From NCBI GenBank assembly GCA_026874595.1, contig CM049317.1, positions 27,961,401-28,025,400 on the forward strand: a DNA stretch of 64,000 nucleotides. Reading direction: 5' to 3'. The DNA comes from Sipunculus nudus. Its lineage: Eukaryota; Annelida; Sipuncula; Golfingiida; Sipunculidae. Made by a program: the position numbers and the translations under genes. This document shows positions 1-64,000 of the stretch, in pieces; positions within the stretch are counted from its first letter, which is position 1; each line of letters opens with the position of its first letter. The notes under the pieces are model-generated. The model had not been told where the DNA came from, made no database searches, and was given only the letters and a program-made list of their open reading frames with translations.

Positions 1-30
1 CTGGTTTTCTTCATTTTTACCATAAATATT

Positions 31-1075
31 CCTCTATAGTTCCTATGTACATGCCAGATATGAAGTCAGTATTATATAATTTAAAAAAGTTATGGGCCCA
101 AACATAATGGACTTTGTAAAAAAATCAGGAAGATATTTGGTCACTTAAGACCAAAAGTGTTAAAGGTAGGGACTTTTTTCCAGTAATACAACTTTAATTA
201 ATCAAAATTTAATTGTATACCAAAAATTAGATCAAAATCTGTTAATTTTTTTTTAAATATTGGCAAAAATATAAAATTGGTACCTTAAATTTTGCCCAAC
301 TTTGGCCATGGCACGTTTTTTTCCTGTAAGTACTGTGGATTTTAATTTTCACACCATGTATACATAAGGATTTAATCTGTTAAAATCTGAAATTTGAAAA
401 TAAAAGCTGCAAAATTAGGCTAGTTATTGAATTTTTTTGGAGGCTCTTGTTGTATTCCCTTACATTGTCAAGCAGTCCACTTTGATGACTGTAGGTCATT
501 CAGTGCACATCTCTATGCTCCCCAGGCTGTTCACATAATTTTAGATGTCCCCAAAATCTCCTACCATATCGAAAATTGGGTCATTAGGACTTTGTTCCTT
601 CGAGATATTAAGGAAAAAAACTCTGTTTTCCATAAAAAAAAGCCATTGTTACACTTCAAGACTGCCTAATATCAAAACCACTGATCTGTTTTTGATCGTA
701 TTTGGTTCACATTCTTTTATACATTTTCTATGAACATACCAAAAATTAGGTCAGTATTGGGTATTATTTTGAAGTAATGGGCCAAAACATAATGCAATTT
801 TTTTTAAAAACTCAGGAAATATATTTACTCACCTAACATGAGAATTGCTGAACCTAGAGACTTTTTTTCAGGAATATAACTTTATTTAATCAAGATTCAA
901 TTGTTTACCCAAAATTAGATCTGAATTTTGCAAAATTTTCAAGTTATTAGCATAAATAAAAATCAATACCTTAAATTTTGTCCAACTTTGACACTGTTGA
1001 TTTAATTTTCCCAGCATATATGCATAAGGATTTATTCTTTTAAAATCTGAACTTTCAAAAGAAATTGATTGGAAT
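31..1075. repeat. Diverged direct repeats, two main copies
   Basis: About 385 bases at 31-420 recur in diverged form at 705-1075. Shared landmarks, in the same order, are a 'tacatgcc/acatacca' start, a 'gggcc(c)aaacataatg' block, a 'gactttttt' block, an 'aattagatc' block, 'taccttaaattttg(c/t)ccaactttg' and a 'cataaggattta' end. A partial third copy is near 2158-2262. The 284 bases between the two copies hold nothing I recognise. ORFs here are short, AT-driven and not conserved between copies, so I read this as old non-coding repeat DNA. Confidence 0.65.
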
Positions 1076-2614
1076 GAATAGCTTTTATTCATGTTTTCGA
1101 ACACCGTGTCAAGTGTTGTTTACATCTAGCCCACCTAGTAGTACAGCCTTCACTTGCATTATGTAACCCACCCCAGGCAGCTTACCTTGGCCCAGCTTGG
1201 CCACTACTAGCAGGCTTCCCCTCTGCCCTGCACTCATCCCCCCAGCTGGTGCATAAACTAGATGAATGTTATTATTTTTCTGTATTTTATTTTATTCTTG
1301 GACATGCTACATTTTAGATTTTGTATTGAACCACCAGGGTTACAATGATTAAAGTGTACATTTAATTGTGTCCACAAAGTGGCGTATTGCTGTGAAAGTG
1401 TGGGTGTTCATGAGATAAGTAATTCCTTACTTCAGAAGAGTAAAAACTTCACCAGGTGTGAAATTGACTATTAATTCCAGTAATTAATTAAAAGTTGGAT
1501 AGTAATAAGCACAATGATATTGTTTGTCCCTCATTCAACCAACAGTGTGTATAGTTTATTTGAACAGATGTTTTATTTTATCAAATTTACTTTTATTTTA
1601 TTTTGGTGAATAAAATTAAGCATGTCCTGAAAACTCGAATGTGCAAAACTTTTTAATAGTGATTCAAGGAATATTCTTGTAGATGCCATTTAAAAAAACC
1701 TGTAAATAAAAAAATGATTCAGATAAAAACTTCTTAATGGAAAAAGTGGATCTGCTTAAAAAAATAGGATTATATATAAACTTAAATGCATTATTCTCTT
1801 GAAAGTGAAATAAAGGTATTAGTCCATTCTGTCCACTTGCCTGTCCATCTGTAAATTTTTGTATGCAACACAGTATCTCAAAACTTTTACTGTTTTTCTT
1901 CATGACAGTCTTGTATAGGTTTGCAATCATATATTTAGAACTTTAATATAACCAAGTAGGAGGGCCCCTTTCCTCTTAGCTTTTCATATTCTTATATAAA
2001 TGAAAAACATTACAATAGAATATTTCTACATCCACCTTCGTGCTGCCCTCACTTTTCCCTTCTCCGAACCCCATCCCAAAGTTAGCCTCAGTAAGCAAGA
2101 ACAAGATGAATCAGATATATTCATACTTTAATATTTTGTATAACTATTCGTCCATAGGTACCTATGTACATGCCAGAAATTATGTCAATATTGTGTAATA
2201 TGTAGACATAGTGGGCATCACAATAATGTACCTTGTCAAGACTAAAGAGATATTGTGTCATACAGTCACATATTCATAAATCACTTCATCAGCATAGTTA
2301 ATCATAACATCATATCTGTCAAATTGAACGCTTGCAGACTACCATACACTTTATATCCTTCAACAAATAGCCTTATCATCATTCTACTACTGCTTATTAC
2401 TGCTGTCATTGCTTTCATATTTGCTCAAATATATCACAATTTTCAACCCCTCCTAAATAAATAAAAAATTAACCACTTTATTTAACTCTATTAATCCATC
2501 AGTCAGGTAATTTCATTTATCATTTACTCACATATTACATTACATTTCTTTATAATAGCCCAACATGTACATGATATTCATAAGCTTTATCGACTTGATA
2601 TAGTATCACAGTGG
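1076..2614. other. AT-rich DNA, no gene seen
   Basis: No exon with convincing splice sites, RNA gene or complete ORF is visible. The only structure is the partial third copy of the left-edge repeat at about 2158-2262 ('acctatgtacatgccagaaatta'). Confidence 0.5.
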
Positions 2615-2680
2615 AGAAATATTTATAGTCCAATCATGATCAGCTGAGCGCCGTGACCCATGGGTCCCTTGTTTTTTTTT
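2615..2680 (+). repeat. Terminus-like repeat motif (GAGCxCxGTGACC)
   Basis: The string 'cagctgagcgccgtgaccca' resembles 'agctgagctccgtgact' at about 10630, 'agctgagccccgtgact' at about 39535 and 'gcgagctcagtgaccca' at about 31550. Recurrence at several unrelated places suggests the end of a dispersed repeat family. The full element is not delimited here. Confidence 0.35.
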
Positions 2681-2727
2681 GCAAAATATTAGTTGTAGCA
2701 AATTTTATACAAGGCAGTATGCTTTTA

Positions 2728-2921
2728 TTTCTCAGCAGCCACATCAATTTTATCGGAAATTGATGTTCCTTCTTTTCTCTGCTTACCAATCAATCTCTAT
2801 AGCTCTCTTTCCGGGAATGGCTACAGAGAATTAAAGTGGGTATTCTTTATGTGTGCAACTTCATCGATAAACTTCACCGGTTCCATTTCTCCTGGAATCG
2901 GCTTATGTCGGGTTTAACAAC
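2728..2921 (-). pseudogene. Degraded ORF remnant, unrecognised
   Basis: On the minus strand one frame reads protein-like for about 60 codons (for example PVKFIDEVAHIKN, then GKQRKEGTSISDKIDVAAEK) but is broken by two in-frame TAG codons and ends at TAA. There is no start codon context, partner exon or recognised domain. It may be an exon or transposon fragment, or chance. Confidence 0.15.
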
Positions 2922-3007
2922 TCACCAGGCTTTAGTTTGGCATTATGTTGCATTCTCCCTTTTCTCCTCACCATGAAGTACCTGGTTTTTGTCAAAACCA
3001 ACCAAGT

Positions 3008-3022
3008 CCCCCCCCCCCCCCC
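3008..3022. repeat. Poly-C run (15 C)
   Basis: Uninterrupted C homopolymer, unusual in this AT-rich setting and prone to length error in sequencing and assembly. Confidence 0.9.
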
Positions 3023-3155
3023 ACTTGTCAGTGTTAAATAGATCTTTGAGTGTTTAAATATTTATTGTATTTATAGCTTACTGCATAGTGTAAATTGTTA
3101 TTACAATTTAGTTATGGAATTGCTACACATGAATTCCTAGTCTGTTTGATTCCGT

Positions 3156-3159
<4 letters not shown>

Positions 3160-3208
<49 letters not shown>
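3160..3208. repeat. (AT)n microsatellite
   Basis: About 24 perfect AT dinucleotides with no interruption. Confidence 0.95.
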
Positions 3209-3212
<4 letters not shown>

Positions 3213-3469
3213 TTTAATATCTATGCTTTTATTCAGCTGGTAAGTGTTCTAAAGTGGGCCCTGTATTGTCACCCCAGCAAAAATACACAGATAATCAGAT
3301 ATTCTTGTGTACACTTAAAAGAAATTGAAACGTAAAATAAATCTCAACAACAAGGGTAATTCTACTTAAGATTAGTGTATTTCAGTATATTCCAAAATAG
3401 ACTGTTTCATCTAGTTACATATAAGCTATAATAATAAGAAAACTAAAGTATTTCAGGGTAACCCAAAGT

Positions 3470-3695
3470 GAACTGGTTCATGTGTGGATATCTCAATGTG
3501 AACCAATGTACATTCAAATATCCCAATGTCAACTAGTTGAGATTGGTATAAAAGACTATTCCAATCTCAACCGTATAGATGGAAATTCCCATCTCAGCTC
3601 TAAGATAGCCAGTTGAGATGGGAATTTCTATCTCAACAAGTTGCAATGGAATTCCCTTCTCAGTTAGTGGAGTTCCGAACTCAACTAGGTTCCCA
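3470..3695. repeat. Array of short palindromic motifs
   Basis: The motif GTTGAGATNGGAATT and its complement alternate through about 220 bases. A perfect 11-base inverted pair is GTTGAGATTGG at 3536-3546 and CCAATCTCAAC at 3561-3571, with a 14-base loop. Further pairs follow, such as 'gatggaaattcccatctc' and 'gttgagatgggaatttctat'. Units recur roughly every 35 bases, so it is a minisatellite whose units can each form a hairpin. Confidence 0.65.
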
Positions 3696-3882
3696 TCTGC
3701 ACTTACGCTCTTTACAAAGCGCTTTACCTATTGGCCTACTACCAATAACGTAAGCACTGTTTTTATTACCTTGTATCCTTAATTGCTACGGCAGCGGGGA
3801 GCACTGTATTTTTGTAAAATCAGATGAAACCTTGTGCTGGAAGACACAGCCAAGCGAGGAATACACGGCGCCAATTTATTTC

Positions 3883-4023
3883 ATTTCGTTTGGAGTGACA
3901 GCTCATCGCCCCGGAAACCGTCGGGACAGGCCAAAAGCCCAGAAAGAATGGCCCCAGACGTGGTTTGCTTAGGGCCTTGGGCACATAGGATGCCCGGCCG
4001 GTGAGCTGTAATTCAAACGAAAC
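3883..4023. repeat. Imperfect foldback hairpin, GC-rich
   Basis: The left arm at 3883-3914 (core 'ttcgtttggagtgacagctc') pairs with the reverse complement of the right arm at 3994-4023 (core 'gagctgtaattcaaacgaaa'). Arms are about 30 bases with a few mismatches and the loop is about 80 bases. Base composition is clearly richer in G+C than the neighbours. It could be a small MITE-like foldback or a hairpin RNA precursor; no target duplication could be assigned. Confidence 0.45.
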
Positions 4024-4951
4024 GTAACAACAAAGGCTGCGTGCCCACCTCGCTGGCTGCTTTCAGTTCTGCAGACAACATATACATGGCTACGCTAACG
4101 CAGTCATTATGTCATAATGGATTCGGTCGATGATGCGAGAATGCAGAGGGAGCAATTTAAATTCGAACATAAATTGTCATCAAGCGGTACTTGAAGCGCA
4201 GCTATGGGCGGAGCAAGGATGCCTGTCGAGTGTTTGTTTATTGTCACCTTGTTGGCTGCTTGTAACATCATACGCACGTTTTTTTTTTTTCAGCGGACAA
4301 CGAACCGCTATCTAGTGTCTAAATTTATCATAAACGGTCAAAGCAGGCAGCGTAAAAATCAGTTGCTTATTTAAAAGGGCAAGATTTCCGCTGCCTCGGG
4401 GGCTTAATCTGCACTGTGACATTTACAGCCATTGCATCAGCAGAATGGTTTATATACAGGCTGCAAATGATTAATATACCCATCAAGAGATTTCTTTCTA
4501 AATTAGTGCTATAATTTATAGTGTTAGAATGAAAATGAATTCTAAGCGCCTTTTTTTAAGTTAGCGGTAGAATTTTCCATTTATGTATCTTTGTTTTAAA
4601 ATAGTGCTGGAAATATAGAAAATAAGGCCAGTTTGAGGAAAATGATAAACTTCTTATGCTGAAGTCCTAGGAAGAATCATTATTACCATTACTAGCTTAC
4701 CCGTTGGGGTTCTTCCTGGCTGATTTGTTTAGGGACTCCTACGTGGGTCCCAGTAGTAGGAATTACAATCTATAGAAACAGGTTTCTGCTTTTTCAACGG
4801 TATTACCTATGTTATAATCAAGTGCAAATGCTATGAAAATTACAGGGACCTAATCTGAACAACATAACCTAACATATAAAAGGCACTTTGTAAAGAGCAT
4901 AAAAATTTCATAAAATTTTACAAAAAAAGTCATAAAATCATAAAAAAAATC
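4024..4951. other. No gene seen
   Basis: There is a weak direct repeat of 'tggctgctt' contexts near 4050 and 4252, a T run at 4279-4290, and AT-rich filler. No exon or RNA gene is supported. Confidence 0.45.
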
Positions 4952-5337
4952 TCAAAAGTGAGTAGGAGCACAAGTATCTTTTTTTTCAGTTTGGACCGTT
5001 GTGATCAAACTTGCAGACAGTTTTCCTGTATATGGCATATCTAACTTTCTCTGATTGGGTGCAGGCGTACCAGTATCTGTCTCAATATTAGGTGTTTTGA
5101 CCAAACTTACAGATGGTTCACTTGTTGATGGTTCATCTGAACCTGAAGCTATTGGTATCTTTGATTCAGGTTGGCCAGTGGTGCCAGACTCTTAACGTCT
5201 GGGTACATACAACTCAAGAACCTTACTTACAGTCTTCTCAAAATGTAACTGTCCTTTATGATAGTGGGTTTTCTCACTCTTCCCAGATTGTTCTTAACAG
5301 CAACCGAAACCCTGCTTGCTGGCAAAAGTTTCGAATT
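4952..5337 (-). pseudogene. Frameshifted Ser/Thr/Pro-rich ORF remnant
   Basis: On the minus strand, 5337 down to 5227 reads as a basic peptide (contains NNLGRVRKPTIIKDSYI). After a frame change, 5191 down to 4952 reads about 79 codons rich in S, T, P and E (contains ASGSDEPSTSEPSVSLVKTP) and ends in TGA. The low-complexity acidic stretch beside a basic one resembles the C-terminal tails of some retroelement polyproteins, but no catalytic motif is present, so the identity is open. Nothing nearby supports an active gene. Confidence 0.25.
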
Positions 5338-5593
5338 TGGGGTACACTGCCATTCACCATGCAATTTTTCTGTTACACATTTTTTGCTAAACAGTATGTC
5401 TTAAATCTACAATGATGTACAAATCTTCAGTATAAACTTCAAACAAAAACAGGCCTATTTATATTAACTATCATCAAAACTTATTGTGAGAATTATTCAA
5501 TATCACGGTTAACCATTTGCCTTCATGCCTGTAATGGGATGCTAGCCCCATGTGTAGGTGTATTTGATTAATGGTATAATGAATATTTCTTTG

Positions 5594-5596
<3 letters not shown>

Positions 5597-5646
<50 letters not shown>
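5597..5646. repeat. (AT)n microsatellite
   Basis: About 25 uninterrupted TA/AT repeats. Confidence 0.95.
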
Positions 5647-5648
<2 letters not shown>

Positions 5649-6349
5649 CACATTTTGAATTATTGACTTAAATGGGTAAGAAAGACGTTATTTCCTGTGA
5701 AAAGGGCATATTTTTGCAGGACTGCAGTAATTCAAAAGCAACACTGAGCATTATAGGATTCTTATTTTCTGGGATCTACTGATTCATTACAGATTCTACA
5801 CATTTTGTTTTTATACATTCCTCCTTTCACAAACTGAGCCCAAATAATTTTTAAGTTTCCTGCCCAGTAAGATTTAACAGCCCTCTGCTTAATATTACAA
5901 GGTTTCGCTACAAAAAGTGGAGAGCAAACATAAAACACCATAAAATATTGATCTTCCATCAGCACCCACATATACACCTTGTAATAATAAATATTCAATG
6001 AAACTGCCATGTGTATGTAATAAAGGTTTGGAAGTTTCCCCTTGCTGCAGAAAGTACGCAGTCTACCTGATCAACTTGATGAGATGCAGCCTCACACTTC
6101 GGAACCGTATTGAGTATCTCTAAAAAATCAGTTGTTACTATTAAATTTGATATAATTATAATGCATCACTCCCTGCGTGCTTTTAATACTTCCAAAAAAT
6201 TCGCTCGGGGATGGCGCCAACATAGCATTATGCTTCACCCTAGCAGGCATTTATGTCTTAAGGAAATTGGAAGTGGTTGGATTGGAAATGTAAGCAGTCA
6301 TATCTTTTACAAATACAATTGTTATTTATTTGTGTTGCCTGTGACAGTG

Positions 6350-7250
6350 ACAGAGAGGACAGCGGTACTGTGACCAGGTCGAGAAGTAAGAATACCACTC
6401 AGCCTTGTTTAGTTAGGGATGCAGAGGGAGCTCTGAGTGTCAGTGTACAGAGCTCATATAGTCACAGCGCCAGACCTAATGTTACCGGCAGGCCTACTCA
6501 GTCAAAGAACTCTGCTTCCATCAATCCAGCTCAGGCTACTTTACTGTCAGAAAGCCATGAACAGGTACCTTTCATGTCCTCTCAGTTAATTGGAGCCAGT
6601 CAAAATGAAATATTTGATGATACAGATGTTGGTATGTGTGGTCAGTCTTACTCATCTGACACGAACATCAGTGACCAATTGACAGGGATTACAAAACGCT
6701 TACAGGACACTGAGAAACTTCTCACAGATATTCAGAAAAGACTATATAAAGTTGAAACAGAAAACAAAAAAAAAATAAAGATAAATGTGAGACACTTGAA
6801 AATCAGTCACGTCGTGAGAACGTAATTATACATGGTGTTCCTGAAAGTAAAAACCGAGAATCCTGGCAGGAGTGTGAGGAAAAGATCCGAGGTGTGTTGA
6901 AGGACAAACTGGAGCACGAGTGCGATAGTGACCAAGATTTGGGTATTGAGAGAGCCCATAGACTACCAGTCAGAAACAGAAATGGGAAACCAAGACCTGT
7001 TATTGTCAAATTCACAAGATATAAAGACAAAAAAAACGTATTATCACAGGCAAGAGAGAAATTGAGAGACAGTTATATCAAGATTACAAATTACTTTAGT
7101 GATCAAGTAAGAGAGGCACGGCGCAATTTGGTCCCTCATATGATTAAAGCCTGAGAAGACAATTTAGAATCCTATCTTTCTTTTGATAAACTGTGTATTG
7201 ATGGGACTTGGTTCAAATGGGATTTTGATACTCAAAGTAAAGTAACATAG
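6350..7250 (+). pseudogene. LINE ORF1 (coiled coil + RRM-like RNA-binding), frameshifted
   Basis: ORF1 proteins of L1-type elements bind element RNA and act as nucleic acid chaperones. Here a Ser/Thr-rich N-terminus is followed by a heptad-rich segment at about 6676-6770 (contains TKRLQDTEKLLTDIQKRL). After a frameshift at the A-run near 6764-6775 comes the hallmark ENQSRRENVIIHGVPES at about 6800-6850, then the C-terminal domain with ERAHRLP and PRPVIVKFTRYKDK at about 6950-7030. An in-frame TGA at about 7152 and a final TAG at 7248 follow. Frameshift and stop make it a pseudogene; the domain call is firm from the motifs. Confidence 0.8.
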
Positions 7251-7524
7251 GGAAGAGCCGATAGAAATAAATAGGGATTAGGCCAAGGTCCAAAATCTTA
7301 TACACATGAAAATGAGAACATGATAAACCATATGTTTATTTCCTTTTCAGATGCAGAGCATTCAAGTAACAGGTTTAGTCCAACCGATGGATTAACAGCA
7401 CCTTGTCTCCAGGATACTAACATTCACTCAGCTTTTGCACAACATATGGAGGTAAGCACAGATCAAATAACTAACACTTGCACAGATACTAATGACAATA
7501 CAGATAATGTGATTTTATATCCTG

Positions 7525-8265
7525 GAATGTAGGAGGTCTGAAATCTAAGCTTTTCTCAACAGATTTTAAACAGCTGTTAATAGATTGTCATGTTTTGTGT
7601 ATTGTGGAAACCTGGGCTAGTAACTCTGATGCCTTTGTAATCTTTTATACTGACTTTAATTGCTTTGGAACTGCAAGGGAAAACATGAAACGGGGAGGTG
7701 TATTATTGTGTATAAGAAAAACTTTTAATTTTAAAATTATTGCGGTTCACAGGTTTATTGATATGCTGCTTTGCTATTAGATGGAGAGGCTTTAAACTCA
7801 GATAAAAATGTAATGATAATATGTGCATATGTTGCTCCAGAAAATTCACCCTTGTACAACAGTATGGAAGAAATTGATGGTATACTTAGATTAGAAAATA
7901 TACTATTTCAAATGGTATCAAAATATGGGGAATTAAATTTTATCCTTATGGGAGATTTTAATGCAAGAATAGGCAATATGCATGATTTTATTGACAATGA
8001 TGAAGTAGAGTTTGTTGGTGGTTGTGATGGCTATCCTATAGATAACTTCAACATGATTAGAAATTCAAAAGATAGTAAAGTAAATAAATTTGGTTATTCT
8101 CTACAACAACTCTGCTGTACTTTTAATGTACATATTGTCAATGGCAGGCTTTCACCTGACTTAACAGGGGAATACACATGTGTCACACACTCAGCTCTTA
8201 TCTTTTTCTTGCATCATTTTCAGTGTTAACAATAGATCTGTCTGACCATTTTCCAATAAGATGTA
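7525..8265 (+). pseudogene. LINE ORF2 endonuclease domain (EEP), broken
   Basis: This is an apurinic-like endonuclease that would nick target DNA. Visible motifs in order are a 'WNVGGLKSK' start at about 7527, VETWASNSD at about 7600, MGDFNAR at about 7947 (metal-binding N of GDxN) and LSDHFPI at about 8240, the SDHxP box. Frame changes near 7770 and 8180 break it. The linker to the RT continues to about 8880 with further stops. Confidence 0.8.
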
Positions 8266-8877
8266 CTCTTCATTATACTGTAAAATCATCTGAAAAGAAA
8301 ACCTCCATGAAGTCATTACAATGGAGAAAATACATTGTGAAATCGAAGGAACCTGAAGAGTTGGCTAGTTTACTTGATCAGGAATATTGTAAAAAAACTT
8401 TTTCAAGAGTTTAACACATTTACTGATTATGATATTGAAAAAGTCCTTCATTGTTTATATACAGTGATACATACTGTCTCTATAGAAAATAAAAATGATT
8501 ACTATCCTACAAGCCAGCCTGATTGGTGGGACCAGGAATGCAGCTGTGCTAAATCAGTAACAAACAAGGCATTAAATAAATACAGAAGTACAGGTAGCAC
8601 TCAGGATCTGATATTATATTAAAATGAAAAGAAGAGATTCAGATATTTGTGTGATCAGAAAAAAGAACATAAAGCAGCAGGAGAAAGTAATGAAGGTATT
8701 TAATGTTAAAGGAAACCATGAACTTTGGAAAAACCTTCAAAAATTTAAACGGAAAGCTAAAATATCCAATATAGATGCTAGACAATGGTTTGAGTACTTT
8801 AATGGACTACTTAATGGTAACAAGACTGATATTGACAAAGATTTTAAGAGTATGGTAAAAAGGTATACCGAAAATAT

Positions 8878-9654
8878 AATGAAAATGCAGGTGGTGTTCT
8901 TAACACTGATATTAGTGTTAATGAAATCCAACAAGCTGTGCAACAGATGAAAAAAGGTAAAGCTCCTGGTCCTGATGGAATTCCACTAGAAATAATAGTA
9001 TATATCTTAAAATACATTTTACCTTCTTTGCAGTCATTGTATAATAACATATTACACACAGGTTCTTTTCCAGAGAAGTGGTGCAAAGCAATAATTCTAC
9101 CATTACACAAAAAAGGTAATGTAAATGATCCTGGAAACTATAGGGGAATATCATCATTAAGCATTTTGGGTAAACTTTTCAAGAAAATTCTTCACACCAG
9201 GCTATGGAAATATGCAGATGCTTCTGACTTATCACCAGAAGCACAAGCAGGGTATAGGAAAAACTACAGTACCATAGATAATGCATTTGTTTTACAGGCT
9301 TTAGCATAGAAATATCTGACAAAAACAAAAGGTAGATTTTATTGTTTATATATAGATTTTTCTAAAGCTTTTGATTCTGTACAACATGACATCTTGTGGT
9401 TTATATTGTTAAAATCAGGGATAAATGGTAAAATTCTTAGAGTTTTAAAATCAATGTATTCCAAAATGAAGTCTTGTGTAAAAAATGACTCTGGAATAAC
9501 GGATTACTCTAATTGTGCAGTTGGTACCAGACAGGGGTGTGTACTCAGTCCATTGTTATTTTCTCTTTTTATTAATGAATTTTATAGCATGTTATCAATA
9601 TCAAATCAAGATTATCTAAACCAAGTAGTTGTTGAAGATGTAATCCTGATGTAA
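8878..9654 (+). pseudogene. LINE ORF2 reverse transcriptase, truncated at motif C
   Basis: Conserved RT blocks are KGKAPGPDGIP at about 8950, NYRGISSLSILGKLFKKIL at about 9135, motif A LYIDFSKAFDSVQHDIL at about 9343, and motif B GTRQGCVLSPLLFSLFINEF at about 9523. A TAG at about 9307 splits the ORF. The last codons read VVVEDVILM before TAA; this aligns with the usual A-D-D-[VI]-[IVL]-L motif C, so the first catalytic Asp appears as Glu. No element sequence follows. Confidence 0.8.
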
Positions 9655-10360
9655 CAAGTGTTGTTTCATTCCCCACTGTGACTTGATATGGATGTAATAA
9701 CATGACTTGCTCAGAAAAACGTCAAAAGAGGACATGCACGGGCAATAATGCAATCTATGATATAAGTTCCCGAAGGTATGATTCCCTTTACACCCTGAAC
9801 ACATCGCGTGACCTCCTATTGACCTGCCACTCAAACGCTGTGAGAAATTCTTCTTCAGGATTTCTTCAGGTTTAGCAAGGTGCCAAACACCCAGTCAGTT
9901 TGCGCTGGATAAAGTAAAAACCGCAGAAAACCTGCATAACTGGTAGAAGAAATTTGATTGGCGTAGCGTGTAAATAAACATGGCTGGGCCCGTGGCAAGC
10001 TCGTGTAGCACGGCATGAGAGGAAATATGCAGAAAGTAGAGGATAACTGACATCAGGCCACACCAGCAAGTCAGTATAGAGACTGTGTTGAAAGTTGGCG
10101 ATTGCATCGTCTGTATTCCAACGGGGGTGGAAAACGTTTATGCTACCAAGCGCTTTCCACCTCAGTGCAAAGTGACCGGTACCTCGACGAATTCCAATTG
10201 TGCTGGTGATACCTGCAATGTGATTGGTTAAATATTTCGCAAGGGGATTCCACAGAGACAGCACCACCTGGTGGCCAAACCTGAACGGCAACCGCGGTTT
10301 GTTGCAGCGGGTAGTGTAGCAAATAGTTGAGCATAACGTATACGCTGCTTATGGAGCGTA
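9655..10360. other. Spacer between LINE and duplicated block; no gene supported
   Basis: This holds a moderately GC-rich stretch (about 9960-10300). A 139-codon minus-strand ORF at 9872-10291 overlaps other open frames, has no recognised domain and no splice context, so I treat it as chance or part of an unidentified repeat. Confidence 0.4.
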
Positions 10361-11152
10361 AGTCTCAATATATAAAAATTGTCACTGAGAGGAAAGAAAA
10401 TGCAGACGGTTCACCCACTTTTCATAAACTGAGGAGAGACTAAATGCATTGATCTAAGCCAAAGACTGTCCATGTTGTGAGCAGCAATTACAGTTACATA
10501 GCTTAAACACTGATACCTTTACAAAAAGTTGATCATAAGAGGTTCCTGCATCTTTCGTACAGTCCATAAAAATGCACCATCACTACGAAAGCTAGGATTT
10601 TGTACAAATATTCTCATAATCAGCATTTTCAGCTGAGCTCCGTGACTCAAAGGTTTAAATTAAGTAGCGTACAAATGCACAGATCCTTGCTGAGGAGAAT
10701 GCTGCTTACCGCTTAGTGAGCAGTGAAGTCCAATCAGTAGATTTTAACCAAGGTTATCTTCGAGTACCCAATATTACATCTGGTCTGAACGAAACATCCA
10801 AACTGATGGCTTTATGTCATTATCCCATACCGAGGTCATGCGCTGTTAATCCTTATACATTAATACCTAGATAAACTTTACTGACATTGGAACATTTATT
10901 ATGTTTGTTAATTATTATTGGCATATGGTAGGATAACTTCTTTTAAGTAGACAATGCTCATCAGTTTTATCTTCCTCTCTTAAATAATCCTAGATAATAC
11001 CGTGAAGATAAATGCTCTATAATGCGCAAACATCCAATAACCGCCGTTGAAACCAACCAGTAATGTTTCTGATAATAACTGTGTATTCATATCCATTCCG
11101 TAACTAAGGCATTTACATACGACAATAGATATTCTGTTCAGATACGATTTAA

Positions 11153-11158
11153 TATAAA
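11153..11158 (+). promoter_or_regulatory. Candidate TATA box, copy A
   Basis: TATAAAG lies exactly 150 bases upstream of the ATG in all three copies (11153, 40058, 62400) while surrounding bases vary. No transcription start is known, and a possible acceptor ('tgtttttacag', ending 11249) hints that a 5' non-coding exon could exist instead. Confidence 0.35.
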
Positions 11159-11302
11159 GCCAAAAATTGGTTTCATATATCCTGATAGTTTGTGTAAGCT
11201 GGAAGCAGAAAGGGAAACATTGTGATTATTTAATCAGTTGTTTTTACAGTCTACTCCGGTATCACTTGTCCATTAACAACAACATATCACTTGCAGTTCA
11301 CC

Positions 11303-11378
11303 ATGGGCTCCCTTCCCTGCAGGTTCTGTATTATAGTCGTTATGCCAATGCTTCAAGTGTTTACACAGAACGTTACCG
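11303..11378 (+). CDS. Copy A exon 1: signal peptide
   Basis: Encodes a short polar start, a hydrophobic core (CIIVVMPMLQVF) and a likely cleavage region before TQNVT. It ends one base into a codon at a strong donor (g/gtaagt). The equivalent exon in copies B and C starts MDS instead of MGS and has S for F at residue 20. Confidence 0.8.
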
Positions 11379-14300
11379 GTAAGTTTTCTTTAATTATTTC
11401 ACTGTCCCCTTTTACCAACATATTGATTCTTTCTTTTAAACTGCAGTTATATTGGTCATTGAAACCCGTTATCCCTCTGATATATTGAGAAGCCTCGCTA
11501 TAGACATTCTGATTATTCACGGACAGATAAACGGGAAACATGTATATCATATGAACATTATTTTAATGTATACCTTTACACATAAATTTTGCGAAAAGAG
11601 TTCCATTTTCCTTATTTGAAAATATCCCAGCATTGAAGATTATGATATCAAGTTAGTTGATAACGTAGAACATATTGTCAAACTAGTGAGCTCATAGCAC
11701 CAGTAGTTTCCATAAGCATGACTGTTCCTCACAATTTATAATTAAACATACTGAATTATATTAAGAAGACTACTAGAATGTTATTGGTTACTGTAAGTTT
11801 AACCGAGTATCTTGTCCACACATTTTGAATTAATCGAACCAAATTAATGTTGAGATATGATCAAGGGCACAGAATCATCATTATTTTTTTTTTGTTGCAA
11901 CAAATCGCACTTTCCGTGAGTGATTGAGAACTAAATTAATTCTGGATATCTGTGAGGGATTAATTTGTCATAATTAAGTCAGACCTGCTGACCTCTAATT
12001 TTCAACGCATACCCACGCACGAGTAACCGTATTATTTAACTAGATTTTTATTTGTTAATAAAACCCTAATTCTGACGGTGTATGGTCGTGCAAGATAAGA
12101 AAACACAACAGCACATTTTCAATCTGTGAGCTTATGCGATGGTGTTGCGCCGTCCGTCGTCTGTCGTCCGTCGTCTGTACATTAACCCATACTGCCGTGA
12201 AAACGGCAAGAGTTAGCATCACGAAATTTTATGCAAAGAATTAGTCATCTAAAAAACTCTATCGAATTTTGATTATTTTTTGGCATATTGCATTTTCTTA
12301 GATTTTATAGGTAAAAAGGTAAAAAGCCTTCAAAATCTTCTTCTCCGAAACTGTTTAGCCAAATTGTCCTATATTTCAAAGAAATGATTCCCGGAACAAT
12401 CTTTCTCAAGTTTGTTCGAATTGTTTAAGTTCGATGATGTTTTGGCCGAGTTACAGGAAGTTGAACTTAGTCATCTGTCCAAAAATCATACTAAAATTAC
12501 AGTCTCAGAAACGGCTGGAGCTATCATCACCAAATTTTATGCCAATGTTGGTCACATGAGTCACATCTGAAATTCAGATATTGGTGGCGCCACCTTCATC
12601 GGCCTTTTTTGTACTGGGTTTCATACTGACGGCTACAAAAAAGTCTTCTCCGAAACCATATGGCCTAATTGTTTAATATCACACAGAAACGATCCTAGGG
12701 TAGTGCTGTCTGAAGTTTGTTCAAATGGTCTCAGTTCAGTGACTTTTGGCTGAGATATGGGAAGCTGAATTTAGTCATATGCCATAACAGCCCATTTTAG
12801 CTCAGTGGCTACAAAGATCTTCTGCTCAAAAACCAATGGGCCAAATTCTTAAATCTCACACATTAATTATCCTTAGATGTTCATAATTAAAGTTTGTCCA
12901 AATGGTTTTGGTTCAGTGATTTTTGGCTGAGTTATGGAAAGCTTTACTTAGCCATTTTGCTGTATTTTCCCGTATGAGTTATAAACCTGCAAAACGTTTT
13001 TTGTTTGACGCCACTGAGGCTATTTTTTGTCTTTTATGGTTCCAAAGAATGAATTTTGGCTGAATTATAAAGATTGAATTGAGTCATTTTACCATATATG
13101 TTAGCTGTGTGAAGCAGATACATCTAGCCTGGCACCAGTTTATCAGCATCCTTTACATCAGACCTCTAGACATTAAGATTTCAGGTTATCTAAGGTTAAT
13201 ATTGAAAAGAATGTTATTAAAACCTTTTAAAGATGTAGATTTATGATTTTAGATATTCCTTATGCCAGGCAATGTTTACAATTACAGGTATACAGCTCAC
13301 TGTGGGTATATAAAGACGGCTGTAAATGGATTATAAATAATTTATAACCCTAGTCAACTTAATTCAAGATTTTGCCATCAGTGAGATGTATATGTATTAC
13401 AATTTTGCATTCAGTATGCATCTGTAGTAATTTGTAGCGAACCTATGAGCTAATGCGATTGTGTGGCGGCGTCCTTCGTCTGTACGTTAACCCATACTAT
13501 TTTGAAAACGATTGGAGCTAGCATCATGAAATTTAATGCAAAAAATTAACCATCTGAAAAACCCTGCATTTTCTTAGATTTTATAGAAAAAAAAAACTAA
13601 AAAAAAAACTTTAAAAATCTTCTCCCCCGAAACAGTTAAGCCAAATTGTTGAATATTTCACAGAAATAATCTTTTATACCATCTGTCTCAAGTTTGTTCC
13701 AATGGTTCAAGTTCGGTGAACTTAGTCATCTGTCCAAAAAAGCATACTAAAATGACAGTCTTAGAAACGGTTAGAGGTATCATCACTAAATTTTTGCCAG
13801 TGTTGGTCACATGAGTCATATATGAAATTCAGGTATTGGTGGCGCCACCTGCATTGACCTTTTTGTACGGGGGTCATTGGTCATCTGTAAATTAACCCAT
13901 AATTTCTCAGGAATAGCAGGAGCTACAATTCCCAGATTTTATGCAATAATCTGTCACATATCAAATGTAGGATTCAGCTTTTTTTTTTTTTTTTTTTTGC
14001 TATCTCCATTTATTTAGATTTTATAGGGAAAAAACTGAAAAAAAACTTTTAAAAGTCTTCTTCTTGTAAATGATCCAGCAAAATTGTTCAATATTTTACA
14101 TAAATGATCCCAGAGGCAAGCCCTCTCAGGTTTGTTCAAATGGTTTGCATTTGATGTATTTTAGTGGAGTTACACAAATTTGAACAGTCATTTAGCCAAG
14201 TAAGCATACAGACTTAGTACTCTCAGAAATGACAGAAGCTAGCATTACCAAGTATTGTGCAAACGTTGGTCACATGACTCATATTTGAAGTTGCAGACCA

Positions 14301-17300
14301 CCTGCACTGACCTGTTTTTTATGGGCAAAAACCTCATAATTTTAGCCTCTTTCAGCTTAAAATGTTTATGATGAAACTGTAAAGCTGGATCGTTCAATTT
14401 TTTAAAAGAATTATCCTAGGACATGGTTCTTTCAATCATATCAGTAAAGCGTAAGTTGGTCTTATTGCCATTATTATGCCTATTTAAAACTGAGGACTGC
14501 AAAACTGTTCTTCTACAAAATTATTGCTTCAATTATATATTCATTAACATTGCACAAAAATTATTCTTAGGTGGCCTTTGTTCAAGTTTACTTGAATGAA
14601 TTTTGGCAGAATTATTGAACCTTTAACAATAAAAGGACTGCATCGTTTATTATGCTAGATATTTTGATAAAAAGTTTATGAATATGTCAGCTTGAAAAAA
14701 AACCCAAAAATTAGCCAAAGATTTTTTTTAGTATGTGTAAACAGATTTACCAACAGGCCAAGATTGTGTCTGTATCTTTAAATAGGTTGAGAAACTGCCA
14801 AATGCTTCAGATTTGGCAACAGATCAACAGTTAATTCAGTGTAGCCAGATATAGGTCAAGAGTTCAGTCAGTGCAGCCAAGCACAAGGCATGTGATCACC
14901 TCGGGGGTGACATGTGAACACCTCATGGGCACCATGTGATCACTTCATGGGTTTCATGCCCCTCAGGGCACGGCCTCTGCGTGAGCTTATGCAATGGTGT
15001 GACTAATATTTCAGATTTGGCAACAGGCTAGAGGTCAGTCTGGATCTATTTATAGCTTTCACAGACTGTCAACTGTATCAGATTAGGCAACAGGTCAAGA
15101 GTTCACTCAGTGCAGCCAAGTCTGGGTAAAAAGTTCATTCAGTCTAGCCAGGTGCAGGTCATGAGTTTACTCAGTGCAGTAGCCTGAGCTAGCAAATTTG
15201 TCACAGTTCACTCGGGGCAACTGCCTTTCTCAAGTAAGACTGGTCAGCCTCATGCATCAGACTCGAAGTAAGTTTGATGTATTAGTCTGATATTTTGACC
15301 TGTCTACGTGTCTTTGATGGCTTTCTCGTTTACAAGACAGGTGTTGCCACCTATAATGACTTTTGCACAGTGTATGTGCCTGCATATGTTTACAGAGGAA
15401 TTTGATATATCAGCCTGAAATTGGGCATATATATACCTATCGAATAGCTTTGTCATATACAAGACTGATGGTGCCAACTACAGTAATTTTTGCACAGTGT
15501 GTGTCCCTGCTTATTTGCAGGAGGGGTTTGATATATCAGTCTGAAATTGGGCATATGTTTATATCTCTGATAGCTTTGTTGTATACAAGACTGGTGGTGC
15601 CAGCTACAATCATTTTTGGGTTGTGTGAACCCTTGCCAGAATTTCAGCAATGATGTTTGTGTAATTGTTTCTTATTCAAAATGTTTAGTACTTGCATTGT
15701 TCATGTACATGAGAAGTAATGGTCCAGCATGATACCTGGTGTATTTCCCAATGCACAGGTTCGCATAAGGCCTGTAGGCCTCGTTTTTTCACTTGAGGAA
15801 GTGGCCCGTACTTCTGCTTCGTGTATAATAACTTTGGTGGAAGAGGTTTCCCGTGGTTTTGGATGTTATCAAACTCTGTAATTGTTGCTACAGGATTTAT
15901 ATGCATGTCCCAAAGCGCCAGTATAACTGATTTATAAAATAAATCCCATTCCAGATTACACCATTTCAACTAGGAAAGATAACTAAGTTATTTTTTAAAT
16001 TTGTATATTCCAGAAGTGTATGCACATCATTTTAATGAATGGCTACATATAATTACAAGAACCTTTGTAGATATAAATAATCTGTACACCTCTGTCCCAT
16101 TTGTATATAATAGCATCATTTATCAAACTGTTTAAATAGCCGTGAGCTGTTTTCCATAGCAAAGAAGCACCTAACATTTTTATACAGACGCAACCTCAGG
16201 GCTATCTTATTATTATTTTTTTATTTTGCTGATTTTTCACCAGCAAATTTTCAAAGAGTGACGTATGAAGACGCCAAAGCTACTTGTAGAAGACAAAATA
16301 TGTCTTTGCCATTAGAAATAGGAGATTATTCTGACATTAAAGGTGTCACATTCTGGTTATACCTGGAGCAAATAGAGCTTCATCGCTCACAATCTGGAAA
16401 TGTAACAGACACATTTAGTAAGTACGGTTTATCTATTATATCTATGTTTCTTAAAATGCTTCTTTTTTTATTTATTTGCATCATTTCTGTATATATCTTT
16501 ATATTCCTCTCGTACTTCAATGTGGAGTTTTACACGTCCAAGTAGTTTGCTGCATACCCCTTATCCTTGCAGGTTTATCACATAATGTGTCAACTAAAGA
16601 AAACAAATGCAAAGTTCTATACAAATCAAGGGTAAACGAAATGGACTGCTTCAGTCACGGCCTTGGAGCCCTGTGTTTGACAGGTATGGATATTGTCGAT
16701 ACCAATGACACTATATTCCTTAAAATGTACCGACTTTCCCCTTCCTATGAAGTACATATAAGTGTAATTCACATTGCATCGTATTGTCTGTTTTTTTAAG
16801 GATGCACCCCTTGCCATTCATGGGAATGCATTCGAATCAATGCCTCTGCATGCTTCCGTTTCCGTTGCGGATTACATAACTGGTTTCAGGCCCGAGAGGT
16901 CTGCTGGGCGATGGGAGGCGTTCTTTGGGATGGTGACGACCTTTCTCTTGGCAGTGAACTTAGGCAGTGCAAGGAATATTGGCTGTCATATCATACAGTG
17001 GAGTGGGTCACAGGGGGTATGCTTCTTTTTACTTAACATACATTAAATGCTATAATTTCCCTTTGAATTGTTGACCGGCCAGGCATGAATAAATCTGGAT
17101 AAATCTAAATATTTATATTCGTATTGTCATTTCAAATTATTGTCAGCAAAATTGCGATATTTCTATTCCAAAACTGGATACTCTCTTCCTACTACCCAAC
17201 TTCAATGGATTTAAATTTCGAAGCTTTTAATCCGCTCAATGTACCTCAACACATTTTTTGTCTATCTTTTTGGTGAGCCATCTCATAATATATATGATAT

Positions 17301-19392
17301 ATTTGATCACCTGTTTTTTTTATTATTTCGTAAACGGCAAAAAGAATTCTTAGGTATAATTGATAAAGGTTTGATATTAATATTGCAAATGGGCCTTTTT
17401 CCTTATAGGAATATTAAAACAAGCACTTTTCAGTTTAACAATAATGTTGTAACAGAAGCCCCAAATTACAAGATCCCAACTGAGACCCACTGGAAGCCGA
17501 GTGCGATATGGGGGAAATACGAGAACTGTGCCGTGGTTAATACTACTGGGCGCATATGGTGGAGACCAGCCAACTGTACGGATCTCAAAACGGTTGTGTG
17601 CATAAATAGTAAGTAGCGGTGTCACATATTCATGAACAAATCCTACATTTTCTGCCTTTACTAAAGAAAAAGGAATACCAATGAAGATATCTTCTACTAT
17701 TATACATTCACCAAAAGGAGTGTTGAAATTGTCAGACATCGTCTACTTAAACAAACTTAACATGTACATGAACGTTCACGTACCAAAGAATGGGTACTAC
17801 ACAGTATTTCCCTGAAAAAATGAAAACGCACTTTATAACTTAGAAATTATTTATTTAGAAATTTATGTTTATATTGTAGAATCGTCACACGTAACTTTTC
17901 GAGAAATGGCAGACTTATCTTCCAAAGTTGAATACAAATGGAATGTTTCTGGTAAACATTTAACTTTTGAGAATAAATCTCAAAATATGTAACTTAGAGT
18001 TAAAGAGCTGTCACATTTTTTTTTTCTTTTAGGTTTTTCTTTCCAAAATTTGAGTTTGTACCTTTTATTGAATCGCAAACAGACGCCTTCTTCCTACTAT
18101 AAGGCGCTTTATCTTATTATAGACCATACACACATCAAAATATTAATTTAACTAAATTACTAATGCTTTAATGGACACTTTTTTTAAACTAAATTCTTGG
18201 TTTTTATGGTTCCATTTTTAAATATTTCAAGAAGCCTGATTTGACATCTATGTCAGCTTGAAATATTGAATATGACATTTCTGTTTTACGGTATCATGAA
18301 ATATGATACATATGGTTAAGTTAAAAAATACCCATAGCTATTCACCCAATGGAGATACCTTTTGGATTCAGGCACAACTTCAATGATAAATGAAAAGAAT
18401 CTGCCACGGTCAGGACCAAGCCAGGTTTTCCGTAAATATTCACATTTTCTGCTCATTACTGCCATCCTAATATCATAAATGTTATTTACATTATATTCTT
18501 ATGAATGCCATTATTTAATTATTTGTTATTATATTTACCAGTAAATAACATACACAGTTTATTTTATGGTGCCTCACATAATTAATATTAGTATATATTT
18601 TTACTTTTACAAGTTCTTTAGTTTAAATTCATGTTGTATCTCAGAATGTATTTAGTTGTGGGTATCCAAGTAACAGTAGCCATCTAAACAATATACATTT
18701 GATTTCTATGGCCAGGGAATTTTGCAGAAAGAACCCGAACAGTGATCCGTTTCGTCACATTCAAACTACCAAACTTATATAAATATAATTTATATTTACA
18801 AGCATAATATTCATACATAAATAACGTTCAGTCATTTTTACACAATAGAACATGAGCTGTCGTGGTTTCTGCTGGCCTGTGCTGTGGTAGGTGGTTTGGG
18901 AGCCTTATCGTCAGCAGTAATTGCAATGCTACGTTGTAAGGCACTATCCAGGTAATTAATCCATGTTCATCACCACACAGCATTTGGATGTTTTCATCAC
19001 CAACACGGCAAATAAATTGTAAAAGAGTAACGAAATTCCTGAATTTTTCATAACAGACTGAATAAAGCTTTAAACAAAATCCGTGTTGCGTCACATTCTC
19101 CTTCTTACTGGATTGTTAGCAGGTGAGGGATATCTCGGAAGTGTAAACTGGAAACAGGGAAAAACAACTGATTATTTTATCGTATTTCCTGTTATACCTT
19201 CAAACTAAGAGTATCTCTTTTAAAAACATGAGTAAAGCCTGTATTTACGTTATTTTTAATTTTTATGTAACTTTTTGATATTCTTATTTTTATATCAGGT
19301 CTGGTCTTAATAACTCATCGAGCGACCAAGAAGTGCAACAACTGGGGTGCTTCGAAGAAGAGGGTCAATATTCAGAAGTTTCAAGTGTTTAA
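11303..19392 (+). CDS. Receptor copy A: type I membrane protein with two C-type-lectin-like domains
   Basis: Spliced CDS from GT-AG sites and reading phase: 11303-11378, 16244-16417, 16573-16683, 16801-17016, 17456-17608, 17880-17951, 18849-18951, 19299-19392 = 999 nt, 332 residues. Introns are phase 1 except the last (phase 2 as chosen). Order: signal peptide (1-23), degenerate CTLD 1 (26-120), CTLD 2 (121-243), stalk (244-272), TM helix (273-295), 37-residue tail. Eight N-x-S/T sequons outside the membrane fit a glycosylated surface protein. No EPN, QPD or WND calcium/sugar signature is present, so classical sugar binding is doubtful. The role (recognition or immune-type signalling) is inferred from architecture only. 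The ATG has good context (caccATGg). Confidence 0.75.
12116..15785. repeat. 3.7-kb insertion in intron 1 of copy A
   Basis: Copies B and C read straight from 'cacaacaacacatttt' into 'ttcactcgaggaagtggc'; copy A has about 3.7 kb between the matching points. The insert is built of diverged tandem units: 'gagct(t)atgcgatggtg' recurs near 12127, 13448 and 14993, and 'ttggtcacatgagtca' near 12548 and 13800, giving a period near 1.3 kb. Its right part holds shorter units of the family also seen in the foldback arms. No intact ORF is seen. Insertion into A, rather than deletion from B and C, is inferred. Confidence 0.7.
15260..15645 (+). repeat. Short tandem units (about 150 bp) of the GGTGGCGCC repeat family
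   Basis: Three successive units contain 'tttgat(g/a)tat(t/c)agtctga', 'gatagcttt', 'tacaagactggtg(g/t)tgcca' and 'tttttgcacagtgt'. The same word order occurs in the arms at 24.9-25.6 kb and, reversed, at 31.9-32.7 kb. Confidence 0.6.
16244..16683 (+). CDS. Copy A exons 2 and 3: CTLD 1 (degenerate)
   Basis: Exon 2 (16244-16417, 58 codons) has the CTLD opening pattern YEDAKATCRRQNMSLP followed by VTFWLYLEQ. Exon 3 (16573-16683, 37 codons) has NKCKVLYKSR, MDCFSHGLGALCLTG. Two helices and a Cys pair are recognisable, but the long-loop region of a full CTLD (normally 110-130 residues) is shortened. Sequons: NMS, NVT and NVS. Both exons are phase 1 to phase 1, so they can be skipped or duplicated without frame loss. 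Confidence 0.7.
16801..17608 (+). CDS. Copy A exons 4 and 5: CTLD 2
   Basis: Exon 4 (16801-17016, 72 codons) is Cys-rich (CTPCHSWEC, SACFRFRC) and carries the classic helix pattern HNWFQAREVCWAMGGVLWD. Exon 5 (17456-17608, 51 codons) carries the C-terminal half: WGKYENCAVV, WWRPANC, VVCIN, matching the conserved Trp and last three Cys positions. I chose the acceptor before 'aagccccaaat' because it alone keeps phase; the acceptor at 17408 ('ccttatag') would put 'gaatattaaa' out of frame. With this choice the join reads VEWVTG-EAPNY, the normal place of the CTLD loop. Sequons: NAS, NTT and NCT. Confidence 0.7.
17880..17951 (+). CDS. Copy A exon 6: stalk
   Basis: 24 codons, phase 1 to phase 1, encoding a hydrophilic membrane-proximal segment ending YKWNVS with one sequon (NVS). 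The acceptor 'atattgtag' and donor 'g/gtaaac' are conserved in copy B. Confidence 0.65.
18849..18951 (+). CDS. Copy A exon 7: transmembrane helix
   Basis: Encodes HELSW followed by about 23 hydrophobic or small residues (FLLACAVVGGLGALSSAVI...) and the stop-transfer RCKALSR. There is no charged residue inside the helix. The donor used here is 'tccag/gtaatt' at 18951. A second good donor, 'cgtt/gtaagg', ends an exon at 18935; see the tail entry and findings. Confidence 0.7.
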
Positions 19393-19396
19393 TTAA
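19299..19396 (+). CDS. Copy A exon 8: cytoplasmic tail, two open frames
   Basis: Spliced from 18951, it reads SGLNNSSSDQEV..., then FEEEGQYSEVSSV and stop at 19392: acidic, with one Tyr in Y-S-E-V and a C-terminal S-S-V that fits a class I PDZ ligand. Gly at Tyr-2 makes it a poor match to a strict ITIM. Spliced from 18935, the same exon reads a basic 31-residue tail (contains HRATKKCNNWGASKKR) with stop at 19396. I favour the acidic frame for its signalling-like motif, but sequence alone does not decide. Confidence 0.55.
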
Positions 19397-21274
19397 TGTC
19401 CCCTAGGGAACAGATTCATAAGGTTTACTTGTGTCACGTGTTTAGGTATATAAAGTTGTTTCCTCTTCACGCGTTGTAACGAAATACCATTTAACATTAT
19501 CTAAAAATGTGTGATTCTGGAACTGTTTATAAGAGACGAATCAACTATGGAGCTTATGGTAGTATATATCTTGCACTATTTACTATTTTGCTTATATTTT
19601 AAAATTTGTCACATCTAACGAACATGACACTTGTATCGCATTTTAAGTTAACTTGCTTGTTTGGTGCAAATTAAATATTAATAATGTTACCGCCCGTTAC
19701 TGATTGTTTAAGTTGTCAAAACACGGGCATATTTACTCATAATAGGTAACGTGAAAATAACCACCATAAGTAATATGATAAATTAAGCTAAATTTATCGT
19801 TTTAATAAAGATAATTGTCTGTAATACATAAAGCTTCCTACTGAGAATTTATAGTCGCAGTAGGAATCTATAGCCGCCCTATATGTAAATTGGCATAATA
19901 AAGCGCTTTTGATCTCAGAGATATATTATTTAATTCATTCCAGCTGCCAATCATAAAGGCTCTGTTGTTTTAATTGATCTGCATACAAAAATCCTTTGTC
20001 GTTGTAATTTATCATTAATTAAGACAAACAATTATATTTGTTATTTATAAATCAGTAACAAAGTATGTCAGAGGGTTTGATATAAAAGTGTATCAATATA
20101 TATTATAAACAATTGGATCATTCAATCTCATTTGTATCAGGGATTTATTATTAAGAAGAGAAGGGATATAGAAAGAATCTTTTTTGAAGTAGGAAAATTA
20201 AATGTTCACGAAAGTCCACGTGTTGCCGCATAATTTGAGATACCTAACATACTATATTTTATTTTATTGATACTACATTATTGAAACTGTATTATTGGGA
20301 GCATTCTGTCGAATAAGCCATTTCTTAAATCTACTGAAAAGTTCCTCCGCCTTAATATTTAAAAACAAACATTTCTGTAGTATCACAGTCGTTTACAACA
20401 GGGGTAAGTTGAATAAAATGCTCATATCTCCGTGTGATGGGAGTAAAATGTGTGATTCATATTTCTGTTTTGTGTCATGTTACGAATTAAAATTTCGGAA
20501 ACTGTGGAAGTACAGGATAATATGTCACTATTCCTATTTTCATATATGCTGCAGACTCTTTGAAATTCCCTTATGAACATTTTTTTTTTAAATTAATGTA
20601 GTACATGCACGCATTATTAGAAACATTGACCACATGTATCAATCTTCTGGAGTTGGTGCGGCCAGTGTTCAATTTTTTAAAGTAGCTGATTTTTCCTCGA
20701 TGTATGCTAAGAGGATGGAAGAGCAAGGCGTAAGATAGAAAGCCGTATTCACACTGTAAGATTGAAAGATATAATACATCCCTAGGTTTTAGAAATGCAC
20801 TCTATCTTCGTTATCTTGATCACATCAGTATGATGTAAAACATTTTCAAAACAAATTCAGTAAAACATTTGGTTTTTAGTTTCATTGACCTAATTGGTGA
20901 TCGTTACGTTGTTACGTTTCGGTGTCTTCAGCATCTCTGCTCCGGCAACCTATGTACAGTAAAGTTTTCTCTTTATGTTAGCTTTTTTGCCCCATTGCAG
21001 AATGACTGGGAAACTTGCTTTATCGCGCGAACATATATTAACAATCTATTTTTTAATAGTATACTTTGACATTTTTATTACTGAATAAAACAGGTTATTA
21101 CATAAAATTGGTAATATAGCCAGCAACTGTATAATAAAATATGCTTGAATATATTTAGAATGTATGGTAAGAAAGGGGAGTTTTTCTTCTGGAAAACACA
21201 CACAATTCAAACTCACCAACTTTCGGTTCTTTTTATCTTATGTGCAATGCTCAGTGTGATCTAGAATATTGAAT
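19397..21274. other. 3' flank and spacer, no further gene seen
   Basis: Apart from the likely 3' UTR this holds no ORF that is conserved between units. Units 1 and 2 are nearly identical here, so conservation carries no information about function. Confidence 0.45.
19804..19809 (+). terminator. Candidate polyadenylation signal, copy A
   Basis: First AATAAA after the stop codon, about 410 bases downstream ('ttttaataaagataattg'). It is conserved at 45046-45051 in unit 2. Another 'aataaa' follows near 19897. Confidence 0.35.
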
Positions 21275-21522
21275 CGTATGCACGTAGTAATAATTGTTTT
21301 TAAATAAATGTAGTAACTTTAAAAATATTATAAAAAGTTCACATTATGTTAGCAAATGAAGTATTTATTAAGACAATAACGGGAATTATAAAGTCAATGT
21401 CAGCTTATTTGTAAGGAACTTCTTTCTACCAGCAATTAAACTGCAAACTGCACAATTATCTACAAGTGTTCTGATTGTGTCATGCATCATCAACCCGGAA
21501 CAAAACTAGCATATACAGGGGA

Positions 21523-21575
21523 AGGACTGGTTAAGGCGGTGTAGGTCCACGGTTCGTACTCCGTCCATGTCTCAA
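21523..21575 (+). repeat. tRNA-like SINE head (A box and B box)
   Basis: TGGTTAAGGCGGT at 21528-21540 resembles a Ser/Leu-type tRNA A-box region, and GGTTCGTACTCC at 21551-21562 resembles the B box (GGTTCGANTCC). The spacing is too short for a tRNA and no acceptor stem pairs, so a SINE-type pol III promoter fragment fits best. Confidence 0.35.
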
Positions 21576-21859
21576 TGGCATAATGATGTAATCTAACCAG
21601 AAACCGAATGTTTGGATCTAATATCTTAACGAGAGGTTAAGATTTATTGCTAATCCCATACCGTCTCTATCGTATGGAAAACCGCATTCTAATTGAAAAG
21701 AAAGTGATACCAATAGGCCTAAACCAAATCTTTAAAGATAAAGCGTAGCATACAGCATTGTGTTGTAAGCCACAAAATATGTTCTGAATTGAAAAAAAAA
21801 AATAAATAAATAAAATATATTTTACCGGGGTAGTAAAACTAGTTATAGTAAGTACTACA

Positions 21860-22084
21860 AGACATTCTCCATGGTTCAGATAGCGGCGTACGGTAGGGGT
21901 GAGTGGAATCAGAGGACACGGAGAAAACCACCTACCCTGGGCGGACCATTCTCTAGCAACACCGGGGTGGAAACCCTGGTCGCCTATGGAGCGGGTCGAG
22001 CATTTTTGCCAATCGACTGTCCTTTTCATTGTAAAAAGGAGCATTGTGGATCGAATACTAATTATTATTATTATTATTATTATA
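21860..22084 (+). repeat. SINE-like body ending in (ATT)n
   Basis: A GC-rich body with 'cacggagaaaaccacctacc' and 'ccctgggcgg' resembles the conserved central domain found in several invertebrate SINE families (from memory), and it ends in a run of about seven ATT repeats at 22060-22083. It may belong with the tRNA-like head at 21523. Two ORFs reading through it are artefacts. Confidence 0.4.
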
Positions 22085-22723
22085 TGATATCAGCACAGTA
22101 TTCAACAGGAAAAGTTTACCCTTCGATGTGCTGGTATAAAATTCAAGTGTACCTCAATTTAATTGTCAAGAAAACCAGAATTTATTCAGAGATTAATCAT
22201 ACATACTTAAAACTCTTATAAATGAAAACGTTATAACAGTGCTTTTGAGTAAACCTACGTCACTAACAACATCTAATGCAGACTGAATAATTAATTTTGG
22301 TTAGGCCATATCTTGTTTAATCATAGGTCTCCACATATAAATAACAATCTGTCAGTATATCCAAACCATATAAACCGATTATTGAAAATTAATACACCGA
22401 ACAAGACTAAACCATTAGCGACATCTGTCGGGCATAATGCAAAGCAGAGTATCAGAACTTGATGGAATTGCATCTGAATCGCCGAAAATAGCCGTAGGCG
22501 TTAGGTTCCATCCATGCTGTTGTAAATCATGCTCTTCAGAACTATATCGATGGTCTGAGCATTAAAGGAAGAGCTAATAGGTCGATGGTTTTAAGTCGCA
22601 CCTCTTGAGATTCAGCTTAGAATTCTCGGACCAGCGAATAAAAAAATACCTGAATGATTTCAATGGCATCTCATCGTCGGTTCCAGATTTGAGTAATGCC
22701 GTCACTGTATGATCAGTCTCCGC

Positions 22724-23053
22724 TTAACGAACAGGATAATCACGAGCAAGACCCTGATATAAGAGAGATAAGGTTTCTAGCGTCGCCTTTACCTGAGAAT
22801 TTGACTTAATTGAAGAATCGGCAATCGCACATGAAAAAGCTTGCAATATATTTATAGTGATCTCATTTCCAGTACAAAACATTAATAAACTTTTTAATTT
22901 GTCTTGTACAAAGACTGTAGAAGGAGCCAATACCTTGATATACTCCCAATAGCGCTCTCGTTCCACTTCAATTCTGGGAGTCGCTGCCACTATATATCCT
23001 TCAAGCATGGAGTAACATTTTCTGATGTAAAGCAATCCCTGTGTCAATGCGTT
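22724..23053 (-). pseudogene. Unrecognised 107-codon minus-strand ORF
   Basis: The frame contains GLLYIRKCYSMLEGYIVAAT, RYWEYIKVLAPSTVF and VKATLETLSLLYQGLARDY with ordinary protein-like composition, and ends at TAA. Upstream, the neighbouring frame also looks protein-like before a TAG, suggesting a frameshift. It has no ATG and no clear splice sites. It is absent from unit 2, so it may be part of the mobile or deleted 2.0-kb segment. Confidence 0.25.
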
Positions 23054-23316
23054 CTAAATACCCAGTTATATGATGAAAACGACTTTCTAAATCAAAAGAA
23101 ATACACTGGTAACCATTACGGGCTCAAGTACAGTATTTATGTCCTCATACTGAAATACAGGCGGCTTGACAAAGCTGTTTAATCCTTAATTATTTGGAGT
23201 TTATTTTTTCGTTTAGGAACACAATTCAGCGGTGATATACGTTTTGGCTGATAACTACATACCCCAATACCACAATAACTCTTACTCAACAACTTATTAT
23301 CAACACGAAAGTGGTC

Positions 23317-24550
23317 TTGTAATTGCTTAAATAGGAGAAGTACACCCTCTGTTATCTAGCTAAATATCTTATAAGGCAAATCAATATCTGACCAAGCTTT
23401 AGGTCTGCCGTGAAGATCCAATGAACCAGCTCTAAACAATGTATTATCAGTATGATCTTAACACAAAATTTAGTAACATCTTTATAAATAAATAAATATG
23501 CAAAATGTCAAAATTTTCTCATAATCACTGCCCCATTAGACAAAGCGGCCTGGCGTACCCGGCTATCTGAGACGTGGCCCTAAGATTTTCCAATGCCTCG
23601 GAGGAGAATCAAGATAATTGCTGCAAGGCCCAAAACAGGCGGGTTAAATTGCCCATGTAATAAAAGTACAGCATACTCAACCTGAAGAAATATATATAAA
23701 TTTCATTTATGCGATCTGCTGACATATTACCTAATGCTTCCTGCATTTTGATTGATCAAGATGAGCTGCTTGATTTTTGTCTCAGGTTAACGGGCAGACT
23801 AAGCTGTAGTTGCTTATTTTTATTAAACACTTTTTCTATAAAATCTCCTTGTGACAACATACAATTCATGTTTAACACTGACGAGTTTAATATCAGTAAA
23901 GAACCGACAGAATTAGAGATACGATATTATGGCTTTTGAGAATGTAAAAATAATAAATTCCCTATGACCTTAGTATTTACTGTAAATTGTACGGATAAAG
24001 TACGGATAAAAGTTCAATACAGTGGGATTGCTCTACTATTGAAGCATACACTGTTCTTTAATGTATACACTGCTTCATGACCGAAGGAGAGCAAACTACT
24101 ATAATAGTTTATCAAAATGAATCTAACGTTGAACTAGCCATTTTAAATTTTATAACCTGCATTAATCTTCAAACAGAGACGGACCTACATTTATAAACAG
24201 TCCTTATTCTGGTTCACAAAATAAATCCACTAAATATAAGGAACTTTTAAAAATAATTGCCACCCATTGCCAGATTGCCAGATAAGTTAAGCATTTGCTA
24301 ACTTTATTTATAAGCAGGTCGCTACCGATGCTAAAGACAAAGCATAATTTTAAAATAAGCAGTTTATTAACCAGAATTCGTCTCCTAGCTACTAATAACA
24401 GCCAAAAGCACTGCTCGCCAAATGTAGTTTCGTATTTATTCGGGAAGGAAATTGGGCTTGGGCAACATACACTCACACAATTTAAAAAGATAAAACAACA
24501 CTGTTTTACTGGAATAAAATTCTAAACCTTCAAATTAACGGGACTGCATG
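23317..24550. other. Spacer, no gene seen
   Basis: Shared with unit 2 (46494-47744) with small indels. ORFs of 76-90 codons exist on both strands but overlap one another and show no domain. Confidence 0.45.
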
Positions 24551-25690
24551 TTATTGTCAACGCCAAAACAAAGTTTCGCGGATACTATTTTTTTGACCGG
24601 GTTCCGCCGCTGCCGCGTGCGTTTCCGGGAAAGACTCTGAGACCACTGGACAGTTTTTTTCCGAAACTTAATACGATTATCGGCTAACTGGTGCCAACAT
24701 ATTTTGCGCTGACCTCTGACCTTTCCTCTCTCTAGAGCGTCCATCTGTGCGTCTGTTTGACACATTAACCCAAATATCCTCGGACTTATTTGACCAATCA
24801 GGAATTTTTTTTTTTTGCACAAATGTAGCACTTTATAACATACATAAAAAATGGTGACGCCACCTGCAACCATTTTTGCACTGCGTCCATCTGTTTATCT
24901 ACCTTGGGATAAAATCACTCTGCAGTGAATTGACTTATCCACCTGAAATTTTGCATGGGTATTTATCTGGGAAAACTTTCTTGATTAAATGGCAGATGGC
25001 GCCACGTACTTTCACGTTCAGGCTGCAGACATCGAGGCTTTTTTCTCATTACTGGTTTGACGTATCCCAGTGAAATTTTGTATAAGTATAGATCTCACAT
25101 AGCTCTTTATCATACGCAAAACTGGTGGCGCCACCTGCAACCATTTTCACAGGATCTGTCTGTTTGTCTGCGGTGGGATAAAATCACCTATATGTCGGCA
25201 ATGGTTTGACATATCTGCCTGAAAGTTTGCATGCATATACATCTTAGAGAGCTTTCTCGATTTTATGACAGATGGCTCCACCTACTCTCACATTAAGGCT
25301 GCAGACATACAGGATTACATCTCAGTACTGGTTTTACTTCTCCTCCTAATGTTGCATTTGTATAGATCTCACATAGCTCTTTATCATACTCAAAACTGGT
25401 TGCGCCACCTGCAACCATTTTTGCACAGCGTCCGTCTGTTTGTCTGCTTACTTAATCTCGCCAGTGGTTTGACTTATCAGCCTAAAATTTTGCAATTGTA
25501 TACAATTTAAATCACTTACTGGGTTTTGCGGCAGGTGGCGCCACCTACATACACATTTCGGCTGCAGACATCCATGCTATTATGCAACACACCTCTCTCT
25601 ATTTCCCCTGCACTCAATTCATCCCTCACATCACCCGTCGCACTCTGGTTTCGGCGAATACACGTAGTCGCTTTTCTAGTAAACTGTTGT
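24551..25690 (+). repeat. Foldback-like element, left arm (unit 1)
   Basis: The outer end ('gccaaaacaaagtttcgcgg', 'gaccgggttccgcc', 'cgtttccg') is followed by tandem units with 'acctgaaattttgcatg', 'atagctctttatcatac', 'actggtggcgccacctgcaa' and 'catttttgcac'. A perfect 14-base palindrome AGGTGGCGCCACCT lies at 25533-25546. The arm is the inverted counterpart of 31660-32882. Long inverted arms built of tandem units are the hallmark of foldback transposons. Confidence 0.6.
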
Positions 25691-26366
25691 TAAAGTTATA
25701 AATGAAATAAAATATACGTACCAGGCTAAGTAGAATTGACAGAATCCACAGGATGTGATTGGCACGGTCAAAAATCAAACACCCATGAGGTTAGCAGGTG
25801 TTTTGGTGTCAGTTCAAGGTACTGACCCCTTGCTGCAGCTCCACTGCTCAGATCCGAGATACCGGGGATCGCCAGGGCAGGAGAGTTTTACCCCAGATGG
25901 GCAGAGGCTAGAGTCCTTAGCTGCCTGTGATTGGCCGATAGCCGTTCCCTTGCTGATAAACAACTGTCATGTTCTCATATCAGGCTATCGGACAATAACA
26001 GAACACAGCATGGAAGCTACAAAGCAATACTGTTATATTGCTGCGTCGAATGCCCTAGCGTGAGTCTCATAGTTTTAGGGAAGGAGTAGTTTTTCCTTTT
26101 GAAGGGAGTCCTCAATGATACTATACATTCCCTCTGATTGCCAGTAAACTGGGCTGCGAGAGAAGCTTGATCTTGCTCGGGACCGACCTGCCCTGTCACT
26201 GTAGTCTGAGGGCATGTCGCTTGGAACGGCTCCTTATTATCGCCCTGGTCCAGCGGGTTAACATGTGATCAGTGTCTCAGTGGTGTCTCAGGAATTATCT
26301 CCAGTGTCCATTTATCTAGCGAGTATTACATTGTTTTCGACCTTGATGCCCTTAATTATTCAACAG

Positions 26367-26429
26367 CACGTGCAGCTGTGAACAACGCTTTACTAGACAT
26401 TAAGTACAAACGTGTGAGGAAGCATACAG
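26367..26429 (+). CDS. Candidate 63-nt exon (unit 1), gene unknown
   Basis: Acceptor 'aattattcaacag', 63 coding bases (RAAVNNALLDI, YKRVRKHT) and a strong donor 'g/gtatgtgta'. It is phase 1 to phase 1 and open in both units (49301-49363 in unit 2, with one silent and one replacement change). A second candidate, terminal exon lies at 26694-26737 (acceptor 'aatatatcag', reading GAALSWFFNHLFSI then stop), joining in phase. No upstream exon in phase was found. It could be a captured gene fragment or chance. Confidence 0.2.
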
Positions 26430-27018
26430 GTATGTGTACATTTAAAAATATCGGACCCGTGACATAGTGAACTCGTAACTTATCATCTCGTAACATATCC
26501 CTTACTTTGAAGAAAAGAAAAGAGTTCTTGGTAATCAGTAAATCAGTTGTTAGGTGGGAGATACTTAGCACGCAAAGTTACTTCAACATAAGAAATTATA
26601 TTCGCACAACTGTTTCTCAATAGTAGCATACAAATATGAATTTGCAATGTAAATTTCTTGTGGCTAACCATCGTTATTGTTACAATATATCAGGTGCTGC
26701 GTTAAGTTGGTTCTTTAATCACTTGTTTTCAATCTGAGAGTATAAAATGAATGAATGTTATTACTTGAAACTGATTATGAAATAAAACCTACACAGTTCT
26801 TAGATAATGATAATCCTAACTGGGCACATAGTCTTTGGTTTATCTAGCAGGTGGATTGATCACTCTGTTCCTGGTTTGGCGCCTGTTTTCTACCAGCCCA
26901 CCATCAGTTGTCGTAGTATCGTCTCTGTTATCCTGCGAATTAACTGGTATAACATCGACCGGTGTTGTATGCGCTTAAGCGAGCGAGTCATCAGCACTGA
27001 CGTTTTGTGCAGGATTCG

Positions 27019-27513
27019 TTATATGCGTGTGTGAATCATTGTTAGGCTCCTCACCTGTTTGTTACATTTCGGTATCTTGGTCTCGTATAGTTCGTGAGAT
27101 GGCCTGATAAACCGTCTGTTCCCTCTGTAGATTCTGCCATTTACATTCACCAGGTAAGAACGGGGAGCAACTTGTAAACATATACCTGATAGCCATCTCT
27201 TGTCTCTATCACCTGGAAGTGGTTGCACACGAATTTGCGGACCATACACAAGGTTTGGTAGAGGTCCAGCATTTCTCTCTTTGAATTATCGCGAATCACA
27301 ATTTGGGCCGTTGTCTAAAACAACAGTATGAGGAATTCCCTGTCGGCAGAACTGTTCCTTTAAGAAGTCAATCACAGTAGTAGCACGAGTTTCTGATTGT
27401 TTTTGGTATTCCAAGAAATCTGGGTAGTAATCGACCACGATGACAAAATAGTTTCCCTTTAAGTAGAACAGGTCGACTCCTACCATACTCCAAGGCTGTT
27501 CCATTAATTGCAT
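27019..27513 (-). pseudogene. Gypsy integrase core and C-terminus (unit 1)
   Basis: The core fragment at 27286-27513 shows PWSMVGVDLFYLKGNYFVIV (first catalytic Asp) and GIPHTVVLDNGPN (second Asp region). A frame break follows, then the C-terminal piece at 27019-27249 with VQPLPGDRDKRW and VAPRSYLVNVNGRIYR. The third acidic residue region is lost in the break at 27250-27285. Confidence 0.8.
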
Positions 27514-28136
27514 ATGTCATCAGTGACTCCTTCCGTTATTTTGCCTGATATTGATCGCATGTAGAGCAATTGTTAAGATGATGTTTTACCTCACTTTTCA
27601 TGCCAGGCCACTAGACGACATCACGAGCTTTACATAAGCGAAATTCAACACCATGGTGATTGCTGTGTATGCGAGTAAGCATTTCTGGACGCCTAATCTT
27701 CTCATACCCTTGTAGAGTACAAGTTTTTTTTAACAGAAAGCTCATCTCTGTATGACAAAATACTCTCATGTGTTCTACGGTATTTTATTTATGTCATTGG
27801 CCATCCAGAGATAACAACGTCCTTCAGAGTTTGTAGCTGATTGTCTTTCTTAGAACAATATTTTATCTGTTTCAGTCTTGCGTCAGTCACACAAATGTTC
27901 TGCTTGATTTACCTGTTATATTTGTTAGTCATGTATTTGATCTGTGATAAGTCCAAAGATCTGGTAATCAGGAGTTCCTGCGTCTACAGATCTCTGAGGC
28001 AGGGCTGCTCTAGATAGACAATCCGCAATGTGCATCTCTTTGCCTTTCTTGAAATAGCAAGCGGGTATTTCTGGAGGCGGAGCATCATTCGTTGATGTCT
28101 ATTCGGTGCTGCAAATATAGACTTCTGGAATATGCT

Positions 28137-29330
28137 CTATAATGGTTTGTTGTCAGATTCCACATGTACGACGTCTTTATCATGGATGTACTGGTTGAAG
28201 CGCTCATATGCGAGACGATGGCTGAGCACTCGTTCTTGATCTGGGCGGATCGTTGCCCAGTTTGCAATAGCGATCGTGATGATAGGCCACTTGTTGGCCC
28301 TCCTGCTATAAGGTAGCACTCAGGCCAACTTCACCAGCATCACACTGTATCGTGACCCGTACATTCACATTATAATACCGTAAATCAGGATGTTCCGTTA
28401 CCAGTTTCTTGATCGAGAGGAACGCTTGCTCTTGGTGGCTATTCCACATCCACAGAGAGTCGTCTTAACGGTTCACAAACCCCAGAAAGCCGTGGTAGGA
28501 ACTTTGACAGATAGTTGACAAATCCTAGGAACCTCTGTACAGCCTGGACATTCTCTGGGCGTTTCATTTCGGAGATAGCTTTGTTCTTTTTTCTGAATCG
28601 GGTTTGAGCCCCTCAGAGGTCAAGAAATGTCCAATGTATGGAACTGCTGTCATCGCAGACGCATGTTTTTCTTATTGAACTTCACAAACCCAAGAAAGCC
28701 ATGGTAGGAACTTTGACAGATAGTTGACAAATCCTAGGAACCTCTGTACAGCCTGGACATTCTCTGGGCGTTTCATTTCGGAGATAGCTTTGTTCTTTTT
28801 TCTGGATCGGGTTTGAGCCCTTCAGAGGTCAAGAAATGTTCAATGTATGGAACTGCTGTCATACGCAGACGCATGTTTTTCTTATTGAACTTCAAGCCAA
28901 CTTGTCTGGCACGTTCAAGTAGGCCTATAAGATTAGAGTATTGGTCTACTTTGGCTTATTCTACTGTGTCACCTGAACCCCAAACACATATGTAATCGTT
29001 TATGACACCATATCCTGGCAGACCGAGAATATGTTAACTTTGTCATCTCCGATATTTCTTAGATGCTGGCTTGATTCCCATTGGCATTCTCATCCAGTGG
29101 TATCAACCAAAGGGAGTCCAGAAAGTGATGTTTGATTCAAGTTTGATGTGCCAATGGCCGTCCTTGGCATCAAGTACAGAGAACACTTTTGCTTTGGACA
29201 GATTAGGAAGTATGTCCTTAATTGTCGGCGTAGGATAGTGGTGACGCTTTAATGCCTTATTCAAGTTTCTCGGGTCTATACAGATCATCAACTTTCCTGA
29301 AGCTTTTCTGACAGCGACCATATTGCAAAC
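28137..29330 (-). pseudogene. Gypsy RT and RNase H (unit 1)
   Basis: The RT fragment at 29103-29321 has GKLMICIDPRNLNKALKRHH and VFSVLDAKDGHWHIKL (motif A). Motif C at about 28989-29003 reads I-N-D-Y-I where A-D-D is expected, so one catalytic Asp is Tyr in both units. RNase H remains lie at 28137-28440. Unit 1 has lost a few codons before FWTPFG (compare unit 2) and carries a private 209-base tandem duplication at 28472-28888. Confidence 0.8.
28472..28888. repeat. 209-base tandem duplication inside Gypsy, unit 1 only
   Basis: The block starting 'ttcacaaaccccagaaagcc' at 28472 repeats at 28681 with a few differences. Unit 2 has it once (from about 51404). It therefore arose after the units separated. 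Confidence 0.85.
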
Positions 29331-29749
29331 CTGGTCTGTCGGAATTGTAACCTTTGAGTTTTTTTAGTCATCAAGCTTTTCTTCAACTCTGCTCTGAGTG
29401 GAACTGGCACCCGACTTGGTTTTTGTTGGACAGGTCAAACAGATTTGTCAATTTCAAGGTGAAGCTTACTCGTAAACAGTCCTAGCCCATGGAACACATC
29501 ACCATAATCTTTGAATATGCGATCAGACTTTAATGGCTCGTTTTCCAACAAAAATATGGCTGACCCTGTCCATTGGTATATTAACAGTTAAAAGTCATAG
29601 GCGTTCACAAGCATCTGCCGACAATAATGGACTCTAAGTACCTTTCACTATCTGGAATTCCAGTATATTTGTATGATCTCTGCAGGTACATTTAATCTTA
29701 CTCTGTCCAAGTGAATTCAAAGTATGATCCGTCACGTAATCTAAATCTA

Positions 29750-30785
29750 GCTCTGCTTTTGTCCATTGGTTGGCCACCATCTTCTGCTATTCTGCAGAAG
29801 TCACGAAAAATTTCAGGTTACATGTTAAACCGGTATCTATTTGATATAGTCAGTCTCGTCCTTTACATCAACTATTTGTATACGTAGTGTCAACATACAC
29901 TGTTTGCCTCTATCAGAAACTGAGCTTATAGTATGTGTTATCTTTAATACTGAATCATCTGAACTGCTTGATTCCCTGTCCTCAGTGTCATTAACTTGAT
30001 GCACTTTTGCCTGTTTATATTCAGGAGTTGGTCCCCATCGTCGTTTGGTTTGTTGAAACACTTAAGCAAAGTTAATAAACTGTAACAGGCAGCACATTTA
30101 TGTCCATACGCTGGGCATTCACCCTTCCCTGCTTTGTGTTTGTAACCACAATATTTATATGACTTTGTTTCAAAACGTTTGGTCTGTATCTGTGGTTTTG
30201 ATTTTTCCCATTGCTTCAATCTGCTCTTATGCTTGATTTGTTGTGGACAATGAACACTGTCTTGTTGTTCAGCATTGTTTCACTAGCACAACAAGTTTCT
30301 ATGGCTATTTTAAGTGTCACTTCACTTGTTCTTAAGAGCTTAAAACAAACAGACTCATCATTAGTGTCTGTTACATTTCTGTCACTAATCATGTCGTCAC
30401 GAAGAGCACCAAAATCACAAGTGTTAATGTAATCATCAAAACGTTCGTTACCTCCTTGATCGAAAGTATTGAACACATACCTTTTGCATATGACGTTCTT
30501 TTGCGGGCGGAAATGTCTTTCCAAAACATCCAGGATTTTGTTGTTATCCTTTCCAAACACATCTTCCATATCGAATTGTCTGTATATGCTTTAACAATCT
30601 TTGCCCATAACATAAAGCAAGTTTGCATTCCGAATCTCGTGCTGCTTCTTGAGGAGCTCCTTGGCAATTTCATACTTGTTCAATTGTGAACGGATAAAGT
30701 CCAAATTATCGCTCTGTTGACCATTCAGAGGCATCGCTGCGGGAACTGGAACTGCTGACGCGGTAATTGCGACAGTATGTTGCAA
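29750..30785 (-). pseudogene. Gypsy gag, zinc knuckle and protease (unit 1)
   Basis: The gag N-terminus at 30591-30785 contains DFIRSQLNKYEIAKELLKKQ. Central gag at 30216-30569 contains LDVLERHFRPQKNVI and NERFDDYINTC. The knuckle region near 30120-30165 has lost its first Cys (Y-K-Y-C-G-Y here, C-K-Y-C-G-Y in unit 2). The protease active-site D-T-G lies near 29832 on the minus strand, just after a frame break. Confidence 0.75.
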
Positions 30786-30843
30786 ACATAACCAACAGAC
30801 TAGGCCAATTAACTAGATTAGCGGATTGCTGGCGCAGTTTACA

Positions 30844-30860
30844 TCCCACTTCTGACACCA
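30844..30860 (-). other. Gypsy primer binding site (unit 1)
   Basis: The minus strand reads TGGTGTCAGAAGTGGGA, close to the complement of a tRNA-Leu 3' end, placed just upstream of gag as expected. The 5' LTR should end within a few bases to the right. Confidence 0.6.
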
Positions 30861-31408
30861 TAAGATAATAAAATGAATCGGTCCGCTAACACTATATCAA
30901 GTCAATTGTAACTTTTAAGATAAGAAGTCTGGAACAAGAACGTCATTGAGAATTTGACCATATAAAATGGTAGCATGAACGTGAAAAGGCATAGAAATGA
31001 TATATTGTTTTAAAACTTTATCTTATATTAAAGGATTCTCTTAATAATTTAGGGCAAAGCTACACATGGTCTTTCATTAGTCAGGTTTTGCACGTTTCAT
31101 TTAATCTACCTTGCAGCATACCAACAATATTTATTACAGCCTTATAGTTGTTCAATGGTCACATTAAATAAACAGTGTCAATAGCGTATATAAGCTGTGG
31201 TAGAGGGGGTGCCGGCTCAGATAAGACAGTGCAAATGACCATCTAGCTGAATCGCGCTTGCCTGCATAAATGGGATTCCGGTTGTGCCAGTCAGTGGCTT
31301 TTCTCCTCCATTTACAGGAGGGACTGCAATGGCGATATCTCATATTGCTTATATGTTTCAGTTTCAACATTAGGAAACACATGGTCAGATCACAAAATAT
31401 TATTTGCA

Positions 31409-31434
31409 AAAAAAAAAAAAAAAAAAAAAAAAAG
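31409..31434. repeat. Poly-A run
   Basis: About 24-26 A in unit 1; only about 10 A at the matching place in unit 2 (54166-54178). Confidence 0.9.
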
Positions 31435-31487
31435 AAAATATCCAATCACAACAACCAACCATGGCCTACCGGTATATTACCTTTTCC

Positions 31488-31650
31488 TCTGAGACTTTAT
31501 TTCCATTTGGTATTATTTTAGATGTTACCTTCAAGGTCAACTTCCAAGCGAGCTCAGTGACCCATTTCTTCTGAGACTTTATTTCCATTTGGTATTATTT
31601 TAGATGGTACCTTCAAGGTCAACTTCCAAGCGAGCTCAGTGACCCATTGT
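31488..31650. repeat. 82-base tandem duplication (unit 1)
   Basis: The block 'tctgagactttatttccatt' through 'gcgagctcagtgacccat' occurs twice in a row, starting at 31488 and 31570. The same pair is in unit 2, starting at 54231 and 54313, so it predates the duplication of these units. Confidence 0.9.
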
Positions 31651-31659
31651 TTCCTTGTT

Positions 31660-32882
31660 TTATCTAGAATACGGGTAGTCGACAACCCCTATTCCTATTG
31701 ACATGCGCATGGAAACCCCCATAGCATCCGGAGATGAATACAGAATAAATGTCGTCCTTGCACAGACCCGGCTGACCCCAATAAAGACAATTAAACAATA
31801 TTGATGCTTGTGTGGCAAAATAATCCACTTTTGCTAGTCTATTGCAAGGGTGGGACAATAGGGGGATTCCATGCGCATGCCAAACAACAACACTTCCGTT
31901 CTTAAAACAAATGGTGTCCAATATCAGACCTACTGGTTCAGAGCGGTAGCGGCACCTGGCGTCTGTTGGAGAGACTAGTGTTTTCTCAAATCACAGAGGC
32001 ATGGGTAGCGCCACCTGTCTAGTCGAGAACAAAGCTATCCAAGGCGGATAAACATGCAAAATATCAGGCTAATAACATCTATCTGCTGCTGAGATATGAG
32101 CAATTTTTCCCAAAGAAAACTGACGGATGGACACTACGCGAAATCAATTGCAGAGTCTTGAATACGGGATAGAAGTAGCCAAAATATCTGAACATGCTCA
32201 ATTTCAGGCCAATACCGCAAACAGCTCCCGAGGAAAGGGCATCAATGTATGCTAAACAAAGGGAAGGTAGGTGGTGCTACCAGCTGGTCTAAAAATATCA
32301 TTCTCATAGATCGAAGAACATGCCAAATTTCAGACCCACTCCTGAGATATGCGCAATGTTCACCCGGAGTAAATGTACGGATAGAAGCCATCCGAAACGA
32401 TTGCAGATAGTAACACCAATGTTTAGTACAATATGGAGGTATCCAAGATCCATGGATATTTACAATTTCAGACAAATACATTGAACCAATCACAAAGATC
32501 ATGAAGAACAGAGGCAAATACATGGATGGACGCCACGCAAAAAGATAGTAGGTAGCGCCATTAGTCTTCAGTACGAGAAGGAGAGATCCAAGAGTTATAG
32601 ACACGCAGAATTTCAGCTCAACACATTGAACAACTCCTGAGATATTGCCTGTTATCATAAAGACACCCAGATTCATACTGCATATAAATCATTGCAGGTT
32701 GCGCTACCTGTCTTTGTTAGGCAAAGCTACATGGGTGAGAATATAACGATGTCAGATTTCGGGAAAAATCGTTCAAAGGGTCACAGAAGAGTTCTTCGGA
32801 AACGGACGCGGCGGCGAAGACGGTGGCGGAACCCGGTCAAGAACAAAGTATCCACAAAAATTTGTTTTGGCGAATACAATAA
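31660..32882 (-). repeat. Foldback-like element, right arm (unit 1)
   Basis: Reverse complement of the left arm in mirrored order. The inner end 'gaatacgggtagtcgacaa' matches 'ttgtcgactacccgttttc' in the unit 2 left arm. Tandem units with 'catgcaaaatatcaggc' and '(g/t)gcgccacctg' follow, then the outer end 'ggcggaacccggtcaagaac' and 'tttgttttggcg'. Pairing is imperfect throughout, so the arms are old. Confidence 0.6.
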
Positions 32883-34480
32883 GTTTTACTCATCGGTCAC
32901 AGATGCACATATCGTTGCCAGACACAGAGGAAATATCAACTCAAATGATTGGCCACCAGTTTTGACCCAATAATAGTGTCAAGATTCGGAAAAATTCCTC
33001 CAGTGGTCTCTGACAGGTTTCCAGGAAACTGATCATCCAGTCAAGAGCTGAAACAAAAGAATTCGTTCTTACCCGCCTGTCAACAATCAAGTACAAACAG
33101 CTATCAAAATGGAGATTCAAAAAACAAATATTTTCCAAGAAAATTTAAAGGGAGCTGTTCCGATATTTTATGTGTAAAATAAAGTAAATCTCTTGAAACT
33201 TGTTTAAATAAGTAAAAATGTCATCAGTCCGGTGATGTACTGTCTTTTTTGTTTAAATCTCTGGTACCGATAACACCTAGATGGCCCGCCTACTGTTATA
33301 AAAAAATCCATCAGCGAAACCTGGCTGCGAATAAGACGAAACAACGTATTGCAAACCTAAAATGATGTGGACAAAGAATGAAAGTCCTTGCTTATAAGGC
33401 CCCTGGCTTAAGCCACTTTTTGGCTTATTTTTATAAAAAATTCAAGAGTATCTAGTTCTAATACACATAAAATATTGGAAAAATACCTCTTTAATATCAG
33501 TTACCTTTCACAGTTATATCCAAACCAATGAACTTAATTTACGTCAAATACTGGAGAGATGGATATACGTGTATAAGATATAGTTGAAATTTAACTTGGT
33601 TATTTGGAAAAAAAGTAGTCAGAAAATTTTGCGGTATAATCCCTATTTATTCTGCTAAATGAAAGATTCTATTAGGTAGAATATTTTGCGGTGTAACTTT
33701 CCTTTTTCATTCTGCTAAATGAAAGGAATATCCAATAAGAAAAATCTTTGAGTGCTGGGGGTTTCAGCTTTATATCCATAATATCATGTTTGAACAACAC
33801 TTTCATCTGGATTATTGGTTTGAATACTTCATTGTGTGCCAGCCTGCGTTCCGCTTTCCACTCTGAAACCACAGACAAACCATGTATAATAAATGTATAA
33901 AAGTCTCACAAAATGAACATAGCAGGTAATTTCTGAGGCCACTAATTGGTAACAAAAAGTAGTTATAAACCCTTTATTTAAACTAGATATTACTCCCTTA
34001 CTTCACCATACAAGATTTTACATCTTGGTATTTAACACAAAATAACAATAGACCGGTTATTTTTTCTAGCTTTTTTTATATAGCACACTATGACATATGG
34101 TATTTAACAACATTAAAACCTGATTTTTAAAAACAATCAGGTTTTTTGACATGCCTTGCACACAATGTGGGAAGCATAATGCCGTATTTGTGATTTCTCC
34201 ATGCTGTTTCTTTTCACAATCACACTGTTTAAAGCACAATAATGACACCTTCCTGGGACACAGACACACGCCAGTGAAATTAAATGAGGGCACAAGTGAC
34301 AAATGCTTATCCGTGAACACTGTGCATATGACGAAGGTACTGACATAACAATTCTAGTTGGACAGAATTAAATTGATAGAAATATTTGTAGAGGAATAAA
34401 AAAACCGGAATAGTTCAAGTATAAAGTGTTTTTATGAGGATGTTATTATACAAAAGGGTCCAACATCCTAAGCTTTATAT
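32883..34480. other. Spacer, no gene seen
   Basis: AT-rich, near-identical to 55633-57241. Short ORFs on both strands (60-84 codons) are unconvincing. Confidence 0.45.
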
Positions 34481-34984
34481 GTCTCAAAATAAAAAAAAAA
34501 ATGTAACTAAGAGGATAGAAAATGCAGATGGTTCCACCACTTTTCATGAACTGAGGAGAGACTAAATCCATTGATCTCAGCTTAACACTGTCCATGTTGT
34601 CAGCAGATATTACAATCACTTAGTTGAAACACTTATAGTTTGAGACGAACGCCTAACTGTTTGGTTGGCAACCCAACATAGGTCTGTCAAATTGGGTGTT
34701 TTTTCAAAGGTTAAATGTATATGTTTTCCATATAACTTGGCAGAGATATTGATCATATAAACTGTAAACAGATTCCAGAGGCAAATATTTTAATTTTGAT
34801 TCCTGAGGGCATAAATTTGCAGTTTTGTGTTATTGCTATAGGTAAAGGTTTGGTATCGGTGAAATTTTGTAACGCCTCACTGGTTTCATTGTTCCTTGGT
34901 CTTAGTGCACTGGGTGAACCACCAGTTAGGTGTGTACGGGCCAGCTGATTCAGTATGAGGGATCGTCTCAAACGGGTACTTTTT

Positions 34985-36301
34985 TAGATAGGCTGTTGCA
35001 CAAACTGTACTAAAATAGTGCGAATGTGTACAAATTGTAAAAAGCGTAAACGATGTGTTGAAGTACGCCCAGATGATGGCTTGTACTGTGTAGAGTGGGC
35101 CACGGAAAGGTGGCCAAATATCTATAAGAAACCAAAACAAAATGAAACAGATAATGGTAGTGTTAATAATAATGAAAGAGAGTCTGTTAAACCTAAGAAT
35201 AGAGCCAGTAACATTACTGATGATGATATACCTGTACTCTGTGACTGTATTTGTAACAATGTACTGTATTATGTTCAATACTATATACACAGGGCCACAT
35301 CTGATAATGTTCGTAATGTTATATGTAAGTTCTATGGACAAGATGAAATCAGAGATGCAAAAAATCCTGTTATACAAAGTAGCTGGTGTGGATGTATTGG
35401 GAGCTCCACCTAGCAGGTTGACCTCAGCCACCAGAACATCTAGAGAGGCAGATGCTGGTGATATAATATCAGCTTTCCAAAAGCTTGATGGTTTGAATGT
35501 AGATCTCCCAAAAATTGCGGCATGTAACCTTGATAGGCTTCCTAAATTTGCCCCTGAGCAGATGGAGCATATGGCACTGCTAGATATTATAAATAACTTG
35601 GATCAGAGACTGAAGTTAATGGAGGTAAAATCTGAGCAAACTATAGACTCAGTTGCTGCCCTGCAGGTTACTGTGCAGCAGGGGCTTCTTGAAAATGATA
35701 AGGCCAGGCAGGTCTGACAAGCTAGGGAGGAGCTGGGTCTAAACCAAACACCTGATGTTACCACTGTCGGTGTGTCAAAGTCATTCACTGATGTAGTTAG
35801 GGATGGCTACCGCAGTTCTGAGGTTGACCGTAGGCATTCTGTCAACGGTGTTAAGGATGGACAGGTAAACTCTTACTCCCATGTAGACTCACTACCACAT
35901 GTGAAGGAAAAGGATGATGAGTTTCAGTTCCAGAGGCAGGAAAAGCGGCGACAGATGAAAAGAAATAAACCTACAGTAGTTGGGAAAATGTACATGAATC
36001 AATTAAAGGTGGTCCAAGTACTGTAGACATATTTGTAAACAGAGTCAGTAATGATGTTCAGGATGATGAACTGAAAGAATATATTGTAAATGAAGGAGTA
36101 AATATATTGCAAATTGAAAAAGTGTCTCATGAAGAATATATGATGAAGTCATACAAGGTGCAGATACGGGTAAATGATATAGAAAAGGTAATGGATGCAG
36201 ATTTTTGGCCAGAGGGCATTGGGCGTAGAATATTTTTTACAAGAAGGCGTGACAATAGCAATAGTTGTAAAAATAATCTGCATTGCTTAAGGCGGCACTG
36301 A
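34985..36301 (+). pseudogene. LINE ORF1 (unit 2), zinc-finger type, broken
   Basis: It starts MCTNCKKRKRC...GLYC, a Cys-rich finger, then CDCICNNVLYYVQYYI. A frameshift at the A-run near 35361 moves the reading to GVDVLGAPPSRLTSATR. A TGA at about 35715 (after NDKARQV) and a frame break near 36020 follow; the last block holds KSYKVQIRVNDIEKVMDADFW, an RNA-binding-like C-terminus. The frameshift and the TGA are shared with the unit 3 copy. Confidence 0.7.
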
Positions 36302-39300
36302 CAACTCCTACAAAACTCAGTTGTATATCATATAACCCTACGGGTGTTATCAATGATACAAAAAGATCATATATAGGGAACCTTATTGAAACAAACCATG
36401 TTGATTTTATATTTTTGCAAGAGACCTGGTTGCTTGGTGAACGAGAGCCATTACTAGCCACTATTCATAAGGATTTTATGTTTAATGCTCAGACAGGTAT
36501 GGACAGCTCAAAGGATATAATGTGTGGTCGCCCATACGGTGGAGTGGCCATCCTATGGCACCAGTCACTCTCAGGCCGTGTGCATACTGTCAGATTTTTT
36601 TAATGTTATATTAATTCGTATTTATTTGCCGTGTGACAATCGATCACAAACAGAAGCTGATCAGGAATTTATTGGTACTTTGAGTGAGCTTCAGCATATT
36701 TTAGAAACACATGATGCAAAAGCTGTTATCATTGGTGGAGATTGTAATGTTGATCTTAATAGATCTAATGCTCACACAAGGTACTTAAAAAGTTTTTGCA
36801 GCACCCATCAACTATATTTTGCTTGGGACAGTCCAGATGCTGTGCTAGATCATACTTTTATGAATTGTAAGGGAGTGGGCATATCTACTATCGATCACCT
36901 TATATGTTCCGGTAATATTTACAAGTCTATCTCACATGTTGGAATAATCGATGATCCATTGAACGCTTCCAGGAATAGTCATGTATTTTTTAAACTTAAT
37001 ATTGATGCAGGTCAGTATTACATGGTGAATAATATGATGACTTTCAAGAAAACACAAATTGATTGGGTTAACACAACTGAGAACGAGATCATAGAATATA
37101 AAAATGCTTTAGATATGAACCTTAAGGACATTTGCATCGCTAGTAATCTTTTGAAATGTATGGATAATGCGTGCTCATTATCTGAGCATAGGAGAAGTAT
37201 TGATGTTTTACATGCAGATATTGTGAATAGCTGTGTCAGTGCAAGTAATCAGTGTCTACCGTTTAAAAAAAACACCTAGGTGAAAACTTAAGCAAATACC
37301 ATACTGGTCGGAGCATGTTAAGCCTTTTAAAAAACAAGCACTTTTCTGGCATCGGCTGTGGATCCAAAATGATCGTCCAACTGTTGGACATGTAACCACT
37401 ACAAGACGTAGAACTCGAGCCCACTATCATCGGGCTGTGAAGCAGTGTAAACGAAATGAGGATATTTTACGAAAACAAAGGATGGCAGAAATGCTTTATA
37501 ACAGTTGTGATCGAGACCTGTGGGCGGAGATTAGGAAAATTAGATCAGGTGGTGCTGTGCAAACTAAGGTTGTTGACAATAAATGTTCATGTACTGAGAT
37601 TGCCAATCATTTTGGGAAAAAAAATACGAGAATTTGTATTATAGTCTCCATGACAACGCAGATGATCTTAATGCAATTGAAGATATGACAATGCAAAGGA
37701 TACATGTGAATGATAATTTTTGTGTAGATGTCTCAGATGTGAAAAGGGCGGTTAAGCATTTAAAGAGGGGAAAATCTGATGGCAGAAATATTTTACAATC
37801 TGACCATATAATTCAGGGCCCTGATTGTCTGTATGTTTATCTGTCAATTCTGTTTTAATTTATGATCTCCCATGGACATGTTCCCAAAGATATGAATACA
37901 TATGTAATTGTACCCATACCTAAAGATCGTAAGGGTGATCTCACGTGTAGTGACAATTATAGGGGTATCTCTTTAGCTAGTAGTTTGAGTAAGTTGCTCG
38001 ATATTGTAATCATCAATAGGACTGGAAATAAACTCAGTACCTCCTCATAACAGTTTGCATTTAAAAAAGGCCACTCAACTAACATGTGCACAGAAGTCCT
38101 AAAGGAAACAGTTGGACATTACCTTTGGATTGGTTCACCAGTGTATTCTTGTTTTGTTGATGCATCTCGTGCATTTGATAAAGTTAATATTCCTAAGTTG
38201 TTCGGAATGTTATTGGAACGAAATATTCAGCCTGCTATCATTCGGGTCCTAATTGATATGTACAAGACTCCTGTGATCAAAACTAAATGGGGTGGAGTTG
38301 AATCCGAAGAGTTTGGAGCCAGTAATGGTGTGCGGCAAGGAGGAGTCTTGTCTCCTAATCTGTTTACTATATATATGGATGAATTACTGAATCGGCATAG
38401 AAATAAAGGTATTGGATGTTATGTTGGTAGCCATTATGTAGGAGCAGTAGGCTATGCTGATGATCTCACATTGTTAAGCCCCAGTAGGTCAGGCCTTCAA
38501 GAAATGTTGAAAGAATGTGAACGTTTTGCAATAGAATATGATATGGTTTTCAATCCAAAGAAAACAAAATGTGTTTTGTTCAAAAAAGGTTCAGAAGGTA
38601 AGCCAGAAAACGTTTGCTTAAATGGTGTTCCTATAGGATGGGAGGAATCTGTGCAGTACCTAGGAAATATGGTAAGCTCAGACTTATCAGATCATTATGA
38701 TATAATAAATAAAAGGGGCAAATTTATCTCAAGCTTTAATGTTCTAATGTCTAACTTTGGATGTCTGTCGACGAGGGTTGTAAATAAGCTATTTCATTCC
38801 TTTTGTTGTTCATTCTATGGCTGTCAGTCCTGGATATTACAGCATAAATCAATAGAAAAATTATGTACATCTTATAACAAGGCTTTGCGTCATATTTGGC
38901 ATTTGCCATATAACTCACACAGGAGTATTGTTCATGGTCTTGCAGGGTCTTCTTCATTGATAAATATATTGATTGCACGCTTTATCACATTTTTATGCAC
39001 TATGTATACTGTTGGAAATAATATTGTACAGTTCTTAGCTAAAAGAGCTTAGTATACATCTTTCGGTGTATTTGGAAACAATCTACGATATCTTGAAAGT
39101 GATATGGATAAATATGGAATGTGGGGTGACACTGGTAATCTTAATACCCTAAAGAGTCACTATCAAAAGATACCAAGGTCTGTTAACATAGAATTAATAT
39201 CGGAATTAACTGATTGTAAAGACGGAATAAGTACGTCACACTTAACAACTGAGGAAGTGAACGTGCTGATTAATGTGTTGTCTACTGTTGAGGTGATGTC

Positions 39301-39310
39301 TCTGGACTGA
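36289..39310 (+). pseudogene. LINE ORF2: endonuclease + reverse transcriptase (unit 2)
   Basis: The endonuclease shows FIFLQETWLL, VIIGGDCNVDLN and STIDHLICS. The RT shows NYRGISLASSLSKLLD, motif A SCFVDASRAFDKVN, motif B NGVRQGGVLSPNLF and motif C GYADDLTLL, so the catalytic residues remain. Lesions private to unit 2: ATG of ORF2 changed to AAG (near 36289), about 48 bases lost at 36590-36600, TAA near 37858 and TAA near 38048. Shared with unit 3: an in-frame TAG at 39050 before the last 86 codons (ending VEVMSLD). Confidence 0.8.
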
Positions 39311-40057
39311 AGGATCCTATATCTGTATTTTGATTTGCATTTTCGTTGTTTGTTTGTTTGATTTTTATTGTATACAATCAATGTACTCTGTTGTGGTACG
39401 AATTAAGATATATATATAACTTAACAAAAAGTTGATCATGCGAGGTTCCTGCATCTTTTATGCAGTCCATAAAAATGCTCCATCACTACGACAGCTAGGA
39501 ATCTATACAAATATTCTCATAATCAGCATTTTAAGCTGAGCCCCGTGACTAAAGGTTTTGCCTAAGAAGCGTACAAATGCTTAGATCCTTGCTGAGGAAA
39601 AACCCGCTTACCGCTTAGTGAGCAGTTAGGTCCAGTCAATAGATCATAACCGAGGTTATCTTTGAGTATACAATATTAAAATTGGACTAAACGAAACATC
39701 CAAACTGAGTGCTTTATATCATTACCCCGTACCGGAAAGTGAGATTGTGCGCTGTAAATCCTTATATTTTAATATTTATACCGAGATACATTTGAAGTGA
39801 TTGCAACTTTGGTTTATTAATATTAGAATATGGTAGGATAACTTTTTTTTAAATAGACAATGTTAATCAGTTTTATCTTCCTCTCTTAAATTATCCCTGA
39901 TAATACCGTGAAAATAAATGCTCTATCATGCGCAAACATCCAATAACAGCCGTTGAAACCAGCCAGTAACGTTTCTGATAAACACTGTGTACTTTTACCC
40001 ATTCCGTAACTATCGCATTTACGTAGGTCAAGTATATTCTGTTCATATAAAATCTAA

Positions 40058-40063
40058 TATAAA
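40058..40063 (+). promoter_or_regulatory. Candidate TATA box, copy B
   Basis: TATAAAG 150 bases before the ATG, same spacing as in copies A and C. Confidence 0.35.
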
Positions 40064-40207
40064 GCTAACATCACGTTTCATATATCCTGATAGTGTGTGT
40101 AAGCTATCAGCAGAAAGGGAAACATTGTGATTATTTAATCAGTTGTTATTACAGTCTGCTCCGGTATCACTTGTCCATTAACAACAACATATCACATGCA
40201 GTTCACC

Positions 40208-43200
40208 ATGGACTCCCTTCCCTGCAGGTTCTGTATTATAGTCGTTATGCCAATGCTTCAAGTGTCTACACAGAACGTTACTGGTAAGTTTTCTTTTATT
40301 ATTTCTCTGTCCCCCTTAACCAACACATTGATTCTTTATTTTAAACTGTAGTTATATGAGTCATTGAAACCCGTTATCCCTCTGATATATTGAGAAGCCT
40401 AGCTATATTCATTCTGATTATTCACGGACAGATTAGCGGGTAACATTTATATCATATGAACAAAGTACATGTTATTATAACGTATACCTTTACAAATCAA
40501 TTTGCGAAAAGAGTTCCACTTTTCCTTATTTGAAAATATCCTAACATTTGAGAAAATGATATCAAGTTAGTTGAGAATGTGGAACATATTGACAAACTAT
40601 TGAGCTCATAGGACTAGAAGTTTCCATTAGCATGACTCTGTTCTTTACATTCATATTTAAACATACTGAATTCTGTTAAGAAGACCACTTGAATTTCATT
40701 GGTTATTGTACCTTTTACCGAATATCTTGTCTACACATTTTGATGTAATTGAACAAATCAATGTTGAGATATGAACATGCGCACAGAACCATCATAATTT
40801 TTTCAAGCAATAGAAGTCACTTTCCGTAAGTGATTGAGAACTAAATTAATTCTGGATATCTGGGAGGGATTAATTTGTCATAATTAAGTCTGACCTGCTG
40901 ACCTCTAAGTTGCAATGCTTACCCACGCACGAATAACCATATTATTTTACCAGATTTTTATTATAATGTTAAATAAAACCCTTGGTCTGACGGCGTATGT
41001 TCAAGGTAAGAAAACACAACAACACATTTTTTTTCACTCGAGGAAGTGGCTCGTACTTCTCCTTCGTGTATAATAACTTTGGTGGAAAAGGTTTCCTGTG
41101 GTATTGGATGTTATCAAACTCTGTAATGGTTGCTACAGGATTTATATCAATGTCCAAAAGCGCCAGTATAACGGATTTATAAAATAAATCCCATTTCAGA
41201 TTACACCATTTCAACCAGGAAGGATAACTTAGACTGTATGTGTAAAATGTGTTTGTTCCAGAAGTGTATGCACATCATTTTAATGAATGGCTACATAATA
41301 ACAGGTACCATTGTAGATATAAATAACCTTTGTATATAATAGCATCATTTATTAAACTTTTTAAATAGCCGTGAGCTGTTTCCCATAGCAAAGAAGCACC
41401 TAAAATTTTTATACAGAAGCAGCCTCAGGGCTACTTATTATTATAACTTTTTATTTTCCTGATTTTCACCAGCAAATGTTCAAAGAATGACGTATGAAGA
41501 CGCCAAAGCTACTTGTAGAAGACAAAATATGTCTTTGCCTTTAGAAATAGGAGATTATTCTGACATTAAAGGTGTCACATTCTGGTTATACCTGGAGCAA
41601 AAAGAGCTTCATCGCTGGCAAACTGGAAATGTAACAGACACATATAGTAAGTACGGTGTATCTATTATGTCTATGTTTCTTAAAATGCTTCTTTTGTTTA
41701 TTTATTTGTATCCTTTCTGTATATATCTTTATATTCCTCTCGTACTTCAATGCTGAGATTTACACGTCCAAGTAGTTTGCTGAATACCCCTAATACTTGC
41801 AGGTTTATCACATAATGTGTCAACTAAAGAAAACAAATGCAAAGTTCTATACAAATCAGGGATAAACGAAATGGACTGCTTCAGTCACGGCCTTGGAGCC
41901 CTCTGTTTGACAGGTATGGATATTGTCGATACCAATGACACTTTATTCCTTAAAATGTACCGACTTTCCCCCTTCCTATCAGGCTCATGTAAATTGCATC
42001 GTATTGTCTGTGTTATTTTAGGATGCACCCCTTGCCATTCATGGGAATGCATTCGAATCAATGCCTCTGCATGTTTCCGTGTCCGTTGTAAATTACATAA
42101 CTGGTTCCAAGCCCGAGAGGTCTGCTGGGCGGTGGGTGGCGTTCTTTGGGATGGTGGTGATCTTTCTCTTGGGAGTGAACTTTGGCAGTGCAAGGAATAT
42201 TGGCTGTCATATCATACAGTAGAGTGGGTCACAGGGGGTATACTTCTTTTTACTTAACATACATTACATGCTATAATTTTGCTTTGAATGTTGACCAGCA
42301 TGGCATGAATACATATGGATAAATCATAACATTTAGATTTCGTATTGTCATTTCAAATTATTGTCAGCAAAATTGCGATATTTCTATACCAAAACTGGAT
42401 ACTCTCGTCCTACGTCTCGATACTACCCAACTCAATTGGATTTAAATTTCAAAACTTTTAACCCGCTTAATGTACCTCAACATTACTTTTGTTTTTCTTT
42501 CTGGTGAGCAATCTTATAATATATCTGATATATCTGATCACCTGTTTTTTGTATTATTTCGTAAACGGCAAAAAGAATTTTAAGGTATAATTATAAAGGT
42601 TTGATATTGATATTACAAATGGGCCTTTGCCCCTCATAGGAATATTAAAACAAGCAAATTTCAGTTTAACAATAATGTTGTAACAGAAGCCCCAAATTAC
42701 AAGATCCCAACTGAGACTAACTGGAAGCCGAATGCGATATGGGGGAAATACAAGAACTGTGCCGTGGTTAATACTACTGGGCGCATGTGGTGGAGACCAG
42801 CCAACTGTATGGATCTCCAAACGGTTGTGTGCATAAACAGTAAGTAGCGGTGTCACATTTTCATGAAAAAAAATCCTACATTTTCTGCCTTTATTTATGC
42901 TAAAGGAATATCAATGAGGTATCTTCTACTATTATTTATTCACCACAAGGAGTGTTGAAATTTTCAGGCTTCGTCAACTTATCTAAACTTTCCATGTACA
43001 TTAACATTCACGTACCAACGAATGTGTACTACTCAGTTATTCCCAGAAAAAAATGAAAACGCACTTTACATTTAGAAATTATTGATTTAGAAATGTAATT
43101 TTTATATTGCAGAATCGTCACACGTAACTTTTCGAGAAAATGCAGACTTGTCTTCCACGGTCGAATACAAGTGGAATGTTTCTGGTAAACAATTAACGTT

Positions 43201-44174
43201 TGAGAATATATCTCTTAACATGTAATCTAGAGTTAAAGAGGTGTCACATTTTTTTTTTCTTTTAGGTTTTTCTTATCAAATTTTGATTTTGTTACCGTTT
43301 ATAGGAGTAGCAAACAGACGCCTTCTTCCTACAATAAGGCACTGAATCTTATTATAGACCATACACACATCAAAATATCAATTTGCCTAAATTACTAATG
43401 CTTGAATGGACAGTACTTTAAACGAAATTCTGATATTTTTAATGGCTCCATTTTAAGTAATTCAAGAAGCCCGTAATGACATCTATGTCTGCTTGAATGA
43501 TTGAATATGACATTTCTGTTTTACGGTATTATGAAATATGATACATATAGTTAAGTTAAAAAATACCCATAGCTATTCACCCAATGTTGATACCTCTTGA
43601 ATTCAGGCACGACTTCAATGATCAATAAAAAGAATCTGCCACGGTCAAGACCAAGCAAGGTTTTCCGTAAATATTTACATTTTTGCTCATTACTGCTATC
43701 CTAATATCATAAATGTTATTTACATTATATTCTTATGACTGCCATAATTTAATTAGTTGTTATTATATTTACTAATAATTAACATACACAGTTTATTTTA
43801 TGGAGCCTCACATCATTAATATTAGTATATATTTTTACTTTTACTAGTACTTCAGTTTTTATTTATCAATCATGTTGTATCTCAGAATGTATTTAGTCGT
43901 GGGTATCCAAGTAACAGTAACCATCTTAACAATATACATTTGATTTCTATGGCAAGGGAATTTTGCAGAAAGAATCCGAACAGTGACCCGTTTCGTCACA
44001 TTCAAACTACAAAACTTATAATTTATATTTTTACAAGCAGAATATCCATACATAAATAAAGTTCAGTCATTTTACACAATAGAACATGAGCTGTCGTGGT
44101 TTCTGCTGGCCTGTGCTGTGGTAGGTGGTTTGGGAGCCTTATCGTCAGCAGTAATTGCAATGCTTCGTTGTTAG
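40208..44174 (+). CDS. Receptor copy B: two CTLDs plus TM helix, tail lost by stop codon
   Basis: Exons 40208-40283, 41473-41646, 41803-41913, 42022-42237, 42687-42839, 43113-43184, 44083-44174 = 894 nt, 297 residues, with every exon size and phase as in copy A up to exon 7. No disabling change occurs before the membrane. The codon after LRC, AAG in copy A, is TAG at 44172-44174, so the product would be anchored but tailless. About 25 codons differ from A in amino acid, mostly in the ectodomain; sequon NCT of CTLD 2 is lost (NCM). Intron 1 is 1.2 kb here. It may be a decoy-type receptor or an early pseudogene. Confidence 0.7.
41473..41913 (+). CDS. Copy B exons 2 and 3: CTLD 1
   Basis: Same structure as copy A with several replacements in exon 2: VQRM for FQRV, K for I in EQKELH, WQT for SQS, Y for F before the donor. 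By eye exon 2 has one silent change against seven changed codons. Exon 3 has G-I for R-V. Confidence 0.7.
42022..42839 (+). CDS. Copy B exons 4 and 5: CTLD 2
   Basis: Exon 4 (42022-42237) keeps all Cys and WFQAREVCWAVGGVLWD. Exon 5 (42687-42839) reads WGKYKNCAVV, WWRPANC, VVCIN. The phase-keeping acceptor 'ttgtaacag' is conserved, which supports the exon 5 start chosen for copy A. Confidence 0.7.
44083..44174 (+). CDS. Copy B exon 7: TM helix ending in TAG
   Basis: The helix sequence is identical to copy A at the protein level. One A-to-T change (copy A 18938) turns AAG into TAG and also turns the alternative donor GTAAGG into the weaker GTTAGG. The normal donor 'tccag/gtaatt' downstream is intact, so mRNA may still splice to exon 8 as 3' UTR. 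Confidence 0.75.
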
Positions 44175-44540
44175 GCACTATCCAGGTAATTAATCCATGT
44201 TCATCATCACACAGCATTTGGATGTTTTCATCACCAACACGGCAAATAAATTATAAAAGAGGAACGAAATTCCTGAATTTTTCATAACAGACTGAATAAA
44301 GTTTCAAACAAAATCCGTGTAGCGTCACATCCGTGTAGCTCCTTCTTACTGGACTGTTATAGCAGTAGAGAGATATCTCGGAAGTGTATACTGGAAACAG
44401 GGAAAAACAACTGATTATTTTATCGTATTTCCTGTTAACCTTCAAACTAAGAGTATCTCTTTTAAAAACATGAGTGAAGCCTGTATTTACGTTATTTTTA
44501 ATTTTTATGTAACTTTTTGATATTCTTATTTTTATATCAG

Positions 44541-44638
44541 GTCTGGTCTTAATAACTCATCGAGCGACCAAGAAGTGCAACAACTGGGGTGCTTCGAAGA
44601 AGAGGGTCAATATTCAGAAGTTTCAAGTGTTTAATTAA
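44541..44638 (+). pseudogene. Copy B tail exon, unchanged but downstream of the stop
   Basis: Base-for-base the same as the copy A tail exon over its coding length, with an intact acceptor 'tatatcag'. It can be translated only if the TAG is skipped or if the weak GTTAGG donor is used to reach the basic frame. Confidence 0.6.
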
Positions 44639-47600
44639 TATCCCCTAGGGAACAGATTCATAAGGTTTACTTGTGTCACGTGTTTAGGTATATAAAGTTG
44701 TTTCCTCTTCAGGCGTTGTAACAAAATACTATTTAACATTATCTAAAAATGTGTGATTCTGGAACTGTTTATAAGAGACGAATAAACTATGGAGCTTATG
44801 GTAGTATATATCTTGTACTATTTACTATTTTGCTTATATTTTAAAATTTGTCACATCTAACGAACATGACTCCTGTATCGCATTTTAAGTTAACTTGCTT
44901 GTTTGTTGCAAATTAAATATTAATAATGTTACCGCCCGTAACTGATTGTTAAAGTTGTCAAAACACGGGCATATTTACTCATAATAGGCAACATGAAAAT
45001 AACCACCATAAGTAATATGATAAATTAAGCTAAATTTATCGTTTTAATAAAGATAATTGTCTGTAATACATAAAGCTTCCTACTGAGAATTTATAGTCGC
45101 AGTAGGAATCTATAACCGCCCTATATGTAAATTGGCATAATAAAGCGCTTTTGATCTTAGAGATATATTATTTAATTCATTCCAGCTGCCAATCATAAGG
45201 GCTCTGTTGTTTTAATTGATCTGCATACAAAAATCCTTTTTCGTTGTAATTTATCATGAATTAAGACAAACAATTATATTTGTTATTTATAAATCAGTAA
45301 CAAAGTATTGCAGAGGGTTTGATATAAAATTGTATCAATATATAGTATAAACAATTGGATCATTCAATCTCATTTGTATCAGGGATTTATTATTAAGAAG
45401 AGAAGGGATATAGAAGGAATCTTTTTTGAAGTAGGAAATTACATGTTCACGAAAGTCCACGTGTTACTGCATAATTCGAGATACCTAACATACTATATTT
45501 TATTTTATTGATACTACATTATTGAAACTGTATTATTGGGAGCATTCTGTCGAATAAGCCATTTCTTAAATTTACTGAAAAGTTCCTCCGCCTTAATATT
45601 TAAAAACAAACATTTCTGTAGTATCACAGTCGTTTACAACAGGGGTAAGTTGAATAAAATGCTCATAACTCCGTGTGATGGGAGTAAAATGTGTGATTAA
45701 TATTTCTGTTTTGTGTCATGTTACGAATTAAAATTTCGGAAACTGTGGAAGTACAGGATAATATGTCACTGGTCCTATATTCATATATGCTGCAGACTCT
45801 TTGAAATTCCCTTATGAACATTTTTTAAAAATTAATGTAGTACATGCACGCATTATTAGAAACATTGACCACATGTATCAATCTTCTGGAGTTGGTGCGG
45901 CCAGTGTTCATTTTTTTAAAGTAGCTGATTTTTCCGGGATGTATGCTAAGAGGATGGAAGAGCAAGGCGTAAGATAGAAAGCCGATTGATTGAAAGATAT
46001 AATACATCCCAAGGTTTTAGACATGCACTCTATCTTCGTTATCTTGATCACATCAGTATGATGTAAATCATTTTCAAAACAAATTCAGTAAAACATTTGG
46101 TTTTTAGTTTCATTGACCTAATTGGTAATTGTTTCGTTGTTACGTTTCTGTGTCTTCAGCATCTCTGCTCTGGCAACCTATGTACAGTAAAGTTTTCTCT
46201 TTATGTTAGCTTTTTTTGCCCCATTGCAGAATGACTGGGAAACTTGCTTTATCGCGCGAACATATATTAACAATCTATTTTTAATAGTATACTTTGACAT
46301 TATTATAACTGAATAAAACAGGTTATTACATAAAATTGGTAATATAGCCAGCAACTGTATAATAAAATATGCTTGAATATATTTAGAATGTATGGTAAGA
46401 AAGGGGAGTTTTTCTTCTGGAATTCAAACTCACCAATTTTCGGTTCTTTTTATCTTATGTGCAATGCTCAGTGTGATCTAGAATATTGAATAATTGTAAT
46501 TGCTTAAATGGGAGAAGTACACCCTATGTTATCTAGCTAAATATCTTATAAGGCAAACCAATATCTGACCAAGCTTTAGGTCTGCCGTGAAGATCCAATG
46601 AACCAGCTCTAAACAATGTATTATCAGTATGATCTTAAAACATAATTTAGTTACATCTTTATAAATAAATAAATATGCAAAATGTCAAAATTTTCTCATA
46701 ATCACTGCCCCATTAGACAAAGCGGCCCGGCGTACCCGGCTATCTGAGACGTGGCCCTAAGATTTTCCAATGCCTCGGAGGAGAATCAAGATAATTGCTG
46801 CAAGGCAAAAACAGGCGGGTTAAATTGCCCATGTAATAAAATTACAGCATACTCATCCTGAAGATATATATTTCATTGATGCGATCTGCTGACATATTAC
46901 CTAATGCTTCCTGCATTTTGATTGATCAAGATGAGCTGCTTGATTTTCGTCTCAGGATAACGGGCAGACTAAGCTGTAGTTGCTTATTTTTATTAAACAC
47001 TTTTTCTATTTTATTTTTCTATAAAATCTCCTTGTGACAACATACGATTCATGTTTAACACTGACGAGTTTAATATCAGTAAAGAACTGACAGAATTAGA
47101 GATACGATATTATCGCTTTTGAGAATGTAAAAATAATATTAATGAATTATGTACTATGAAAATTCCCTTTGACCTTAGTATTTACTGTAAATTGTACGGA
47201 TAAAAGTTCAATACAGTGGGATTGCTCTACTATTGAAGCATACACTGTTCTTTAATGTATACACTGCTTCATGACCGAAGGAGAGCAAACTACTATAATA
47301 GTTTATCAAAATGAATCTAACGTTGTACTAGCCATTTTAAATTTTATAACCTGCATTAATCTTCAAACAGAGACGAACCTACATTTATAAACAGTCCTTT
47401 TTTTTGGTTCACAAAATAAATGCACTAAATATAAAGGAACTTTTAAAAATAATTGCCACCCATTGCCAGATTGCCAGATAAGTTAAGCATTTGCTAACTT
47501 TATTTATAAGCAGGTCGCTACCGATGCTAAAGACAAAGCATAATTTTAAAATAAGCAGTTTATTAACCAGAATTCGTCTCCTAGCTACTAATAACAGCCA

Positions 47601-47744
47601 AAAGCACCGCTCGCCAAATGTAGTTTCGTATTTATTCTGGAAGGAAATTGGGCTTGGGCAACATACACTCACACAATTTAAAAAGATAAAATAACAGTTT
47701 TACTGGAATAAAATTCTAAACCTTCAAATTATCGGGACTGCATG
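44639..47744. other. Unit 2 spacer, no gene seen
   Basis: Matches unit 1 19393-24550 except for the missing 2.04-kb segment (junction near 46494). Only shadow ORFs of 60-90 codons are present. Confidence 0.45.
45046..45051 (+). terminator. Candidate polyadenylation signal, copy B
   Basis: AATAAA at the position matching that of copy A. Confidence 0.35.
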
Positions 47745-48620
47745 TTATTGTCAACGCCAAAACAAAGTTTCGCGGAAACTATGTTTTTGACCGGGTTCCG
47801 CCGCTGCCGCGTGCGTTTCCGGGAAAAACTCTGAGACCACTGGACAGGTTTTTTCCGAAACTTAATACGATTATCATTTTACTGGTGCCAACATATTTTG
47901 CGCTGACCTCTGACCTTTCCTCTCTCTAGTGCGTCCATCTGTGCGTCTGTTTGACACATAAACCCAAATATCCTCGGACTTATTTGACCAATAAGGAATT
48001 TTTTTGGCACAAATTTAGCACTTAGCTCTATAACATACATAAAAAATGGTGACGCCACCTGCAACCATTTTTGCACTGCGTCCATCTGTTTATCTGCCTT
48101 TGGATAAAATCACTCTGCAGTGAATTGACTTATCCACCTGAAATTTTGCATGGGTATTCATCCGGGAAAACTTTCTTGATTATATGGCAGATGGCGCCAC
48201 GTACTTTCACGTTCAGGCTGCAGACATCGAGGCTTTTATCTCATTACTGGTTTAAAGTATCCCACTGAAATTTTGTATAAGTATAGATCTCACATAGCTC
48301 TTAATCATACGCAAAACTGGTGGCGCCACCTGCAACCATTTTTGCACAGCGTCCGTCTGTTTCTCTGCTTACTTAATCTCGCCAGTGGTTTGACTTATCT
48401 GCCTAAAATTTTGCAATTGTATACGATTTAAATCACTTACTGGGTTTTGCGGCAGGTGGCGCCACCAACATACACTTTTCGGCTGCAGACATCTATGCTA
48501 TTATGCAACACACCTCCCTCTATTTCCCCTGCACTCAATTCATCCCTCACTTCACCCGTCGCACTCTGGTTTCGGCGAATACACGTAGTCGCTTGTCGAC
48601 TACCCGTTTTCTAGTAAACT
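47745..48620 (+). repeat. Foldback-like element, left arm (unit 2)
   Basis: Same order as the unit 1 left arm but shorter by about one and a half tandem units (about 250 bases after 48350 are absent). It keeps 'ttgtcgactacccgttttc', which is missing from unit 1 and pairs with the right arm. Confidence 0.6.
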
Positions 48621-49300
48621 GTTGTTAAAGTTATAAATGAAATAAAATATACGTACCAGGCTAAGTAGAATTGACAGAATCCACAGGATGTGATTGGCAC
48701 GGTCAAAAATCAAACACCCATGAGGTAAGCAGGTGTTTGGTGTCAGTTCAAGGTACTGACCCCTTGCTTGCAGCTCCACTGCTCAGATCTGAGAGACCGG
48801 GGATCGCCAGGGCAGGAGAGTCTTACCCCAGATGGGCAGAGGCTAGAGTCCTTAGCTGCCTGTGATTGGCCGATAGCCGTTCCCTTGCTGATAAACAACT
48901 GTCATGTTCTCATGTCAGGCTATCGGACAATAACAGAACACAGCATGGAAGCTACAAAGCAATACTGTTATATTGCTGCGTCGAATGCCCTAGCGTGAGT
49001 CTCATAGTTTTAGGGAAGAAGTAGTTTTTCCTTTTGAAGGGAGTCCTCAATGATACTTTACATTCCCTCTGATTGCCAGTAAACTTGGCTGCGAGAGAAG
49101 CTTGATCTTGCTCGGGACCGACCTGCCTTGTCACTGCGGTCTGGGGCATGTCGCTTGGAACGGCTCCTTATTATCGCCCTGGTCCAGCGGGTTAACATGT
49201 GATCTGTGTCTCAGTGGTGTCTCAGGAATTATCTCCAATGTCCATTTATCTAGCGAGTATTACATTGTTTTCCACCTTAATGTCCCTAATTATTCAACAG

Positions 49301-49363
49301 CACGTGCAGCTGTGAACAACGCTTTACTGGACATTGAGTACAAACGTGTGAGGAAGCATACAG
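49301..49363 (+). CDS. Candidate 63-nt exon (unit 2), gene unknown
   Basis: Counterpart of 26367-26429 with the same acceptor and donor. The possible terminal exon is 49628-49671. In unit 2 both lie in one uninterrupted 189-codon frame (49102-49671), whereas unit 1 has a stop between them; the splice reading survives in both. Confidence 0.2.
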
Positions 49364-51827
49364 GTATGTGTACACTTAAAAATATCGGACCCGTGACATA
49401 TACTCGTAACTTATCATCTCGTAACATCCCCCTTACTTTGAAGAAAAGAAAAGAGTTCTTGGTAATCAGTCAATCAGTTAATCACGCAAAGTTACTTCAA
49501 CATAAGAAATTATATTCGCACAACTGTTTCTCAATAGTAGCATACAAATATGAATTTGCAATGTTATGTATTTGCACTCTACTGTTATTTCTTGTGGTTA
49601 ACCATTGTTTTTGTTACAATATATCAGGTGCTGCGTTAAGTTGGTTCTTTAATCACTTGTTTTCAATCTGAGAGTATAAAATGAATGAATGTTAACACTT
49701 GAAACTGATTATGAAATAAAACCTACACAGTTCTTAGATAATGATAATCCTAACTGGGCACATAGTCTTTGGTTTATCTAGCTGGTGGCTTGATCACTCT
49801 GTTCCTGGTTTGGCGCCTGTTTTCTACCAGCCCACCATCAGTTGTCGTAGTATCGTCTCTGCTTTCCTGCGAATTAACTGGTATAACATCATCCGGTTTT
49901 GTGTGCGCTTAAGCGAGCGAGTCATCAGGACTGACGTTTTGTGCAGGATTCGTTATATGCGTGTGTGAATCATTGTTAGGCTCCTCACCTGTTTGATACA
50001 TTTCGGTATCTTGGTCTGGTATAGTTCGTGAGATTGCCTGATAAACCGTCTGTTACCTCTGTAGATTCTGCCATTTACATTCACCAGGTAAGAACAGGGA
50101 GCAACTTGTTGTAAACATATACCTGATTGCCATCTCTTGTCTCTATCACCTGGAAGTGGTTGCACACGAATTGGCTGACCATACAAAAGGTATGGTAGAG
50201 GTCCAGCATTTCTCTCTTTGAATTATCGCGAATCACAATGTGGGCCGTTGTCTGAAACAACAGTATGAGGAATTCCCTGTCGGCAGAACTGTTCCTTTAA
50301 GAAGTCAATCACAGTAGTAGCACGAGTTTCTGCTTGTTTTTGGTATTCCCAGAAATCTGGGTAGTAATCGACCACGATGACAAAATCGTTTCCCTTTATG
50401 TAGAACAGGTCGACTCCTACCATACTCCAAGGCTGTTCCATTAATTGCATATGTCATCAGTGACTCCTTCAGTTATTTTGCCTGATATTGATCGCATGTA
50501 GAGCAATTGTTAAGATGATGTTTTACCTCACTTTTCATGCCAGGCCAGTAGACGACATCACGAGCTTTACGTAAGCGAAATTCAACACCATGGTGATTGC
50601 TGTGTATGCGAATAAGCATTTCTGGACGCCTAATCTTCTCATACCCTTGTAGAGTACAAGTTTTTTAACAGAAAGCTCATCTCTGTATGACAAAATACTC
50701 TCTGGTGTTCTACCGTATTTATTTATGTCATTGGCCATCCAGAGATAACAACGTCCTTCAGAGTTTGTAGCTGATTGTCTTTCTTAGAACAATCTTGTAT
50801 CTGTTTCAGTCTTGCGTCAGTCACACAAATGTTCCGCTTGATTTACCTGTTATATTTGTTAGTCATGTATTTGATCTGTGACAAGTCCAAAGATCTGGTA
50901 ATCAAGAGTTCCTGCGTCTACAGATCTCTGAGGCAGGGCTGCTCTAGATAGACAATCCGCAATGTGCATCTCTTTGCCTTTCTTGAAACAGCAAGCGGGT
51001 ATTTCTGGAGGCGGAGCATCATTCGTTGATGTCTATTCGGTGCTGCCAATATAGACTTCTGGAATATGCTCTATAATGGTTTGTTGTCAGATTCCACATG
51101 TACGACGTCTTTATCATGGATGTACTGGTTGAAGCGCTCATATGCGAGACGATGGCTGAGTACACGTTCTTGATCTGGGCGGATCGTTGCCCTGTTTGCA
51201 ATAGCGATCGTGATGATAGGCCATTTGTTGGCCCTCCTGCAATAAGGTAGCACTCAGGCCAACTTCACCAGCATCACACTGTATCGTGACCGGTACATTC
51301 ACATTATAATACCGTAAATCAGAATGTTCCGTTACCAGTTTCTTGATCGAGAGGAACGCTTGCTCTCGGTGGCTATTCCACATCCACAGAGAGTCGTCTT
51401 AACGGTTCACAAACCCCAGAAAGCCGTGGTAGGAACTTTGACAGATAGTTGACAAATCCTAGGAACCTCTGTACAGCCTGGACATTCTCTGGGCGTTTCA
51501 TTTCGGAGATAGCTTTGTTCTTTTTTCTGAATCGGGTTTGAGCCCCTCAGAGGTCAAGAAATGTTCTATGTATGGAACTGCTGTCATACGCAGACGCATG
51601 TTTTTCTTATTGAACTTCAAGCCAACTTGTCTGGCACGTTCAAGTAGGCCTATAAGATTAGAGTAATGGTCTACTTTGGCTTATTCTACTGTGTCTCCTG
51701 AACCCCAAACACATATGTAATCGTTTATGACACCATATCCTGGCAGACCGAGAATATGTTAACTTTGTCATCTCCGATATTTCTTTGATGCTGGCTTGAT
51801 TCCCATTGGCATTCTCATCCAGCGGTA

Positions 51828-52058
51828 TCAACCAAAGGGAGTCCAGAAAGTGATTGCATAACTGCTTTCCTCGTCAAGTTTGATGTGCCAATGGCCGTCC
51901 TTGGCATCAAGTACAGAGAACACTTTTGCTTTGGACAGATTAGGAAGCATGTCCTTAATTTTCGGCGTAGGATAGTGGTGACGCTTTAATGCCTTATTCA
52001 AGTTTCTCGGGTCTATACAGATCATCAACTTTCCTGAAGCTTTTCTGACAGCGACCAT
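51828..52058 (-). pseudogene. Gypsy RT fragment (unit 2)
   Basis: Contains GKLMICIDPRNLNKALKRHH, VFSVLDAKDGHWHIKLDEES and ITFWTPFG, more complete than unit 1. Stops and frame breaks on both sides prevent a full polyprotein. Confidence 0.8.
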
Positions 52059-53089
52059 ATTGCTAACCTGGTCTGTCGGAATTGTAACCTTTGAGATTAC
52101 ACCAACATTTTTTTAGTCATCAAGCTTTTTCTACAACTCTGCTCTGAGTGGAACTGGCACCCGACTGGGTTTTTGTTGGACAGGTCAAACAGATTTGTCA
52201 ATTTCAAGGTGAAGCTTACTCGTAAACAGTCCTAGCCCATGGAACACATCACCATAATCTTTGAAAATGCGATCAGACTTTAATGGCTCGTTTTCCAACA
52301 AAAATATGGCTGACCCTGTCCATTGGTATATTAACAGTTAAAAGTCATAGGCGTTCACAAGCATCTGCAGACAATAATGGACTCTGAGTACCTTTCATTA
52401 TCTGGAATTCCAGTATATTTGTATGATCTCTGCAGGTTCATTTAATCTTACTCTGTCCAAGTGAATTCAAAGTATGATCGGTCACGCAATCTAAATCTAG
52501 CTCTGCTTTTGTCCATTGGTGGGTCACCATCTTCTGCTATTCTGCAGAAATCACGAAAAATTTCAGGTTACATGTTGAACCGGTATCCATTTGATATAGT
52601 CAATCTCGTCCAGTGTCCTTTACATCAACTATTTGTATACGTAGTGTCAACATACACTGTTTGCCTCTATCAGAAACTGAGCTTATAGTATGTGTTATCT
52701 TTAATACTGAATCATCTGAACTGCTTGATTCCCTGTCCTCAGTGTCATTAACTTGATGCACTTTTGCCTGTTTATATTCAGTAGTTGGTCCCCATCGTCG
52801 TTTGGTTTGTTGAAACACTTAAGCAAAGTGAATAAACTGTCACAGGCAGCACATTTCTGTCCATACGCTGGGCATTCATCCTTCCCTGCTTTGTGTTTGT
52901 AACCACAATATTTACATGACTTTGTTTCAAAACGTTTGGTCTGTATCTGTGGTTTTGATTTTTCCCATTGCTTCAATCTGCTCTTATGCTTGATTTGTTG
53001 TGGACAATGAACACTGTCTTGTTGTTCAGCATTGTTTCACTAGCACAACAAGTTTCTATGGCTATTTTAAGTGTCACTTCACTTGTTCT

Positions 53090-53542
53090 TTAGAGCTTAA
53101 AACAAACAGACTCATCATTAGTGTCTGTTACAATTCTGTCACTAATCATGTCGTCACGAAGTGCATCAAAATCACAAGTGTTAATGTAATCATCAAAACG
53201 TTCGTTACCTCCTTGATCGAAAGTATTGAACACATACCTTTCGCATATGACGTTCTTTTGCGGGCGGAAATGTCTTTCCAAAACATCCAGGATTTTGTTG
53301 TTATCCTTTCCAAACTTATCCTCCATATCGAATTGTCTGTATATGCTTTAACAATCTTTGCCCATAACACAAAGCAAGTTTGCATTCCGAATCTCGTGCT
53401 GCTTCTTGAGGAGCTCCTTGGCAATTTCATACTTGTTCAATTGTGAACGGATAAAGTCCAAATTATCGCTCTGTTGACCATTCAGAGGCATCGCTGTGGG
53501 AACTGGAACTGCTGACGCGGTAATTGCGACAGTATGTTGCAA
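53090..53542 (-). pseudogene. Gypsy gag remnants (unit 2)
   Basis: Two frames: 53348-53542 with LNKYEIAKELLKKQHEIRNA and 53090-53326 with LDVLERHFRPQKNVI. A stop after CFKL ends the second piece earlier than in unit 1. Confidence 0.75.
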
Positions 53543-54230
53543 ACATAACCAACAGACTAGGCCAATTAACTAGATTAGCGGATTGCTGGCGCAGTTTACA
53601 TCCCATTTCTGACACCATAAGATAATAAAATGAATCGGTACGCTGACACTATATCAAGTCAATTGTTACTTTTAAGATAAGTAGTCTGGATACAAGAACG
53701 TCATTGAGAATTTGACCATATAAAATGGTAGCATGAACGTGAAAAGGCATAGAAATGATATATTGTTTTAAAACTTTATCTTATATTAAAGGATTCTCTT
53801 AATAATTTAGGGCAAAGCTACACATGGTCTTTCATTAGTCAGGTTTTGCACGTTTCATTTAATCTACCTTGCAGCATACCAACAATATTTATTACAGCCT
53901 TATAGTTGTTCAATGGTCACATTAAATAAACAGTGTCAATAGCGTATATAAGCTGTGGTAGAGGGGGTGCCGGCTCAGATAAGACAGTGCAAATGACCAT
54001 CTAGCTGAATCGCGCTTGCCTGCATAAATGGGATTCCGGTTGTGCCAGTCAGTGGATTTTCTTTTCCATTTACAGGAGGGACTGCAATGGCGATATCTCA
54101 TATTGCTTACATGTTTCAGTTTCAACATTAGGAAACACATGGTCAGATCACAAAATATTATTTGCAAAAAAAAAAAGAAAATATCCAATCATATCAACCA
54201 ACCATGGCCTACCGGTATATTACCTTTTCC

Positions 54231-54396
54231 TCTGAGACTTTATTTCCATTTGGTATTATTTTAGATGTTACCTTCAAGGTCAACTTCCAAGCGAGCTCAG
54301 TGACCCATTTCTTCTGAGACTTTATTTCCATTTGGTATTATTTTAGATGGTACCTTCAAGGTCAACTTCCAAGCGAGCTCAGTGACCCATTGTTTC
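54231..54396. repeat. 82-base tandem duplication (unit 2)
   Basis: Counterpart of 31488-31650. Confidence 0.9.
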
Positions 54397-54404
54397 CTTG
54401 TTTT

Positions 54405-55632
54405 ATCTAGAATACGGGTAGTCGACAATCCCTATTCCTATTGGCATGCGCATGGAAACCCCCATAGCATCCGGAGTTGAATCCAGAATAGATGTCGTCC
54501 TTGCACAGACCCGGCTGACCCCAATAAAGACAAGTAAACAATATTGATGCTTGTGTGGCAAAAATAATCCACTTTTGCTGGTCTATTGCAAGGGTGGGAC
54601 AATAGGGGGATTCCATGCGCATGCCAAACAACAACACTTCCGTTCTTAAAACAAATGGTGTCCAATAACAGACGTAGTGGTTCAGAGCGGTAGCGGCACC
54701 TGGCGTCTGTTGGAGAGACTAGTGTTTTCTCAAATCACAGAGGCATGGGTAGCTCCACCTGTCTAGTCGAGAACAAAGCTATCCAAGGCGGATAAACATG
54801 CAAAATATCAGGCTAATAACATCTATCTGCTGCTGAGATATGAGCAATTTTTCCCAAAGAAAACTGACGGATGGGCACTACGCGAAATCAATTGCAGAGT
54901 CTTGAATACGGGATAGAAGTAGCCAAAATATCTGAACATGCTCAATTTCAGGCCAATACCGCAAACCAATCCCGAGGAAAGGGCATCAATGTATGCTAAT
55001 CAAAGGGAAGGTAGGTGGCGCTACCAGCTGGTCTAAAAATATTATTCTCATAGATCGAAGGACATGCCAAATTTCAGACCCACTCCTGAGATATGCGCAA
55101 TGTTCACCCGGAGTAAATGTACGGATAGAAGCCATCCGAAAACGATTGCAGATAGTAACACCAATCTTTAGTACAATATGGAGGTATCCAAGATCCATGG
55201 ATATGTACAATTTCAGACAAATACATTGAACCAATCACAAAGATCATGAAGAACAGAGGCAAATACATGGATGGACGCCAAGCAAAAAGATAGTAGGTAG
55301 CGCCATTAGTCTTCAGTACGAGAAGGAGAGATCCAAGAGCTATAGACACGCAGAATTTCAGCTCAACACATTGAACAACTCCTGAGATATTGCCTGTTAT
55401 CATAAAGACACCCAGATTCATACTGCATATAAATCATTGCAGGTGGCGCTACCTGTCTTTGTTAGGCAAAGCTACATAGGTGAGAATATAACGATGTCAG
55501 ATTTCGGGAAAAATCGTTCAAAGGGTCACAGAAGAGTTCTTTGGAAAGGGACGCGGCGGCGAAGACGGTGGCGGAACCCGGTCAAGAACAAAGTATCCAC
55601 AAAAATTTGTTTTGGCGGATACAATAAGTTTT
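54405..55632 (-). repeat. Foldback-like element, right arm (unit 2)
   Basis: Counterpart of 31660-32882, including 'gaatacgggtagtcgacaa' at the inner end and 'ggcggaacccggtcaagaac' at the outer end. Confidence 0.6.
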
Positions 55633-57241
55633 ACTCATCGGTCACAGATGCACATATCGTTGCCAGACACAGAGGAAATATCAACTCAAATGATTAGCCA
55701 CCAGTTTTGACCCAATAATAGTGTCAAGATTCGGAGAAATTCCTCCAGTGGTCTCTGACAGGTTTCCAGGAAACTGGTCATCCAGTCAAAAGCTGAAACA
55801 AAAGAATTTCATCTTACCCACCTGTCAACAATCAAGTACAAACATCTATCAAAATGGAGGTTCAAAAAACAAATATTTTCCAAGAAGTTTTAAAGGGAGC
55901 TGTTCCGATATTTTATGTGTAAAATAAAGTTAATCTCTTGAAACTTGTTTAAATAAGTAAAAAAATCATCAGTCCTGTGATGCACTGTCTTTTTTGTTTA
56001 AATCTCTGGTACCGATAACACCTAGACGGCCCGCCTACTGTTATAAAAAAAAAATCCATCAGCGAAACCTGGCTGCGAATAAGACGAAACAACGTATTAC
56101 AAATCTAAAATGATGTGGACAAAGAATGAAAGTCCTTGCTTATAAAGCCCCTGGCTTAAGCCACTTTTTGGCTTATTTTTATAAAAGATTCAAGAGTATC
56201 TAGTTCTAATACACATAAAATATTGGAAAAATACCTCTTTAATATCAGTTACCTTTCACAGTTATATCCAAACCAATGAACTTAATTTACGTCAAATACT
56301 GGAGAGATGGATATACGTGTATAAGATATAGTTGAAATTTAACTTGGTTATTTGGGAAAAAAAGTAGTCAGAAAATTTTGCGGTATAATCCCTATTTATT
56401 CTGCTAAATGAAAGATTCTATTAGATAGAATATTTTGCGGTGTAACTTTCCTTTTTTCATTCTGCTAAATGAAAGGAATATCCAGTAAGAAAAATCTTTG
56501 AGTGCTGGGGGTTTCAGCTTTATATCCATATCATGTTTGAACAACACTTTCATCTGGATTATTGGTTTGAATACTTCATTGTGTGCCAGCCTGCGTTCCG
56601 CTTTCCACTCTGAAACCACAGACAAACCATGTATAATAAATGTATAAAAGTCTCACAAAATGAACATAGCAGGTAATTTCTGAGGCCACTAATTGGTAAC
56701 AAAAAGTAGTTATAAACCCTTTATTTAAACTAGATATTACTCCCTTACTTCACCGTATAAGATTTTACATCTTGGTATTTAACACAAAATAACAATAGAC
56801 CGGTTATATTTTCTAGCTTTTTTTATATAGCACACTATGACATATGGTATTTAACAACATTAAAACCTGATTTTTAAAAACAATGTATTTCCCTTCATCA
56901 GGTTTTATGACATGCCTTGCACACAATGTGGGAAGCATAATGCCGTATTTGTGATTTCTCCATGCTGTTTCTTTTCACCATCACACTGTTTAAAGCACAA
57001 TAATGACACCTTCCTGGGACACAGACACACGCCAGTGAAATTAAATGAGGGCACAAGTGACAAATGCTTATCCGTGAACACTGTCAATATGACGAAGGTA
57101 CTGACATAACAATTCTAGTTTGACAGAATTAAATTGATAGATATATTTATAGAGGAATAAAAAAACCGGAAAAGTTCAAGTATAAAGTGTTATTATGAGG
57201 ATGTTATTATACAAAAGGGTCCAACATCCTAAGCTTTATAA
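55633..57241. other. Spacer, no gene seen
   Basis: Counterpart of 32883-34480 with a few substitutions and small indels. Confidence 0.45.
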
Positions 57242-57744
57242 GTCTCAAAATAAAAAAAAAATGTAACTAAGAGGATAGAAAATGCAGATGGTTCCACCAC
57301 TTTTCATGAACTGAGGAGAGACTAAATCCATTGATCTTAGCTTAACACTGTCCATGTTGTCAGCAGATATTACAATCACTTAGTTGAAACCCTTATAGTT
57401 TGAGACGAACGCCTAACTGTTTGGTTGGCAACCCAACATAGGTCTGTCAAATTGGGTGTTTTTTCTAAGGTTAAATGTATATGTTTTACATATAACTTGT
57501 CAGAGATATTGATCATATAAACTGTAAACAGATTCCAGAGGCAAATATTTTAATTTTGATTCCTGAGGGCATAAATATGCAGTTTTGTGTTATTGCTATA
57601 GGTAAAGGTTTGGTATCGGTGAAATTTTGTAACGCCTCACTGGTTTCATTATTCCTTGGTCTGAGTGCACTGGGTGAACCACCAGTTAGGTGTGTACGGG
57701 CCAGCTGATTTAGTATGAGGGATCGTCTCAAACGGGTACTTTTT

Positions 57745-59046
57745 TAGATAGGCTGTTGCACAAACTGTACTAAAATAGTGCGAATGTGTACAAATTGTAA
57801 AAAGCGTAAACGATGTGTTGAAGTACGCCCAGATGATGATTTGTACTGTCTACAGAGTGCCACGGAAAGGTGGCCAAATATCTATAAGAAACAAAAACAA
57901 ACTGAAACAGATAATGGTGGTGTAAATAATAATGAAAGAGTTTGTTAAACCTAAGAATAGAGCCATTAACATTACTGATGATGATATACCTGAACCCTGT
58001 GACTGTATTTGTAACAATGTACTGTATTATGTTCAATACTATATACACAGGGCCACATCTGATAAAGTTCGTAGTGTTATATGTAAGTTCTATGGACAAG
58101 ATGAAATCAGGGATGCAAAAAATCCTGTTATACAAAGTAACTGGTGTGGATGTATTGGGAGCTCCACCTAGCAGGTTGACCTCAGCCACCAGAACATCCA
58201 GAGAGGCAGATGCTGGTGATATAATATCAGCTTTCCAAAAGCTTGATGGTTTGAATGTAGATCTCCCAAAAAAATTGCGGCATGTAACCTTGATAGGCTT
58301 CCTAAATTTGCCCCTGAGCAGATGGAGCATATGGCACTGCTAGATATTATAAATAACTTGGATCAGAGACTGAAGTTAATAGAGGTAAAATCTGAGCAAA
58401 CTTTAGACTCAGATGCTGCCCTGCAGGTTACTGTGGAACAGGGGCTTCTTGAAAATGATAAGGCCGGGCAGGTCTGACAAGCTAGGGAGGAGCTGGGTCC
58501 AAACCAAACACCTGATGTTACCACTGTCGGTGTGTCAAAGTCATTCACTGATGTAGTCAGGGATGGCAACCGCAGTTCTGAGGTTGACCGTAGGCATTCT
58601 GTCAACGGTGTTAAGGATGGACAGGTAAACTCTTACTCCCATGTAGACTCACTACCACATGTAAAGGAAAAGGATGATGAGTTTCAGTTCCAGAGGCAGG
58701 AAAAGCGGCGACAGATGAAAAGAAATAAACCTACAGTAGTTGGGAAAATATACATGAATCAATTAAAGGTGGTCCAAGTACTGTAGACATATTTGTAAAC
58801 AGAGTCAGTAATGATGTTCAGGATGATGAACTGAAAGAATATATTGTTAATGAAGGAGTAAATATATTGCAAATTGAAGAAGTGTCTCATGAAGAATCTA
58901 TGATGAAGTCATACAAGGTGCAGATAAGGGTAAATGATATAGAAAAGGCAATGGATGCAGATTTTTGGCCAGAGGGTATTGGATGTAGAATATTTTTTAC
59001 AAGAAGGCGAGACAATAGCAATAGTGGTAAAAATAATCTGCATTGA
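57745..59046 (+). pseudogene. LINE ORF1 (unit 3), broken
   Basis: Same layout as unit 2: the Cys-rich start MCTNCKKRKRC, a private base change near 57945 giving TAA after 'gagtttgt', and the shared A-run frameshift and shared TGA at about 58475. The C-terminal block retains KSYKVQIRVNDIEKAMDADFW. Confidence 0.7.
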
Positions 59047-59048
59047 TC

Positions 59049-62000
59049 ATGGCGGCACTGACAACTCCTACAAAACTCAGTTGTATATCATATAACCCTA
59101 CTGGTGTTATCAATGATACAAAAAGATCATATATAGGGAACCTTATTGAAACAAACCATGTTGATTTTATATTTTTGCAAGAGACCTGGTTGCTTGGCGA
59201 ACGAGAGCCATTACTAGCCACTATTCATAAGGATTTTATGTTTAATGCTCAGACAGGTATGGACAGCTCAAAGGATATAATGTGTGGTCGCCCATACGGT
59301 GGAGTGGCCATCCTATGGCACCAGTCACTCTCAGGCCGTGTGCATACTGTAAATGTTAAGTCAAATCGTCTGTGTGCTATATCTTTACAACTGTCAGATG
59401 TTTTTAATGTTATATTAATTTGAATTTATTTGCCGTGTGACAATCGATCACAAACAGAAGCTGATCAGGAATTTATTGGTACTTTGAGTGAGCTTCAGCA
59501 TATTTTAGAAACACATGATGCAAATGCTGTTATCATTGGTGGAGATAGTAATGTTGATCTTAATAGATCTAATGCTCACACAAGGTACTTAAAAAGTTTT
59601 TGCAGCAACCATCAACTATATTTTGCTTGGGACAGTCCAGATGCTGTGCTAGATCATACTTATATGAATTGTAATGAAAAGCATATCTACTATCGATCAC
59701 CTTATATGTTCCGGTAATATTTACAAATCTATCTCACATGTTGGAATTATCGATGATCCATTGAACGCTTCCAGGAATAGTCATGTATTTTTTAAAACTT
59801 AATATTGATGCAGGTCAGTATTACATGGTGAATAATGTGATGACTTTCAAGAAAACACAAATTGATTGGGTTAACACAACTGAGAACGAGATCATAGAAT
59901 ATAAAAATGCTTAAGATATGAACCTTAAGGACATTTGCATCGCTAGTAATCTTTTGACATGTATGGATAATGCGTGCTCATTATCTGAACATAAGATAAA
60001 GTTTTATATGCAGATATTGTGAATAGCTGTGTCAGTGCAAGTAATCAGTGTCTACCGTTTAAAAAAACACCTAGGTGTAAACTTAAACAAATACCATACT
60101 CGTCGGAGCATGTTAAGCCTTTTAAAGAACAAGCACTTTTCTGGCATCGGCTGTGGATCCAAAATGATCGTCCAACTGTTGGACATGTAGCCACTACAAG
60201 ACGTAGAACTCGAGCCCACTATCATCGGGCTGTGAAGCAGTGTAAACGAAATGAGGATATTTTACGAAAACAAAGGATGGCAGAAATGCTTTATAACAGT
60301 TGTGATCGAGACCTGTGGGCGGAGATTAGGAAAATTAGGTCAGGTGGTGCTGTGCAAACTAAGGTTGTTGACAATAAATGTTCATGTACTGAGATTGCCA
60401 ATCATTTTTAGAAAAAATACGAGGATTTGTATAATAGTCTCCATGACAACGCAGATGATCTTATTGCATTAGAAGATATGACAATGCAAAGGATACATGT
60501 GAATGATAATTTTTGTGTAGATGTCTCAGATGTGAAAAGGGCGGTTAAGCATTTAAAGAGGGGAAAATCTGATGGCAGAATTATTTTACAATCTGACCAT
60601 ATAATTCAGCGCCCTGATTGTCGATATGTTTATCTGTCAATTCTGTTTCAATTTATGATCTCCCATGGACATGTTCCCAAAGATATGAATACATATGTAA
60701 TTGTACCCATACCTAAAGATCGTAAGGGTGATCTCACGTGTAGTGACAATTATAGGGGTATCTCTTTAACTAGTAGTTTGAGTAAGTTGCTCGATATTGT
60801 AATCATCAATAGGACTGGAAATAAACTCAGTACCTCCTCATTACAGTTTGCATTTAAAAAGGGCCACTCAACTAACATGTGCACAGTAGTCCTAAAGGAA
60901 ACAGTTGGACATTACATATGGAATGGTTCACCAGTGTATTCTTGTTTTGTTGATGCATCTCGTGCATTTGATAAAGTTAATATTCCTAAGTTGTTCGGAA
61001 TGTTTTTGGAACGAAATATTCAGCCTGCTTTCATTTGGGTCCTAATTGATATGCACAAGACTCCTGTGATCAAAACTAAATGGGGTGGAGTTGAATCCGA
61101 AGAGTTTGGAGCCAGTAATGGTGTGCGGCAAGGAGGAGTCTTTTCTCCTAATCTGTTTACTATATATATGGATGAATTACTGAAACGGCTTAGAAATAAA
61201 GGTATTGGATGTTATATTGGTAGCCATTATGTAGGAGCAGTAGGCTATGCTGATGATCTCACATTGTTAAGCCCCAGTAGGTCAGGCCTTCAAGAAATGT
61301 TGAAAGAATGTGAACGTTTTGCAATACAATATGATATGGTTTTCAATCCAAAGAAAACAAAATGTGTTTTGTTCAAAAAGGGTTCAGCAGTTAAGCCAGA
61401 AAACGTATGCTTAAATAGTGTTCCTATAGGATGGAAGGAATCTGTGCAGTACCTAGGAAATATGGTAAGCTCAGACTTATCAGATCATTATGATATAATA
61501 AATAAAAGGGGCAAATTTATCTCAAGCTTTAATGTTCTAATGTCTAACTTTGGATATCTGTCGACGAGGGTTGTAAATAAGTTATTTCATTCCTTTTGTT
61601 GTTCATTCTATGGCTGTCAGTCCTGGATATTACAGCATAAATCAATAGAAAAATTATGTACATCTTATAACAAGGCTTTGCGTCATATTTGGCATTTGCC
61701 ATATTACTCACACAGGAGTATTGTTCATGGTCTTGCAGGGTCTTCTTCATTGATAAATATATTGATTGCACGCTTTATCACATTTTTATGCACTATGTAC
61801 ACTGTTGGAAATAATATTGTACAGTTCTTAGCTAAAAGAGCTTAGTATACATCTTTCGGTGTATTTGGAAACAATCTACGATATCTTGAAAGTGATATGG
61901 ATAAATATGGAATGTGGGGTGACACTGGTAATCTTAATACCCTAAAGAGTCACTATCAAAAGATACCAAGGTCTGTTAACATAGAATTAATATCGGAATT

Positions 62001-62103
62001 AACTGATTGTAAAGACGGAATAAGTACGTCACACTTAACAACTGAGGAAGTGAACGTGCTGATTAATGTGTTGTCTACTGTTGAGGTGATGTCTCTGGAC
62101 TGA
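59049..62103 (+). pseudogene. LINE ORF2: endonuclease + reverse transcriptase (unit 3)
   Basis: The endonuclease begins MAALTTPTKLSCISYNPTG at 59049. A TGA near 59422 and frame breaks near 59690 and 60005 interrupt it. The RT reads through 60427-61845 (472 codons) with motif A SCFVDASRAFDKVN, motif B NGVRQGGVFSPNLF and motif C GYADDLTLL. The shared TAG at 61843 precedes the last 86 codons. This is the most complete RT in the window but it is still inactive as a whole. Confidence 0.8.
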
Positions 62104-62399
62104 AGGATCCTATATCTGTATTTTGATTTGCATTTTCGTTGTTTGTTTGTTTGATTTTTATTGTATACAATCAATGTACTCTGTTGTGGTACGAATTAAG
62201 ATATATATATAACTTAACAAAAAGTTGATCATGCGAGGTTCCTGCATCTTTTATGCAGTCCATAAAAATGCTCCATCACTACGACATCTAGGAATGTATA
62301 CAAATATTCTCATAATCACATAAACACTGTGTACTTTTACCTATTCCGTAACTATCGCATTTACGTAGGTCAAGTATATTCTGTTCATATAAAATTTAA

Positions 62400-62405
62400 T
62401 ATAAA
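62400..62405 (+). promoter_or_regulatory. Candidate TATA box, copy C
   Basis: TATAAAG 150 bases before the ATG. The 450-base deletion ends about 80 bases upstream, so this box is kept while more distal sequence is lost. Confidence 0.3.
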
Positions 62406-62549
62406 GCTAACATCACGTTTCATATATCCTGATAGTGTGTGTAAGCTATCAGCAGAAAGGGAAACATTGTGATTATTTAATCAGTTGTTATTACAGTCTG
62501 CTCCGGTATCACTTGTCCATTAACAACAACATATCACATGCAGTTCACC

Positions 62550-64000
62550 ATGGACTCCCTTCCCTGCAGGTTCTGTATTATAGTCGTTATGCCAATGCTT
62601 CAAGTGTCTACACAGAACGTTACTGTTAAGTTTTCTTTTATTATTTCTCTGTCCCCCTTAACCAACATATTGATTCTTTATTTTAAACTGTAGTTATATG
62701 AGTCATTAAAACCCGTTATCCCTCTGATATATTGAGAAGCCTAGCTATATTCATTCTGATTATTCACGGACAGATTAGCGGGTAACATTTATATCATATG
62801 AACAAAGTACATGTTATTATAACGTATACCTTTACAAATCAATTTGCGAAAAGAGTTCCACTTTTCCTTATTTGAAAATATCCTAACATTTGAGAAAATG
62901 ATATCAAGTTAGTTGAGAATGTGGAACATATTGACAAACTATTGAGCTCATAGGACTAGAAGTTTCCATTAGCATGACTCTGTTCTTTACATTCATAATT
63001 AAACATACTGAATTCTGTTAAGAAGACCACTTGAATTTCATTGGTTATTGTACCTTTTACCGAATATCTTGTCTACACATTTTGATGTAATTGAACAAAT
63101 CAATGTTGAGATAGGAACATGCGCACAGAACCATCATAATTTTTTCAAGCAATAGAAGTCACTTTCCGTAAGTGATTGAGAACTAAATTAATTCTGGATA
63201 TCTGGGAGGGATTAATTTGTCATAATTAAGTCTGACCTGCTGACCTCTAAGTTGCAATGCTTACCCACGCACGAATAACCATATTATTTTACCAGATTTT
63301 TATTATAATGTTAAATAAAACCCTTGGTCTGACGGTGTATGTTCAAGGTAAGAAAACACAACAACACATTTTTTTTCACTCGAGGAAGTGGCTCGTACTT
63401 CTCCTTCGTGTATAATAACTTTGGTGGAAAAGGTTTCCTGTGGTATCGGATGTTATCAAACTCTGTAATGGTTGCTACAGGATTTATATCAATGTCCAAA
63501 AGCGCCAGTATAACGGATTTATAAAATAAATCCCATTTCAGATTACACCATTTCAACCAGGAAGGATAACTTAGACTGTATGTGTAAAATGTGTTTGTTC
63601 CAGAAGTGTATGCACATCATTTTAATGAATGGCTAAATAATAACAGGAACCATTGTAGATATAAATAACCTTTGTATATAATAGCATCATTTATTAAACT
63701 TTTTAAATAGCCGTGAGCTGTTTCCCATAGCAAAGAAGCACCTAAAATTTTTATACAGAAGCAGCCTCAGGGCTACTTATTATTATAACTTTTTATTTTC
63801 CTGATTTTCACCAGCAAATGTTCAAAGAATGACGTATGAAGACGCCAAAGCTACTTGTAGAAGACAAAATATGTCTTTGCCTTTAGAAATAGGAGATTAT
63901 TCTGACATTAAAGGTGTCACATTCTGGTTATACCTGGAGCAAAAAGAGCTTCATCGCTGGCAAACTGGAAATGTAACAGACACATTTAGTAAGTACGGTT
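62550..64000 (+). pseudogene. Receptor copy C (partial), exon 1 donor mutated
   Basis: Exon 1 (62550-62625) and exon 2 (63815-63988) match copy B closely: MDS start, VQRM, WQT. At the exon 1 donor the base after 'gttactg' is T instead of G, giving 'g/ttaagt'. The nearest GT ('act/gttaag', exon end 62624) would shift the frame. Unless another donor is used the copy is disabled. Later exons lie beyond the window, so the call is provisional. Confidence 0.6.
63815..63988 (+). CDS. Copy C exon 2: CTLD 1 N-terminal half
   Basis: Open, 58 codons, phase 1 to phase 1, with intact acceptor 'tttcaccag' and donor 'a/gtaagt'. It reads YEDAKATCRRQNMSLP and EQKELHRWQTGNVTDTF; the final F agrees with copy A while the other variants agree with copy B. 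Confidence 0.65.

Follow-up and report, generated by a model that had tools for sequence, protein, structure and literature searches.

A stop codon behind the membrane helix in one copy of a tandem C-type-lectin-like receptor gene of Sipunculus nudus

The window analysed here, 64,000 bp of the Sipunculus nudus genome (GCA_026874595.1, contig CM049317.1, positions 27,961,401 to 28,025,400, forward strand), contains three tandem copies, A, B and C, of a gene predicted to encode a membrane receptor. The reading frame of copy B ends just behind the membrane helix, which raises the question whether this copy encodes a working receptor without a tail or is a gene in the course of being lost. The explanation preferred here, with better than even confidence, is that copy B belongs to a tandem cluster of type I membrane receptors of the C-type-lectin-like kind, that it is a chimera, and that this recent duplicate is drifting towards loss of function.

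Gene models and the stop codon of copy B

The eight exons of copies A and B were picked from GT/AG sites and reading phase, and their limits are predicted (Table 1). Exon lengths are identical in the two copies (76, 174, 111, 216, 153, 72, 103 and 93 bp). In both copies the joined exons comprise 998 bp, made up of 332 codons plus two of the three bases of the final TAA, and A and B are free of insertions or deletions relative to each other. All seven introns have a GT donor and an AG acceptor in copy A and in copy B; from the exon lengths, introns 1-6 are in phase 1 and intron 7 in phase 2. The acceptor of exon 5 is the first phase-compatible site that is open in both copies, with an alternative 3 nt downstream. 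Among acceptors further upstream three are open in A, while the two phase-compatible ones in B are closed, and the shared site was used. Three more signals of the poly(A) type, besides those in Table 1, are found within 800 bp at the same offsets in A and B.

Table 1. Predicted features of the receptor gene copies and of the duplicated segment, in window coordinates.
Feature	Position	Strand	Remarks
Copy A, 8 exons, intact 332-aa frame	11303-19391	+	exons 11303-11378, 16244-16417, 16573-16683, 16801-17016, 17456-17608, 17880-17951, 18849-18951, 19299-19391
Copy B exon 1, start codon and signal peptide-like segment	40208-40283	+	
Copy B exon 2, first C-type-lectin-like region, part 1	41473-41646	+	
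Copy B exon 3, first lectin-like region, part 2	41803-41913	+	
Copy B exon 4, second lectin-like region, part 1	42022-42237	+	placed by 91% identity to that of copy A
Copy B exon 5, second lectin-like region, part 2	42687-42839	+	
Copy B exon 6, stalk	43113-43184	+	
Candidate optional 60-nt stalk exon in intron 6, frame kept	43607-43666 (A: 18372-18431)	+	open, with matching AG/GT in both copies
Copy B exon 7, membrane helix, then TAG	44083-44185	+	
Tail exon 8, past the TAG in copy B	44541-44633	+	identical to that of A in 93 bp; final base of TAA at 44634
AATAAA in copy B	44781-44786	+	AATCAA in copy A at the same offset (19539)
Copy C, cut by the window end	62550-64000	+	exon 1 62550-62625, exon 2 63815-63988
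Putative recombination breakpoint	44030-44090, best 44061		A/B differences 278/3000 to the left, 66/2421 to the right; scan 41029-46491
Duplicated segment, first copy (A exon 7 onwards and spacer)	18826-39529		
Duplicated segment, second copy (B exon 7 onwards and spacer)	44061-62321		

Copy A translates into 332 amino acids without an internal stop and copy B into 297 amino acids up to a stop at codon 298. This codon (of 332) is TAG in copy B (44172-44174, forward strand) and AAG in copy A (18938-18940), and it lies two residues past a hydrophobic helix of 23 residues. The first-pass annotation had named this difference and described copy B as open and spliceable through the helix, with an unchanged tail exon and a splice at 44185. 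The gene models agree with it on all these points: codon 298 is the single internal stop, all seven donors are GT and all seven acceptors AG, the tail exons differ at none of 93 bp, and 44185 is the last base of the predicted exon, 11 nt past the TAG. A search by eye for another in-frame donor upstream of the TAG that could rescue copy B gave GCA/GTAATT, which would shift the phase.

It is improbable that the TAG stems from faulty assembly or base calling, or that the sequenced animal carries it as a rare allele. The difference is a single base in a single assembly, and near-identical tandem copies are prone to consensus errors and copy mixing. The site lacks a homopolymer (GTTGTTAGG), however, and a synonymous difference between A and B at 44165 nearby means that the copies differ locally beyond the TAG base. 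AAG is assumed as the ancestral state of codon 298, and two copies without an outgroup at this codon leave the polarity assumed. The reverse course, an ancestral TAG followed by stop loss and thereby a new tail in copy A, is given very little weight. By a rough estimate 34 open codons past the TAG are not improbable by chance, but the tail frame spans an intron in phase and, as expected of a real tail, closes with a tyrosine motif and a terminus resembling a PDZ ligand. An intron 11 nt past an ancestral stop would also be unusual.

A stop within 50-55 nt of the last exon junction spares the mRNA from nonsense-mediated decay (NMD). The TAG lies 11 nt upstream of that junction, and the mRNA of copy B is therefore predicted to escape exon-junction NMD. 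If transcribed, copy B would thus give a surface protein of 297 amino acids that ends in the helix and Arg-Cys and lacks the 35-residue tail.

The position of the TAG is suggestive yet not improbable, and is by itself weak evidence of design. Codons 298-332 account for 20 of the 170 single nonsense changes possible in copy A (11.6% by weight), so that a random one would spare ectodomain and helix about one time in nine. If all 46 coding differences between A and B are taken as neutral, 2.5 stops are expected and the probability that none falls in codons 1-297 is 0.11.

Predicted protein and mode of anchoring

The predicted protein is a type I receptor with a hydrophobic, signal-like start, two C-type-lectin-like regions and, at about residues 273-295, another hydrophobic stretch, where the 19-residue mean hydropathy reaches 2.21. 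The second lectin region of copy A passes the Pfam Lectin_C profile (24.1 bits with a cut-off of 22.6; 23.1 bits in the whole protein). The first region of copy B scores 19.0 bits, under the cut-off of 22.6, and the first region of A and the second of B gave no match to this profile, so that one of the four domain copies passes. The second region of copy B was assigned by its 91% identity to the second of copy A. The whole copy B protein had no Pfam match up to E 1. A phmmer search of the PDB with the copy A protein (E up to 5) gave no match, a sequence-level miss that leaves the fold possible. Calcium-dependent C-type lectins that bind sugars have EPN or QPD and WND motifs. By eye, the canonical forms were not found in the second region of either copy, which has EAPN and WWRPAN.

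The tail of copy A comprises 35 residues from codon 298 and ends EEEGQYSEVSSV. It carries EEEG-Q-YSEV and a C-terminal SSV, both absent from the copy B product. The YxxPhi-type tyrosine after an acidic run and the C-terminal S-x-V are presumably sorting, signalling and PDZ-ligand motifs. The inhibitory ITIM consensus is S/I/V/LxYxxL/V/I, and by eye no ITIM was found in the tail, where G-Q-YSEV has Gly at position -2. Nor does the helix of copy B contain a charged residue, as no K, R, D, E or H is found in residues 273-295.

The TAG could also turn the helix into a GPI-anchor signal, so that copy B would be GPI-anchored, a reading with a very small chance of being correct. The C terminus of the product would then consist of a hydrophobic 23-mer without charge and two further residues. 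GPI signals are described as having small residues at omega and omega+2, then about 10 hydrophilic and about 20 hydrophobic C-terminal residues (PMC7125958). N265-V-S267 fits the small-residue part of this rule, being one of five such positions in the last 45 residues, but a signal counted from N265 would have 32 residues against the usual 20-30, and its hydrophilic spacer is short. The GPI-linked CEACAMs of primates and swine are thought to stem from stops and further mutations in membrane exons (PMC2832619). Arg296 is, however, kept at the cytoplasmic border of copy B, at which the GPI-anchored primate forms have lost the charged residue (PMC5856374). For the horse CEACAMs in which the stop leaves the helix complete, PredGPI did not indicate GPI linkage (PMC5856374).

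Divergence step and duplicated segment

Noncoding divergence between A and B falls sharply along the gene, from 450/3811 sites (11.8%) upstream of exon 7 to 64/2203 (2.9%) downstream (Fisher p 1.6e-37). A scan for one break gained 52.6 log-likelihood units at its best position, against no more than 8.6 in any of 300 shuffles, and the 2-unit interval adjoins the 5' edge of the membrane/tail exon (Table 1). The low divergence continues through an 18-kb collinear segment, with 511 mismatches in 18,893 aligned columns (2.7%) summed over five BLAST pieces; this total counts only pieces of more than 1000 columns, neighbouring pieces overlap slightly, and the first piece is the 3' end of the gene with its flank. 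It also includes one bin of 500 sites (25096/48019) at 13.2%, which lies amid repeats and is probably misaligned. The remaining bins range from 0.5% to 4.1%. Local gene conversion alone was set aside as the cause of the step between A and B, since the low divergence extends into the spacer.

The step is most simply explained if gene A and an older paralogue next to it recombined by unequal crossover, with the break at the 5' border of the membrane/tail exon. The crossover would have set the ectodomain of the paralogue in front of the A sequence that runs from the helix and the tail exon through the 3' UTR into the spacer. A later A-to-T change would then have given the TAG at codon 298. One such crossover yields the order A, spacer, chimera (paralogue ectodomain with the membrane/tail part of A), second spacer, paralogue, which accords with the visible pattern. 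On this account, in which the divergence step is observed and the crossover inferred, the tails of A and B would represent no ancient contrast, as B would have received the whole membrane/tail block of A and acquired the TAG afterwards.

A single crossover also implies that the 5' part shared by B and C and the 3' part shared by A and B are equally old. B and C are in fact closer. Within the visible 1.7 kb of the 5' part of the gene they differ at 12/1680 aligned sites (0.7%), as against 66/2399 (2.8%) between A and B from exon 7 to the 3' flank (Fisher p 1.1e-6). A later conversion between B and C, or a second event, is thus needed. The B/C difference is 0.5% in the last 431 spacer sites (from 39098) and 1.6-3.2% in the bins at 36586-39097. 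The greater likeness of B and C at 39098-41657 and 61891-63999 (0.5-0.7%) than in the rest of the unit (about 2.7%) suggests a recent exchange. The tail region of copy C lies beyond the window, and the crossover model predicts that its noncoding part differs from that of B by about 10-12%.

Several structural differences were observed along the copies. The spacer duplicated between the receptor copies is about 16 kb long (23317-39529 and 46494-62321). About 2 kb after copy A (21275-23316) are absent after copy B (junction near 46491-46494), and about 450 bp are missing before copy C, which starts directly after. Intron 1 of copy A has an insertion of 3.7 kb (12120-15784) that is absent from copy B near 41029 and contains internal repeats (12267-12578 and 13983-14297). 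The spacer carries LINE-like endonuclease/reverse-transcriptase frames, with Pfam matches to Exo_endo_phos_2 and RVT_1 at 36521-39052 and to Exo_endo_phos and RVT_1 at 59037-61845. The second of these has an open reverse-transcriptase frame of 477 amino acids at 60412-61845; the frame listed for the first has 333 (38051-39052). A reverse-transcriptase-like fragment upstream of copy A (8848-9309) scores 24.2 bits with RVT_1, under the cut-off of 29.6. No more relics of the receptor gene were found in the 64-kb window beyond three chance-level tblastn matches (E 4.9 to 9.9). Among viral contigs the copy A protein gave one pattern-matching stretch and the A/B domain alignment 11, none of which was confirmed as a relative.

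Gene turnover or a tailless receptor

A low dN/dS and the absence of coding indels indicate that selection acted on the receptor during much of the period after the A and B ectodomains separated. For exons 1-6 dN/dS is 0.36, an average over both lineages that says nothing on when or whether copy B lost constraint, including after the TAG. The count, in which codon 298 was skipped, comprises 25 nonsynonymous and 19 synonymous differences, nonsynonymous changes being below the neutral expectation (binomial p 0.0018). By part, the ratio is 0.76 in exons 1-2 and 0.28 in exons 3-6. The aligned noncoding bases upstream of exon 7 (3,811) contain 37 indel events, and none is found in the 802 bp of coding sequence in exons 1-6 against 7.8 expected from the noncoding rate (P 0.0004).

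Copy C is visible for two of its eight exons. Its exon 1 matches copy B at 76/76 bases, and the donor of this exon is TT (62626-62627) where A and B have GT. This leaves A as the only lesion-free copy of the three in the visible sequence. With three tandem copies, an abrupt change in divergence and a single-base lesion in both B and C, the window shows the features of a cluster in birth and death. One copy without a visible lesion beside two with different single-base lesions suggests birth-and-death decay, and the lesions would inactivate B and C. The chimera and its TAG would then mark a single stage in the turnover of the receptor cluster by birth and death, with another lesion in the neighbouring copy C. 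Copy B is most likely a case of ordinary turnover in a gene cluster. A decoy role is possible, and the sequence bears no sign of selection for a tailless form.

In line with the first-pass annotation, copy B could instead be a working surface receptor without a tail, which would bind ligand without signalling or internalisation and damp or buffer A. We consider this unlikely. The ectodomain and helix of copy B are fully open with intact splice sites, its mRNA would be spared under the rule on NMD given above, and a canonical poly(A) signal is present. The otherwise intact signals of copy B, among them an AATAAA at the site of AATCAA in A, speak for a gene that is still used. The horse offers a precedent: tagged CEACAM54, whose membrane exon has a stop, was found on the surface of Cos7L cells (PMC5856374). 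Between A and B, however, 23 of the 267 ectodomain residues (codons 1-267) differ, so that a common ligand is not assured, and the lesion of copy C fits decay. Taking the tailless and GPI forms together, a working copy B remains rather doubtful. The earlier proposal of a tailless, membrane-anchored form stands in so far as the predicted product stops two residues past the helix. The view of A and B as an activating/inhibitory pair was not borne out: the ectodomains are old and diverged while the membrane/tail block is recent, the helix is uncharged and copy C has a different lesion.

The nearest parallels of copy B appear to be the KIR of cattle and the CEACAMs of the horse. Short-tailed KIR of cattle, in which charged residues are highlighted, are described as products of recombinational tail replacement that are recurrent and short-lived, and five of six genes with activating potential are nonfunctional (PMC4258407). 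As in the present locus, the tail is exchanged by recombination in a tandem receptor cluster and the ectodomains stay distinct. The KIR have Ig domains, charged helix residues and one common short tail (PMC4258407), whereas the S. nudus copies have C-type-lectin-like regions and an uncharged helix, and a full tail appears to have been exchanged and then stopped. Horse CEACAM45, CEACAM53 and CEACAM54 are related to CEACAM1 and are, like copy B, tailed-receptor paralogues in which a stop arose in the membrane exon, with complete helices predicted; the tail exons remain in CEACAM45 transcripts and are now noncoding (PMC5856374). These mammalian genes belong to the Ig superfamily and their transcripts are demonstrated (PMC5856374), whereas copy B is known here from genomic sequence. 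In CEACAM pairs the ligand-binding domains are kept similar by conversion and recombination and the signalling parts differ (PMC2832619). The pattern is reversed between A and B, in which the ectodomain block is old, the membrane/tail block recent and exon 8 identical.

The locus would represent a receptor gene caught shortly after two steps of the kind by which clusters of immune receptors are remodelled, an exchange at the exon that joins outside and inside and then the loss of the inside. If copy B is expressed and kept, this suggests that the mammalian routes to tail-swapped and tailless receptors extend outside vertebrates. If it is not, the locus is a clear small case of gene birth and death in an invertebrate receptor cluster. 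That a crossover at an invertebrate membrane exon and one nonsense change have given a maintained surface decoy against A (transmembrane or GPI), convergent with the KIR and CEACAM routes, is decidedly unlikely.

The C-type lectin expansions of bivalves resemble the present cluster, with many CTLD genes of which some are multidomain and some have a C-terminal membrane segment; the available parts of these accounts name neither a tailless partner nor a crossover at the membrane exon (PMC10140915, PMC12842671). No tailless C-type-lectin receptor of molluscs was found among the matches listed in a literature search, which covered titles and the starts of abstracts and mostly lay outside the subscription literature. 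The tail of copy A resembles the hemITAM of Dectin-1 in having an acidic run and Gly before a single tyrosine motif, EEEG-Q-YSEV in A and a tri-acidic DEDG followed by the hemITAM in Dectin-1 (PMC11624271). Unlike Dectin-1, copy A has a predicted type I topology. In YSEV of copy A, V stands where the hemITAM YxxL has L.
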